Source of the DNA: Diphasiastrum complanatum
Lineage: Eukaryota; Streptophyta; Lycopodiopsida; Lycopodiales; Lycopodiaceae
Assembly: GCA_029204225.1 (NCBI GenBank)
Contig: CM055104.1
Coordinates: 25,869,285-25,933,284 of the forward strand
Direction: 5' to 3'
DNA length: 64,000 bases
This document shows, one piece after another, positions 1-64,000 of this stretch. A model generated the notes under the pieces. It saw nothing but the letters and a program-made list of their open reading frames with translations, was not told the origin of the DNA and did not search any database. Within the stretch, counting starts at the first letter, position 1. Each line of letters opens with the position of its first letter. The translations under genes and the position numbers were made by a program.

Positions 1-57
1 GATCTTTATGAGTTTCTAATAGATGATGAAGATGAACCTCTAGGTGCACAGGAATTA

Positions 58-1140
58 GTGAGATACAAGAAGAGGTCTAGGCTTGCACTTTACTGTATTA
101 AGATGAATGTAAGCAATGATCTTTTAAGGGAAGTATCATCATGTAAGAGTGCTAAAGAGGCTTGGGAATCTTTAAAATCTATTTATGAGTCTAGTAACAC
201 TTCGAGGGTTCTCATGCTTAGGAATCAGATTCTACAAAGCATGAAGAGGAGTGATGAGAGTGCACAAGATTATGTGCTAAGAATCAAGTCTCTTAATAGG
301 GAGTTAGCTTCCATTGGAGAGAAGATTCAAGATAGTGAGCTTGTTCAGATTGTCCTAAATGGTCTAGGGAGTGGCTTTACAAATTTGGTCCAAAGCTTTG
401 CAATCCAAGACACTTTGCCTACTATAGAAAAGCTACACAGTGTATTAGTAGCTGAAGAGTGTAGGATGTTGCATACCAATGCAAGAATGAATGCTATTTC
501 TCTGCAGGATGGTGATGGGAAAGCTAATTTCTCATTCAAAAGCAAGAAGAAGACCAATGGCAAGAAGAAGCACTTCAAGGAGACCAAGGAGGAGGATGAG
601 GCTTCAAGCTCAAAGGGCAAGATCAAAGACAAGTCCAAGTACAAATGTTTTTTCTGTGGAAAGAAAGGACATTTTGCATCAGAATGTCTCAAGAAGAAGA
701 AGGCACAAGAGAGCAAACAAAGCAACATTGCACATCAGGAGGAAGAGGAGGATGAAGAGTCATCCTTGATGGTTTCCAACAAACCACCATCATCCAAGAG
801 CAACACCAATGATTCTTGGTGGATTGATAGTGGGGCAAGTTCTCACATGACATATCAAAAGGACATATTCTCCACCTTACTTTCTTACAATGACTTACAT
901 AGATCAATCTATACTGCAAGTAGTCAAGAATGTAAGATAAGTGGAATAGGAACAATTCCCTTGTATGTGGGATCATCCAAAAGGATGAATCTAGATAATG
1001 TTCTTTATGTTCCTAAGTTAACCAAGAATTTGCTTAGTGTTGGCCAGTTAATGGATAATGGCCTAGATGTACAATTTAAGCATGGAGTTTGTTCCATCCT
1101 TAGAAATGATGAATATATAGCCAAAGGCTTTAAGAAAGGT
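58..1140 (+). pseudogene. copia gag and aspartic protease
   Basis: Gag is of the UBN2/retrotran_gag type: helical segments such as AKEAWESLKSIYESS and SRVLMLRNQI are typical of copia capsids. An intact CCHC zinc knuckle, CFFCGKKGHFASEC (C-x2-C-x4-H-x4-C), lies near nt 646-690 after a Lys/Glu-rich linker. The protease active site WWIDSGASSHMT follows near 820-855, then the GAG-pre-integrase segment ending NLLSVGQLMDNGL. The reading frame stays open to 1314, but past about 1140 it is out of frame with the downstream reverse transcriptase. The true start lies upstream of the window. Confidence 0.85.
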
Positions 1141-1149
1141 AGATTGTTA

Positions 1150-2708
1150 AGCTTGATGCCAATATTGCAGTGGAGAGTGTTAACTTGGCAAAGGTGGAGC
1201 TATCAAAGGTGGAACTGTGGCAGTATGATGCTCTTATTGAGAATCATACTTGGGATCTTGTGGATCTTCCTCAAGGGAAGAAACCTCTTGATTGCAAGTG
1301 GGTGTTTAGATTGAAGTATAATTAAGATGGATCAATAAGCAAGCATAAAGCTAGGCTTGTTGCCAAAGGTTTTTTACAAACCAAAGGCATTGACTATGAT
1401 GAGACTTTTGCTCCTGTGGCTAAGCTTGTTACTATCAGGTTGATCATTAGTCTTGCTACAACCTTCAATTGGGAGCTATTCCAACTTGACTTCACAAATG
1501 CATTCCTCAATGGTTATTTGGAGGAAGAGATCTACATGAGGCAACCCGAGGGCTTCATCAAGGTAAAGCATGAAGGAAAGGTGTGTTTTTTGAAGAAGAG
1601 CCTTTATGGGCTCAAGCAAGCACCTAGAGCATGATACTCTAGGCTAAACTCTTTTCTCATTTCCATCAATTTTGTAATGAGTGCCTATGATCCATCATTG
1701 TATATAAGTTTTCATGATGGCATGATCATTATTCTTGTTTTGTATGTAGATGACATTATCTTGAGTGGTAATGATCTAGATGGAATTAGAGATGTAAAAA
1801 TTGCTTTAGCGAAAGAGTTTAAGATGGTAGATCTCGGCCTATTGAGCTTCATTCTTGGAATAGAGATTATTAGAGGATGTGATTTTAGCTTCATTTGTCA
1901 ATCTAAATATGCTACATCCATCCTAGATAGATTTGGAATGAAGAATTGTAAAGGCATTGAGACACCAATGGAGCAACATGTAAAAGCATCTATTGGTTGT
2001 GATGAAGCATCCTTTGAGGACATCACATTATATAGAAGGCTTATTGGCTCCTTGATCTATTTAGCTATAACTAGACCTGATCTTAGTTATAGTGTTGGAA
2101 AGTTAAGCCAATTCATGCAAAGTCCTCTAATTTCACATTGGAAGATGGCCAAAAGAGTTCTTAGATACATTTCATTCACTAAGAATTTTGGTATTTTGTA
2201 CAGAGGAACTCATCTTGGCTTAAGAGCCTATAGTGACTCGGATTTTGCAGGTGACAAAGTGGATATAAGATCAACAAGTGCATTTGCCACCTTTCTATGT
2301 GATGGAGTAGTATCATGGCTTTCCAAAAAGCAAGATACCATCTCCCTATCTTCCACAGAATCCGAATACAAGGCCTTGACATCAACATGCAAGGAGATCT
2401 TGTGGCTCAAAAGGCTATTGGTGGAGCTTCATGTCATGGAGGAGGAGATCCCTATCATCTATTGTGACAACCAATCAGCCCAATCACTTGCAACTAATCC
2501 TACATTCCATGCAAGGAGCAAACACATCGAAATTGCTCATCATTTCGTGAGGGAACAAGTGCAAGCTAAAGAGATCAAGCTCCAACACGTGCCATCATCA
2601 AGTTGCTTGGCTGATTTGTTTACTAAACCTTTACCTAAAGATTCATTTGTCAAGCTTAGATCTTCAATTGGAGTTATTGATAAAAGCATTGTGATCTCCA
2701 AGGCTTGA
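1150..2708 (+). pseudogene. copia reverse transcriptase and RNase H, broken
   Basis: Reverse transcriptase begins in another frame with a segment reading YDALIENHTWDLVDLPQGKK and continues through LDFTNAFLNGYLEEEIYM, KSLYGLKQAP and the catalytic LYVDDIIL. An in-frame stop lies near 1323 and a second near 1633, just after KQAPRA, where a Trp codon is expected. RNase H follows with AYSDSDFAGD, SLSSTESEYKA, YCDNQSAQSLA, HARSKHIEI and the C-terminal ADLFTKPLPK. The stretch 1677-2708 is one open frame and looks fairly young; the damage is concentrated upstream. Confidence 0.85.
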
Positions 2709-2722
2709 TTTGAGGAGGAGTA

Positions 2723-3289
2723 TGAAAAATTGCCTACATTGACAAATCTAGCCATGTAGAATATTGTACATTTTGTCAATATTGTTTGTTGATTATTTCA
2801 ATGGCCAAAGTACCACTTGTACATACACACCTAAAGTAGGTTACCACGAGTCAAGAGGAGTGGTTGTGTCTATCTGGTAGTGATTCCTACTTTGTAGGAT
2901 CTAGACCATGATTTATGATGAGATTTGTACCTACCATGCACCTACCAAACATGACTCTTGGATCTAGGCTAGGGTTTTCACATTAGGGCAAGAAAGTGGA
3001 GTCTACTTCCTTATTACATGCTGGATTTTCACCTAACTTTGCAAAGGAAGTGTGTTTTACTAGGTATTCCCATTCTCCATAGTGAGAAGATAGAAACTTT
3101 CTGGAGCCTCAAGGAGAAACTCGAGTTTCCTCCCATTGTATGGTGATTACTCTATTTTTCCAATGAAACCCAGCTTTGGCACTTTGTAAACACTGTCTAC
3201 AGGCCGTACTACAGCCTTATTTCCACACGTGTGGAGTTGGATTATACTAAGTGATCAATGCTTTGATTGTCTCTACTTGTTTCCTATCA
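2723..3289 (+). repeat. 3' LTR of the copia element (right end approximate)
   Basis: A purine-rich tract (TTGAGGAGGAGTA) follows the RNase H stop, and the next bases begin TGAAAAATTGCC, as expected for a TG-starting LTR. A plausible CA end lies at 3289. With no second LTR to compare, the right end is a guess from sequence style. Confidence 0.55.
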
Positions 3290-3747
3290 AGCTGCTAAAC
3301 TAGATCTTGTTTTCTGATGACTAGTTTCTGATAGATTGTTTAACAAGCATACAATCACCTTGTGGATCATTCAAAGATCCATTTATGGTCCTTAGTACTG
3401 TACTTTTCACATCTGAGAAGATTGTTGTACTTTACTTTGGTTCATTTGATCAAATCTATGTGCCTAATGTGGAGTTATTTGCCAAATTTACTAGTTTTGG
3501 TAACTAGTCTTGATTCTAGCTCATAGTTTGGATCTAGATGTTTGATTTGTGCATCCTCCATCACTTTTAGGATTGATTGGGATTCATTTTGCTATAAAAT
3601 TTTGTCAACTGACTTGTGTGACGATAGTGCTTGTCAACACCAAATTCAAAATAGACTATTCACGTTGACCAAACTATGTGAAAACTCATATCCTATCACT
3701 CACAGTTGGTTCACAAGAGATGACAAAAGTCTTGGAATGATCGTCAC
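3290..3747. other. No gene recognised
   Basis: AT-rich sequence between the copia LTR and the first copy of the 3.7/7.5-kb repeat. A 95-codon open frame begins at 3542, but it has no recognisable motif and its tail is shared repeat sequence. Confidence 0.5.
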
Positions 3748-4575
3748 ATTGTTTGCTGATCCTTTTGGGATCCTGTTTGCTGAGGAATCTCGTGTTTTTG
3801 TTAACAGAAGAATCTACCTCAATGTTTAACACAACGTCTGCTGGGATTCTCGGTCAATGTTATCAGAGATACTCTTTCTACTAGGGCATGGAAGGAAATG
3901 CAAGTAGAATAATCTTCAATTCAAAGAGCAACAACATTTCAGTACATATTACATGCTCTAGAACTCGTGGAGGAGGCCTCTTTCTATAGCCACAAGTTGT
4001 TGAACCCAATTACATATTATTTTGGAGTCCACCTCTTGCAACTGAGTGAACCCCAATCTATAATGATTTGAGTTCCACATCTTACTTGATAATAGGAGGC
4101 CTCTTTATCTATAATAGGAGGCTCCCACATGGCTATCCATCTTTAGGGAATTACCATGGGGCTCACAACTGTACATTTTAGACTAGCACTAACAATTCTC
4201 GTGCTCTCAGACTCGGCTCTCAACTTCATCTCTGCTAGAAGCCCTTTTGAGTGGAGAGGTTCTGCATCAACACCTCGGGGCATGGCATCAACTAACATTA
4301 TCCTCCCTCTATGGTGTTGCAGGTCCCACTGCACTGCTTCAGCTTCAACCTGTGGTTCTTGGAAAGGCATAGATCAGCGTTGCCTACGTAAAACCAAGAA
4401 CTTATTGGCTTCGTTGTTGCTTTTCTTGACAAAATTTCAAGGGTGCAACAGCTTATCAGATAGCCCTGGGTGACCGAGAGTCTCTTGCTTCCTCTTTTCA
4501 GCTTTTCTTCTATCAAGAGATTTCTTGTAGCCGACCTTCTTTCCAATGGCTTCAAATGTGATTAATCTTGTCTTT
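3748..4575 (-). repeat. Copy 1 of dispersed repeat (shortened)
   Basis: This stretch is closely similar to 7541-9058. Both copies start at TGTTTGCTGATCC and share about 135 bp. Copy 1 then joins near 3884 to the part matching 8360-9058, so some 680 bp present in copy 2 are missing here. On the minus strand the left edge reads ...GGATCAGCAAACA, which could be a CA-terminated LTR end, but no paired LTR was found. The minus strand carries the end of the same broken ORF seen in copy 2, here reading GKKVGYKKSLDRRKAEKRKQ, and a short frame beginning MPFQEPQVEAEA. Confidence 0.75.
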
Positions 4576-6290
4576 GCGCCCAATGAGTCAAAAGCAACCG
4601 ATGAATAAACATGTTCTAATTCATGGCCAAAGCTTCAAAAAGACATGATTGCAAGGGATATATTTTTCTTTTGATATACTCTTCTGAAAATCCGTGCAAG
4701 TTGGCTCAGCAACTATTGTGACTTTGTACTGGTAATATGCTCCTTCGCTGCCAAAGAGACATTCACACACCTTCACATTTGTGTATGAGCACTTGAGCAA
4801 GGATGATGGGTATCATCATCAGGTGTTGCAATAGAATCGTCTCCTATTTTGCTATACTCCAATTTGAATACTCCTCTTGTCAAGTAGTCCAATTCCATTT
4901 TTGTGATATGCATCTCTCTCAAAGACCAATGTTCAAGTAGTGCAGTTGGTTTAATTGTAATTTGTGGATTAATTGTCCATGTTCACCTTCAGTCCGTAGA
5001 ACCAAACCACATTATTTGAGATGTCTCTCCTTTGTTATAGGTGTGCTTTCTATAAAAACTTGGATGCGGGTCTGCTTGTAGTAGTTTGTTGCATCTACCT
5101 CTTCCTGGGTTCTTCATCCCTTGTGGCACCGAGTTTTATGTGTACATAGATCATCATACTTTAAAGTAATTTTTGCACTCAGCCATATTTGAAAGGCTGC
5201 CAAGCTCGGTGGGTCGAGCTGATGCAGGAATTTCACTTCGAAGAGGGAAGGAAAATGTGGGCGCTGATATGGTTTTCCTTGTGGTATGCCAATTGCCTCC
5301 AACATCATCTGCAACCAAACTACCTAGTTCGCCATCTTTGAAGCTGCGACATATTTAGCTTCGCATGAGGATTGAGCTACCAAGCTAAACCTGCTCCAAC
5401 TTCATACTGCTAGTATGGCTACCCATGGCCATCATAGTGCTTCCAAACAAACTTCGAGCACCCAGTATCGAGCACCCAGTATCAGCCATTTACAATAGGG
5501 TATTCCATGTTGTATAGTAAAAGATCCAAGCTTTCGTAGCTTCATGGTGAATTTCAAACATTCAACCAAATGTACGAGAGCCTTTCAACTTTCATTTCCC
5601 AATGAGCACATTTTGAGGATTCATGCACATGGCTTGTTGGGCATCATACAAGTTACTTGCTTAAATGAATGGCATGCAGGGTAAACATAGTGAGCTCTTT
5701 TCTCTTTCACCCTCATCATCGGACTCTCCATCTTCTTCACGAATGGCATTGGGCATAGCAGATTTAAAACTAAAATACTCTTCGCTGGGTTTAAGCTCTT
5801 TATGGATGCGTCTAAGAAGGCCAACTATAAACCATATGATCAACATTTTATCAGTTGGTTGTTCTTGGACTTAACTTCCGAGATGCTTAAAGCGCTCAAT
5901 ATAGTCACGTACGCGTCCATCTTTTTATATTTTTTTATTACTAAGGCATACAAAGAGGAAGCATTTAATAAAAGGCTCTTTCAAGTCTGACCAATCTTGT
6001 CGATCGTTACGATCGAGGTTGAAAAACCACTCGCGTGCTTTATCTACCATCGTCCTCGAAAAAAGTTGGACTTTTGCATTATCAGTATATTCTCTATATA
6101 CTTCGCATGCATTCTCAAATACTTATAAAAATTGATGAGGGTCCACATTACTATCAAATTTTGGTAATTCCAATCTGGGTGTTCGTTTATCGGATCGGGT
6201 GGTATGGTGAACATGGTGAACATGTTGATCATCAAGATTTTCAGATTAATTAGGTCTCCACCTGGATGGTCCAAGATCTTGATTTACTTG
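4576..6290. other. No gene recognised
   Basis: Similarity to the second repeat copy stops near 4575. Several 60-70 codon frames occur on both strands, for example 5173-5358 plus and 5661-5846 minus. None shows a domain or motif I recognise and none pairs with splice sites in an obvious way. Confidence 0.5.
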
Positions 6291-6299
6291 AGATCTAAG

Positions 6300-7210
6300 G
6301 CGATAGGGTTTGTTCTCATCATTTGGATGATTGGATGGTGTGAATTTTAAACTCGAAAAACTAGAAAATTCGAAAAAAAATTGAAAAATCTTATAATGTT
6401 GAGAATTCAAAAAAAAAAAAAAGAGAGGTGTCGGATGGGATTGTCGAATGCAATCTTCAAAAAAAGTTTGTTTGTTTTTTTTTTTCTTTGCTAGTCGTTG
6501 GAAAATCCTGAGACTCGATTTTTTTCTAAACAACTCGAAAAATTTCAGTACAACTCGAAAAATTTCGAACAACTCAAAAATTTCAAAAACTCGCCAGATC
6601 CAGAAGTCAGAGAGATTTTTTTGCAGGTCGTCGGATGAAATTGTCAAAGAAAGTCTTTTGTGCAGTTCGTGGGCTTTTTGTGCAGTTCGTCGGATGGAAT
6701 CGTCGGACCCAATTTGTCGGATGGAAAAGTAAAGATGTCAAAAAGTCGAAAAATGAAAAATCCTGATATGAGAAAAAACGGCGGATGTAGTTGTCGGATA
6801 AAAAAATTTGTTATTTGTTTTTTGGATTTTTGGTAGTTGTCGGATGTAATTTTCAGATGGAATCGTCGGATGGGATCGGCGGACTAAATTTTTTGTAATT
6901 TGTGGTCGGATGCATGGCGGATAGAAATTGGAAAAAAAAAAAAAAACTCGAAAAACTGGAGAAACTCGAAAAACTTGCAAAATATCAAGCTACTCGAAAA
7001 ATCGAAAAGGTGGGGAAAAACGTCGGATCTGAAAAAAAACTCAAAAATTTCAAAAACTTGAAAATCTGAAAAAACGGCGGATTCAAAGTATTGGCGGATG
7101 CAAATTTACTACAGGTCGGCGGATGCAAAATGTATTGTGCAGTTTGGCATATGCAAATATCGAAAAAAACTGAAGAAGTCGAAAAATCAAAAAATGGTGA
7201 AAACGGTGAA
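6300..7210. repeat. Degenerate field of TCGGATG and CTCGAAAAA words
   Basis: About 900 bp are built from two interspersed words. GTCGGATG or GGCGGATG recurs about a dozen times, for example near 6436, 6690, 6715, 6838, 6905 and 7118. CTCGAAAAA/CTCAAAAATTTC recurs at least as often. Spacing is irregular, so it is not a simple satellite. It is CpG-containing in otherwise AT-rich DNA. Open frames here are low-complexity artefacts. Confidence 0.6.
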
Positions 7211-7874
7211 ATAAATCGATTACCTCAAAAAAATTTGAGTAACTCGAAAAGTATGAAAATATGATTTTCGACTGGCAGTGTCTGGAAACGCGAGATAGTG
7301 GTGCAGCGGTGGGTTTTCGGAATGTGTGGAGTCAGTTCGCACAGATCTGGAGGATCGGTAGGGATGTTCTGAAGCAATCACGATCTGACAAACAAGAAAT
7401 TTGAATGTGTGCTTGGGAAATGAAGAATGCAGGACAACAAGCAACACAACCAAAACCGATGGAGAGCTAAAAAATGGACTGAAAAAATGAGTTCTATGGT
7501 TCTGAAGCCAAGAAGATTAGCAATGGCAATGGCGCCAATGTTTGCTGATCCTTTTGAGATCCTGTTTGCTAAGAAATCTCGTGTTATTGTTAGCAGAAGA
7601 ATCTACCTCAATGTTTAACACAACGTCTGCTGGGATTCTCTGTCAATGTTATCAGAGATACTCTTTCTACTCCAATGTCTTTTTATCAGCGATTCAGCCA
7701 ACGTTTGCAGATTTTGATTCACATAGAACCTGCTTCTCACTGGGCCAATGCTAACACTGATTCTCTATCTAAGTCTACTCAATTCTAGACTCGATTTCCA
7801 TCTGGCAGAGTTTCAGCTTGGCCAGGAATCTCATGACTACCAATCTATTAGGCAATGGGATTAGTCACATATTT

Positions 7875-7943
7875 GGTTTTGTAGTATAATGGTGTTGTAC
7901 CCGCCGGTCAGAGGCACAACCACGGCCTGATTTTGATCCTTAA
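7875..7943 (+). pseudogene. tRNA-Asp-like sequence, decayed
   Basis: The stretch TTGTAGTATAATGGTG matches the D-arm and box A of eukaryotic tRNA-Asp. It is followed at the right distance by CCCGCCGGTCA, resembling the anticodon arm CCCGCCTGTCAC, and by GATTTTGATCC where box B (GGTTCGATCC) would lie. The acceptor stem and anticodon-stem pairing are not preserved, so it cannot be a working tRNA. It may be a tRNA pseudogene or the head of a tRNA-derived SINE. It lies inside the section missing from repeat copy 1. Confidence 0.35.
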
Positions 7944-8627
7944 TTGACAATGGATGCTCAACTTGGATTTAGGACCTGTCAGAAACTCGATTTCCTACTG
8001 CTCTACAAACTGCTTCAATTTTTTTTTAGTTTTACAAATTGCAGATTATTCCTGATCTACTCTACTCAAAGAACGAGAAATTAAACTAATTCTATTTCTA
8101 CTAAAATCATAGATTCATCAACACGACTTTAACTAAACAACTGGGAATCCTACATAGTGTTTGCTACAATTGTCAATCAACATTTGAAACAAAAACTGCT
8201 CAGGGAGTCGAAACTAGGAAATATCATAAATCAGTAGAATGGTAGATCAATTTCCAAGTCCTGCACATCTACCTGAAGCTAATCCCAAACCAATCCTTAA
8301 GAGAAAAAAGCATCAACAAGCACATTCATACATCAATACCAACACAAAAATGCATGAAGATGGAGCATGGAAGAATAATCTTCAACTCAAAGAGCAACAA
8401 CATTTCAGTACATATTACATGCTCTAGAACTCGTGGAGGAGGCCTCTTCCTATAGCCACGAGTTATTGAACCCAATTACATATTATTTTGGAGTCCACCT
8501 CTTGCAACTAAGTGAACCCCAATCTATAATAATTTGAGTTCCACCTCTTACTTGATAATAGGAGACCTCTTTATTAAAAAAAACATAACTCAAGTTGAAA
8601 TAATCTGATTTGCTAGCTCCCACATGG

Positions 8628-8858
8628 CTATCCATCATCAAGAATTACCATGGAGCTCACAACTGTACATTTTAGCCTAGCACTAACAATTCTTGTGCTC
8701 TCAGACTCGGCTCTCAACTTCATCTCTGCTAGAAGCCCTTTTGAGTAGAGAGGTTCTGCATCGACACCTCGGGACATGGCATCAACTATCCTCCTCCTCT
8801 GGTGTTGCAGGTCCCACTGCATTGCTTCAACTTTGACATGTGGTTCTTGAAAAGGCAT
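8628..8858 (-). pseudogene. Short conserved frame downstream of the broken ORF
   Basis: This frame begins MPFQEPHVKVEAMQWDLQH and is also present, with substitutions, in repeat copy 1 (4143-4370). Conservation of an open frame in both copies suggests former coding, either as the far C-terminus of the upstream ORF or as a separate small ORF. No domain is recognised. Confidence 0.35.
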
Positions 8859-8923
8859 AGATCAGCGTTGCTACGTAAAACCAAGAACTTATTGGCTTCG
8901 TTGTTGTTTTTCTTGACAAAATT

Positions 8924-10827
8924 TCAAAGGTGCATCATCTTATCAGGATAGCCCTGCATGACCGAGAGTCTCTTGCTTGCTCTTTTTAGCTTTTCTTCTA
9001 TCAAGAGATTTCTTGTAGCCGACCTTCTTTCCGATGGGCTCAAATGTGATGCGCCCAACGGAATAGGTCCCAGGTATGGCCTTATCCCAAGTATGAACTT
9101 ATTTTCATACCACTTATCGATCATCTGCACGTACTGACTGGAAGTAAATGTGGCTCGTAAATAAAGCTTGGTCGTCATTAGATGTGCATCTTCTGATTGC
9201 AAAGGGTGATTTACGTTCAGCTTTATGGGTGGTAGCCCCTTATCCCAGTACCACTCCATTGTCATGAGAAAGGCTATGGATAAACAATAATATGCACTTT
9301 CTTGGACTACAGTATCTGCACTTCCTCTATAGGCGTATCCAAACTTTAGTAGCGTGTCTCGATACTTTACCAGAGTTGAGCTTGAGTCAGACCAATTACT
9401 CTGTCACTCGGCTGGTTTTGTTTTCTCCCAAGGGTCTCTTCTCTTAATTGGTGCATAGTAGGGGTCGACCCTTTTCCAGCTTGGTGCCCTTAGGTACTCC
9501 TGAAGCTGCTCATCATTATTCAGCATCATTACGATCCTCCAGGAGGGTTGTGGACGTAAGGCATTCACGAGGATGCTGAGCTTTGGATATTCTTTTGTAG
9601 TTACTTTCTTTGTCCCCCCTCGTTCTCCTTTCTTATAGGTCTTCTGGAATTCATCAGACTCTTTTTTATCGTCGTACCGTCTTTTGATCTTTTCTATGGA
9701 TTTCTCGGATAGCTTCCTTGAGGGCCTTGCCAAATAGTCATCCAAGGCTGTGGCACACTTTGTATCAGGAATCCTTGGTGTTGAACCCTCAGACTTTGAT
9801 CCAGTGAAGATGTCACGCTTTTCTTCTGGAGGGGATGAAGAAAGTCCCATAGTAGGTTGCACAATCTCATCAAGTGGACCTTGATCAGAAAAATTAAAGT
9901 CAGGTGGTGATGGAGGCGAAAAGAGTTTATGAGTGGAGGGTAGTGGGTTAGTTATGAGATTATACTATGTTGTTAGTGAAATGAACTGTTTGAAAACATG
10001 GGACGATGTGGGGAATATAGTGCTAGAAGTGGATGTGGAGGTGGTTGAACAAGCAAATGGAAGAGATGAAGGTTGGTAAGATGAAACTAGTTCAGAAAAA
10101 TAAGAAGGCGAGTGGGGCAACTGAGCGTAAGTGGAGGAGTCCACGGCAGGTTTGTGGAGAGAGCCAAGCCAGCCTTGATATGGCATGTCAAAACCAGCAA
10201 CTCGTTGGTTGATGGATCGGCTTTTCTCATGAGCTCCAGCATCATCGTTATGGTCATCTTCTTTCTGCACTAATATGTCTGCATCGAGTCTACAGGACGT
10301 ATTCCATATGAGGTCCATTTGTCGTTGTCACAGGAGAAGTTCCTCTTGGATCTTGTCAATGCTTTCTTTGAGTGCTGACGGCTTCTTGTTGCTTTCGTCT
10401 TCTGAAATTTGATGGTTCCTCGTCAGAGCATCGTGTTTCTGGATTAAGGATATATACTTTTCTATTTTTATTGTTGCTCCTGAAGACAAAACTGAAATTT
10501 CTATAACTTCTGACCTAATTGGTTGTTTGATTGTTGTCATCACGTCAGTTAGTCTCTTATTTTCCAGAGTCATGAATCTAACCGGCGCTCGAACTGGTCT
10601 TGCACTTCTTGGAGAGACTGGAGCTGATTTGAAAACTGCTTTTGCTCTTCCAATCTCTTGGCCCTTTCACTCTGCAACTTTTCCATAATTGTCAGCAACT
10701 CTGCGTCTCTTAACTGCAAGTGCTGCTTTGCCATTCTGAGCTCGTTTGTATGTTGTGCTAGATGGTCTACCATGTCGGAAAGTGGTATGCAGAAGATAGG
10801 TCTAGCTTGAAAAGAAAAACCTTTCAC
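8924..10827 (-). pseudogene. Broken ORF with coiled coil, uncharacterised, probably element-borne
   Basis: I do not recognise this gene. One reading frame runs from 10573 to 8924 on the minus strand, interrupted by stops at 10328 (TGA), 9965 (TAG) and 9404 (TGA). The first 85 codons (10827-10570) are in another frame and overlap the next ORF by ATGA, suggesting a frameshift. The N-terminus is a predicted coiled coil (LRDAELLTIMEKLQSERAKR). A Ser/Thr-rich linker follows, then a basic segment (KKGERGGTKKVTTKEYPK), then a Trp/Tyr-rich domain with TMEWYWDKGLPPIKLN and QMIDKWYENKFILGIRPYLG. The C-terminus probably continues as IGKKVGYKKSLDRRK after a frameshift near 9055. A gag-like or transposon accessory protein is possible; no catalytic motif is visible. 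Confidence 0.55.
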
Positions 10828-11263
10828 GCATGGCGGAATAAACTATCTTCATCTTTCCAATGCATGACTACGCCTATCAATTTCAAACAAGACAATAGTG
10901 ATAGAAATCACGTTTGAACTTATAGTAACTAACTTTGAAATTGTCAGTACTACAGTGATTACGTAGCCAAACAATTAAGCATTGAAGATTATCGGACAAA
11001 TAATTAGTCACGAAGAAATACAGAAACGCATACAGTCTGAGACGAAACTGAACGCAATAAAGAATAGTATTGATTCAAAACGAAACAAAAGTAAATGAGT
11101 ACAATAAGTTGCGGATTGAAGCCATGTACTCTATGCTATCTTTGAGCGGCTAAAAATGAAAGTCTGAACTAATGTGCAATGCTGATGAGCAGTAGCGCAA
11201 TAGCAATCTCTAAAACAACTCTAAGAAGTGAGCTAGAATGCTCAGGAGTGTTCAAGCTTGCAG

Positions 11264-11265
<2 letters not shown>

Positions 11266-11341
<76 letters not shown>
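11266..11341. repeat. (GA)n microsatellite, about 76 bp
   Basis: Uninterrupted GA dinucleotides. Read on the minus strand this is a CT tract between a TATA-like box and the broken ORF at 8924-10827. The Arg-Glu repeat ORF spanning it on the plus strand is an artefact. Confidence 0.95.
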
Positions 11342-11344
<3 letters not shown>

Positions 11345-11408
11345 AACTATTCAAACGCTTCTGATAATTCTGATTTTCAATGAATTAATCTGTATGAAAC
11401 TGAACAGC

Positions 11409-11416
11409 TATTTATA
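11409..11416 (-). promoter_or_regulatory. TATA-like box upstream of the minus-strand ORF
   Basis: On the minus strand the sequence reads TATAAATA, a good plant TATA box, about 580 bp upstream of the first ATG of the broken ORF, with the CT tract in between. It could be the promoter of that element or gene. It is based on motif and position only. Confidence 0.3.
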
Positions 11417-11419
11417 CTA

Positions 11420-12060
11420 AGAAATTAGGTCATCAATTGCGATCGCCAGTTGGCTGGTGATCCGCTGGCATCCATCCGGTCCTTGTCATTGATTGCTGAT
11501 AAGCGGTGAAATTGGCCGTAAACGTTCTGTCTGCATAAATGAACCAAAACTGTAGCTCTGCAAAAATGAACTAAAACAGCCACAGGCAACACTGTCAGGT
11601 TTTTCGCAAAAGGGCGAAAAAGGCGAAGGTGCCCTTAAATCTCATTTAGGGTTGCCCCACACTTTGGCAGAGTCATTTCTTTAACATTTGAGGCTCTTTG
11701 GAAAAAGCGAAAAATGCGACTCTGCATATTTGCACGAGATTTCTGATGCCACTTCAAGGACTCTTTAGCTCTTTCGAACAAGTTGTCATAAGCTGGAAGG
11801 ATGGGAAACTCAATTAGAAAAAGATGGTAAGTAGAAAAGGAAAACTGAGAAATTGTGGAACGAAACAGTAATGGAATCAAAAAGACCAATGATCTCTCGA
11901 GCAAAAGCATCGCATGACACCAGAATTTTCACCATTTGCAATGAATCGGTCCAGAAGTGGATGTTTTTTTTAAAACAATGCACTTGAAAAACATGTCAAA
12001 TGGTCATGGGTTGTGTTGTGGACGTTGAGCTCCTTAACTACAATGGTCCGCACTAAGCTC
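11420..12060. other. No gene recognised
   Basis: A 91-codon minus-strand frame (11635-11910) contains a basic segment around AKESLKWHQKSRANMQSRIF that looks somewhat protein-like. It has no splice context or family match I can name. Confidence 0.4.
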
Positions 12061-12067
12061 CTCAGCT

Positions 12068-12295
12068 GCAACAATACCAAAAAATTCAATGCCCAGATCT
12101 TGCAGCGGGTGCTTTTTGCATAAAGTTTCCTACCTACGTCTTTCACATCCTGAAATTATAGAATCTGTTGATCTTGAAGCATGGAAGTTTGAATGATTGG
12201 TCTCTGGGATTTATTAGGTCACAACCTCATGTATGCAAATCAATTAATCATGTTGGCTCTCAAAGAAATCATTGCAGAAGCCATAAGCATACTAC

Positions 12296-12338
<43 letters not shown>

Positions 12339-12874
12339 TATTCAAAGCATTCAAACTGAGCAAGTGCTATTGCAATGATCTATCAATATGAGAGAGAACA
12401 TCTTTCAATCTAGGTTGCTGAAAACGCAGTAGCAGATCTTATCTCGAGAATTAGAGAGCAAAGAGCGATCAAGCGAGCAGAGCAGGGAAGCGCAATAGTA
12501 CCAAAAAATTCAATGTCCAGATCCTGCAGCAGGTGCTTTCTGCACGTCTTTCACATCCTGAAATTATGGAATCTGTTGATCTTGAAGCATGGAAGTTTGA
12601 ATGATTGGTCTCTAGGATTTATCAGGTCACAACCTCATGTATGCAGATCAATTCATCATGTTGGCTCTCAAAGAAATCATTGCAAAAGCCATAAGCATAT
12701 TACAAAATGAGAGAGAGAGAGAGAGAGAGAGAGGGAGATTTATTCAAAGCATTCAAACTGAGCAAGTGCTATTGCAATGATCTATCAACGTGAGAGAAAA
12801 CGTCTTTCAATCCAGTTTGTTGAAAACGTAGCATGAGATCATATCTTGGGAATTAGGGAGCAGAGAGCGATCGA
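12068..12874 (+). repeat. Two-copy direct tandem duplication, about 420 bp unit, each with a GA tract
   Basis: Unit 1 (about 12068-12494) and unit 2 (about 12495-12874) share nearly all of their length, including GAAATTATRGAATCTGTTG and the flanks of a (GA)n tract at 12301-12336 and 12710-12736. Unit 2 lacks a short piece after GGTGCTTTYTGCA. The GA tract differs in length between the units. Confidence 0.9.
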
Positions 12875-12899
12875 GCCAAAACCTGCGATATGTGGCAAC

Positions 12900-13146
12900 C
12901 TCAAGCTTGAAGCGATGGAGAGAGGGAGGCCCGCGAGAAGAGCAGGCAAGCCTGAAGCGATGGAGAGAGGGAGGGAGCGGGGAGACCAATTAAGTGGCAA
13001 TTAAGGAGGGAGTTTGAAATGCGGCAAGTAGCAGGCTTTGTGTCGAAGACTTTAAAGCTCGTAATGAGAGTGAGGGGGAGGGAGGGGTGAGAAGGGTATG
13101 AGAAGGGCACATATTTTTCATCGTGAAGGATGACAAATAGTTAGTG

Positions 13147-13178
<32 letters not shown>

Positions 13179-13180
13179 TG
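12900..13180 (+). repeat. Short purine-rich repeats and a (CA)n microsatellite
   Basis: The word CTTGAAGCGATGGAGAGAGG recurs in near-identical form (about 12905 and 12953). Purine-rich sequence continues to 13110, and a CA dinucleotide tract lies at 13152-13178. No gene is visible. Confidence 0.7.
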
Positions 13181-13199
13181 CAGTTTAAACCAAGGCACA

Positions 13200-14330
13200 C
13201 ATCTGCGTACATTTTTGTTCAAACATATTTTAGCTTTTCCTTTGCAAATGGGCGACATTTTTTGCTAGCAAAGCGTGACATTTTTGGTGGCACAACGTGA
13301 CATTTTTTACGACAAACACACATTCTCTCTCTAAAATAGTTTTATACTATATAGATATTTGAATCATATCTTTCCTTTCAAAATGTATGTGCATTTGGAG
13401 GCCCAGGTAAAATTTGGTGCTAGCACCTCCGCGTGGTCGAAAATCCAAAATTGCCAAAAGAAAAAAATTATGGTGCCTGCCCCTGCGCATGCGTGAGCGT
13501 GAAAATTTATGTTGCCTATGCGCAATGTGTGCCCGTCTGATTAAAAACTCTAAAATCTTTGTTGGGCATTTGCTACCCTTGCTCGTGCCACATGTCGCAT
13601 TGGAAGCGCGCTCGAGCCAAATGCCTAGGCAGTTCAGTTAAGACCCAAGGGGGGCATATGAACTCTAAGTGAGAGTTTGGCCCGTGACCCATTTGGCACA
13701 AATCAAACAAATGGTATCTCAACACCTGGCCAACATGCTTCTTTGGCACTCGAGGTGAAAACACCCTAAGGGTCAAAATTGCTACCCTAAGGGTCAACAA
13801 GGCAAAAGTTAAAACTCCAAGTGAGCAAGAAAAATCCAATCCATAATTTCTTATGGCAGGCAATGAGGACAGGTAAACCCCACAAACCTTACCCAAGCTT
13901 TGTGGGCATTTTGGATCAACCATACAATGCATCAACCACCACCCCATCTTTGTAGCAAGCTTTAGAGATCACTTCCCCAGGATTCTGTCCTTCAAGCAAT
14001 CGAGGATCGCCCACTGACTATAATAATTGCAGGAACACCAGAGGCAACTGGGAAAGAGGTATCTCTCTTCTTTTGGAAGTTTTTGATGGCAACCCATCTC
14101 TGATAGAAGCCACAACCCATCTCTGATGAAGCCAAACAGAGTGATGGTGCTCTTTTGCTCCCTTCCACATACTAAAGGGCCATAAAACTCTGGATCCATG
14201 TGGGTTTCAGAGATTTCTGTTGCATTTTAAGTTTCTGGAAGTGCTCTTATGCTCTCCTTCTTATCTCTGCAGATGGTGTATGTAAGACGGCTTGTAAGGG
14301 AACTTGCTAGTGAGGAATAATAGAGGGTAA
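13200..14330. other. No gene recognised
   Basis: Frames of up to 124 codons occur on the minus strand (13573-13947), with no domain. This is the region upstream of the OSB-PPR gene and may contain its promoter and first exon(s). I could not place a start codon or TATA box with any confidence. Confidence 0.45.
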
Positions 14331-14339
14331 ATTTGGTTT

Positions 14340-14930
14340 GTGAATGATGGTGATGATGGGCGTTCCATGTCTTGAAAGTGGAAAGTTTTGGAATAGCGAA
14401 ATAGCAAAGGCAGCTGCTACTTGCGAACTGGAAGAAAGCCGCAGGAAAACACCAGATTCGCGATGGATGTTGTCGACCAAGAGGACCCAGCTGAACTCCA
14501 GAGCAGGACTGAAAGTAAAATGTGAAGTTAATAAAGGTATTTTTTCCATCCAGTTTTCACTTGCACTGAATCCAGAGACTTCCTTACATTTTCCAGTAGA
14601 AAAAAGTTTTTATGCTTATTTCATTCTTGTCGAGCTCTGATGGGGCATCTGGTGCTACTCTGGCAAGCTTTGGAAATGCAATGCATTTTAAATATTTTAA
14701 ACAAGACAATTTTCAGAATTGCTTTGTCTATGTGCAAGGCAAACCTTGTTGCCTAGCTTGTTGTAACTTGGGCATTCTTTTCCATGGTGATTAAAAAGGT
14801 TGAGCTCATTGTTGGTGGCGCTGTGGCTATGGAGGACATCTAGTCCATAACAAACTTGAAGTTGTTTCAGCTGATAAGAAATTGAGATTGTTCAGATGGA
14901 ACTGAAGTGGTGAAGATTTATCTTACTACA
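14340..14930 (+). other. Possible 5' exons of the OSB-PPR gene
   Basis: Two stretches could be N-terminal exons. An ATG-initiated frame at 14344 could supply an organelle-targeting peptide. A segment near 14650-14755 reads FKQDNF...CFVYVQGK, reminiscent of the end of the OB-fold in OSB proteins, where a strand reads VYVSGxL. Splice sites here do not resolve into one open frame, so this remains a suggestion. An upstream exon ending in phase 0 before 14963 is required by the model of the downstream gene. Confidence 0.3.
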
Positions 14931-14962
14931 CAAAAAATGTGTATACTGACTGTGACATGCAG

Positions 14963-17900
14963 GCCAAAGAGAGCAAGTCGCAGAGCACTCTCTGCCGCAT
15001 TCCACTGGTCGATCTTTGGATGTTATACCCAACAAGGTGAAGCTTTTGCGAGTACATGAAACATTATTCTAGTGAGGGCTGGCTGAAGTTTTTAGTAGCA
15101 CGTTATAGAAGTGTTGATGTTGCAAACGAGATACTGGATATCAATCGGTACAATATTATGCTGAATCGATCACTATGCCATTTCTGACTACAAATTTATC
15201 AGCTGGTTGTAACTGGAGGCGTCATTGTGCGCTTAATGCACTTATCATGTACATTTTAGTGTTCAAGTCAAGATGTTGGTAGCAAGGGTGTAGGATAGTT
15301 GGACAAATTATCTTTCAAAGCTCTTTTTGATTTTGTGGTCCTGTTGATCCGTCATAAATATTTTAGTGGGAATGTGTATTCAGATCAATTCTCAAGAAGT
15401 TGGTTTCTCTCATAAAAGTTCCCAGGAGGTTCCACTGGAAGCTGGTCTATCTCTTTTTGGTATGTGTCAAGAGTTTTTTTGAGATTCATGTGCACACCTT
15501 TTTCCGCTGCTCCTTCCTAAATTCTAATATTTATGCAAGTTGAGCTTGGATCATTTCAAAGAATTGAATGCTCCCTGAAGGACTCATATTGCAAATTAAA
15601 GAATGAGGTAAAAATTAAGAAGCTTTTTTTGAAGTGTATGGGTTGTTGTATCCAGGAGAACTGGACCACATTGAGCAGCTTTGGTTGCAGTTCTTCGTAA
15701 ATCCCTTAGATTGGTGGGACAACAGACCTAACAAGGTGAGACCTTTTGGTTACTCGAATTAAAATTTAGAGACAGAAGCATGCACATTGTTGAGTTCTGT
15801 GTATTGGATTGTAAAAGGTTCTTTCAATTGATAGTTGCAGTACTGCTGCTCGGTGCATGTGCTACTCGAGTAAGTCAGGCAAATCAGCTAAATGGGGCAG
15901 CATCTCAAGAAATCCGTCATTTCCCTGATTTTAAGCATAAAATCACCAGGGAGGTTCTTTGGGAGGACAGCAGGTTGAATCCCCCTTGGGTGAAAGCCAA
16001 ATTGGCCAATGTTACTGGCTGCAGACAACAAGCTGGTATCTTGTCAAGCCTTGATTTCATGCTCCGATTTGGAATATTATTTCCTCCAGCAAAGCAAATC
16101 AAATGTCTGAGGCAGAATCCATCATGTTTCGTGCAGGAAAAGAAATCATGTTAGAGAAACTTTGGCGGAAGTTTTTCTCCAATCCTTCACAATGGTGGGA
16201 TCACAGATTTGACAAGGTGAATATGCTACCACCGTATTGAGTACTTTAACCTGATTTTTTGTTTCAAACAAATTCCTCTAGAGGGGTTTTCTTGAATCTG
16301 CTGACTTTTGTTCCTCGTTGCTAGGCAAATGTAAGGTATCCTGATTTCAAGCACAAAGAGTCCCAGGAGTCCCTATGGATTGATGGCAGATTAACACCAA
16401 AATGGGTTGAAGCAGAGCTGGCTGCTCTGAGTCCAGGAACATTGCAAAGGAGTGTTTTTTCTTGGAATATAAAACTATCAAAGTTTGTGAAGAACAGGCA
16501 GTACACTCAGGCTTTAGGGTTATATCAAAGAATGCAAACGGAAGGTGTTCTCCCTGACAAGTTAACATTTGTGAGGGTCCTAAATGCCTGTGCCGGTGCA
16601 GCAGACCTTCTGGAAGGGAGGCATGTCCACGCACGGGCCAATCAAAGCAACTACCAGGAACATATGATTGTGGGTAATTGCTTGATTGATATGTATGGAA
16701 AATGTGGAAGCATTGAAGATGCTTGCCGAGTGTTTGATAGTATGCAAACACATGATACGGTCTCTTGGAGTGTGCTGATTCGGGCATACATGAGGTGTGG
16801 CCATGGAGAGAAGGGATTGATTTTATTCCAGCAGATGCAAAGGGAAAACTTTGAGCCGGATATTGTCACCTTTGTGTCCATCCTTAACGCATGTGCTAAT
16901 ATAGAAGCACTTGAGGAGGGCAGGAATATCCATTGTCAAGTAATTCAGAAGGGTTATGAGGCAGATTTTTTTGTGGTGAATTGTCTACTTGATATGTATG
17001 CAAAGAGTGGAAGCATAGAGGATGCTTGTAAGGTCTTCAACAGTATGTCAGTCCAGAACGAAGTTGCTTGGAGTTCCATGATTGGTGGTTATCTAAAGTG
17101 CGGACAGGGTCAAAAAGCTTTGGAACTGTTTGGAGTGATGCAACAAGAAGGGGTGGAGCCAGATAGTGTCACTTTCATTGTTGTTCTCAATGCATGTGCC
17201 AGCGTAGCAGCGCTTGAAGAAGGCAGACGGGTCCATGCAGAGGTTGTTCAAAGAGGCTGGGAGTCAGAAATAGTTGTGGACAATTGCCTGATTGATATGT
17301 ATGTGAAGTGTGGGAGCATAGAGGATGCTTGTAAAGTTTTCAACGCCATGTCCAGGCACACGGTAATATCTTGGAATGCAATGATTGGAGGCTATGCCAA
17401 ATGCGGGCGGGGTACATCAGCATTGGATTTATTCAGACGAATGCAGTTGGAGCAGGCACGTCCAGACAATGTTACATTTGTGGCTGCTCTTAATTCTTGT
17501 GCTAGCATGTTATCACTTGAAGAAGGAAGGCATATTCATAATTCAATCATGCAAACAGAATACAGAACCAATTTAGTCGTACAGAATAGCTTGATTGACA
17601 TGTACAGTAAATGTGGGAACATGATAGAAGCTTGCAGGGTTTTTAACAGTATGGCTGTACATGATGCTGTTTGTTGGAGTGCCTTGATTGGGGGATATGT
17701 AAAGTCTGGAGAAGGAATGAATGCCTTAGAAGCATTCAGACAAATGGAGCTTGAATGCATTGAGCCTGATATGGTCACTTTTGTGGGTGTCCTCAATGCA
17801 TGTGCTTGTATTGCAGCTCTGGAAGAGGGCAAGCGGGTTCATGCAAAGGTAATCCAGAGTGGATATGAGTCAAATATTATGGTAGGAAATGCTCTAATTG

Positions 17901-18811
17901 ACATGTATGTCAAATGTGATAGCATAGACGAGGCTTTCACAGTGCTCAGCAGAATGCCACAACATGATACAGTATCATGGAACGCTCTGATTGCGGGTTG
18001 TGTGAAATGTGGGCAGGCAGAGAAAGCATTAGAGCTTTTTCAACAAATGCAACAGAATCAGGTGGAAGCAGATAGCGTCACTTTTGTAGGCGTTCTCACT
18101 GCCTGTTCTAGCTTAGCTGCACTAGATGAGGGTAGGTGTGTGCATGAGCAGGCAATTGCGTGTGGCTGTGATTCAGATATTTTTGTGGCCAATTGCCTGA
18201 TTGATATGTATGCTAAATGTGGAAGCATAGAAGAGGCAAGCAATGTATTCAATGGTATGCAGGGACGCGATGTGATTAGCTGGAATACTATGATCATGGC
18301 TTATGCTATGCATGGGCTTGGTGAGGCAGCTCTCCAGCTTTTTGCACACGGAGATGTAATGATGGACAAGGGTACTTTTGTTTGTCTTCTCACAGCATTA
18401 AGCCACGCAGGCTTAGTAGATGAAGGGGAGTACTACTTTGAGTCCATTTGTGCAATTTACTGTATTTCCATTGCAGTGGAGCATTGCAGCTGCATGATTG
18501 ACCTTCTTGGCCGGGCTGGAAGATTAGATGAGGCAGAGAACTTGATCAACAAGATGCCATGCCAACCAACTCTTTCGGTATGGACAGCCTTACTAAGTGC
18601 TTGCCGAGTCCATGACAACTTAGAGATTGGGGAACGTGCAGCAAAGCAACTTCTTAACTTACACCCTGATAATACCTCGGGGTATGTGATGCTATCCAAC
18701 ATGTATGCTGCTGCTGGAAAGTGGGATAGTAAAGGTGAAGTTGAGCACCTAAGGACAAACAGACAAGCATTCAAATCACAAGCAAGGACCTGGATTGATG
18801 CAAATAACTAA
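14963..18811 (+). CDS. OSB-type PDF-motif protein fused to a PLS-class PPR protein (5' partial)
   Basis: Six exons form one frame: 14963-15037, 15384-15459, 15656-15735, 15879-16035, 16137-16216 and 16325-18811 (2955 nt, 984 aa visible). All introns are GT-AG with matching phases. Exons 3-4 encode one OSB PDF motif (LWLQFFVNPLDWWDNRPNK, then FPDFKHKITREVLW), and exon 5 with the start of exon 6 encodes a second (LWRKFFSNPSQWWDHR, then YPDFKHKESQESLW). Each motif is split at the same place. In exon 6 the frame runs on without a break into seven PPR units of about 101 aa (P-L-S triplets, DMYxKCGSIEDACKVF) and an E-type tail ending RTWIDANN. There is no DYW domain. The first in-frame ATG of the PPR exon is at 16532, inside the first repeat, so translation must start in the OSB part. 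By family, OSB proteins bind ssDNA and PPR proteins bind RNA, both in organelles. The 5' end is unresolved. Confidence 0.87.
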
Positions 18812-19630
18812 TTACATTCAATCTTTTAAGTTCTCCAGAGCAACATGGATATTTTATTTATATGAAGATGAGAATATTATTTTGTTTTTCAGTCTGGCTT
18901 GTAATACAGCTGACACAATGTTTAGCATTATTTAGAGAGAGAAGATAGAGAGTTCAATTTTGCAAAAAAGCAAGAAGCCCGTGCCTCAGGTTTTCCCCCG
19001 CCTCCACTGTTGCCACATTTTTAAGAATTCTGTATCGTTCCAAAATCTTGACTAACTTTGATTTCCTTATGGTTTACTAAAGAAATCAATTACTGCGAGT
19101 GCTACTAAAATTCATTCTTTCTTTTTACGAAATTGGGTGTTCTTGCTGTAAAAATCGAGTATCCAAGTTTCCCTTTCTTCAATCTGCATTCTATCTCTTA
19201 ACCACAGGTATTGCAAGACATCTACTAGGTTCACAAGCATTGTCTGGCTAGCAACCGGCCCCTAGCAACCTACCATACTTCCAGAATCTAGAGATGCTGG
19301 ATATGAAGTTTATGCTCCACCAATATATTATATACGTTTGTGTTGCTTCAATGGTGGTACTCATCATTCAGTAGTTGATTGGCTTGTGGTCTTTTAGGAC
19401 ATTTTTAATTAGTTTAGATTTGAAGTTTCCAAAGTATCTTAGCATTTTAATCTAATAGGTGCATTGCCAGCAAAAGCATTTGTTGTGAGAATGCTTTTAA
19501 TTGATTTTATTATTATTTAAAACTTTCCAATTATGATTTTGTTTGACCATCTTGCTGAAAAAGTAAAGAAGATAGAGATCTCATTGAATGCAGTTATCTC
19601 TAAAAGCTGCGATTGACTACAAACTTGTGG
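18812..19630. other. 3' flank of the OSB-PPR gene, no gene
   Basis: This stretch probably holds the 3' UTR (for example ATATTTTATTTATATG near 18850) and then AT-rich intergenic DNA. No frame of interest is present. Confidence 0.5.
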
Positions 19631-19639
19631 TCTCTCACG

Positions 19640-19890
19640 GTTTAGGGTTTAGGGTACCCAACCCAATGGACCATAAGGAGCCCACCCCAAGGGACCACAA
19701 GGAGCCTTCTTGCAGTCCAGACCACCGCAAGGGACTGCAAGAAGGCTCCTTGCGGTCCCTTGTGATGGCCCAAGGACCACATCGGACCGCAAGGAGCCTC
19801 CTTGTAGTCCCTTGCGGTGGGATGGACCGCAAGAACGCCCTTTGTGGTCCCTTGGGCCACCTCAAAGGACCACCAGGAGCCCAAGTGTAA
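19640..19890. repeat. Degenerate AAGGGACCGCAAGGAGCC repeats with a 30-bp hairpin
   Basis: The word GGGACCRCAAGGAGCC and its reverse complement alternate through this stretch. The strongest structure pairs 19689-19718 with 19732-19761: 30-bp arms with one mismatch and a 13-nt loop. Several overlapping frames here are repeat artefacts. Confidence 0.85.
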
Positions 19891-20075
19891 AAAATAATAA
19901 TAAATTGACTGAATCACTTGGCATGTCATCTCCTTCAGCTCTTGGTGGTCCTCGGGCTCCTTGGGCTCCTTGGTTGAATCATACATGTGAGCACCTCTTC
20001 ATCACATTGGGAACCGTATATTGGGACCATATTTTGCAAGAAGGTTGAAATGTTACAATTTTTTTTTTTGCCCTA

Positions 20076-20121
20076 GCAGCCCACCACCATAGCATGCCAG
20101 CGTGTTATGGTGGTGGGCTGC
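20076..20121. repeat. Perfect 16-bp inverted repeat
   Basis: GCAGCCCACCACCATA at 20076-20091 is exactly complementary to 20106-20121, with a 14-nt loop. It is flanked by T and A homopolymers. Confidence 0.9.
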
Positions 20122-20136
20122 AAAAAAAAAAAAATT

Positions 20137-20174
20137 CTGAATCACTTGGCATGCCGGCGTGCCAAGTGATTCAG
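20137..20174. repeat. Perfect 15-bp inverted repeat
   Basis: CTGAATCACTTGGCA at 20137-20151 pairs with 20160-20174 around an 8-nt loop. The arm sequence also occurs at about 19910-19923 (ACTGAATCACTTGGCATG), so the cluster shares sequence across some 270 bp. Confidence 0.9.
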
Positions 20175-20209
20175 TCAAAAAAAAAAATATTTTTCGTAGC
20201 ACAAGGCTA

Positions 20210-22185
20210 AAAAAGTTTTTTAACTTCAAAAAAAAATTATTTTGGAATTTCATTATGGGATTTTCAACTATGTGCCAAACCACAATTTTTATTAATAAAC
20301 ATTCAAGTAGTGGCACAAAAAAGATAGCACACCTCATGGCAAGAAAGAACCTTTCAAAACTCGCAAAAAATTTACTCACAAAATGCCAAGCCCCCAAGGG
20401 TTGATCTAAAACCTAGACTATCACTTAGACATATTTGATGGTAACATCACAATCAAGCTAGTATAATGAAATCACCTAAAGTTTTGTAGACTACCCAAAG
20501 ATCCACATCATTTGACCTGCTTGTTACATCATCGATCCACCTCAACCACGTTAAATCTATGTGTCATATTTAATCTATCAAGAGAAGATAATTTGCATGA
20601 AGTGCCACATCAACAAGGGATAGCAGAAGGTGCCAATGATTCACAACCAAGAGATGGACCACAATTCCAATTATTATGCACTTTTATTTTTAATGCCAGG
20701 ATTTGGATTAATCTTAACTTTACCATAAGCTTCGCTCTTGTTTGGGCTTACTTTTGTTTAACTTCCCTTTCGGGGTGTATACATCTTTTTCATCAATGTA
20801 CCTACTACTTTTTCCTATGAATAAATACACCAGAGTGTTTCTTCGTTATCAAATGAAGCCTTTGTTATGATTTGTTATGGCTCCAAAATACAGATACAAT
20901 GTAGACATGGCCTTAGGCTTTTAATTTAGTTAAGGTGTTAATCCTTATGCCTATTCTTTGTTCATTTTCAATCAAACTTGGTGGTTTCCATTCTTTATTA
21001 TGACCCTTAGCAAGCTAGGCTCCAAAATAAGTATCTCATTTGAGCCTTGCCATTTATAATGCTCATTTATAACTTAGCTTTTTGCAACATAAATATTTAC
21101 ATTTCAAGTACAAACATGTGATATCAAGCTCTTGTGAGACACTAAACATGACACTTCTTAAATGAAGGTTACCGTAGCTTCCCAAAAGAATATGGCTATG
21201 ATAGCTCTATATCAAATATTCAAGTATGACCATTGCCTATAACAACAAGAAGCAGCGTAACACTAATTGTAGGAAGAATCCTCATTCCAATGTCATTTTG
21301 GCTAGAAAATTGAAATACCAGCTCACTTGAATTTGTTTTTGAAAATTAAATTTATTCAAGTGGTGAAAATTTTCAATTCTCTCATGAAAACCTAAAATTA
21401 TCAATGAAACAGTGACAACTTATATCCAAATTGATTTATGTTAGGCTACAACACCCAGTAGCTTCTTACATGAGACAACCAGCATGACAATAGAAGTATT
21501 TTAATAAAAAAATATTTCCCAAAATTAAGGTACCAACCAACTTGAAAAAAAAAACATGAACTAAAATGACCCCTGTTATCGCATCCAAATTATTGGAATA
21601 GAATATTCACATATCTAGGTTCACATCAAGATAAATCTGCATTCAATTTACTATTTGCATGTGACACAATGTCTACCACCACTGATTAGATAGATATGAG
21701 TGCCATATGACCAATAAATTGCCATTTGATTTAGAATTTTGGCTTAGTGTTCATGCCATTACATTTTGCAATATATTCCATTCCTTTGATACAGATAAGT
21801 AGCATAGTAACAATTTGAAAAATACCGTGTAGTAGCCAAGTTGGAAAAGAGTTGCTACTGCATCGACTTTGACACGGTCTTCAATCCCCTACTGCGAATC
21901 AGGGATGTCTAGGAGCCTTTTGGCACAGATGCCTTATGTAAGTGCAATTTTCTTATATGGAGTTCAAGCACGAGAGAGATTTGGATTGACTGTTTGAATG
22001 TCAAAATATATCCTTAAGTTGGACCCACAGGGATGTTCACAATGAAGTAATCTGTAAATTTGTCCATAAAGCTCTCAGATGTCCTTATGTGCACTCTTGA
22101 GCCTGGTGAAGAACCACCAAACACATTTGATGAATTTTAAAAAGTGAACTCATAAGCCCCACATGGACCATAGAAGTTGACTTTG
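20210..22185. other. Intergenic, no gene recognised
   Basis: AT-rich sequence between the two converging host genes. A stretch near 21900-22010 (FLYGVQARE-like in one frame) resembles the end of LINE reverse transcriptases but is too short and damaged to call. Confidence 0.45.
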
Positions 22186-22188
22186 CAA

Positions 22189-24229
22189 TCACTTTTTAAT
22201 CATGCAATCGAGAGCTTGGATGATGCTTGTAATCCACCTGTAACATGGGAGTGTTAACAAAGTTGGGCATGTGGGACTCTTTCAGCATGATGCAATAACA
22301 ATTCTCTTCACAAACCACATTGCTAACAACTGAGCGACCACAAATCCAACAGACCATTTTTGCAAGAAAAGAAGGGCACGTGGGAAAGAAAAGTTAACAA
22401 CGCACCCATCAAGCCCAGGATCTTCTGGATAAAAAACTCTCTGCAGACCTGCTTGCCTAGCTGCAGCAGCCGATGTACTGCCTATGCATGCAGCAGCTCC
22501 ATCCCATCCTCTGTCTCCGGTCATTAGCTTAACCCATGCCCTGCGAGTTGAATAATGAAAAATTGATTTGGTGTAAAAGGAAAATGAAAACTGAAGTTTC
22601 CCCACGTTCTGCTGTAAGAGATTCTTTCTGAGTGGACCATGAGAACACTTTGGCAAACATTGTACTTAAGGCTTCAGACATAAATTGCATAGACAGAAAA
22701 TTTACATCATATAATTCTTTGTGTCTGCAACTTATGACTGAAACCTTTCCTTGCGGCACAATTTTATTGCCAGAGGGAGGTGGGGTCCCTCAAATTCTAC
22801 TGACAATTGAGTGAAATGCTTTTGAAAACAAGCTTTGAATATATCTCTTTATCAACCTTAAAATACACCCAAATTCGTTTCTCTTAAGATGGAGTGATTT
22901 CAATGGACAAAAGAAACTGGAGGGAGTCTTAACTTGACCGCAGTAGGAGAAGCAAAAGTAACCACAGGTACGGAAGCTGCTGCAACCACTGCAGCTCTAT
23001 CCAGTTCTTTTACAGAATCCTGACCGGTCACCATCCCACAGCATTAGATTGGCATGTAAAGGTATTTGGTCTTAATAGTTTAGCAAATAGGCATTTTGAG
23101 CGTTAATCAAAATATGAACAAGTAATAACTTCTAGAACTTGAAACTAAAAACAGTTTGGACCTTTTGGCGGCAAAATTGTACTATTTGAAAGATCATCCT
23201 GAAAGTGCACATTCAAATAGAGAATATACAGTGGAATAGGTGTTCAGACGTGTAACGTTGAACCCACGCACAGTTAAACCACTCTCTGCAGCCACAAACA
23301 CCCGTATGATTATAAAGAAGTGTGCAAAGTCTGTGATAAGTCTGATGAGAATACTGCACTCTATGAAAGTATAGGTTTAACAAGTCAAGTAGGTATGCAA
23401 GTCATAATCAGACCTTAGATGAATCATGAATGATTTCCAGGCCTCAAAGAAGCCAACCAAGTTGAGAGACCTACCCTCAGAGTATCATAGAGTAACAAGA
23501 AAGGCCAAACAGTGGAGCAAAGAATGAATTTTGCTTGGCAGTAGCAGTTAAGGCCAAAGGTATATATGGTCACGGAAGCTATTGCAGCTCCTTAAGCAAC
23601 TATTCAGCATTTATTAAGTTATTAGCACCTGTTTTCATCAGTGTTTGAGGAAAAGCTGCAAACACCCTTACTATGCAGAAACCTGCTTTCAAATATGATT
23701 AAAGGTTATAGTCAAACTTCAAAAAAAATTGAAAGAAATGAAGGTTCCTGATTAAAAGAAATGCTCTAAACACTATAAGATTCATTACAAATTGGATTGT
23801 ATAAGAAAAATACTAGACAGGCATTCATTTAACGTCGATAATGTAGACAATTTGATACATATCCTAATTAGGAAGTTTAGACCATATCAAGATTTCCTTG
23901 TGGGCCTTCAAAAATCCAAGCAAACAGTTGATCAAAATATCCATCACATCCAGAAGCATTTCTATTGTGAATGTTATATGACCTAAAAATTCATCGAAGT
24001 TTAAGGAATTGATGAAGAAACATTTTCTTAATCAACTATATGAACGCAACACTTTCAGAAAATGATCTCTCACAACTCCGAACTACCACCACCTGGAAAC
24101 GACGAGATTGAAAATTGACTAAACTCAGCTTACCAATTTCATTACTAGCTTTGATGGATGCTGGATACAGGACTGTCTCGCCATTTGAAGGGCCTCTGGG
24201 GAGCTCTTCTGCTAGACACTTGGCGTTTG
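22189..24229 (-). CDS. UROS: UROS exons 5-9 (C-terminal half)
   Basis: Exons 24229-24134, 23285-23230, 23019-22934, 22540-22406 and 22237-22189 are joined by introns of 848, 210, 393 and 168 bp. The last exon is only 49 nt and ends in AAG TGA. Exon 8 could be read through its donor (frame open to 22282), but splicing at GATGG|GTGCGT restores the family C-terminus GWxxSIxxAL, so read-through is not favoured. The acceptor of exon 5 is taken at the second AG (CCACAG|CAAACG) because it keeps the usual spacing after PSK. Confidence 0.9.
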
Positions 24230-25628
24230 CTGTGGCATTTTCTAGTAAACATTAGCATGTGAGATTTGCATCTCTTAGTCTACATCTACAATAGCAAAAT
24301 AAATGACCATATCACAAAACTTATGGTGGCAATACACAATATCACATGATAACAGTTACTGACACTGTAAAAGTATGCAGTTCAAAAGACATTACCGAAC
24401 TATACACTGTCATGTTACTTGTCAGTTCATTAGTCTAACTTGTCCATCTTTTCAATAATTAGCAATGGACTCCTCAAAAAAATGTTAGGTATGCAATTTC
24501 ACGTGATTCTGTCTTTTTTCCTTTGTACAACCAAGCAGAACACTGTACAGAGCTTCATATGCAACTAATCTTCAACTGCAGCTTATTCCGCACAAGCAAC
24601 TTCTAGATTTTCGTCCTGCAGCATGGCCACCACTGGGTCTACAGCATAAATAAAGTTCCTCTATAAAGAGAGATGATGGCCAGTGCTTATTCAAGCTGGG
24701 AAAAGTTGAATCAGCTCAGAGATACAAGGCCTTATGACGATGACCTCTATATCCTTCTCATGTCTTCTAAAAGGGACCCACTCCTACATTAGGTGGTACA
24801 TTCACAGGCTATATAGTCAGCAAGTTTGGATAGGCCCACCGGGGGTCAAATCAGACTTCTATTGCAAAAACTTCCTTGAGACAGTAGATACAAGGGGTCT
24901 ATTCTACCACATTACTTGGAAGTGGACTTGTCTCGCAGTCCCCTGACGCAGTTTTGGATGTTGTCACATTAGCTTCAACTATGTACATTGGGAGAGGCAG
25001 AGACAAAGAAGTACTCTTATCTTCTAATGCACTATTTTATGAGATCAGAAGGAGGTATCACTGTCTATTCGAAGACCCGACTTCACTCCTTGGCCTTGTT
25101 AGGACAAAGAAGAGTCACCTTGATGTTACGAGAGATAATTTGGCTTGAACAGGACATATAACAATCTCTTCAGTCTTGGGTTCTGGTGCAGTCTCATATC
25201 ACATCAATCTTTTCCAAATGATGAACATGGACGGAGGGCACAGTCTCAAAATGTCCCCACTAGGCATTGAGACCAACGATGTCGATGACAGCCACCACAG
25301 CCCTTGGCTCCACAAACCTCAAGCAGTACACACATACCACGCAGGCATATACCCCGCTAACACTACTATGACACTTTTTAGATGTGATGATAGATTTCTT
25401 TTGTGTTTTAAACGATTGACCACACATGGATCTAGTACTTCCTATTTCGTATGTCATTTTCACACGTATGTAGTCAGACAACTTGACGGACTCTTAAATA
25501 GACGACATACCTAGTTTTTATTTATGGTTTTGGAAACGCGTTGCTCTCCCTTGAACAACATATTGGATATGTATTTCAGTTATATATACCATATTGGCAC
25601 TAAAAAGACATCAACCAATCAGACGCGG

Positions 25629-25669
<41 letters not shown>

Positions 25670-28600
25670 TTCATGATAGCCCTGTCCGTCCGCCCTGCCT
25701 TGCCTTATGGCTCCTCGTGGGTCTGTCCCCCCTTGTGCCACAGCCCCTCTTCCTCCACGGCAGACCACCCGCTCCCCACTCCCCTCATCCCCCCCCCCCT
25801 CGACCCCCCTCGCTGCTGTCTACAGAACTGCCTGCAGACCTACCCCCCCCCCCCCCCCTTGCTGCCTACAGATCTACCCTTCCCCTCGCTGCCTATTGAC
25901 CTGTCTTCCCCCTCGCTGGAACACCCTTTTTCTTCCCCACTCCCATTCTCTTCCTCCTCTTCTTCTCTCTCTTCTGCTGCTCCTTCCTATCTTTCGCCTT
26001 CTTCTTCCTCTGCTTCTGCCTCTTCCTCGTCTTCATCGATCTCCAATCCTATCGATCTGGCCATCCCTACCGGCCTCCTTCCTACCCCTATTTCCCAAGA
26101 ACCCACAGCCCCTAAAGCACCCATTTACATCACCCATCCCATACACTCCCTCTAAATCAACCGAACTATTTTCCTCCTGGGAAGCTGACCAAATGAAAGC
26201 CGATTTCCAGCTTTCGAAACAGGAACTTACACAACTGAAAGGAATAGTGGTCTCCTTACTCAAGGAAAAGACTGTGTTGCAATCCAAAGTCACTTCATTG
26301 GAGCAGGTGATCAACACTAAGCAGGTTGCAGCCTCGGAATCGACCACCACCATGATACGAGAACTTGAGAATAAAATTGAGCAGCATAACGATTCATGGG
26401 CAACGGTCTTGAAGAAAGGCACCAAGCCTAGTGCCCCCATTTCCTCAATCATCTCAGCCACTATTTCAGAAAAGCGATCAAGGGAGCAAAAGACCCATAA
26501 CATTAGGGTTCGTGGGATACCGGATACACAGGATGCCATTGCCGAGGCTTTGAGATTTCTCGAGACCACTCTAGGACATGTGACAGATGGGCTAGATACA
26601 ACTTGGAGGACCACCAGAGATGCAGCTACACTGGTCCTTCGCTTCACATCCTTAGGCAGCCGCACAGAGGCTTTACGCTGCAGAGCCCAGCTACGTGGCA
26701 CTACCATATATATGGATGACGATCTTACCTACATCCAGGTTGAGGAGAGGCGCAAAGCCTTCCAGGTGGCTCGAGAGACTGGTAGACAGGTCATATATTG
26801 AGATGGTCATATACGGTTTGTTGCTGGCACCCCTAGCAGTTCACAAAGCTAGGAATTCGGGGCCCTCGGGATTGGGAGCATCCCGGGGCCCCATCCATAC
26901 CATCTTCAAATTGGGGTATGGAACTGTGATGGCATCCACTCATCTTCTACAGCAGGTGATTTGATTGACTTTATCACTGGTCGAGACCTACTGTTTTCAT
27001 GGAGACTCATGAGAGCCAGGTGCACGGTTTACCCACCTTCCCGGGATACAGTGGGATTCAGTATACAGATTTGAGACTAGATCAGCCAGTGGCCGTGGTT
27101 CGGGAGGAGTGGCTTGTCTATACAGAGAGTCCCTTCATCAGATGTTTGAGTTTGTCAGGCATGATGAGCATGCACGGTATATTTGGCTTCGTATCACAGG
27201 ACGAGCGATTGGTTTGGACAGGGATATCTTCATTGCTGCCTGCTATTTTCCTCCAGAGTCCTCCTCCTTTGTTGAGGGTGTTGGGTCACCTTATTTGGAC
27301 CTTTCAGTGGATATCATCAGATTTGCAAAGCGAGGACATATTTTCCTCACTGGGGATTTTAATGCCCGGACAGCTTCACGACAGACAGAGTTCCATGATG
27401 CTACAGATCAGATGCGAGTCCATGCGATAGTGACAGCTTGGAGATCACCAGGTTTTCTGATGATGGACCGGGACCTATTACTTCATATGGTGAGTACCTG
27501 TTACAGTTTGGTGAGGCACATGAGTTAGCCATTTATAATGGCCTGCCTCACTGGCCTGATTCTGGCAGCTATACTTGTCACCCTCACAGTGGCGGTCATA
27601 GTGTGGTTGATTACCTCATGGGGTCACCATCATCCATCCCTCTCATTCATAGATTCCATATCTCATACAAGCCGCCTTCCTCACCACATGTCTCCACACT
27701 GCTGCTACATGTCTCCACACCACATGTCTCCACACTTTCCCCTCTAAACCTCATAAACACAAACTAGGGCATCCCCAATCATCCCGACCTTTCCACCCAC
27801 CATGGTATGACGCGGAATGCCGATCCCTTCACCACTCTATCACACATGCTCGTTTCCACGCCCGCCATCTCCTCCGCTCCTCACGGCAATTGTACAATCG
27901 TACACTCTGTCACAAAAAACCTGCCTATGATGACTCCGAAGGTAACCGTCTTGTGAACCTCCTTCTCAAGTCCTCCTCTGGTGTCTTTTGGGGTGAGTTT
28001 ATCCCTCGTGCCCCAACCCCCTCTACTGGACGATTTACATATCTGGACCGACTATGCTACCCAACTTTACACTATACCCACTGATACGCCCATCTCCATC
28101 TCTCCTCGACCTTCAGACTTCACCTTTTTCACCCCTGACCTGGTTCGGGCAGCAATCAAAAAGCTGAAAACCCACCGCACCAGGGACATTGAAGACCTTG
28201 AATCTGAGCTATTGATTCACGCCTCCGATACTCTTTCCCCTACCCTATCCACTCTCCTTAACCATGCCGTTGTTGAGGGCTTCCCATCCTCTTGGTGCAC
28301 CAACATCAATCATCCTATCCATAAAAATGGTGATCCCATGGTACCTGGTAATTACCGCACTATTATGATTGGACATGTTCTCGCGAAGCTATATGGCGCC
28401 ATCCTCCAGTCTGCAGTTAGCTCAGAGGCAGAGTCCAGGAGATTACATGCTTTGGGTCAGGCAGGGTTCCGTGCTCATTATTCCACTACAAATCACATAT
28501 TCACACTTCGAACCCTCATTGAGGAAGCTAGACACAGGAGAGAAAAGGTTTACTGTTGTTTTGTGGACTTCAGGAAAGCCTTTGATTCTGTCCCATGCTC

Positions 28601-31600
28601 CTTACTCATCCAAAGACTCCGAGACTTGGGTTTCTCTACAGATATTATCCTAGCTGTCATGGCTCTCTGTGAGAGGGTTTTGGGTTGCTTCCGTCATGGT
28701 AGTGGCATCTCTGAGCAGATCTGGAGTACTATTGGGGTTAAGCAGGGATGCTCTCTCTCACCAGTTCTCCTTGGATTATGTATTGACGAGCTAGAGCAGG
28801 TCATCTCTCAGTGTGGTGGGGACGGTTGTCGGCTTGGGGACATTCTGATTGCCATCTTTCTCTATGCGGATGATGTGAACTAGTCTCCCATACCAGAGAG
28901 GGATTACAGAGACAGTTGGACTGTGTACACACCTTTTGTACTCAATGGGGTTTAGGGGTGAACCTCTCGAAGACCAAAGTTATGGTCTTCAATACCTCTC
29001 TGGCCTTCATGCAGCGCCAGGAGCTTACCTTTGACGGACAGCCCCTAGAGGTGGTCTTTTCATACACTTACCTGGGTGTGCTCTTCTCTGGTCCTACCTT
29101 AAGTATGAGACAGGCGGCTACTTCTAGACTTGGGAAGGGCCACTCTTCCCTAGTCCAGCTGGAGAGATTCTGCTTCCATAAGTCTATTCGAGATGCCCCG
29201 AGTAAGTGCAGACTGTTTGACACCATTGTCACCCCCTCACAATTGTATGCGGCAGAGATATGGTGTACAGGACTATCATCTTCACATTGGTCCAGCATTT
29301 CATGCCTACAGACCACCATGTTAGCTCGCATGATTCGAGCGAAGTCCTCGGTTCCACATGAGATCATCCTTGCGGAGTTTGCCACCCCCCCAATTCAGAT
29401 TGAGGCAGCCTTCCAGCTCGTCACGTACATCCAGAGAGCTCAAGCACTTCCTGATATAGAGCAACGGTATACGCGGATTGCACTCATGTCCTCTCATCAC
29501 CTTCAGACTCAGGGATACAGGCTATCATGGTTCTCTCAGGCATCACACTTCCTCATGGAAGTATTTGGTATCACTATCACTGATCTCCCTTTGGGTACAC
29601 ACCAGTACATTAGACGCTATTTATACAGAGCATATCTCGACCGTACTTGGCGACATCAGCTGGGGGTTAAGCCTGACTACTACCGGACTCACTTTCTAGA
29701 GCAGGATGCCACTGGTCTTCCAGTCTTACCTCGCTAATTGTCCTCTGGGCTATCACACGCTCTCCGTTTCACTTTGGGACAGTTTAGAGTCTCCTCCCGT
29801 CAGCTGGCTATTGAGACAGGTAGATTCCAGGGTACACCACATAGACTATGCCTGCTATGTCCCCTTCATGAGATAGAGTCCGAGGAGCATTTCATCTTCA
29901 GATGCCCCATATATTATGAGATTAGAGGGAGATATCACTGTCTATTCCGTGACATGCCTACTACACTCAGAGCACTGATTGGCTATGAGGACTCTCGTTG
30001 TGTCGCACTTATGCTACGAGAGATGGTCTTGCTGCGCCAGGATATGTACCAGTCAGCTAACCAGCCACATACTAGCTCTCAGGCTCAGATTACATCCTTC
30101 TTCACCAAGAGACGGACACGGTCTGATGACGATGACGATGACATACCACCTCACCGATGTCAGAGACAGTGTATCACTCATAGTCATGCTGCAGTTCACA
30201 CTTCACGCCATGTTACGAGAGCACACAGTTTTCACCCTCCTAGACGACGTCAGCGACGGTCCATGTTACCTCATGTTGCAGCTTGTATCACATCTTTCTT
30301 CAGCAGTAGCACTACATGATATTACTCTACTCCTGGCAGCTATATGGACAGTTGGCAATTTTTAGTTTATAGTTATGTTGTTCATTTCTCTTTTATGCAT
30401 AGGTTTTTCTTGGAGACGTCAATATACGCTCCCATGGTTTCATATACTTGACATGTACTCCATTTGGTCTTATATGCCTTTTGGCATGGAAAAGACATTA
30501 ATTATCCGTTTCACTTCCCTAGAGAGTCGCCGAGATGCTTTGTCGTGCAAAGCTAAGCTACGTGGTACCCCCATCTACATGGATGACAACCTCACATATA
30601 TCCAGGTAGAGGAGAGGCGTAAGGCCTTTCAGGAAGCCCGTGAGTCTGGCAGACGAGTCATTTATTGAGCTGGACGAGTGCGCTTTCTTGATAGCGCTCC
30701 TAGCAGCTCCCATTGCTAGGGATTTGGGGTGCCCGGGGTACAGCAGGGGACCTTGTTGATTTTATTACAGGCAGAGATATATTATTCTTCATGGAGACAC
30801 ACAAGAGCCCGGAGCGAGGACTTCCTTCTTTTCCTGGATATAGATGGGACTCAATATTCCGACGAGAGCCTAAATCTGCGAGTGGCCAAGGTTCAGGTGG
30901 GATCACCTGCCTGTACAGAGAGACTCTCCATTCGAGTATTGACTTCATCCGAAATGACGAGTAGGCCTGCTACATATGGACTCGCATCGTGGGTCAGGAT
31001 ATTGGTTTGGATAGAGATCTTTTTATTGCAGCATGTTACTTTCCACCAGAGTCCTCGTCTTTTGCTGAGGGTATTGGATCTCCATATCAGGACCTCTCAC
31101 TAGATATTATCAGATTCTCAAAGCAGGGGCATATTCTCCTCACAGGGGATTTTAATGCCTGGACATCTTCGAGACACCCCTTGACAGTGATATGCTTGGA
31201 GTTACCAGGACCTCCGCAGACAGTTTGGGACCTACTACTTCCTATGGTGAGCATTTACTGCAATTTGAAGAGGCACATGAGCTAGCCAATTATAATGGCT
31301 TACCCTGCTGGCCACATTCAGACCGTTATACATGCCACCCTCACAATGGAGGACATAGTGTCGTTGACTATCTCATGGGGTCACCATCCTTTGTACCCAT
31401 AGTCTCTGACTTCCACGTTTCCCCCCCCCACCCTTTCTGATCACTCATTTCTCTCCTTCGATATCCGCCACCTTCCACCCACTGATTCATCTACACTACC
31501 CATGCTTACCCGAGCACTCACGTACACATTTGATCCCATTTACATGCCATTGTACCGGCAGTCCTTGGCTTCACTTTTACACTCCTTTCCTCATCATAGT

Positions 31601-34454
31601 CCAGTTGACACCCGGGTTGCTTTTCTCACCACCTCTCTCCACACCGCTGCATCACTAACCCTCCCCACAAAAGCCCATTCCAAAAAGACTCGACGCACAC
31701 CTCGACCATTGCACCCTCCATTGTACGATACCGAATGTCGTTCTCTTCATTAGTTGGTAACCTATTCACGTATCCATGCTCCACATCTGCTTCGATCTTC
31801 CCGATGCTCCTACCATCATGTTCTCCGCCGTAAGAAGCGTTCCTATGATGATTCTGAAGGGAAACGTTTTATTGACCTTCTTTTTAGTTCTTCTTCGGGC
31901 GCTTTTTGGCGTGAGTTCACTCCTTGCTCTCCACCACCTCTCCTGGAGGACCTCCGCATTTGGACTGATTAGGCTACTAGCTTGTATACCGTCCCTACCG
32001 ACTCACCTATCTCTATATCTCCACGACCATCTAAGTTCTCCTTCTTCACATCTGACATGGTACTTGCAGCCATTAAGAAGATGAAGACCCACAAGGCCAG
32101 GGATATTGAAGACCTTGAGTTTGAACTCCTTTTCCATGCCTCTGACTTACTCACTCCCACTATAGCCACCCTTCTTAATTCCGCAGTTGTTTCCGGTTTC
32201 TCATCATCCTGGTGCACTAACATTATCCACCCCATCCATAAGAATGGTAACCCCATGATTCCGAGTAACTACCGTGCCATCATGATTGGGCATGTCCTGG
32301 CGAAACTATATGGTACTATACTTCAGTCTGTTGTGAGCTCAGAGGCGGAGACTAGGAGACTACATGCTATGGGTCAGGCAGGTTTTCGAGCCCATTATTC
32401 TACTGCAGATCACATCTTCACATTGCGGGCCTTGATTGAGGAGGCTAAGCACAGGAGAGAGAGGGTTTATTGTTGTTTTGTGGACTTTAGGAAAGCCTTT
32501 GATTTTGTTCCTCGCTCATTGCTCATCCAGAGACTCCGGGACCTCGGCTTCTCCACCGACATCGTTCTTGTTGTGATGGCATGAGCGTGTCCTGGGATGT
32601 TTCCGGCATAGCAGTGGCATATCCGATCACATTTGGAGCACTATTGGGTGAAGCAGGGTTGCTCCCTCTCACTAGTCCTCTTTGGTGGCTTGTATATTGA
32701 TGAGTTGGAGAGAGTCATTACACAGTGTGGTGGTGCTGGTTGTAGGCTTGGGGACATCTTGATTGCTATCCTCCTTTATGCCGATGATGAGGTATTGGTC
32801 TCACCGACCAGAGAGGGTCTACATCGATAGTTGGATTGCTTGCATGAGTTTTGCACCAAATGGGACCTAGGGGTGAACATTGGGAAGACCAAGGTTATGG
32901 TCTTCAACACTTCTCGAGCATTCATGCAGCGACAGGAGCTTACTTTAGGTGGACAGGTTCTAGAGGTGGTCCCTTCCTACACATACCTGGGGATCCTTTT
33001 CTCAGGTCCTACTTTTAGCATGAGGCAGGTCGCTACAACTCGACTAGGGAAGGGACATGCCACCCTTGTTCAGCTAGAGCGATTTTGTTTCCGGAAGTCC
33101 ATCCAGGATGCTCGCAATAAGTGTCACCTCTTTGATACCAGTGTCACCCCCACGGCTCTATATGCGGCAGAGGCATGGTGTACAAGTCTCCCCTCTTCAC
33201 ACTGGGCCAGTCTTTCACGATTATAGACCACGATGCTAGCTCGGTTTATTCGAGCGAAGCCTTCTGTTTCACATGAGATTCTCCTGGCCGAGTTTGCAGT
33301 TCCACCTATATAGATAGAGGCAGCTCTTCAGCTCATTACCTATATATAGAGGATAGAGGCATTACTAGAGATAGACAGACGATACATGCAGATTGCACTA
33401 TCCTCCTCACAGCGTCTTCATGATCAGGGCTACATGTTATCATGGTTCTCTCAGGCATCTCACCTCCTACTTGAGTCATTTGGTATCTCCATCACAGAGC
33501 TTCGCTCAGACACCCATTAGTATATCGGACGATTCCTCTATCGCGCATATCTAGAGCGTAACCAGTTAGGGGTTAAGCCAGCTTTCTACTAGACCCATTT
33601 CTTGGAGTTGGATGCATCAGAGACCCGGTCATGCCACGCTACTTGGATTCGGGACTATCACATTGCCTCAGATTCACACTAGGAAAGCTCAGGGTGTCTT
33701 CTCATCAACTAGCTATTGAGACTGGGAGGTTCCATGGTATTCCTAGAGAGGAGCGGATTTGCTAGTTATGATCTCTAGGTGAGGTGGAGTCTGAGGAGCA
33801 CTTTATCTTTAGATGCCCTGTATACAATGAGATCAAAGGGCGATCTCATTGCATGTTTCGAGACATGCCTACCACTCTATGCTCTCTCATAGCCTATGAG
33901 GACCCACGATGTTCATACTACGGAGAGATTTAAACGGGACACCCCAGCATTTTACCTCATAGCCATTGATTACTTCATTCTTTACTAGGCGGAGATCACG
34001 TGATTTAGTTCCTGAGGATGACGATTATGATGACGACAAGGATGATAGCCACTCACATGCTCATCGAGATCAAAGACAGTGTACTTCCCACCATCGCGTT
34101 ACTACCAAGATCACCAGACATCCTACGCAGAGACATACTACTACACATGCTCATGTTCACAGACGACGCCGGCAGGCTCCAGTGCTTTCTAATGTTGTGG
34201 CTCGCATTACATCTTTTTACAACATCAGCACAGCAGTAGCAGCAGCACAGTCTTGACATCTTGACATAGATACATATGATTATTATGCACACACACTCTC
34301 GAATACGTGTCTATTTTAGTTTGTACTAGATGTTTTCTTTATTACAGTTTTGGAGACGTTTTATACGCTCCCATGGTTACCACATACTTGACATGTACGT
34401 CATTAGTCTTATATGCCTTTTGGCATGGAAAAAGACATTGATAAAGCTTTCTTT

Positions 34455-34522
<68 letters not shown>

Positions 34523-37500
34523 ATTGGACTGGGAGATGGGAATATCTCACTTATACATTGTTGGAATGACCTCGATGGCCATCCTATTTTATAAGGATTT
34601 TTGGCATTGAATGGTTCATTGAGAGAACTATCTAATTTAGGCAACAGTCGCTTCATCTCATCCTACAACAGCATAATAGGATAGTGTAATTGTGTCTTAT
34701 GCCTAGATCAAGTGGACTCAATCACTTTATTGTCTTGCACATATAGCTCATGTTGCATGTACTTACATTCATGATGCATGAAAACTTGATAATTAGCTCC
34801 ATAGCTCCAAATTTGAAGAACTTATTGATTTAATTGTTTGCCTGTGTCTGGTCCAAATATATCTTGCCGTCTTTCCAAAGTTTATCTCATTCCACGTCTA
34901 TGGCTCACACCTAAAGCCAATTTGTCGATGCACAAATGATCATGCCTCTTTCAATCAATAGGTCTTGTTAACTTTCAATGGAGCGTTTACTAGCATGTGG
35001 TTTGTTGGAATTTGAAACTCCAGAAGCTACCATTTCTAGCCTCAAGCTCGTGGGACCCACTATCATACACTATGTTTTGAAGTTTGATGTTCAGCGAAAA
35101 TCGATCTCGGCCCTTAGAGCCTAAGGTAGTGGGTTAAGTGCTCACAATCATCAAATTTTTCCATGATCGGATTTCATAGTTGCTGTACTGAATAAAAAAT
35201 AATCTGTAGCATAAAGTAAGAAAACAGTTGATCTATTAGGTATATCCCAAAACAATCTATATAATAACTAATAATTCTTCCATTTTGTGACAAAGCGTCA
35301 ATACCTATGTATATCTATTTGTGAAATTAGAATATATCCAATTTCACAAATTTCAATACCACAGCGAATATCATGTTCAAATTCTCTGGATAAAAATATT
35401 CCTTGATCTGTCTTTTGGGCTTTTCCTTTTGTCCTTGTTTCAGCCCACCAAAGTGAGGTTTCCTTCTCTAGATTGAGCATGAAAAACACTAGCTTGGCCT
35501 TCTTTGAGTGGTCATCATCTTCAAAATCACAAATCTATATTCCAACCATAGATGCACAGCGTTTCTAAAAACATGTTCAGAAACGCGTTTCTGGTTTGGG
35601 AATGTGTTTCTCAGAAACGTTTTTTTTTTAATTTTATTTTTTTGATTTTTGTGGGCAATATGGGTATCAAATTAAAGCTCTAATCAAGGGCATTGCATTT
35701 ATGTAGGTTGCCGAGTGTTTCGGTTACAGTGTGGTCCAGTTTAGGTGCAGCAATCCTTGTTGGATTTTGTCAATCCCTATGAATTTTTAAAGACCTGTTT
35801 CTGATTTTTTTCCAGCGATTCTGGATCCAGAAACGCATTTCTAGAAACGTTTTTCTCCAGAAACGCGTTTCTGGGCAACTATGATTCCAACTATGTAGGT
35901 GTAGAAGTTATACTAAGCACTATTCACAATGCACATCAACCACTGGGCAAACCAAAACTCAACGGAAAAGTATAAAATGCTGAATGTTTAAGTAGCTTGA
36001 AACCAAAAAAAGCACCTTTGGAGGGTGTGAAGCAGACATCCAGGCTACCATTTTGTTCAGCCTGCTCAAATACCTCTCTTGTCCCACTGCCAACAACTGC
36101 AATTTTTACCTTTGGATGGCCTGCAGTTCTGAGCAGTAAAAGTGCAAAAAGATAAATGATTTCGAATTTGTTTGTTGCATTCACTTTGACGATAACAGCC
36201 ACAAGTTTCTATTGACATAAGCATCTGCTAATATACATATGCATCTTATCTTTGCCTTACTACAGCAACACATAAGAAAAGGTGTGCAAATTTTAGCATC
36301 AAGTTACTTACCATGAAAAAGTTTTAGCACAGTCCTTGACACTTAATGTAGAATACAAGTAAACATCCATACTCATGTTATCAGCAGTGCAAGAACACTC
36401 AACATACATTCATAGATATATTTGTGCTTGTAATTAACAGAGCAATAAACTAGCATGTATCATTTTTCGTGAGGTGCAGGTTAGACTCAGCAATGATGGT
36501 AGTCCTAGAGAGCAAAGCTAGCTCAAATTTTTAATTCCTCTTGAAGCATAAAAAATTATTCTGAGACGGAAATCGAACTTAAAGTTCATTTTTTTTGGAA
36601 AGTAAAACTTTGTGGTACAACAATTGTTCCATAATGATCTTGTGGCTGCTCTCAAAGCTCATTTCCAGAAAGCAATAATGTTAACTTGAACAGTCATCAG
36701 ATTTAGCTATAAGTGCCTCCCCACAAGCCTACTTCAGCACATTTTGTTGAGTCTACAAAAATAATCCTTTGAGATACAGTCCCCATTGTTGCATCCAAGT
36801 AGGTACGTTGTTTATTTCTGAACTATATGGGCTCTCTATCTGTGATGGGTGTTGATTAGACAGAACTTCAGATAACCATAGCTTTTAGTGGTGTTAAAAT
36901 ACAATTCCACAAGGTGTGCAAAGTGCTCAGATAAATGATTGGGTGGATGACAATTTGGCTTCAGCAAATGAACGATCTAAAAAAATCTCTAGAATGACGA
37001 GGCAAGAGGACTGCGCAAATCTATTAATTCAATTAATGACCGCCTCTAGATAATATGCCATCAGAGTGTACCAGCACCATGTACACACGGGAGATGGCAT
37101 TCCAAGTAACCAAATCCTCTTAACTTTCTAGAATTGAACATATCACATCAAATATGCACATATTCTGATTTCTGAATAACAACATTAAGATATATCCTAA
37201 CTGCATGTTCTTATTTCAGCATTTAATTGGCATCCAGCAGGAAGGAATTTTTCAGCTTTCAAGTACAGAGGATCTGAAGTGAATCTGAAATTAAGTGGCA
37301 AGAGTAAAGTATATCTTACTTCCAACCTTGAAGAAATACGGATGCTGCTTCTGGTGAAGTCACCGCAATCCAATGGAACTTGTTTTCTGAAAATGATATA
37401 AAAGGAAAGTCACACTCATCAAATTTCAGTGCAGCCTATCATAAGATGGGCAAGAAAACAACCTTTCCCAAGCAGGTTATAGTGGCATGGTCACATCTTC

Positions 37501-40500
37501 AGTGACGAGTGCCAAAGAGAAACGTGCATGGTCACGTCTTCAGTGATGAGTGCCAAAGAGAAACGTGCAAACTCTAGAAGAATCACACATCTGAGCAAAA
37601 AAAGTGGCTGCACTTGTAAAGCTATCAAAACCATCTCATCCAGAGAGACCATACCATTCAAGAGTAAAGGAAGCCTCTCAAAGTCCGTTCCAAGCTTGTG
37701 TTCGATAAGAGGAAGCTCCAAAGAATAAATCCCACGTGCCTCCTGTACGGTGAAGGTGATCAAAGATTTCAAAGACATCACCACTAACTTTTTCTTCAGA
37801 TGTGGATATAATCTAAAGAAATTTAGAGAAAAACTAATCAGATACAAGTTCGGCTTGCTAACGCACATTCTACAGCCGACTTATGAGCTTCGCAATCCTT
37901 ATACTTGCCAGCTTACAAAAATGCAAACAATGGTGTTCTCGATAAAGCTTCTCTTCCTAACTTGATATCCAAGGATATATGTTATATCCTAGTATGAGAA
38001 GGTACTATGTAGCGATGATTTGATATACAAGAGTATGATCAGGTACATATATTTATTACTCAAGGTTAAATGTACAAAAAATAATTGTTGGTTTGGTCTG
38101 AAAAGTGGAATTGCACATAAACACATTATCAGTAATTCTTATTGGACACACAGTCTGTGCTAGCTTAGGCATGCCATAATATCAATGATGACTTTCACGG
38201 GAAGTAAAACTGAAAATATCCACGGAATATGGAAACCGGGACAGCCACATCATCATGGTACTTAAAAAAACAGAAACGTACACATAAGACCATCAAGTTC
38301 ATAGCAATTTAAATATAGAAATCACACGTATTACAAATAGAGGATAAAATGATCGATTCAAACTCCAAAAATTTGTGTTCCTAGACACATGAATGCACGT
38401 TCTTCATTCTTGGTTCCTGTGAGCATTCCCAAACCTAAGAAGATGAGAACACATGGCACACACAAAAAAGGCTAGCAATGGGTTCCCCTGTCTATAGTTG
38501 CAGCATTTCCCATATCTGTCAAGAGATTTGCAACAATTTTCTGCTCAAAGTTTTATGTCCCATCCCATAGTTGCACTCTGATTCCGAAACGCGGTTCAGA
38601 ATCGCGGTCCAGAATCGCGTTTCGGATTTTTTCTAGAAACGTTCAGAATCGTGTTTTTTTATTTGTTATTTTTTATTTATTTTTGGGCAATATGGGTATC
38701 AGATGAAAGCTCTAATTAAGAGCATTATTACTGTGTAGTTATCCGTGAGGGAGTCCGTGCAGGCGTAAAGGAGTGTAGTGTAGGCCTAAACCACGCCCCT
38801 GGCAGATGCTTGCACGATGCTCCATGCCTAAACCCTAAAAAACATGGATTTAGGGCATGGAAATTGAAATTTGTGATACGGACGAAGACGGGTGAAACGG
38901 AGGTCACAGGAGTCTCCGCAGGCATGTGGAAATGCATTCTAGACTCAGACATCACCTCAATCGATTGCCTGCAAGTCATTTTGTGAAAATGGCAACAGTA
39001 CACATGCATTTGGAGTGTGGTGTTCAAATCTTGCTAGGTGTGCCGTAACGGCTGAAACTGACGCCGTAGGAATTACCATGGGCATGAAGAAAGGTGGTCC
39101 AGAGCCAAACTATGCTCGATTTGGTTGCCTACGGCTCAATGTCAACGCTTGCAAAAAATCAAGCCTACACTTACCAAATATCGAAAATTGATCGTTTCGC
39201 TCTCCACGAAGCTCAAATCCCCCTGGCACCGTGCACACCACCTTCATATCACCGAGTAGATGCCTGCCGACTATTCACATGCGAAGATCGGACGCCTATA
39301 GCTCATAAAAAAAAACTTTGCCTCCTCCACGGCTAGCGCATTTCTGGCCGCGAGGAGGAGGCCCAAAAAATAATATAGTCTGTTTTTTTTTACACGATTC
39401 GCGGTTAGAATCGCGATTCGCGAAACGCAATCCTAGCGAATCGCAATTCACTGCAACTATGTCCCATCCTTTTGAAAGCGAGCGTCTATAACTTGTATTC
39501 AAAAACATAAATGGACAACAACAAATCAACAAATGATTACTTTATACAGGAAAATTCAACTCCTTTAGATAGTTTTCTCATTCTAGTGGCAACTTGAAAA
39601 CAAATCTACTGGTGTTATACTTTAGAATCTCAGTGGTCCCTCAGATTGCAGATAATTCGCATAACAGAATTGCCCATTAAATTGCAGCTGATTTGCACTC
39701 TTTGTTACCTAGAAATCCCCTATCATTGAAAACTACAAGGAAGAACATACAGTTCAAACAGGTTCTACATGGGTCTCTTCAGTAGCTCTAAAACTTTGAC
39801 TATACCTTTCGCTGGAGCCAACTAAACTTTTGCATTTAATCAAACCACAGCTATCCAAATTGCATCATAGATATTCCAAGTGCAAAATTGGATTAGTTGG
39901 TTTTTGCTCTTTTTATCAGCTCTCGAGTCCAAGAACTAGTCTTTCAAACAATCATATCATAATCTCTCGAGCGCTAGGATGGCAAACAGTTGAGAATATA
40001 GGTTAACACTATGCTACATTGACCTCGATCTACTCTTTGGTCCCAGTGTAGACCTACAAGACCACGCATGCAAACAAGAAAGTCAGGACTGACATGCAAA
40101 TCTACAACTAGGACAAGAGCAACCAAAGAAAGAAAGATAGTTCATTTCATTTGACATATGCTATCTCTGTTGTTTTTAGCACTTTCACCACATATGTCTT
40201 TTCCAAAATCTATGCAAGTCTCTGCGAATTGTGTGTTTGGATCGTAATCTGATGCCTTGGCCTAACTTTCGTCTTTGGACCTGGCATGGACGGTCTAAGA
40301 AAGCATTAAGTTTGAACCCTGCAAGTTGTGGATCGACAGCTTGGGGGATAGTTCATTTGACATTTGTTGTCTCAGAATTCAGACTTATGTGCACTTTTTC
40401 GGCCTTCTATTCAATTTTTTTCAGAGCCACAGGCCTGCTAGCAAGCCAGCGAGCTATTCTACTCGGGCAACCGGAAATTTGGTACCATACTGGAGCTTCA

Positions 40501-43500
40501 AACTGGAATTTTCCGGAACAGCAGGTCTGAGAATTTGGGTAAAAGAGCTGAGAGGGTTCCTCTTCGTATTTTCTTTGGAAGTACAGTCCTCAGAAACAGC
40601 TAAGTCATCTTTCCCTTCCCTTGTACAGTTGTAAATGAGTCTTTCTGGCTTTTTTTTCAGAAGTTAAGGTACCTCTCTTTCAGTTCTGAAAATGACCACT
40701 CCTCAGGGACCTGATCAACCCCCGGAGAGAGGCATCGACGAACTTGAAACAGAAGCCTTGGCTTACAGTAAAGGGAAAGAACCTATGGAAATGGAAGAAC
40801 GGGAACAGTTCGCCGAAGAACTCGACGAATTGGTTACCAAGGAGCAGTTTCTCCACTTGGTAACAGAAGTGGATGAACTGAAGTTGGCATTAGCCAATTT
40901 CAAGTCCAGTGTGGATGACTCGTTCGCTGAACTCAAAGGCTTGATTTTGAGTTCCGCAAAAGGAAGCCTGCCCTCCACTTCTCAGTTGTCCCCTTCTCCA
41001 CTTCCATCAGTTTCGGGTGAGACTCTGCGGTCTCACCCAGTGTCTTTAAAGATTTAAAGCCTCCTACTTTTATTGGGGAAGAGAAGGATAGAAATGCAGA
41101 TATTCTACAAACCTTCCTCAGCAAATGGAAGAACATTCATGCTCTTAAACAGACCCCTGACCATTTGCAAGCAATTGAGGCCAGTCTTTCCTTAGGGCCC
41201 ATGGCCTATAAGTGGTGGTAAAATCTCCAGGAGACTGGGCGGACTCCCCGGTCATGGAAAGCCTTTGAAGAAGCTCTCCTAAGAGAATTCCTACCAGAGA
41301 ATGAACTTGATAGAGCCTGGGAAGCCTGGGAAAGAACAGTAATGGACAAGTCCCTAATCCAATATATCTCGTAGTACCGAGAGGCAATTTAAAAATTGAA
41401 AATATGGATGATTATCAGAAAATTAGAGGGTTTGTCCGTGGCCTCAAAGATGAATATAAAGTAGAGGTCCAAAGAAACTCGCCTACTACCCTTGAACAAG
41501 CTCTCAGATATGCTCAAATCTATGATGATTCAGTGGGTAGGAAGAGGGCGAGACAGCAGCCCCTTTCTGAGCAGCCTCCTCGGAAAGACTTTCAATTTGA
41601 AAAGAAATTTTTAAAAAGAAAGAAAGAAGATAAAATTAAAGGTAAAGCTCCTCAGAAACGCCCTTCACTCATATAGCCCTTAAAACCAGAAGATTTAGAG
41701 AAAGCCAAACAAGAACGTTTGCGCTTTGTGTGTATGGGCAAGGGACACACAGTTAGACAGTGTCCCAAGGGGCCTTTCACTAAGAAAGATAAAAGAGATA
41801 AAAAACAAGTTCATCTTGTTCAGATTGTAAGTTTCCCCAGTGACTCGGCAGCTTCCGAGATCAAAGTGTATCATGAAGATCATGAACACTGTTGCCTGCT
41901 GACCTCTGCAATGCTAGCGAGACCCTTCAGCTTTGGGCCGCATGACCTAGTACGTATGCATGGGAAAGTTGGTAACCAGTCAGTTAGAGTTATGGTTGAT
42001 GATGGGGCAACCCATAATTTCATCAACTACACCCTGGTTAAAAAACTTAAACTACCAGAAGTACCTAGTCAGCATAGGTACATAGTTTCACTAGCTAAGG
42101 GTGAAGATAAGAAAATCTGGGAAACTATGGTAAGTAATTTGAATCTTGGTATTCAAGGGTACCAAGATGAAATAAACTTTCAAATAATGCACCTAGATCG
42201 CACAGATATTGTTCTCGGGAGAGATTGGCTCTACAGTTTAGGACCTTCCCTCCACAAAACTATCAAGAGAACACCCTTAGCTTTCAGCATAAAGGCCGAG
42301 AGATCCAGTTGCATGGAGAGCATGATGTTCCCAACAGTCCTATGGTCTGCAGTTCAAAGCTTTGTCAGCTAATCGGAGACGACGACCATCAGGTATTCTT
42401 ATGTGACTTTCAGTTTATTCCTGAAGTTTCTATTTCCAGTTCTTTACAGCAGAAAATCAGTAAATTAGAAACTTTATTGTCTAAATTTAAAGATGTTTTT
42501 CCTGAAGATTTGCCACATGGTTTGCCACCTAGCAGAGAGGTAGATCATGTAATAAACCTAGTACCAGGTACAGCACTTGTTTCTAAACCTCCGTATCGGG
42601 TCAGCCGAACAGAGGATGAAGAAATAACTAGGCAGTTAACAGATTATCTTGGGAAAGGCCAAATTCAGACCAGTAGTTCACCATGGGCCTCACCAGTCCT
42701 TTTGGCGAAAAAGAAAGAGGGGTCTATGCGTCTTTGCATAGATTACAAAGCCCTCAATAAAGTCACAATTAAGAATAAATATCCTATGCCTCGAGTAGAC
42801 GAGTTGTTTAATCAGCTCGACGGGGCTAAGTTTTTCAGTAAAATAGACCTCGGATCGGGATATCATCAAGTCCGTATAAAATCGGAAGAGTCCCGAAAAC
42901 AGCTTTTAGGACTCGTCACGGTCATTATGAGTTTAAGGTGATGCCATTTGGGCTCACAAATGCTCCAGCTACCTTTATGACTTTGTTGAACAGTGTCCTC
43001 AGACCATACTTGGGTAAGTTTGTAGTCGTATTTTTAGATGACATCCTCGTCTACAGCAAAACGAGGAAGGAGCATCTAAAACACCTCAGAAAGGTGTTTC
43101 GACTGCTCAGAAAGCATAAGCTTTATGCTAAAGAATCCAAGTGTGAATTTTTCGTAGAAGAAGTAGCATATTTGGGTCACACTATCTCGTCAGATGGGAT
43201 TATAATGGACCCGAATAAGGTTAAAGACATACTCAGTTGGCTAAGGCCTCAGAATATTTTGGAACTTCAGATCTTTCTTGGTTTGGCGGGATATTATAGA
43301 CGATTTGTCAAGGAATATGCTCAAATAGCAGTTCCCATGACAAATCTTCTTAAGGGGAAGGGAAAGGAGTTCATTTGGGAGTCCGCATAGCAGGAGATCT
43401 TTGATGCTCTCAAAACAGCCTTAGCCACAGCACCAGTTTTAAAAGTCGTTGACCCCAATCAGCCATTTGTGGTCGAAACAGATGCTAGCGACTTTTGCAA

Positions 43501-46500
43501 TTGGTGTTGTGCTAACTCAGGGTGGACGACCAGTTGCGTTCGAGAGTAAAAAACTCGAGCCAGCTCAAACTAGGTATAGTGCCTATGAAAAGGAACTCTT
43601 TTCTATAGTTCATGCCCTTAAGACTTGGAGGCATTATTTGTATGGTGCCAACTTTGAGGTCCTGACAGACCATGAAAGTCCGAGATACCTTTGCAATCAA
43701 CCTGAGCTTAGAGGTCGGAAAGCTCGTTGGGCAAAGTTGATGCAAGAGTTTGATATGTCTATCAGATATAGACGGGGGAAATTCAATACAGTACCAGCAT
43801 GATGCATTCTTCTCTACTATCTGGAACTCAATCCAGAGCAGACAGTTACAAACTCCAAAACCAGTTCCCGGGGCTGGTGCCAGTTCATCAAAGAATACGG
43901 CAGCTTCCGTTGAGGATGATAATGAGTCCGAGTATACGTCAAATGACGTTGAGGATTCTGAGCCTGCATTACCCATGCAAACCCCAGTGGTTGAGGGTTA
44001 GTTGACTCGAGGATTCAAATGGAAACAGTATTCCATTCAGGATGAGTACTTGCTCTATAGAGATAGAGTATGTGTCCCCAATAAAGAGGATTATAGGCAG
44101 GAGGTCCTATATGAATGTCATGACAATCCTAGTGCGGGACACCCAGGCATACAGAAGACCTATGAGCTTCTTCGTAGGCAATTTTTTTGGCCCAGTATGA
44201 AAAAGGACGTCCAACAATATGTAACCAGTTGCCAGAAATGTCAAGTAAACAAAGCAGAGCGTTTAAAGGCAAGAGGGTTGTTGCATCCCTTAGAAATACC
44301 AGCTGGTAAATGGGAGAGTATCTCCATGGATTTTATAGTAGGCCTGCCTAAAACCCAAAAGGGTAATGATGCTATATGGGTCACAGTTGACCGTCTGACC
44401 AAAATGGCTCATTTTATTCCGACCAAAACACCATTAGAGCTCCAGAGTTAGCAAGGTTGTTTGTAGACGGGCTATTTAAATTGTACGGTCTACCTTCCGG
44501 CATAGTCAGCGACCGGGACAGTAAGTGACCTTTCCGATCTGTGGGACGAGGTGGAAGTTGTCAGGCGGGTTGCCGACAAGACCAACAAGACCGGTCAGAA
44601 AGTCGTGCACTGCCCGTATTGCCTAGTCGAATTCGCTGCGTCCCTCACTCGCCTTAAAGACCACCTGCTCGGTGCACGCGCCAAAAATGCTGCCACCATA
44701 AATGTTGCCCCTTGTGGCAGCATGTCCGTCCCCGTCAGGCAGCGACTACTGGACACCTACAGGCCACGTCTTGTGGCAGGGGAGAACACCATTTCGGAGG
44801 GTGTTCTCCGGTTTGCACTGCTCCTTATGTGGCTGACCCCGAGTTGCTGCCTACTTGGCTGGCACGCACGAGGACAGGGAGTGCATCCTCGTCCCGTCCC
44901 ACTGCCCCTCATCCCCCTCAGACAATTCCGCCACATGCACCCCCATTTGCACCCATTCTGGTGGAACCCGTCCCCTCGTGTCCGCCCGTTGCCACTGCGG
45001 TTCCACCACCACGTCCTATTGCTCGCACGCCCCTAGTTTACGATTTTCTCAAGGACTCTCCGCCACCTGAGCAGGCCCAGGATGCTAGTGACGAGGCCTT
45101 CGAGGATGTTGAGGAGATCCCTTCCTCCCTCCCTTCCCATCCGGATGACGTCCCTAGCCAGCAGTTTTCGTATCCCATGCCAGATGTTGCCCCTCCAGTG
45201 CACCCCACTTATGTTGCTGTACCCATCCCTACCAGTGCATCCCACTCTTCCCATTCCACGTCTACAGCCGATGCATCCACTAGTGCCCAGCCTGTCGCGT
45301 CATCATCCATTCCTGTCACAGTTGGTGCACCATGCTGGAGGTCCACTACCCGTCGCCCAGCAGGGAGAGCCCTTGTGCAGCAGACCATTCGCGGCACGCA
45401 TCAGCCGCACATGGTCAAAGAGGCCACACAAGCCGTGGCCAGTTTGATTTATGAGCTAAACCTTCCATTTGCCATCACCGACTCTGAGCCCTTCAGAAGG
45501 GCATTCCGCCTTGCATAGTCTGTCAGCCCTAGCTGGAGAGTCCCTAATTCAGAGGTTGTCCGCACACGCATGCTAAGAGATAGGGTCGAGTCCTTGTCTA
45601 GAGAGATGAAGCCTCTACACCGCCACTGGGCCACATACAGTTGCAGCTCCATGTCAGATGGCTGGACTGATGTCGAGAGGAGGCCGATCCTCAACATCTT
45701 GGTCTCCAGCTGCATGGGCACATAGTTTTTGAGGGCCGTGGATTGCAGTAGGGGGGGGAAGAGTCATATATGCAAAGTTCATGTTTGATGTCATCAGGTC
45801 TTCCATCCTGTCCATAGGCCCCCAGCATGTCGTTACGGTGGTGACTGACAATGCCACCAACTGCATTCAGATGGGTGCCCTGCTGGAGGCCGAGTTCCCT
45901 CACATCGTTGATACCCCCTGTGCAGTGCACGGCATAGACCTTATGATGGGGGACATAGGTGCACTTCCCTGGGTTAGAGCCATCATCCGTGAGGCCCTCT
46001 TCCTGGTGACTTTTGTCACTAGGAAGAAGCGTGTTCTTGCCATGTTCCGGGTGTTCAGCCATTTGGACCTCCGTAAGCCAGCCCCCACACGCTTTGCATT
46101 TGACTTGGTGGTCATCGACCGTCTCCAGCGCACAGCTTCTACAGATGGTTGCTAGTGATCTTTGGTGTGCCAGTACGTTTCAGCGCACAGAAGGCTCCAG
46201 GTGCAGCTAGAGGTGCACTATCACATTCAGCTGCAGCAGGTCTAGTTGGTTTGGCTTGCTTGGGGGCTGATGCGGAGGCAGATTGGGAGGATGTGGATGA
46301 CGAGTCCTCCTCCTCGGATACACAGCCCATGCCAGTTTCAGACAGGCATAGATATCGGCTGTGAGAGTCAACTCTGGGCCCTGAGTTGTCTCCGGAGCAT
46401 TCGTCTGAGTCAAAGCCAGAGCATTGATTGTGACTCTTATTTTATTTTTAGCAGTTTGATATCATGTTCCATGTTTGGCGGCCACATGGTCGAACATTGT

Positions 46501-49500
46501 ATTCAAACCATTTTATACATTATATCCAATGTTGGACATACTTTATTTGATGCACATTGTGTATGCGTTGATTTGTAAATGTGATGCTCGTTTTCAATTT
46601 TATCTCAGATTGTATGTGCGTGTGAATCGTATTTTCAATTGATTTCAACTGCAGAGATTGATAGCAGATGCACTTCACATAAATGCACCTACAAGATAAT
46701 CATTGATGTCACAACAAACTGATAGCACATGCACTCCAAACCATTATCAAAAGAGCAATCGCTACTTTTGACCCCCCCTGATAGCATTTTATAAACACAT
46801 CCATTACATTGCATTACACCAAGCGTGCGTTGCACAAAAAGCACACTATATATTAATTCAAGAGATGTATCAAAATAACATTACGTATCCCGCCATATAC
46901 GGCTGGGGCTGTTCTTTATACTATGTTAGACACTAAATGTCGCCTCATTTACTACCAAATATTACATAACAACAGTCCGCCACATACAGCTGGACCTTAT
47001 CTATTCTAAGCATTCCTACGAAATCCTCCACTGACTCCTCGCCTGGTCAGGTGCATTGTTCTGTCGCCCTCGCTCTGCCTCCTGGTTAGCCCGACGGATG
47101 GCCGCCCTTTCCCTGACCATGATGAGTTATCGTCGTGTGAAGTTCATTCCAATCTGCTCATCCAAATCCACCTCGACAGCGGATTTCTTTGCCTAGCTTG
47201 CCGCAGCATCTCTGCAATGTCTGCATCTATTTTGTGACTTTTATTGATGACTTTTCTCGTTTTACATGGATCTATCCTATGAAGGCTAAATCGAAAGTTT
47301 TTCAACGTTTCAAAGATTTTCTAGCAATGGTGGAAAATCAGTTTGGGCATTCTTTGAAGACCCTACGCACCGATCGAGGAGGGAATACATTAAGAATATG
47401 TTCGGTGCATTTCTTCGAGAAAAGGGAATTCTACATCAAATGACAACTCCCTATACGCGGTGTTGCCGAGCGAAAGAATCGCACACTTATGGAGATGGCC
47501 CGTTGCATGCTCAAAGCAAAGGGGCTGTCTCACAAGTTTTGGGCTGAAGCGGTTATAACGGCAGCATACATAAGCAATCGTTGTCCTACTAAAGCATTAA
47601 AAGTATTAACTCCTTATGAAGTTTGGTGTGGAAAGAAGCCTACAATCTCTCACTTTCGCATTTTTGGTTGTACGGCTTATGCTTTTGTTCCAAATAAACT
47701 TCGTACAAAGCTTGAGGATAAAGGAGTTACATGCATTTTTGTTGGCTATAGTAGGGAAAGCAAAGGCTATAGGCTGTTCAATTTGAGCACTAACAAGATT
47801 TTTGTTAGTCATGATGTGCATTTTGATAAAAAGAATTCATTGGATGTGGCCCCAACTCATATCTTGAAGGGGGACAGCCCACATCGTGTGAATGTTGAAG
47901 TTTTTCCAGATTTGGTACCATCTTCTATTTCTGGAGATAAGGGGCAGCAATCAACCAGTTTCGAACTGCCGAACACCTCATCAAGTTTAGAGCCTAATGT
48001 TCATCAAGAACCGCCCATTGTTGCTCAAAATCAGCCTGTAGGAACTGTTGGACAGCAAAGACCAGTTTTGGAAGATCTTGGACAGCCAAGTGCAATCTCG
48101 GAAGATCTTGGACAGCAAATTGCAAGAAGAGACATGGCTGTTGGACAGCCCAAAACAGTCCCACGGTGGCTGCTGTCGACTTTGCGGGACAACAAAGTAA
48201 GTTCATTTTATGATGGAAAGACACGTGCCTCTACAAAATCAGTGGACTATGCTGATTTTTCAGATTTTGCTCTTACATCTCATGGAGATGTTGCGGAAGA
48301 ACCTGTTTTCTATGAGCAGGCCAAGGGAGTAAAATGTTGGGAGGATGCGATGCAAGATGAGTATGACTCACTTATGAAGAACCAGATTTGGGTTCTTGTT
48401 GATCTTCCTCATGGGAAGAAGGAAATTGGTTCTAAATGGGTATACAAAATCAAGTATAAGGCAGATGGTACCATTGAAAGGTACAAGGCAAGGCTTGTTG
48501 CCAAAGGCTATGCTCAGCAAAAGGGGATTTATTATGAGGAGACTTTTTCTCCTACTGCTCGGATGACTACCGTGAGGGTAATAACCTCTTTGGCTACCCA
48601 TTTTGGTTGGTGTTTGCGGCAACTTGACATAAAGACAGCATTCCTCAATGGTGATCTCAATGAGGAAGTGTACCTTCAACAACCTGCTGGTTTTTTGGTT
48701 GAAGGCCAAGAAGATAAAGTTTGTCTTCTCAAGAAGGCAATTTATGGACTGAAGCAAGCTCCAAGGATGTGGTATCAAACGATACATGCCTACTTTTGCG
48801 ATCAAAGGTTTACTAATAGTCCTAGCGAATCTACTCTTTATGTCAAGCATACTTCAGATTATATGATCATTATTTTGCTTTATGTTGATGATATTATTAT
48901 TACGGGAACTAATGAGCAGCAGATTGATGCTATAATACTTGATCTTGGTATGGATTTTGAAACCTCAAATATAGGCCTATTGCATTTTTGTCTCACTCAT
49001 GAGTCAATTCATGCATGCCTCGATGACATCACATTGGAAAACCGATATCAAAAAAAATTTGATTGAATATCGGATCAGTGCGCACGTAATGAAAATAAAC
49101 CAAACACTAACTACAAGGGCGCGCTTTCGATATCTTCAAGGAACAAGAAGTCATGGACTGGTTTTTCCTGCTTCTGATGATGCATGTTTGGTTGGTTTTA
49201 GTGACTCGGATTGGGGTGGAGATCAAGACACTAGACGCTCTACAGACATTGCTTTTTCTATGGAAATTCTGCAATTTTGTGGTCAAGTAAAAAGCAGCCC
49301 ACTGTTGCTACTTCTTCTAGTGAGGCAGAATATAGAGCGATATTTTCAGCCACAACAGAGTGTTTATGGCTGAGAAGACTACTTATTGACATGAAGTTTG
49401 GCGAGCCCTCAGCCACTCTTATCTTGAGTGATAGTCAAAGTGCTATTGCCATTGCACGGAATCCTGTTTTTCATGCGAGGACGAAGCACATCGAGATCCA

Positions 49501-51288
49501 TTATCACTTTGTTCGGGAGAGACTTTATGATGGCAACATTTTACTTGAATACTGTCCTACGGAGGATAACATTGCGGACCTCTTCACTAAGGCGTTGCCT
49601 AGAGTCAGATTTGAAGATTTATGCAAAGCTTTAAATTTGATACCACGTGTTGGTTTTGTTACATAGTGAAGATTTCAGTTTTTGCATTGTCATTTAAGGA
49701 GGGTGTTAGAAATAAATGACTATGCTGAAGTTAATCCATAGGTTACTTTGACCCAAAAGGTCGAGATTTGTGTAACCATGGGTATTTAGTTATTTAGGCC
49801 ATCTTAAGTTTGTCTTAAGTTCAGTTGGACCCAGTCATGGTCATGTACTGACTCGTGGGTCCTTAGGGGTCTAATTTTGTTTAGGGGCCCTATCTTGACT
49901 TTTGGGGGTGCCCTAGATTTAGTAAGTGGTTAACCTTAGGGTTTGGTGGCATTTGGCCACATCCAGGTAGAGAACTTAGATGCTCATTGTGTGTTCCATT
50001 TTTACAGTTTGGCTAAGCATTGCTCTCCATTGCTCTTGTTGTTGTTTTTTCTCTCTCTCTCTTAGAGTTGGGCGCCTAGCCTCTTCTCTCTTGTTTTCTG
50101 TGGAGATTGATTGAACTAGATCTTGGTGAATTGACTCTTGCTTTCCTACATTCCCCACGTGCTGCACTCCCATTGGCCCCATGGTCTGCTCCCCCACAGT
50201 GCCCATGTGAGGCTGTACCTGCCCCCATGTGTTGCTCCCCCACGTGTCGCACTCCCATTGGCCCCATGGTATGCTCCCCCACAATGCCCATGTGATGTTG
50301 TACCTGCCCCCATTTGTTGCTCCCCCACATGCTGCACTCCCATTGGCCCCAAGGTCTACTCCCCCACAGTGCCCCCTATACAGTCCCCCTTTTTTTGCAC
50401 CCTGAACCCTTTTTTTTCTCATTTTTTGGGCCTATTTTACATTAAAAAAAACAATTTTTAATTATAAAAATATATATATATATTAAAAAATATGGTGCCA
50501 CCCTGGTACCGCGGATCTGAGGGCGGCACCATAATGGCGGTACCACCATTATGGTACCGGCGGTACCATAATGGCGGTACCAGGAGATTCTATGATATAC
50601 ACACACAATTATACATAAATATAGATGTGTGTGTTGATATTTAGAGAGAGAGAGAGAGAGAAAAGAGCATATAGTACAAGTTCTTGAAGGGTAATAGTAC
50701 AGACGAGCATTTCTTAGGAATCGAAAAAGTTTGTAGCTAGTATTACAATAATAAGAGGATATTTGTATGAAAACGAAAATACAACGATAGCGAAGAAACT
50801 ACAATCAAACATACAAGAAGCTATTAACATACAAACATAGAGACTACCTCTTTGTGTTTCTTGCATCTTACCAACACAAGATTTTTTTTTTATTTTATTG
50901 TTCGAGGAAATGGCAAGATGATAAACTCTTTCATGGATAATGGTTTCTTCTCTCTTGTTGCAGAATATGCATAAATGAGACATTTGAGATCAAAGGTGAA
51001 AGAATATAAATGAGCAGAATGAAACATGGTATTTTGAAGCAAATAACATGATTTTTTCTTCCAATTCTACTTCAAAGTAATCAATCATGAAAAACAACTT
51101 ATACAATTGTTTACCAAGGCTTTCATTAATTTTCCATTCTTTCCACGCTCACGAGTCACCACTACGGTTTTGTTTATTGATGCCAAAATATAGGCACTCT
51201 TCCTTTGCAACCTTGTAGCAATGGGTTGCAAGCACAATTGATTTGATCCACCTGCGATGGTCAGAACATTTGCTCGTGAGAAGCTCAT
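22189..51288 (-). CDS. UROS: Uroporphyrinogen-III synthase, nine exons over 29.1 kb
   Basis: The enzyme (HEM4 fold) closes hydroxymethylbilane to uroporphyrinogen III with inversion of ring D, in the plastid. Exons on the minus strand: 51288-51115, 37742-37655, 37386-37320, 36128-36016, 24229-24134, 23285-23230, 23019-22934, 22540-22406 and 22237-22189. They sum to 864 nt, giving 287 aa plus stop, close to plant UROS length. All introns are GT-AG and every phase matches. Landmarks in order: a Ser/Arg-rich transit-like N-terminus, [139 protein letters not shown] and [12 protein letters not shown]. No stop or frameshift was found, so the gene looks functional. Introns 1 (13.4 kb) and 4 (11.8 kb) carry the transposons. 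Exon borders are inferred from splice rules and family alignment from memory. Confidence 0.94.
24740..25615 (+). mobile_element. LINE copy A, 3' fragment
   Basis: Translated fragments parallel the C-terminus of the two longer LINE copies: [15 protein letters not shown] against [15 protein letters not shown], and [14 protein letters not shown] against [14 protein letters not shown]. The end resembles the 3' end of the other copies (GGCACTAAAAAGACAT). It is followed by a (GA)n tract and then the 5' region of copy B. It is strongly decayed, hence the oldest of the three, and lies antisense within UROS intron 4. Confidence 0.75.
25632..25667. repeat. (GA)n microsatellite between LINE copies A and B
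   Basis: Thirty-six bases of GA repeat lie directly between the 3' end of the old LINE fragment and the pyrimidine-rich 5' region of LINE copy B. Confidence 0.95.
25707..26801 (+). CDS. LINE ORF1 protein (coiled coil plus RRM-like domain)
   Basis: One open frame of 364 codons. The first 150 residues are a Pro/Ser/Leu-rich low-complexity tract translated from the C-rich 5' region and may not be real; an alternative start is the Met of [17 protein letters not shown] (about 26192). A coiled coil follows to about residue 235 ([19 protein letters not shown]). An ORF1p-type domain then reads [20 protein letters not shown] and ends [18 protein letters not shown]. By analogy with L1 ORF1p it would bind the element RNA. 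The tail matches the truncated start of copy C. Confidence 0.7.
   Translation: MAPRGSVPPCATAPLPPRQTTRSPLPSSPPPSTPLAAVYRTACRPTPPPPPCCLQIYPSPRCLLTCLPPRWNTLFLPHSHSLPPLLLSLLLLLPIFRLLLPLLLPLPRLHRSPILSIWPSLPASFLPLFPKNPQPLKHPFTSPIPYTPSKSTELFSSWEADQMKADFQLSKQELTQLKGIVVSLLKEKTVLQSKVTSLEQVINTKQVAASESTTTMIRELENKIEQHNDSWATVLKKGTKPSAPISSIISATISEKRSREQKTHNIRVRGIPDTQDAIAEALRFLETTLGHVTDGLDTTWRTTRDAATLVLRFTSLGSRTEALRCRAQLRGTTIYMDDDLTYIQVEERRKAFQVARETGRQVIY
26810..30330 (+). pseudogene. LINE ORF2: endonuclease, reverse transcriptase, zinc-knuckle tail, broken
   Basis: Endonuclease pieces include [17 protein letters not shown] (26999), the motif LTGDFNART (about 27350) and [13 protein letters not shown]. The reverse transcriptase (about 27981-28883) contains [42 protein letters not shown] and the catalytic LYADD. 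The C-terminal part (28916-30319) ends with [20 protein letters not shown], a CCHC-type zinc finger usual in plant LINE tails. Stops and frame changes occur in the endonuclease and just after YADD. Compared with copy C, sequence between the endonuclease and reverse transcriptase is shortened (about 27700). Confidence 0.85.
30498..34445 (+). mobile_element. LINE copy C, 5'-truncated
   Basis: Begins inside ORF1 ([20 protein letters not shown], matching copy B near 26640), directly abutting the 3' end of copy B. ORF1 ends at 30668. Endonuclease runs 30713-31440 ([28 protein letters not shown]), reverse transcriptase 31982-32830 ([23 protein letters not shown]) and the tail to about 34256. Many C-to-T type stops interrupt it, so it is inactive. 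It ends GGCATGGAAAAAGACATTG, before a CT microsatellite. Confidence 0.85.
34459..34520. repeat. (CT)n microsatellite at the 3' end of LINE copy C
   Basis: About 62 bases of CT repeat begin within 20 bp of the LINE 3' end. Confidence 0.95.
34530..35540. other. UROS intron 4 sequence, no gene recognised
   Basis: AT-rich intronic sequence between LINE copy C and the MITE. Frames are short and without motifs. Confidence 0.5.
35547..35883. mobile_element. hAT-type MITE, copy 1 (337 bp)
   Basis: The element begins CATAGATGCACAG and ends TGGGCAACTATG, forming imperfect terminal inverted repeats. The flanking 8-bp ATTCCAAC occurs exactly on both sides (35539-35546 and 35884-35891). An 8-bp target duplication is the hAT hallmark. 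Subterminal AGAAACGCGTTTCT palindromes repeat near both ends. There is no coding capacity. It lies in UROS intron 4, 130 bp from exon 4. Confidence 0.88.
36016..37742 (-). CDS. UROS: UROS exons 2-4
   Basis: Exon 2 (37742-37655, 88 nt) starts with GAG in phase 0, continuing KAL from exon 1. Exon 3 (37386-37320, 67 nt) encodes [21 protein letters not shown]. Exon 4 (36128-36016, 113 nt) encodes [20 protein letters not shown] and following residues. Introns 2 and 3 are 268 and 1191 bp. Phase bookkeeping (0/1, 1/2, 2/1) closes without error, which is strong support for the splice sites. Confidence 0.92.
37484..37567. repeat. Two-copy 42-bp tandem duplication in UROS intron 2
   Basis: GCATGGTCACRTCTTCAGTG and the following bases occur twice back to back (37484-37525 and 37526-37567) with two differences. 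The repeat lies 88 bp downstream of the exon 2 donor in transcription order. Confidence 0.9.
38566..39461. mobile_element. hAT-type MITE or non-autonomous element, copy 2 (896 bp)
   Basis: The first ten bases CATAGTTGCA are the exact reverse complement of the last ten, TGCAACTATG. The 8-bp target TCCCATCC is perfectly duplicated at 38558-38565 and 39462-39469. GAATCGCG and GAAACGCG words crowd both ends. An internal block around GGGCAATATGGGTATCA and AAAGCTCTAAT is shared with the 337-bp copy at 35547, so they are one family. No transposase is encoded. It lies in UROS intron 1. Confidence 0.9.
39470..40650. other. UROS intron 1 sequence, no gene recognised
   Basis: The right part (about 40200-40680) may be the leader or 5' LTR of the adjacent gypsy element, but no LTR pair or primer site could be fixed. 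Confidence 0.45.
40692..41676 (+). pseudogene. gypsy gag
   Basis: The N-terminal frame (40692-41057) has a Glu-rich coiled segment ([20 protein letters not shown]). The capsid continues in other frames: [20 protein letters not shown] and [16 protein letters not shown], then a stop, and a later piece [20 protein letters not shown] (41404 on). At least three breaks are present. The retrotrans_gag family assignment rests on the order and the YKWW-type motif. Confidence 0.7.
41719..43802 (+). pseudogene. gypsy zinc knuckle, protease, reverse transcriptase and RNase H
   Basis: The knuckle reads [15 protein letters not shown]; its first Cys is replaced by Arg. The protease has [12 protein letters not shown] instead of the usual D-S/T-G. 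The reverse transcriptase includes [40 protein letters not shown], then a frame change at about 42940, [12 protein letters not shown] and the catalytic [13 protein letters not shown]. RNase H reads [20 protein letters not shown] and [11 protein letters not shown], ending at a stop after NTVPA. Confidence 0.85.
44002..44525 (+). pseudogene. gypsy integrase, truncated
   Basis: The zinc-binding HHCC domain is visible ([20 protein letters not shown], then CQKCQ), followed by the first part of the catalytic core ([34 protein letters not shown]). A stop follows ELQS at 44449, and the element ends after the SDRD segment near 44520, so the last catalytic residue is missing. Confidence 0.85.
44526..46364 (+). 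pseudogene. hAT transposase remnant (BED finger and DUF659 part)
   Basis: A BED-type zinc finger reads [22 protein letters not shown] Pro/Ser-rich linker (44860-45330) follows. The RNase H-like hAT core then shows [35 protein letters not shown] and [12 protein letters not shown], with [15 protein letters not shown] after it. This is the DUF659 arrangement of plant hAT transposases. After [11 protein letters not shown] the sequence jumps to an acidic tail ([13 protein letters not shown]), so the C-terminal dimerisation region is deleted. Multiple frame changes occur. No terminal inverted repeats were identified. Confidence 0.8.
46365..47185. other. hAT 3' flank and unidentified fragment
   Basis: Mostly AT-rich. 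On the minus strand about 47190-46990 a damaged frame reads [17 protein letters not shown], then [20 protein letters not shown]. This is a charged helical segment that may be from another DNA transposon. Not identified further. Confidence 0.35.
47190..49666 (+). pseudogene. copia integrase, reverse transcriptase and RNase H
   Basis: Integrase core: [20 protein letters not shown] and TLRTDRGGN, then after a frame break [21 protein letters not shown] single frame of 525 codons (47489-49066) carries the integrase end, a Gln/Pro-rich linker and reverse transcriptase with [35 protein letters not shown] and [12 protein letters not shown] break at 49000-49130 is followed by [12 protein letters not shown] and RNase H ([48 protein letters not shown]). 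Damage is modest. Confidence 0.88.
49704..50150 (+). repeat. 3' LTR of the copia element
   Basis: The LTR follows the purine tract AAGGAGGG, begins TGTTAGAAATAAATGA and ends GCTTTCCTACA. Start and end agree with the inverted LTR at 54736-55180 (TGTTAGAAATAAT ... TTTCCTACA), which fixes both borders. Confidence 0.88.
50153..50385. repeat. 85-bp tandem repeat, about 2.7 copies
   Basis: The marker GCACTCCCATTGGCCCC recurs at 50164, 50249 and 50334, a period of exactly 85 bp. Units contain CCCCCAC clusters and begin immediately after the copia LTR end. Overlapping frames on both strands are repeat artefacts. Confidence 0.92.
50490..50590. repeat. Cluster of GGTACC/CCATAATGG palindromes
   Basis: CCATAATGGCGGTACC and its reverse complement alternate several times, with GGTACC occurring five times in about 90 bp. 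This gives many alternative hairpins. It follows an AT dinucleotide tract. Confidence 0.85.
50600..51110. other. UROS intron 1, first part; AG tract
   Basis: A short AG microsatellite lies at 50643-50660. The remainder is AT-rich intron sequence up to the exon 1 donor at 51115. No gene seen. Confidence 0.55.
51115..51288 (-). CDS. UROS: UROS exon 1 with start codon and transit peptide
   Basis: ATG at 51288-51286 is the first in this frame; an in-frame TAG lies just upstream. The 58 residues begin [14 protein letters not shown], a Ser/Arg-rich acid-free leader typical of plastid targeting, and end [17 protein letters not shown], the first strand and helix of the HEM4 fold. The donor AAAGCCTTG|GTAAAC is in phase 0 and fits exon 2, 13.4 kb away. 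Confidence 0.9.
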
Positions 51289-51350
51289 ACCCTACCTTCA
51301 ACTCTAAGTGAGATTATTGTAATTACATATAGTATCCTCATTACCAAATG

Positions 51351-51369
51351 CACGTGCACGCATATAAAG
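51351..51369 (-). promoter_or_regulatory. G-box and TATA-like sequence upstream of UROS
   Basis: CACGTG (51351-51356) is a perfect G-box, a common light-response element of photosynthesis-related genes, 63 bp upstream of the UROS ATG. A TTTATATG sequence (51369-51362 on the minus strand) lies just beyond it. The order, with TATA upstream of the G-box, is unusual, so the core promoter may lie elsewhere. Confidence 0.3.
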
Positions 51370-51374
51370 GTGTG

Positions 51375-52015
51375 GTGGTAAAAAAGTTGTCCCCATTCAC
51401 TTTATGAAGTTTATCAATAGATCTCTAACTACATATTCCATCATAACCTAGGTTCAATTACTTTTCCAAAGGTGAAGTCAGCCATCATAAGAAACTAGTT
51501 GGCAAAACAAAGTAGAATACTTGTTACAATATAAAGCAATGTACATGCCATACTTCGAGGGCCAAATCTATATTTAGTGAATCCTAAAGTCAAGTCAATT
51601 AGACATGTTTGTAGGAGGCGCAGTATAGAGTTCGGTTTTACGACAGGAGATGCTTTATGCAAAAGAAACAATGTCTCAATTTTTCAACAACAAAATTCTG
51701 GTATCTTAGGCATGTCACTTTAACAAGAATTAGGATAGATCATGGCAAGGTATTAAGGTCAATAAGACACAAGAGTGTCTTATTTCTACACCTATCCAAG
51801 AGATGAATTATTTCTAGGATTTACAAGTTCCTTTCACAAGTACATCAAAGCATATGCAAGGATTGCATTTCCTTTAACTACCAAACTTTAAGGTGAAGAA
51901 GTCGTCGAAGTAATGAAACGTCGAGGTATTGTGTATTATAACTCCCAATTTGCATTTACTTTGAATCTAAATAATCTATTTATGGTTGAAACTGTTAGTT
52001 TATGTAAATGGAAAT
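51375..52015. other. UROS upstream region, no gene recognised
   Basis: AT-rich sequence between UROS and an LTR fragment. No frame with motifs. Confidence 0.5.
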
Positions 52016-52021
52016 AATGTA

Positions 52022-52219
52022 TTACCATAGGTTACTTTGACCCAAAAGGTCGAGAGTTGTGTAACCATGGTTTATTCACCTCCATTAGGCCTATTAAACT
52101 TAAGAGTTAGCTAACTTAGTATGTTTTTACATAGTAAGGACTCATGGGTCCACTAGGCCTAATTATGAAATTATGTACCCCAACTTGACATTTGGAGGTA
52201 CCTTATTTTTTTTTAAGTG
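52022..52219 (+). repeat. LTR fragment of the copia family at 49704
   Basis: CCATAGGTTACTTTGACCCA and the following sequence match the interior of the 49704-50150 LTR in the same orientation, through ACTTGACATTTGGAGGTACC. Both ends of the LTR are missing. It abuts the 3' end of the minus-strand gag ORF. Confidence 0.75.
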
Positions 52220-53211
52220 TGGTTGAAGAGATCACCACTAGCTTCAAGCTCTTGCTCCAAAGTAGCAAGTGAAGCACTAGTATCAATTCCTTTACTCGCC
52301 TCTTTCGCAAGCTTCTTCTTACCATCCTTGATGAAGTGCCCATACTTCTTGCAATAATGGCACTTCCCTTTCTTCTTTTGAGTGTTGACATCTTGACCTC
52401 CAATGGGCTTTTGCTCAACCTTGGAAGGAGGCTTCCCCTTTCCTTTTGACTTGCCTTTGCCCTTGCCTTTCGTGAAGAAAGCTTGATCTTGTTGAGTGTC
52501 ACCCGCAAAATTTTGCCTCGTTTGCTCCTCTTGAAGAAGCAGCCCAACAAGTTCATCAAAGGAGAGTTGTTGTCCCCTAAGAGAGATACTCAAAGATGAA
52601 ACAAATGGAAGATAAGATGAAGGTAATGAGTTGAGAGTAATGCAAACAAATTGAGCATCCTCAATTATCTCATCAATATTGAGAAGCTCCTCGCGAAGAT
52701 CCTTGATCTTTGTCAAGTGATTGGTCACTTGATCCCCTTCTTGCATCTTCAACAAAGAAAGTTGATTTTTGAGATACACCACTCTTGCTGGATTTTTGAC
52801 TCTATACATAGTATAAAGTGTATCCCACGCACTTTTAGATGTCTTACAAGACCTAATACCTAAATGAGGTAAGGTAGATCTTTTCACAGCAAGAGCAACC
52901 ATAGAATGTGCTTGCGAATCCCTTCTATCCCACTTCTTTTGTTCTTCCGAAGATGGAAAAGATGATGTTGATGATGATGATCCACGAGGTGTAGGAGGTG
53001 CCAAAGACGGAGGCCTTTCCTCATCACCATTGACCAAATCCCACCGCCCTTTCGCTATGAGAAGATTCTTCATCATGTAACTCCACAAGGAGTAGTTTGT
53101 GCCATCCAACCAATCTTCACTAAACAAAGAACCAATAGCTTCCGATTCTTTAGCCATTACCTCCAACAGAATTTCAGCTTGTAGTAGACAAGAAAGAGAG
53201 CCTTTCCACAA
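52213..53211 (-). CDS. copia gag, apparently intact
   Basis: The open frame covers 332 codons; the natural start is probably the Met of MAKESEAIGSLF (53157). The N-terminal DUF4219/UBN2 gag reads DGTNYSLWSYMMKNLLIAKG, SKSAWDTLYTMYRVKNPARV and FDELVGLLLQEEQTR. A Lys/Gly-rich linker (GKGKGKSKGKGK) precedes the zinc knuckle CHYCKKYGHFIKDG, in which the last Cys is replaced by Gly. It ends without protease. By family it would form the virus-like particle shell. Confidence 0.75.
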   Translation of the reverse strand: MWKGSLSCLLQAEILLEVMAKESEAIGSLFSEDWLDGTNYSLWSYMMKNLLIAKGRWDLVNGDEERPPSLAPPTPRGSSSSTSSFPSSEEQKKWDRRDSQAHSMVALAVKRSTLPHLGIRSCKTSKSAWDTLYTMYRVKNPARVVYLKNQLSLLKMQEGDQVTNHLTKIKDLREELLNIDEIIEDAQFVCITLNSLPSSYLPFVSSLSISLRGQQLSFDELVGLLLQEEQTRQNFAGDTQQDQAFFTKGKGKGKSKGKGKPPSKVEQKPIGGQDVNTQKKKGKCHYCKKYGHFIKDGKKKLAKEASKGIDTSASLATLEQELEASGDLFNHT

Positions 53212-53410
53212 CCAAATCTACTCAAAACATTTGCAGCAAACAAAGAGCTGAAAGTAGGAGCACAAGATGTCTTTCAATCTGCAACCAAAGTGCCCAAAAG
53301 ATAATGGATAGATGGCTATCTTTCTGCACAAAAAAACCAGCTTCTTGAAAATTAGGTTAGCTTCGATTGAAGCTTACACTGAAACCCAATTAGGAAGCCA
53401 AATAGTGTGA

Positions 53411-53968
53411 TCAACACAAACTCCAATAGGGCTGTTGAAAGCACCCTACTACTTGCTGAGAATCTGCAAATTTCCAGCCACAAGTTGACCTAACCCTGAA
53501 TAGGGTTTGCTGAATTTTGGGTGCCCGTAGATAAACAACTCTTGAAGTATTCTTTACTTGAAAAGTCTTTGCAAGAGTTTCCCAAGCACTCTTAGAATTT
53601 TTCAAAGACCTAACATGAGCAAGGATAGATCTTTTTACCGATAATGCTATGATGGATAATGCTTGTGCATCTCGTCGATCCCACTTCTTTTGCTCTTCGG
53701 AAGATGCTATGGTTGAAGATGTCGCTGCAGGTGTAAGAGGTGCAAAGGCTTCCGATCTTTCTTCTTCACCACAAACAATGTCCCACAATCCTTTTGCAAT
53801 GAGCAGATTTTTAATCATTAAGCACCAAAAGGAGTAATTAGTGCCATCCAACCTATCTTCATTAAACAAAGAACCATACGACTCTGTTTCTTTAGCCATG
53901 AGGATCAGCCAACAAAAGATTTGCTTTTCAAATCCTAAATGTGCCCTAAAAGACACAAAAACCAGCAA
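53411..53968 (-). pseudogene. copia gag, truncated duplicate
   Basis: Starts MAKETESYGSLFNEDRLDGT (53899) and parallels the gag at 52213-53211 as far as VKNTSRVVYLR. It then runs into sequence matching the leader (homologous to about 53990-54240), which ends it. It is therefore the product of an internal duplication or unequal recombination. Confidence 0.75.
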
Positions 53969-54722
53969 GTATCAAATCTGAAAAATCAGCACCGGTATGT
54001 GTCGAAACCACACATTAGATGGATGTAGGAACTCACCCTCCTACAAGCCTTTTGTGCTGAAAATTTCAGCCTGAAATTGCATTACAAACTCAAAAAATAG
54101 CAAGCAAAGAATTAGGTTAGCCTCCAATGAAGCTTTTTCCGGAACCCTTCTTTCTTGCCAAAAAGTGTGCAACACACAGATAGGGTTGTTGCAAACACCC
54201 TACAAATGGTAATATGCTGTCCAATTTTCAGCCTCGGAATGTGATCGGATCATCACAAAAAATTAGCGCCTTCTTCCACACCTGGAAACAAGCAAAATGA
54301 AGCGGATCTTCACTTTGTGAAATCAGCAAGGGTGCTGATTTTTCAGCCAAATCAAAAGATAAAAATTGCTTGTAGATGGGCGCCATCCTGCAAAGGAGCA
54401 AATCTGAAAAATAGGACAGCAACGGCCCAACGGAAGTAGGATAAACCTACACGGATGTGGGCGACCTAAAAGCAGCCCCGAAGAAGATAATTAATGGCGC
54501 CTTCCTGCAACCTGAAAAATCAGCAAACAACAACCTGATTTTTGGGCGCCCAAAATCCTATTATCTTCTTTGATGTGTGGCGCCCTCCTACAAAACAGAA
54601 AAGAGTCAAAATTGAACGGACCTTCACTCCAAAAAATCAGCAAAGGTGCTGAATTTTTGTGATCCCTAAGTGAAAACGATCTCTTTTGGTAGGGCGCCCT
54701 GAATCAAGCATAGAAGATCCAT

Positions 54723-54735
54723 GGCTCTGATACCA
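54723..54735 (-). other. Primer binding site
   Basis: On the minus strand TGGTATCAGAGCC follows the LTR end TTTCCTACA directly. This is the classic plant copia primer site, complementary to the 3' end of initiator tRNA-Met. Confidence 0.9.
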
Positions 54736-55180
54736 TGTAGGAAATCAAAGTGCCAAGATCCTTCTAACATTCAATCTCCATATACAACAACAACAACAAC
54801 AACAAGAGGGAGAGGGTTAGGCGCCCTCAAGGAGAGAGAAAGTAGCAGCAATGCTTGAAAGAAAATGAATTACAAATGAACAATGAGTACATATAAATAG
54901 GCCGTCCAAGGACCTAGACTCTTCCAAACTCTAAGTTCTAGAACCTTCCAAACCCACTACTAATTATAGGGCACTCCCAAAAGTCAAGATAGGGTCCCTT
55001 AACATAATTAGACTTTACTTGAACCCACGAGTTACCACTAGACCAAAATTGGGTCCAACTTAACTAAAACTATCTTAACATGGTCTAAATAATAAACCTA
55101 CCCCACGGTTACACAAATCTCAACCTTTTGGGTCAAAGTAACCTATGGGAAATTAACATTATCATTTATTATTTCTAACA
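54736..55180 (-). repeat. 5' LTR (445 bp) of the minus-strand copia element
   Basis: On the minus strand it begins TGTTAGAAATAATAAATG and ends TTTCCTACA. A CAA/TTG trinucleotide tract lies near its end (54785-54805). It is clearly related to the LTR at 49704-50150 but diverged, so the two insertions are of separate origin. Confidence 0.9.
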
Positions 55181-55189
55181 AATTCCTAT

Positions 55190-55875
55190 CGATTTCCCTG
55201 CATGTACAAACATCAAAGCACACGAAACATGGTGGAGTTGGCTGCCTTGTCTCCTCCCAACCTTTGCTGCATAGATTATGATGAGGAATGCCTCTCTCTA
55301 GGCTCACTTATGCACAATCCTCAAGCACCCCTTAACCCTGACCTTTTCTAACATCGACACATGGCCGATTCCATGCACAGTCGACCCTTGCCACTTGGCA
55401 GGACCCTGACACATAGGCAAGTGAGTAGGCTGACATGTCACTCATACACTAGACCAAGTGTCCCAGTGAGCATGTGACACGTGTCATGTTTGACCTGTCA
55501 ACCCTGACATGTGGTGTCCCAGTGAGCATATGACACGTGTCCCGTTGACTAATCAACTCTCCTACTTTTTAGGAGGTCAGTCCAGCCACCCCTAATAAAT
55601 GACCCAGTACCCCATGCCAAAGCTAAGCACGACTCTCTAAGGTCCAATGCCAACTAATAAAACTTTATTTACAATTTTACTTACAAAAGTCACCACAGGC
55701 CGGTGACTTAGCCATTTCAGTAATTACAATAATTACAAAGCGTACATGTGTCTCTGAAAACTGTAAATAACCAGGACAAGGAGTAAAGGCTCTAACACAT
55801 GGTAACTTAGTTTGGGTCAAACCCCAATTTCTTGAAGCGTATCAGTTCTTGAGTATGTAATACGAATTTCTTTTG
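55190..55875. other. Non-coding; includes a 56-bp repeat and probable leader of the next copia fragment
   Basis: GTGTCCCAGTGAGCATRTGA occurs at 55458 and 55514, giving a 56-bp period with about 1.8 units, each containing ACACGTGTC. The part before 55877 may be the leader of the copia gag that follows. No LTR border was fixed. Confidence 0.6.
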
Positions 55876-55876
55876 T

Positions 55877-56290
55877 TTGATTGAAGAATCAATCATGGAT
55901 AGCCTGAGTGAGAGTCGACTCAATGAGTCAAGTAGATTGCATGGAACCAATTATGGGGTGTGGAAGTTTAACATGGTAAACATTCTCATGAATAGAGAAT
56001 GTTGGGACATAGTCACAAGGCTTGAGCCTATTTTAGATTCTAGGATTGAACTAAGAAATTACATCAAAGAGGATCAAAGGTACATCGTATCATCAACCTT
56101 TCTAGGAAGAAAAACATTATCCCTCATATTCGGAGTGCCACAGGACCTCGTGAGGCTTGGGAGACTTTGAGGTCTATGGATGAGACTATCAATATGGCTA
56201 GGGTCCTCTATCTACAAAATAAACTTGCAATTGGAGAATGTGTCAATGATAGTAATATAATTTCAATAGCTTTGAACCTATTTCTATTTT
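55877..56290 (+). pseudogene. copia gag N-terminal fragment
   Basis: Reads SLSESRLNESSRLHGTNYGV followed by WKFNMVNILMNRECWDIV, the DUF4219 start of a copia gag. A frame break near 56140 is followed by EAWETLRSMDETINMARVLY in another frame. It is lost after about 56290. This family differs from the two copia gags described above. Confidence 0.7.
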
Positions 56291-56299
56291 TATATACGT

Positions 56300-57165
56300 C
56301 AAAGTCTAAGATTGACTAAGTACCTAAGTTAGTATCAATTTTGGTAGAATAGTATAGAATACTATTTTATGATCATGTTAGCATAGATTGCTATTTTTGA
56401 AACTCCGTAATTAGCATAATTGCTTTTACCAAATGGTATAGTAGGCAAATAGCTTTTGCTTTATAGCAAGGTCAGTCTCTATAAGAGCAGATGGGCGACC
56501 TCCTTGATAATAATTCAGTTCATTGTTTATGAAGCATAGCTTCTTGTGATTCCTCTTCTTCTTCCATAAAGTTTCTTCTTCCACTTGAGTTTGGTGTTTT
56601 TGAGTGAGTACTAATAAGATTAGTCTACTCCAAATTGAGAATCGCTTTGATTCTATCAAGGTAGTGATGAGTAGGAATCGGATTAGTAGAGATCTGATAG
56701 AAACAGAACTCTGATATCAAATCGGAAATGTGTAATAGCAGCGACGGATGGTTGCGGATCGGAAGTGCATCAGTTACCAGCAAAAAGGATCAAGATGAAG
56801 GAACAGCAGAAATGCGCAATAGAACAAAGCAGTAGTGTAGACAAAAACTTGCACTCTGATTGATTAAAAATTTGTACAATAGCTTGAAGCAACTGCGCGA
56901 GGCTGTGTATCACAAAACAGGCTTCAGCTCGAAAATCGTTGAGTGTAAAAACACTAGCATAATAATCTACAGAATGATACTGTTGTTTTAATCTCATCAA
57001 GGGCTGACTCTATACATTGATGATTGCATGTCAGTGATCAGTACATTGAAAGCATGACATTAATCTACTTAATTTACTAGATCCGTCCTACAGTAGGCAG
57101 CCATCATTCTAACTGTAAATGTATGTACAAAGTAGGTGAACTGTCAACGTCGCGATGTGGGTCAG
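56300..57165. other. No gene recognised
   Basis: AT-rich stretch. Short frames only, with no motif or LTR border seen. Confidence 0.5.
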
Positions 57166-57209
57166 ATTTTTGTTTGACAGTATAGAAAAATACAATGTAT
57201 CGAAAATAT

Positions 57210-57380
57210 AAAATGACTCGAGAAATTACGGGATTGACTCGGAAAATTACGACTCGAGTCGAGTCGATTTGGTATCGAGAAATTCTAAAATTATGACTCG
57301 AGTTGAGTCGATCCGGTATCGAGAAATTCTAAAAATACTACAAATTTTTCGAGTCAATCCGGTATCGAAAAAGTCTGATT
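57210..57380. repeat. Degenerate tandem repeat of GACTCGAG..GAGTCGAT..GGTATCGAGAAATT
   Basis: Two units of about 45 bp (57250 and 57295) and a decayed third carry GAGTCGAT and GGTATCGAGAAATTCTAAAA. The words resemble the CTCGAAAAA field at 6300-7210 in style. Confidence 0.75.
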
Positions 57381-57594
57381 TTGGATTTCGATCTTCTGCT
57401 TAAAACTTCAAGTCTCTCTTTTTTTTTGGTTTTCTAGTATAAGTATATACAGCTTTCAGAATGCTCATTACCGAACGGATTTGGGCCTGAGCATTGAAAT
57501 CCAACACCTACTAGAAATCCACGCAATGTGAGAGTCAGGAGACCAACTTTGCGTTCAACTTTGCGTTTATCATATCTATCTTAGAGTCACACGA

Positions 57595-58975
57595 GCCGAG
57601 CCACAATCATTATGTGAAGGAGAATGTATGGAAAAATGCCATCGAAGAGGAGTATGACTCCGTTATGCAAAACCAAACATGAGAGCTTTTGCACTTACTT
57701 GATGGAAAGCAACCAATAGGTTGCAAATGGGTTTACAAGACCAAGTATCAAGTGAGTGGCAAGATAGAGAAGCATGAAGGGCTTGACTAGGATGAGACAT
57801 TTGCTCCTGTTGCTAAGATGACATCAACCAAGACCAAGTTGGCAGTGGCAGAATAAGAAAGGCTTGACTAGGATGAGACATTTGCTCATGTTGCTAAGAT
57901 GACATCAACCATAACCATGTTGGCAGTGGCAGCCTATTTTAGTTGGGACATTCAAGAAATGGATGTCAAAAGTGCCTTTCTCAAAGCAAGTCCCCAAGGC
58001 ATGGTATAGTTGCATTGATGATGACTTCAAAAAGCAAAACTTTGAGAGAAGTAAATCAGCCTGTACTTGTATGTTTTGAGGACAAAAGACGACATATTGA
58101 TCATTGTTCTCTATGTTGATGATATAATCATCACAGGTAGAAATAAGTTGCTTATTGCTAAGGTTAAAAAAAATCTTTCACGTGAATTTGACATGGAAAA
58201 TTTGGACTTGATACATTATTCCCTGCATTGGAAGTTTGGAAGAAAATCATATTCATTTTATATCTCATGCAAATGAGCTTCTTTGAAAATTCAATATGCA
58301 GATTTGCAAGCCTATAGCCACTCTCAATGATACAAGTAATAAGCCATCCATGGCTAACGGGACATCCTTTGTAGAGGAAACACTATATTGTCAATTGGTG
58401 GGAACCTTGATATCCCTTACAAAACCAAACCTAACATTGCAAATGCAGTTTGAGTTGCAAGTCAGTGTGAACCTAACAAGCACACTAGAAATCAACCAAG
58501 CGGATTATGAGGTATGTCAAAGGAACTTCTACATATGGCATTGATTATGCGGATGATGTAAACCTACAAATAAGAAGTTATTTTGGTGCGGATTGGGCAG
58601 GAGACAAGGATGATTGTAGATCAACAATTGGTTTTGGAGTGGTTTTGTGGTGCAACAAGAAACACCCTACAATAGGACTATCTTCTACAGAAGCTCAATA
58701 TTGGGCAAATGATGAAGGAGTACTCTTTTCACTCCATCATTGGATCTCTAATTTATGTAATGATTTGCACAAGGGTGGGTGATATGCAGATTGCTCAAGT
58801 GAGTCCTACAATGATGCACTAGCATAACCAGAGTTGCATTCAAATTGCCAAAAAACCCATATACCATGCCAAGACAAAACACATTGAGATCGACCAACAC
58901 TTCATACGAGAGAAATTGCCTAAAGATTTTGAGGTGTACTTGAATATTTCAAAAAAATATAAATCACTTTGATCA
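57595..58975 (+). pseudogene. copia polymerase remnant, heavily decayed
   Basis: Order preserved: MQNQT...ELLHLLDGKQPIGCKWVYKT, DETFAPVAKMTSTKTKLAV (this piece duplicated in tandem, about 57780-57930), [27 protein letters not shown] (58067 on), RYVKGTSTYGIDYADD, GADWAGDKDDCRSTIGF and AKTKHIEIDQHFIREKL. Many stops and deletions. It could belong with the gag fragment at 55877, with the middle of the element lost. Confidence 0.75.
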
Positions 58976-58979
58976 AGAA

Positions 58980-61080
58980 AGTAATAAGAAATGTTCTTAA
59001 GATACGGTGTTCCATTCAAAATTGCAAAGAAAGAGACTTCAACTTCTTGTAAAAGAGAATTTCCTTCAGCAGTAGTAGTGAATGTAGTTTTCCACATGAG
59101 TCAGCTAAAGAAATGACTTGGTAGAGACTAATTCAATTGGAGATATGACGAGCACTTTGGAGCCAAAGAATAGTTGATGTATGCTGATATAAGCTGAGAA
59201 ATGATTTCTGAACAATTGGTTCGATGGATAGATCGATTAGTTTGAGGATGACAATGTCTAGAGGAGACGAAATGAATTCGAGACTTCATTCCTGGGTCAC
59301 TCCCAGAAGAAGTAAATTCTTAGTATAGAGGGGCAAGCTATGCACCTGGATTAGTTACGTAATGGTCAACCAAGAGTTGCAACCCAAGGATGGAAAATGG
59401 ATTGCTAGGATGGAGCTTTTGATAGTGAGTGACATGTGCCATACACCTGTTAGGTTTGCATGGATTACATGTGCACAAGAGAATGCCTAAGCCAAACACC
59501 ATGTTCAAACTTCAGATTTAGGACATTCTTGGAACATTCATTCTCAATATCATGCTCAGTCTTGCAATAATAGCACCTTCCTTTCATCAATTCCTGCTTG
59601 ATATTAGAATCAGAAAAATGAATAATCTCATGCCCAATTTTGACCCCCGTAACAGACCACAACCTCATTGCTAATACATTCTCTTCAACGCACGTTGCCG
59701 AAGCAACAATCGTGATTGTGAAAAAATTCCATTTTGAGCTCATCCAAGCAGCTATTCTGAGCTAGAAAGCAGTCTCTACAACAAGATGAATCTCAAAAGT
59801 AGTTCTACAAGCAGCATTAAATTGCTCGGTTATAGAGCAACCTTTGTCAATGTGGATAATGCTATTGCCACTTTGATTCAAACTCTGAAACTTGTTGAAA
59901 ATATTTGTCTCCAACAAGTTGTTTGACTTTTACTATGCTTCAATGGCTGTTTACTAGTTCGTATGCGTATATACCACGCATTTATCCAGATGAGAACTTC
60001 TTGTTGCAAAAAGTTAAATGTCATGCTTTGCGTAGGTCACAAATGCACCAAAAAGACACTAAAACTAAGCAAAATATGTCCATTTACTGCCGCTTGCAAA
60101 ACTTCGAGCAATGCAACCCAGAGCATAGATTGTAGTTACATGTTTGCCAAGGGACAAGAAGGGAAGACTGTCCTTCTATTCAACCATTCTTCCACTAACC
60201 ACTTAGCTTCTGTAATTAACCATAGTTTCAAAGATCTCGTTTCTAACCATGGCTTCTGTATGTGGATCATTCACTAGCAGTTTTGTGGTTAGGGGTCACT
60301 CTTTGGCAGCGGCTGCTTAGGCCTTAAGATGGATGGCCTTGATGCTTGGTTGTGAATTTTAGCACAAGTTTAATTACATGGCTTAAGTACTGAAGTGACC
60401 AGCTCCACATTTTAAAACTTTTGCTTCGTAGAAGACAATACACAAATCAGACTCAATGCAAAAAAAAACTACTAGCCACAAGAATGGAGTTAGCGAGCAA
60501 AGGTAGCAGCGACCGAGCTTTGAAGAAAAGGCGTTTTCATGATTCCTATCTAATTGTGCATGTAATGCAGCCTAGCCACATGGAGTAATAATGGCTAAGA
60601 CTAAAAATCAATCCAATTTGACAATGTTAATTAACATAGTTAAGAAAAGCATATGAAAATATAGCTCACCGGCTGAAAGCTGAGGGAGGTAAGGTTGTGG
60701 CGGGTAAGGAGCGAGTGACACAGGCATCATAATGGAGGAGATGTAATCATAGGCCGTATTTGAACAGCCTTTGTGTGTGATCTATGAACTGCATGGTAAG
60801 CTGTTTGCTGTTGCTTATCTGAAAACACTAGCTACATTTGTGGATTGCATGAAGACGCTTTAGCTGCTGCTGCTACTCTGTTGTCTTCGCATCATCATCG
60901 TCTGCAACGTAAATCCACCAATAAATGCATTTGAAGAAAACAGATCCACTTCTACATGCATTGTTTTTTTTGGGGTGATCTTGTGGATGGCATCCACATC
61001 TGGATGTGGATGTGCAAATCAAAAACTCACATGTCAAAACTCTGGTTCCCTGTGTGCACATCCATGAACCTAACCCCACT
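58980..61080. other. No gene firmly recognised
   Basis: A minus-strand frame at 59465-59743 contains CYYCKTEHDIENEC, a degenerate CCHC-like knuckle that could be another gag remnant. Nothing else has recognisable motifs. Confidence 0.4.
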
Positions 61081-61136
61081 TTTGATTCATGAAATGCAAT
61101 GTGCCATACCCTCTATCTCTTTTTGTTTGTTTGTTT

Positions 61137-61665
61137 GTGTGTGTGTGTGTGTGTGTAATAGAGGGGTTTGGGCGAGGGATTGACCACCTTAATCCTTTGC
61201 TCACACATGGACATGGCCAGCGTTGGAGGAAAAAAACATTGCAATGTAGTACATCCACCTTTGGAAACCTAAGAATTAGTGGAGGAACTAACGGTTCCTT
61301 TGGTGTGTGTGTGTGTAAAATTTTTTGTGTGAGATTGACCACCTTAATTCTTTGCTCACACATGGCCGGTGTTCCAAAGAAAACATTGCAATGCACTACG
61401 TTCACCTTTGGAAACCTAAGAATTAGTGGAGGAACTAACGGTTCCTTATAACTGGAAGAATGTGTGTGTGTGTGTGTGTGTGTGTGTTTTTTTTTTTGGG
61501 GGGGGGTGCGCGAGGGTTTTTGGTGTGGGATTGACCACCTTAATCCTTTGCTCACACATGGCCAACATTCGATAAAAAAACATTGCAATGTACTACACCT
61601 CTGAAAACCTAAGAAATTAGTGGAGGAACTAATAGTTCCTTATAAGTGGAAGAATATGTGAATCT
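61137..61665 (+). repeat. Three-copy tandem repeat separated by (GT)n tracts
   Basis: GATTGACCACCTTAATYCTT begins units at 61178, 61333 and 61529. Each continues through TTTGCTCACACATGG and AACATTGCAATG to GTGGAGGAACTAA. GT microsatellites (61137-61156, 61301-61317, 61461-61488) precede or separate the units; the last runs into T and G homopolymers. Confidence 0.92.
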
Positions 61666-61669
61666 CACA

Positions 61670-64000
61670 ATTAATAAAGAAGAATATGTTTCGAATTACA
61701 AGCTCTTAATGTATATGTTTGACAAGACTTGCACTTCCAAAATTGGAGGCCCATCCTCCTAAGTACATCCAAGTTTTTGGGTGTTTTAAGCATTAATGAA
61801 TAAGAGTGTTTTCACATATTGGGAAGGGAACAATCACACCCACAACAAAATGCAAATGTTTGTAGCTTTAACACCATATGTTTGGAAAACTAGATTGCCC
61901 ATTGTGGATGGAATCTTCAGCCCATGCCTCAGGTCATGGCTCAATAACAACCTAGGCTAGGATAGTTGGTGCATTTTCTTAGAATGTTGTATTCTTTGTC
62001 TCAAGTACGCGTACTATTGTGGTTTTGCAAATTTCATTGATTTTATTTTTTTAGGCTTTCACTATTTTGTCTCAATGGGTTTGGATTAGGTTGCCTCGTT
62101 TGAAGTTGATGCCTTGTTGGGATCAATGGGAAAAAGGCATGTATTTATTAACTTCAGTTGTTCTCCCTTGGATGCATGTCTTTTTTCTTTTTCTTTTTTT
62201 TAGATCACATTGTTTCTTGTAATGAGGTCAGATGTTGTAATGCATATAAGACAAACAACAATTTTCTTCTTCTTAGTAGCATCAAGTGGTGGCTCCTTCC
62301 ATTTGACAAGCATGTTAGATGTGTTCGACAAAGATACATTGGTATTGAAAACATCTTCTTTTGAAAGGATCTCTCATTCTAGATTTAACATTTTGGTAAG
62401 CAAGATCCTCATTCCAAAGTTGTATAATGTGATTGTGTGCTGGCATTGACAATATTGTTGCCAAAGATGTTGGTTGGGATATGAAATTGTTATGTATCTT
62501 CTCTCTTTTGTATCTAGATCTAAGTACCTAAGGGTTTGCTCATCAAAGTACTCTCCATCTTCTAAAGCCACAATAGCACACCAAGGAGGTAATTCTCATC
62601 ACATATATTTGGTAAGGGCTCTTGTGGTACTCAAGCTATTTCTATCATATTTATACATTAATAATTTTGTTCTTATTTCTTAATTTGGCCCTTAACCTTC
62701 CTATCATTCTCTGTGGGACTAGTAGTTGGTGATTGGTGAGTTGATTGCCTTCTTTATTCCAAATTCACGCTATCAGTGGTCGCTAAGGCCTCTATCTAGT
62801 TTACCACCTCTACATATGAATCTCGGTGGACACCTGGGGGTTTTTCCTTTTTCATGTATTGAGGTTGGCCACCGATGGTGTAATCAATCATCTTCAGCTT
62901 TGAATAATGGGCTTTGTGTCCCAAGTATTAGGATTTACATTACTAGCTCTCTTGAGATTGTCAAATGTGATATTTTCAAAGCCTCAATCATGCCTAACCT
63001 TGGCCAATTTCAGCTATGGTGTATAGATAATTCCATGACCATAAAGGTTATGAAAAATCGTAATCTAGCTATCTTCACGTGCACATGTCTACTATACCTA
63101 ATGATTTGACCTTGCGTTGGTCAATGAATTTAGTTAGCTGAAATGGTCTTAGACCCCACTTATGGTATAGTTTGGTTGAGAGAAAATTTACTCATGATCC
63201 TCCATCTATGACAAGTGCCATGTGCCAAATCCAGACCAATAGCGATTACAATAAAAGTAAAGCTAATAGCAATAGAAATATAAACCATACGCAAAGAAAG
63301 CTATAAACAAGAAGATCTCCATGGAATTATGTTAAGGATGGAAAAATGATTGCAAGACTGCATGGAGTAGAGCATGGATTTGTGTGGATAGGGCACATGA
63401 GACCTAGCAATGAAATCTCAAGGCTAACAAGCACAAGACCAAAAGATTCAATAGTTGATGTCTCTTCCCTAGTTATAGATAATGCTCTAACTTAACTAAA
63501 CATAACTATCTTGAGGGATATAACCATATCTACGCATTATTATGTGGAAGTAATTGAAATAGCCCTCAATAGTAGTCGTCTATTGGGTAGAATGCCATCT
63601 GCACATTCAAATTCTTCAATCCATTTTTTTTACAAAGATTGGCCATTTATCATTGGTAATATGAGGTTCCTCACACTGTGTTACGTACCTATATAACTAG
63701 CAGTGCTTCAGTAACCCCCATGTGCCCATTTAGTATCAGGGGGCTAAATGGCAAGTCACCCTTTGATAAGGGATACCCTTGGATAACAAAAGGTGCCTTT
63801 GAATTAAGGTACTTGAGTCCTTGGATAAGGGCATGAAGGTGTCTATGCCTTGGATGGAGGTACGGAACCTTGTGAGGTGTTAGGAGGACCTTACCATGGG
63901 TATTGGTCATTTTCCTAAACCTTGAGCCATGATCACATAATTGGCCTTGGGCCAAAGTTAGCCATCACATATGGGTCATGGGGACCTAGTAGGAGGGTGC
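61670..64000. other. No gene recognised
   Basis: Frames of up to 127 codons (62726-63109 plus) and a minus-strand frame at 62374-62571 (EYFDEQTLRYLDLDTKERR) are visible but match no family I can name. The last 300 bp contain short recurrences of TTGGATAAGGG. Confidence 0.45.

Follow-up and report, generated by a model that had tools for sequence, protein, structure and literature searches.

The window, a 64,000-nucleotide stretch of Diphasiastrum complanatum DNA, belongs to contig C13 in an assembly of 1.74 Gb. Where the earlier note spoke of ferns, a chalcone-synthase-like protein of this genome (L057) points instead to a lycophyte: its best PDB matches are 3awj (Huperzia, 587 bits) and 6dx8 (Selaginella, 583), followed at a distance by 6dx7 (Physcomitrium, 537), 6dx9 (Equisetum, 514) and 7yj5 from the fern Stenoloma (489). 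It contains a gene in which two PDF motifs lie N-terminal to an array of PPR repeats (Table 1). The last four exons, the final one spanning 16325-18811, have GT-AG borders and matching phases (1, 0, 1, 0). The whole model has seven exons, also with GT-AG borders and in phase, and amounts to 1048 codons. An earlier note on this DNA had proposed an in-frame fusion of PDF and PPR parts with junctions at 16035/16137 and 16216/16325; splice borders and phases agree with both junctions, and the joined exons run in one frame into the PPR array. Exons 1-3 (14344-15459), among them the one at 14963 with which the note's region opens, show no similarity in 24 related loci and are tentative despite fitting phase and splice sites.

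Table 1. Features of the PDF-PPR gene in the window. HMM scores are from a PDF model built from members within the D. complanatum genome, whose training set held the window motifs.
Feature	Position	Strand	Evidence
Putative start exon with ATG, ending in phase 1	14344..14536	+	splice and phase fit; weak
Possible linker exon 2	14963..15036	+	splice and phase fit; weak
Possible linker exon 3	15384..15459	+	splice and phase fit; weak
5' half of PDF motif 1 (EQLW..WWDNR..NK)	15656..15735	+	splice sites; HMM 46.8 bits
3' half of PDF motif 1 (FPDFKHK..LW..PPWV) and linker	15879..16035	+	HMM 66.2 bits
5' half of PDF motif 2	16137..16216	+	HMM 51.3 bits; AAG/GT donor in 21/21 loci
3' half of PDF motif 2, start of last exon	16325..16435	+	HMM 71.9 bits; aligned to 18 paralogues without gaps
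Short linker, seven PLS PPR triplets and partial E motif, without DYW	16436..18808	+	ORF, Pfam, regex
Stop codon	18809-18811	+	ORF

Exons 4 and 5 encode PDF motif 1, and exons 6 and 7 encode PDF motif 2. Identity between the two motifs is 52%, and the intron interrupts both at one and the same residue pair (K/AN). Exon 7 is open for 828 codons, from the second half of PDF motif 2 (PDFKHK..LW..PKWV) through the linker into the PPR array, and its first in-frame ATG is codon 70, at 16532, as had been claimed. The PPR array would thus rely on the upstream exons, a single frame leading from the PDF motifs into it. The seven triplets announced in the earlier note can be read: a regular expression picked out 6 P motifs, 7 L motifs and 6 S motifs, and reading by eye supplied the P at the start of the array (VFSWN) and the S at its end.

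The tandem P, L and S motifs place the protein in the PLS class, as does a C-terminal E motif, which is partial (PF20431, E 4e-11, positions 1-46 of 63). The DYW deaminase domain of the DYW subgroup was not found in the gene by Pfam, and no DYW remnant was found behind it in 18001-30000. The gene ends near the point where DYW-bearing relatives begin the stretch that follows the E motif.

A domain search of the joined protein, proposed earlier as a check on both parts, returned PPR_2 (E 6e-120) and the partial E motif, and the PDF region gave no significant match in Pfam, NCBIfam or the PDB. From the motif as described in papers, we take this region to be the PDF motif of OSB proteins. The defining parts of an OSB protein are an SSB-like OB-fold and PDF motifs of about 50 residues, the latter present in one to three copies (PMC6963530, PMC4166229). 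The window gene resembles AtOSB1-4 in having such motifs, two of them, each split by an intron. In AtOSB1-4 the motifs are C-terminal to the SSB-like domain, whereas here they are N-terminal to a PPR array that follows in the same exon. No significant Pfam match to an OB-fold or SSB-like domain was found in the 258-residue N-terminal part, although a degenerate OB-fold or one on a more distant 5' exon could escape such a search. PF00436 has 12 matches at E<=1 in the whole genome, 4 of them above the family cut-off and none in the window. The designation 'OSB protein' in the earlier note is therefore kept for the motifs and dropped for the protein, which is called here a PDF-PPR protein. Elsewhere in the genome, weak SSB/OB-fold matches occur as two halves 14-20 kb apart at C13:6198153-6218671 (-) and C12:26103539-26118140 (-). 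These are possibly split OB-fold genes, and by eye no listed PDF place is found there.

The junction of PDF motif and PPR repeat is repeated widely in the genome. With a 65-residue junction query, many of the candidates scored (the best 150 of 507) cover both parts in one open frame. With an 82-residue junction consensus, for which the best 150 of 2370 candidates were scored, 82 rows have E values of 8e-39 to 3e-12; in 81 of these the match continues across the junction as far as the PPR repeat. The odd one, at C18:22817777, ends soon after the junction and holds a stop. Below these rows there is a gap; the next have E >=5e-9 and mostly cover the PDF part alone or a PPR repeat alone. Internal stop codons are present at 2 of the 81 places. 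Many PPR and PDF places occur as pairs of equal score, some 0.1-0.5 Mb apart and some on other or small contigs (for example, C11:17781149 and C11:18232743; C12:40308154 and C12:40553875; C1:66416964 and C12:22096795). The pairs are either unmerged haplotypes or recent duplications, and the number of separate genes is therefore lower than 81.

As the junction is spanned at 81 places with such E values, it is not a product of chance. It is extremely improbable that the PDF and PPR exons belong to separate transcripts or are brought together by an assembly break: the joining is read from genomic DNA alone, but it recurs on many contigs, and the splice sites are conserved in 21 of 21 loci. The assembly break near the junction that had been named as a possible refutation is accordingly set aside.

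Twenty further loci of this type, termed class I, were fetched and compared with the window gene. An exon with the PDF 5' half was found by the HMM upstream of the last exon in all 20. A second PDF motif further upstream scores well in L033 and L037 and is degraded in L030 and L032. The intron that splits the motif (AAG/GT...AG/) is in phase 0 and is 85-143 bases long in 21/21 loci, the window included. Its unspliced reading holds a stop in every locus except L043, where the intron length shifts the frame. The junction alignment is gapless in the 19 aligned members (19/19). The tree built from the 21 members has a star-like shape; the median length of its end branches is 0.44 changes per column, and 3 of its 18 inner branches are well supported. 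The common intron and gapless junction across class I speak for one fusion event that would have been followed by expansion. The suggestion that the last exon of an OSB gene captured a single PPR retrocopy does not hold for a recent event, given the 81 junction places and the star-like tree; the family is large, has junction, linker and intron in common, and has nearly saturated synonymous divergence. One locus, L042, differs from the near-identical L041 in that its frame stops at 334 rather than 725 codons and its PDF 5' half reads DHI for DHR; it looks like a decaying copy.

A second class of genes has PDF motifs upstream of the PPR part that are joined to it through a putative intron. Four class II stretches were read (L053-L056), and each contains two or three PDF 3' halves, some weak or degraded (22-24 bits in L054 and L055). 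Three such halves in a row are seen in L053 and L056. The last PDF 3' half ends in QSGxGLRS or a similar sequence. An intron before the PPR exon is read by eye, from a change of frame in L054 and L056 and from intervening stops in L053; L055 stays open across the putative intron. L053, the sole class II gene read to its end, has a full E motif and a DYW deaminase domain (E 6e-45).

A search with the class II consensus gave E <= 1.1e-19 for all of the best 150 of 516 candidates, and such matches thus number at least 150. At least 64 of the 150 are followed within 5 kb by a PPR or DYW place; the other 86 have none among the matches listed, and this counts against the explanation preferred below. 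When PDF rows are pooled, the matches listed form 274 clusters, and contigs C1-C23 account for 233 of these. The count is inflated by unmerged duplicates and deflated by the restriction to best matches, and a PPR exon was shown for a minority of the clusters. In viral contigs, 38 pattern matches were obtained, none of which was confirmed as a relative.

Selection on the family was estimated from pooled pairs, as the closest pairs are uninformative: only two near-identical pairs exist among the 21 members, with zero changes in the 3' PDF half. Pooled without the near copies L035 and L042, and reflecting old selection rather than the present state or activity of the window gene, the values for 19 members (171 pairs) are pS 0.685, pN 0.224 and pN/pS 0.33 for the 3' PDF half, 0.599, 0.333 and 0.55 for the linker, and 0.755, 0.302 and 0.40 for PPR 1; those for the 5' PDF half, from 18 members with L039 (missed by the regular expression) also omitted, are 0.677, 0.159 and 0.23. 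For pairs that include the window gene, the ratios are 0.29 (3' PDF half), 0.45 (linker), 0.35 (PPR 1) and 0.19 (5' half). In the PDF motif, synonymous change has nearly reached saturation, yet the protein sequence is conserved. The ratios indicate that the PDF motif is at least as constrained as the adjoining PPR, and the linker less so.

These values bear on whether the PDF exons mainly supply a start codon, a promoter and a targeting signal, with the motif itself a passenger. The late ATG of exon 7 is in keeping with this, and in 9 of 21 loci, the window included, the PDF-PPR exon has no Met before codon 61; both PDF halves are, however, under purifying selection (pN/pS 0.23-0.33), and this and the two or three PDF 3' halves in all four class II stretches, some of them degraded, make it very unlikely. 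The motif may alternatively have become a protein-protein or folding element, for dimerisation, for capping the PPR solenoid or for recruiting a deaminase in trans, and may no longer bind nucleic acid. Motif, linker and first repeat align gaplessly in all aligned members, which fits a packed cap, but the charged and aromatic residues of the signature (WWD..R..PDFKHK..LW) are conserved, and although this is not proof of binding, loss of binding seems rather improbable.

The family is linked to DYW domains by position. Among the best 150 of 472 DYW places (PF14432), at least 82 are preceded within 5 kb by a PDF place in the same orientation; the count is also 82 at 8 kb, and on contigs C1-C23 alone it is 69 of 119. 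In control counts, 1 PDF place was found on the opposite strand and 0 downstream. A count with fewer PDF queries gave 70 of 150, with 0 in both controls. The other 68 of the 150 have no PDF match among the matches listed, and this counts against the explanation preferred below. A DYW-type end is present in 7 of the 20 fetched class I loci, although that of L029 is in a frame other than the main one, and a listed DYW place lies behind at least 25 of the 81 class I junctions. Among the matches listed, a PDF place precedes 39 of the 122 PPR rows tested. The lone opposite-strand match, picked by eye, appears to be the PDF place C4:31773031 (+) near the DYW place C4:31776450 (-); this PDF place may belong to a neighbouring gene.

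Architecture, recurrence, common intron, constraint on the PDF motif and DYW-bearing relatives together define a large and old PDF-PPR family within this genome. Its members most likely act in the editing or processing of organellar RNA and would grip single strands through their N-terminus, a mechanism that is inferred. For the window gene itself, we give roughly even weight to a presumably organellar PLS-class PPR protein whose two N-terminal PDF motifs would hold single-stranded nucleic acid beside the RNA chosen by the array. PLS proteins serve as specificity factors in editing, the PPR array picking the site (PMC10226603). The array of the window protein would select an organellar RNA site, and the PDF pair in front of it would grip single-stranded nucleic acid without regard to sequence. 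The target of the pair could be RNA on the 5' side of the PPR footprint, or single-stranded DNA, either of the template under transcription or in the transcription bubble. Such a grip would raise affinity or keep the factor close to transcripts as they emerge. Relatives with a DYW domain would deaminate C to U, and the window protein, which has none, would depend on a deaminase supplied in trans or simply bind RNA. A protein of this kind may unite ssDNA and RNA activities in one polypeptide, as put forward in the earlier note.

Two properties of OSB proteins are relevant here. In AtOSB1, ssDNA binding requires no more than the PDF motif (PMC6963530), and recombinant AtOSB1 and AtOSB2 prefer ssDNA over dsDNA or RNA (PMC4166229). 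The latter preference speaks against a plain RNA clamp. It also favours a different arrangement, in which the PDF motifs stay off RNA and tether the PPR protein to organellar DNA, in the nucleoid or at the transcription bubble, so that editing or processing would be co-transcriptional; the description of OSBs with mitochondrial DNA agrees with this (PMC6963530). Single PPR-DYW proteins, however, are reported to edit in bacteria with nothing added (PMC10226603), and a DNA tether of this kind is considered unlikely, though it deserves more weight than a role for the motif as passenger or protein contact.

Plant editing factors are portrayed as having three parts: a targeting peptide, the PPR array and, at the C-terminus, a catalytic region. 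The window gene shares with the PLS-class factors of the E and DYW subgroups its P-L-S triplets and E motif and, in many relatives, the DYW domain. The N-terminus of PLS-class factors is presented as an unstructured targeting peptide, whereas that of the window gene bears PDF motifs; the lack of a deaminase of its own in the PPR part recalls split editing factors such as CRR4 with DYW1, which differ from the window protein in that it has PDF motifs (PMC10226603).

A PPR array fused to a DNA-acting domain has a counterpart in mitochondrial RNA polymerase, in which the DNA-acting part is unrelated to that of the window gene and the order is reversed. To our knowledge, the polymerase with PPR does not form a large family. 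The likeness lies in the N-terminal PPR of the yeast and metazoan enzyme (PMC6963530), and in the available part of that source PPR is brought in for this polymerase only. No description of PDF-PPR proteins was found in the open literature; most subscription papers and preprints fall outside this scope, and an earlier description is possible.

If the preferred reading of a single-strand grip holds, a constrained N-terminal nucleic-acid-binding motif ahead of at least 82 of the 150 best DYW places would constitute a new module of the editing machinery. It would be relevant to the question of how a plant with a very large set of editing factors directs each to its proper transcript, and PDF-PPR genes would link organellar DNA maintenance to RNA editing. 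The combination may also suit engineered PPR tools. Perhaps, and this is put forward as a tentative extension, the OSB motif left its OB-fold partner in the lycophyte lineage and became a standard N-terminal editing module in hundreds of PPR genes, coupling editing to the single strands of the genome being transcribed. A review reports the loss of OSB in pteridophytes and gives no OSB in its table for a species that is presumably Selaginella (PMC4166229); given this claim, the PDF-PPR family bears on the fate of the PDF motif in lycophytes.

The remainder of the window contains mobile element remains and simple repeats. Copia-type retrotransposon ORFs (RVT_2, SH3_retrovirus, Retrotran_gag_2) are found at 1635-2705 (+), 47444-49063 (+) and 52216-53217 (-). 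An RVT_1 reverse transcriptase ORF of non-LTR appearance is present at 27957-28880 (+), and a similar one was seen by eye at 31973-32584 (+). At 41677-43387 (+), aspartyl protease and RVT_1 matches lie in overlapping ORFs, and the region looks like a degraded Ty3/gypsy-like element. Repeats of units resembling 'gaccgcaaggagcc' occupy approximately 19630-20000 and are open in several frames on both strands.
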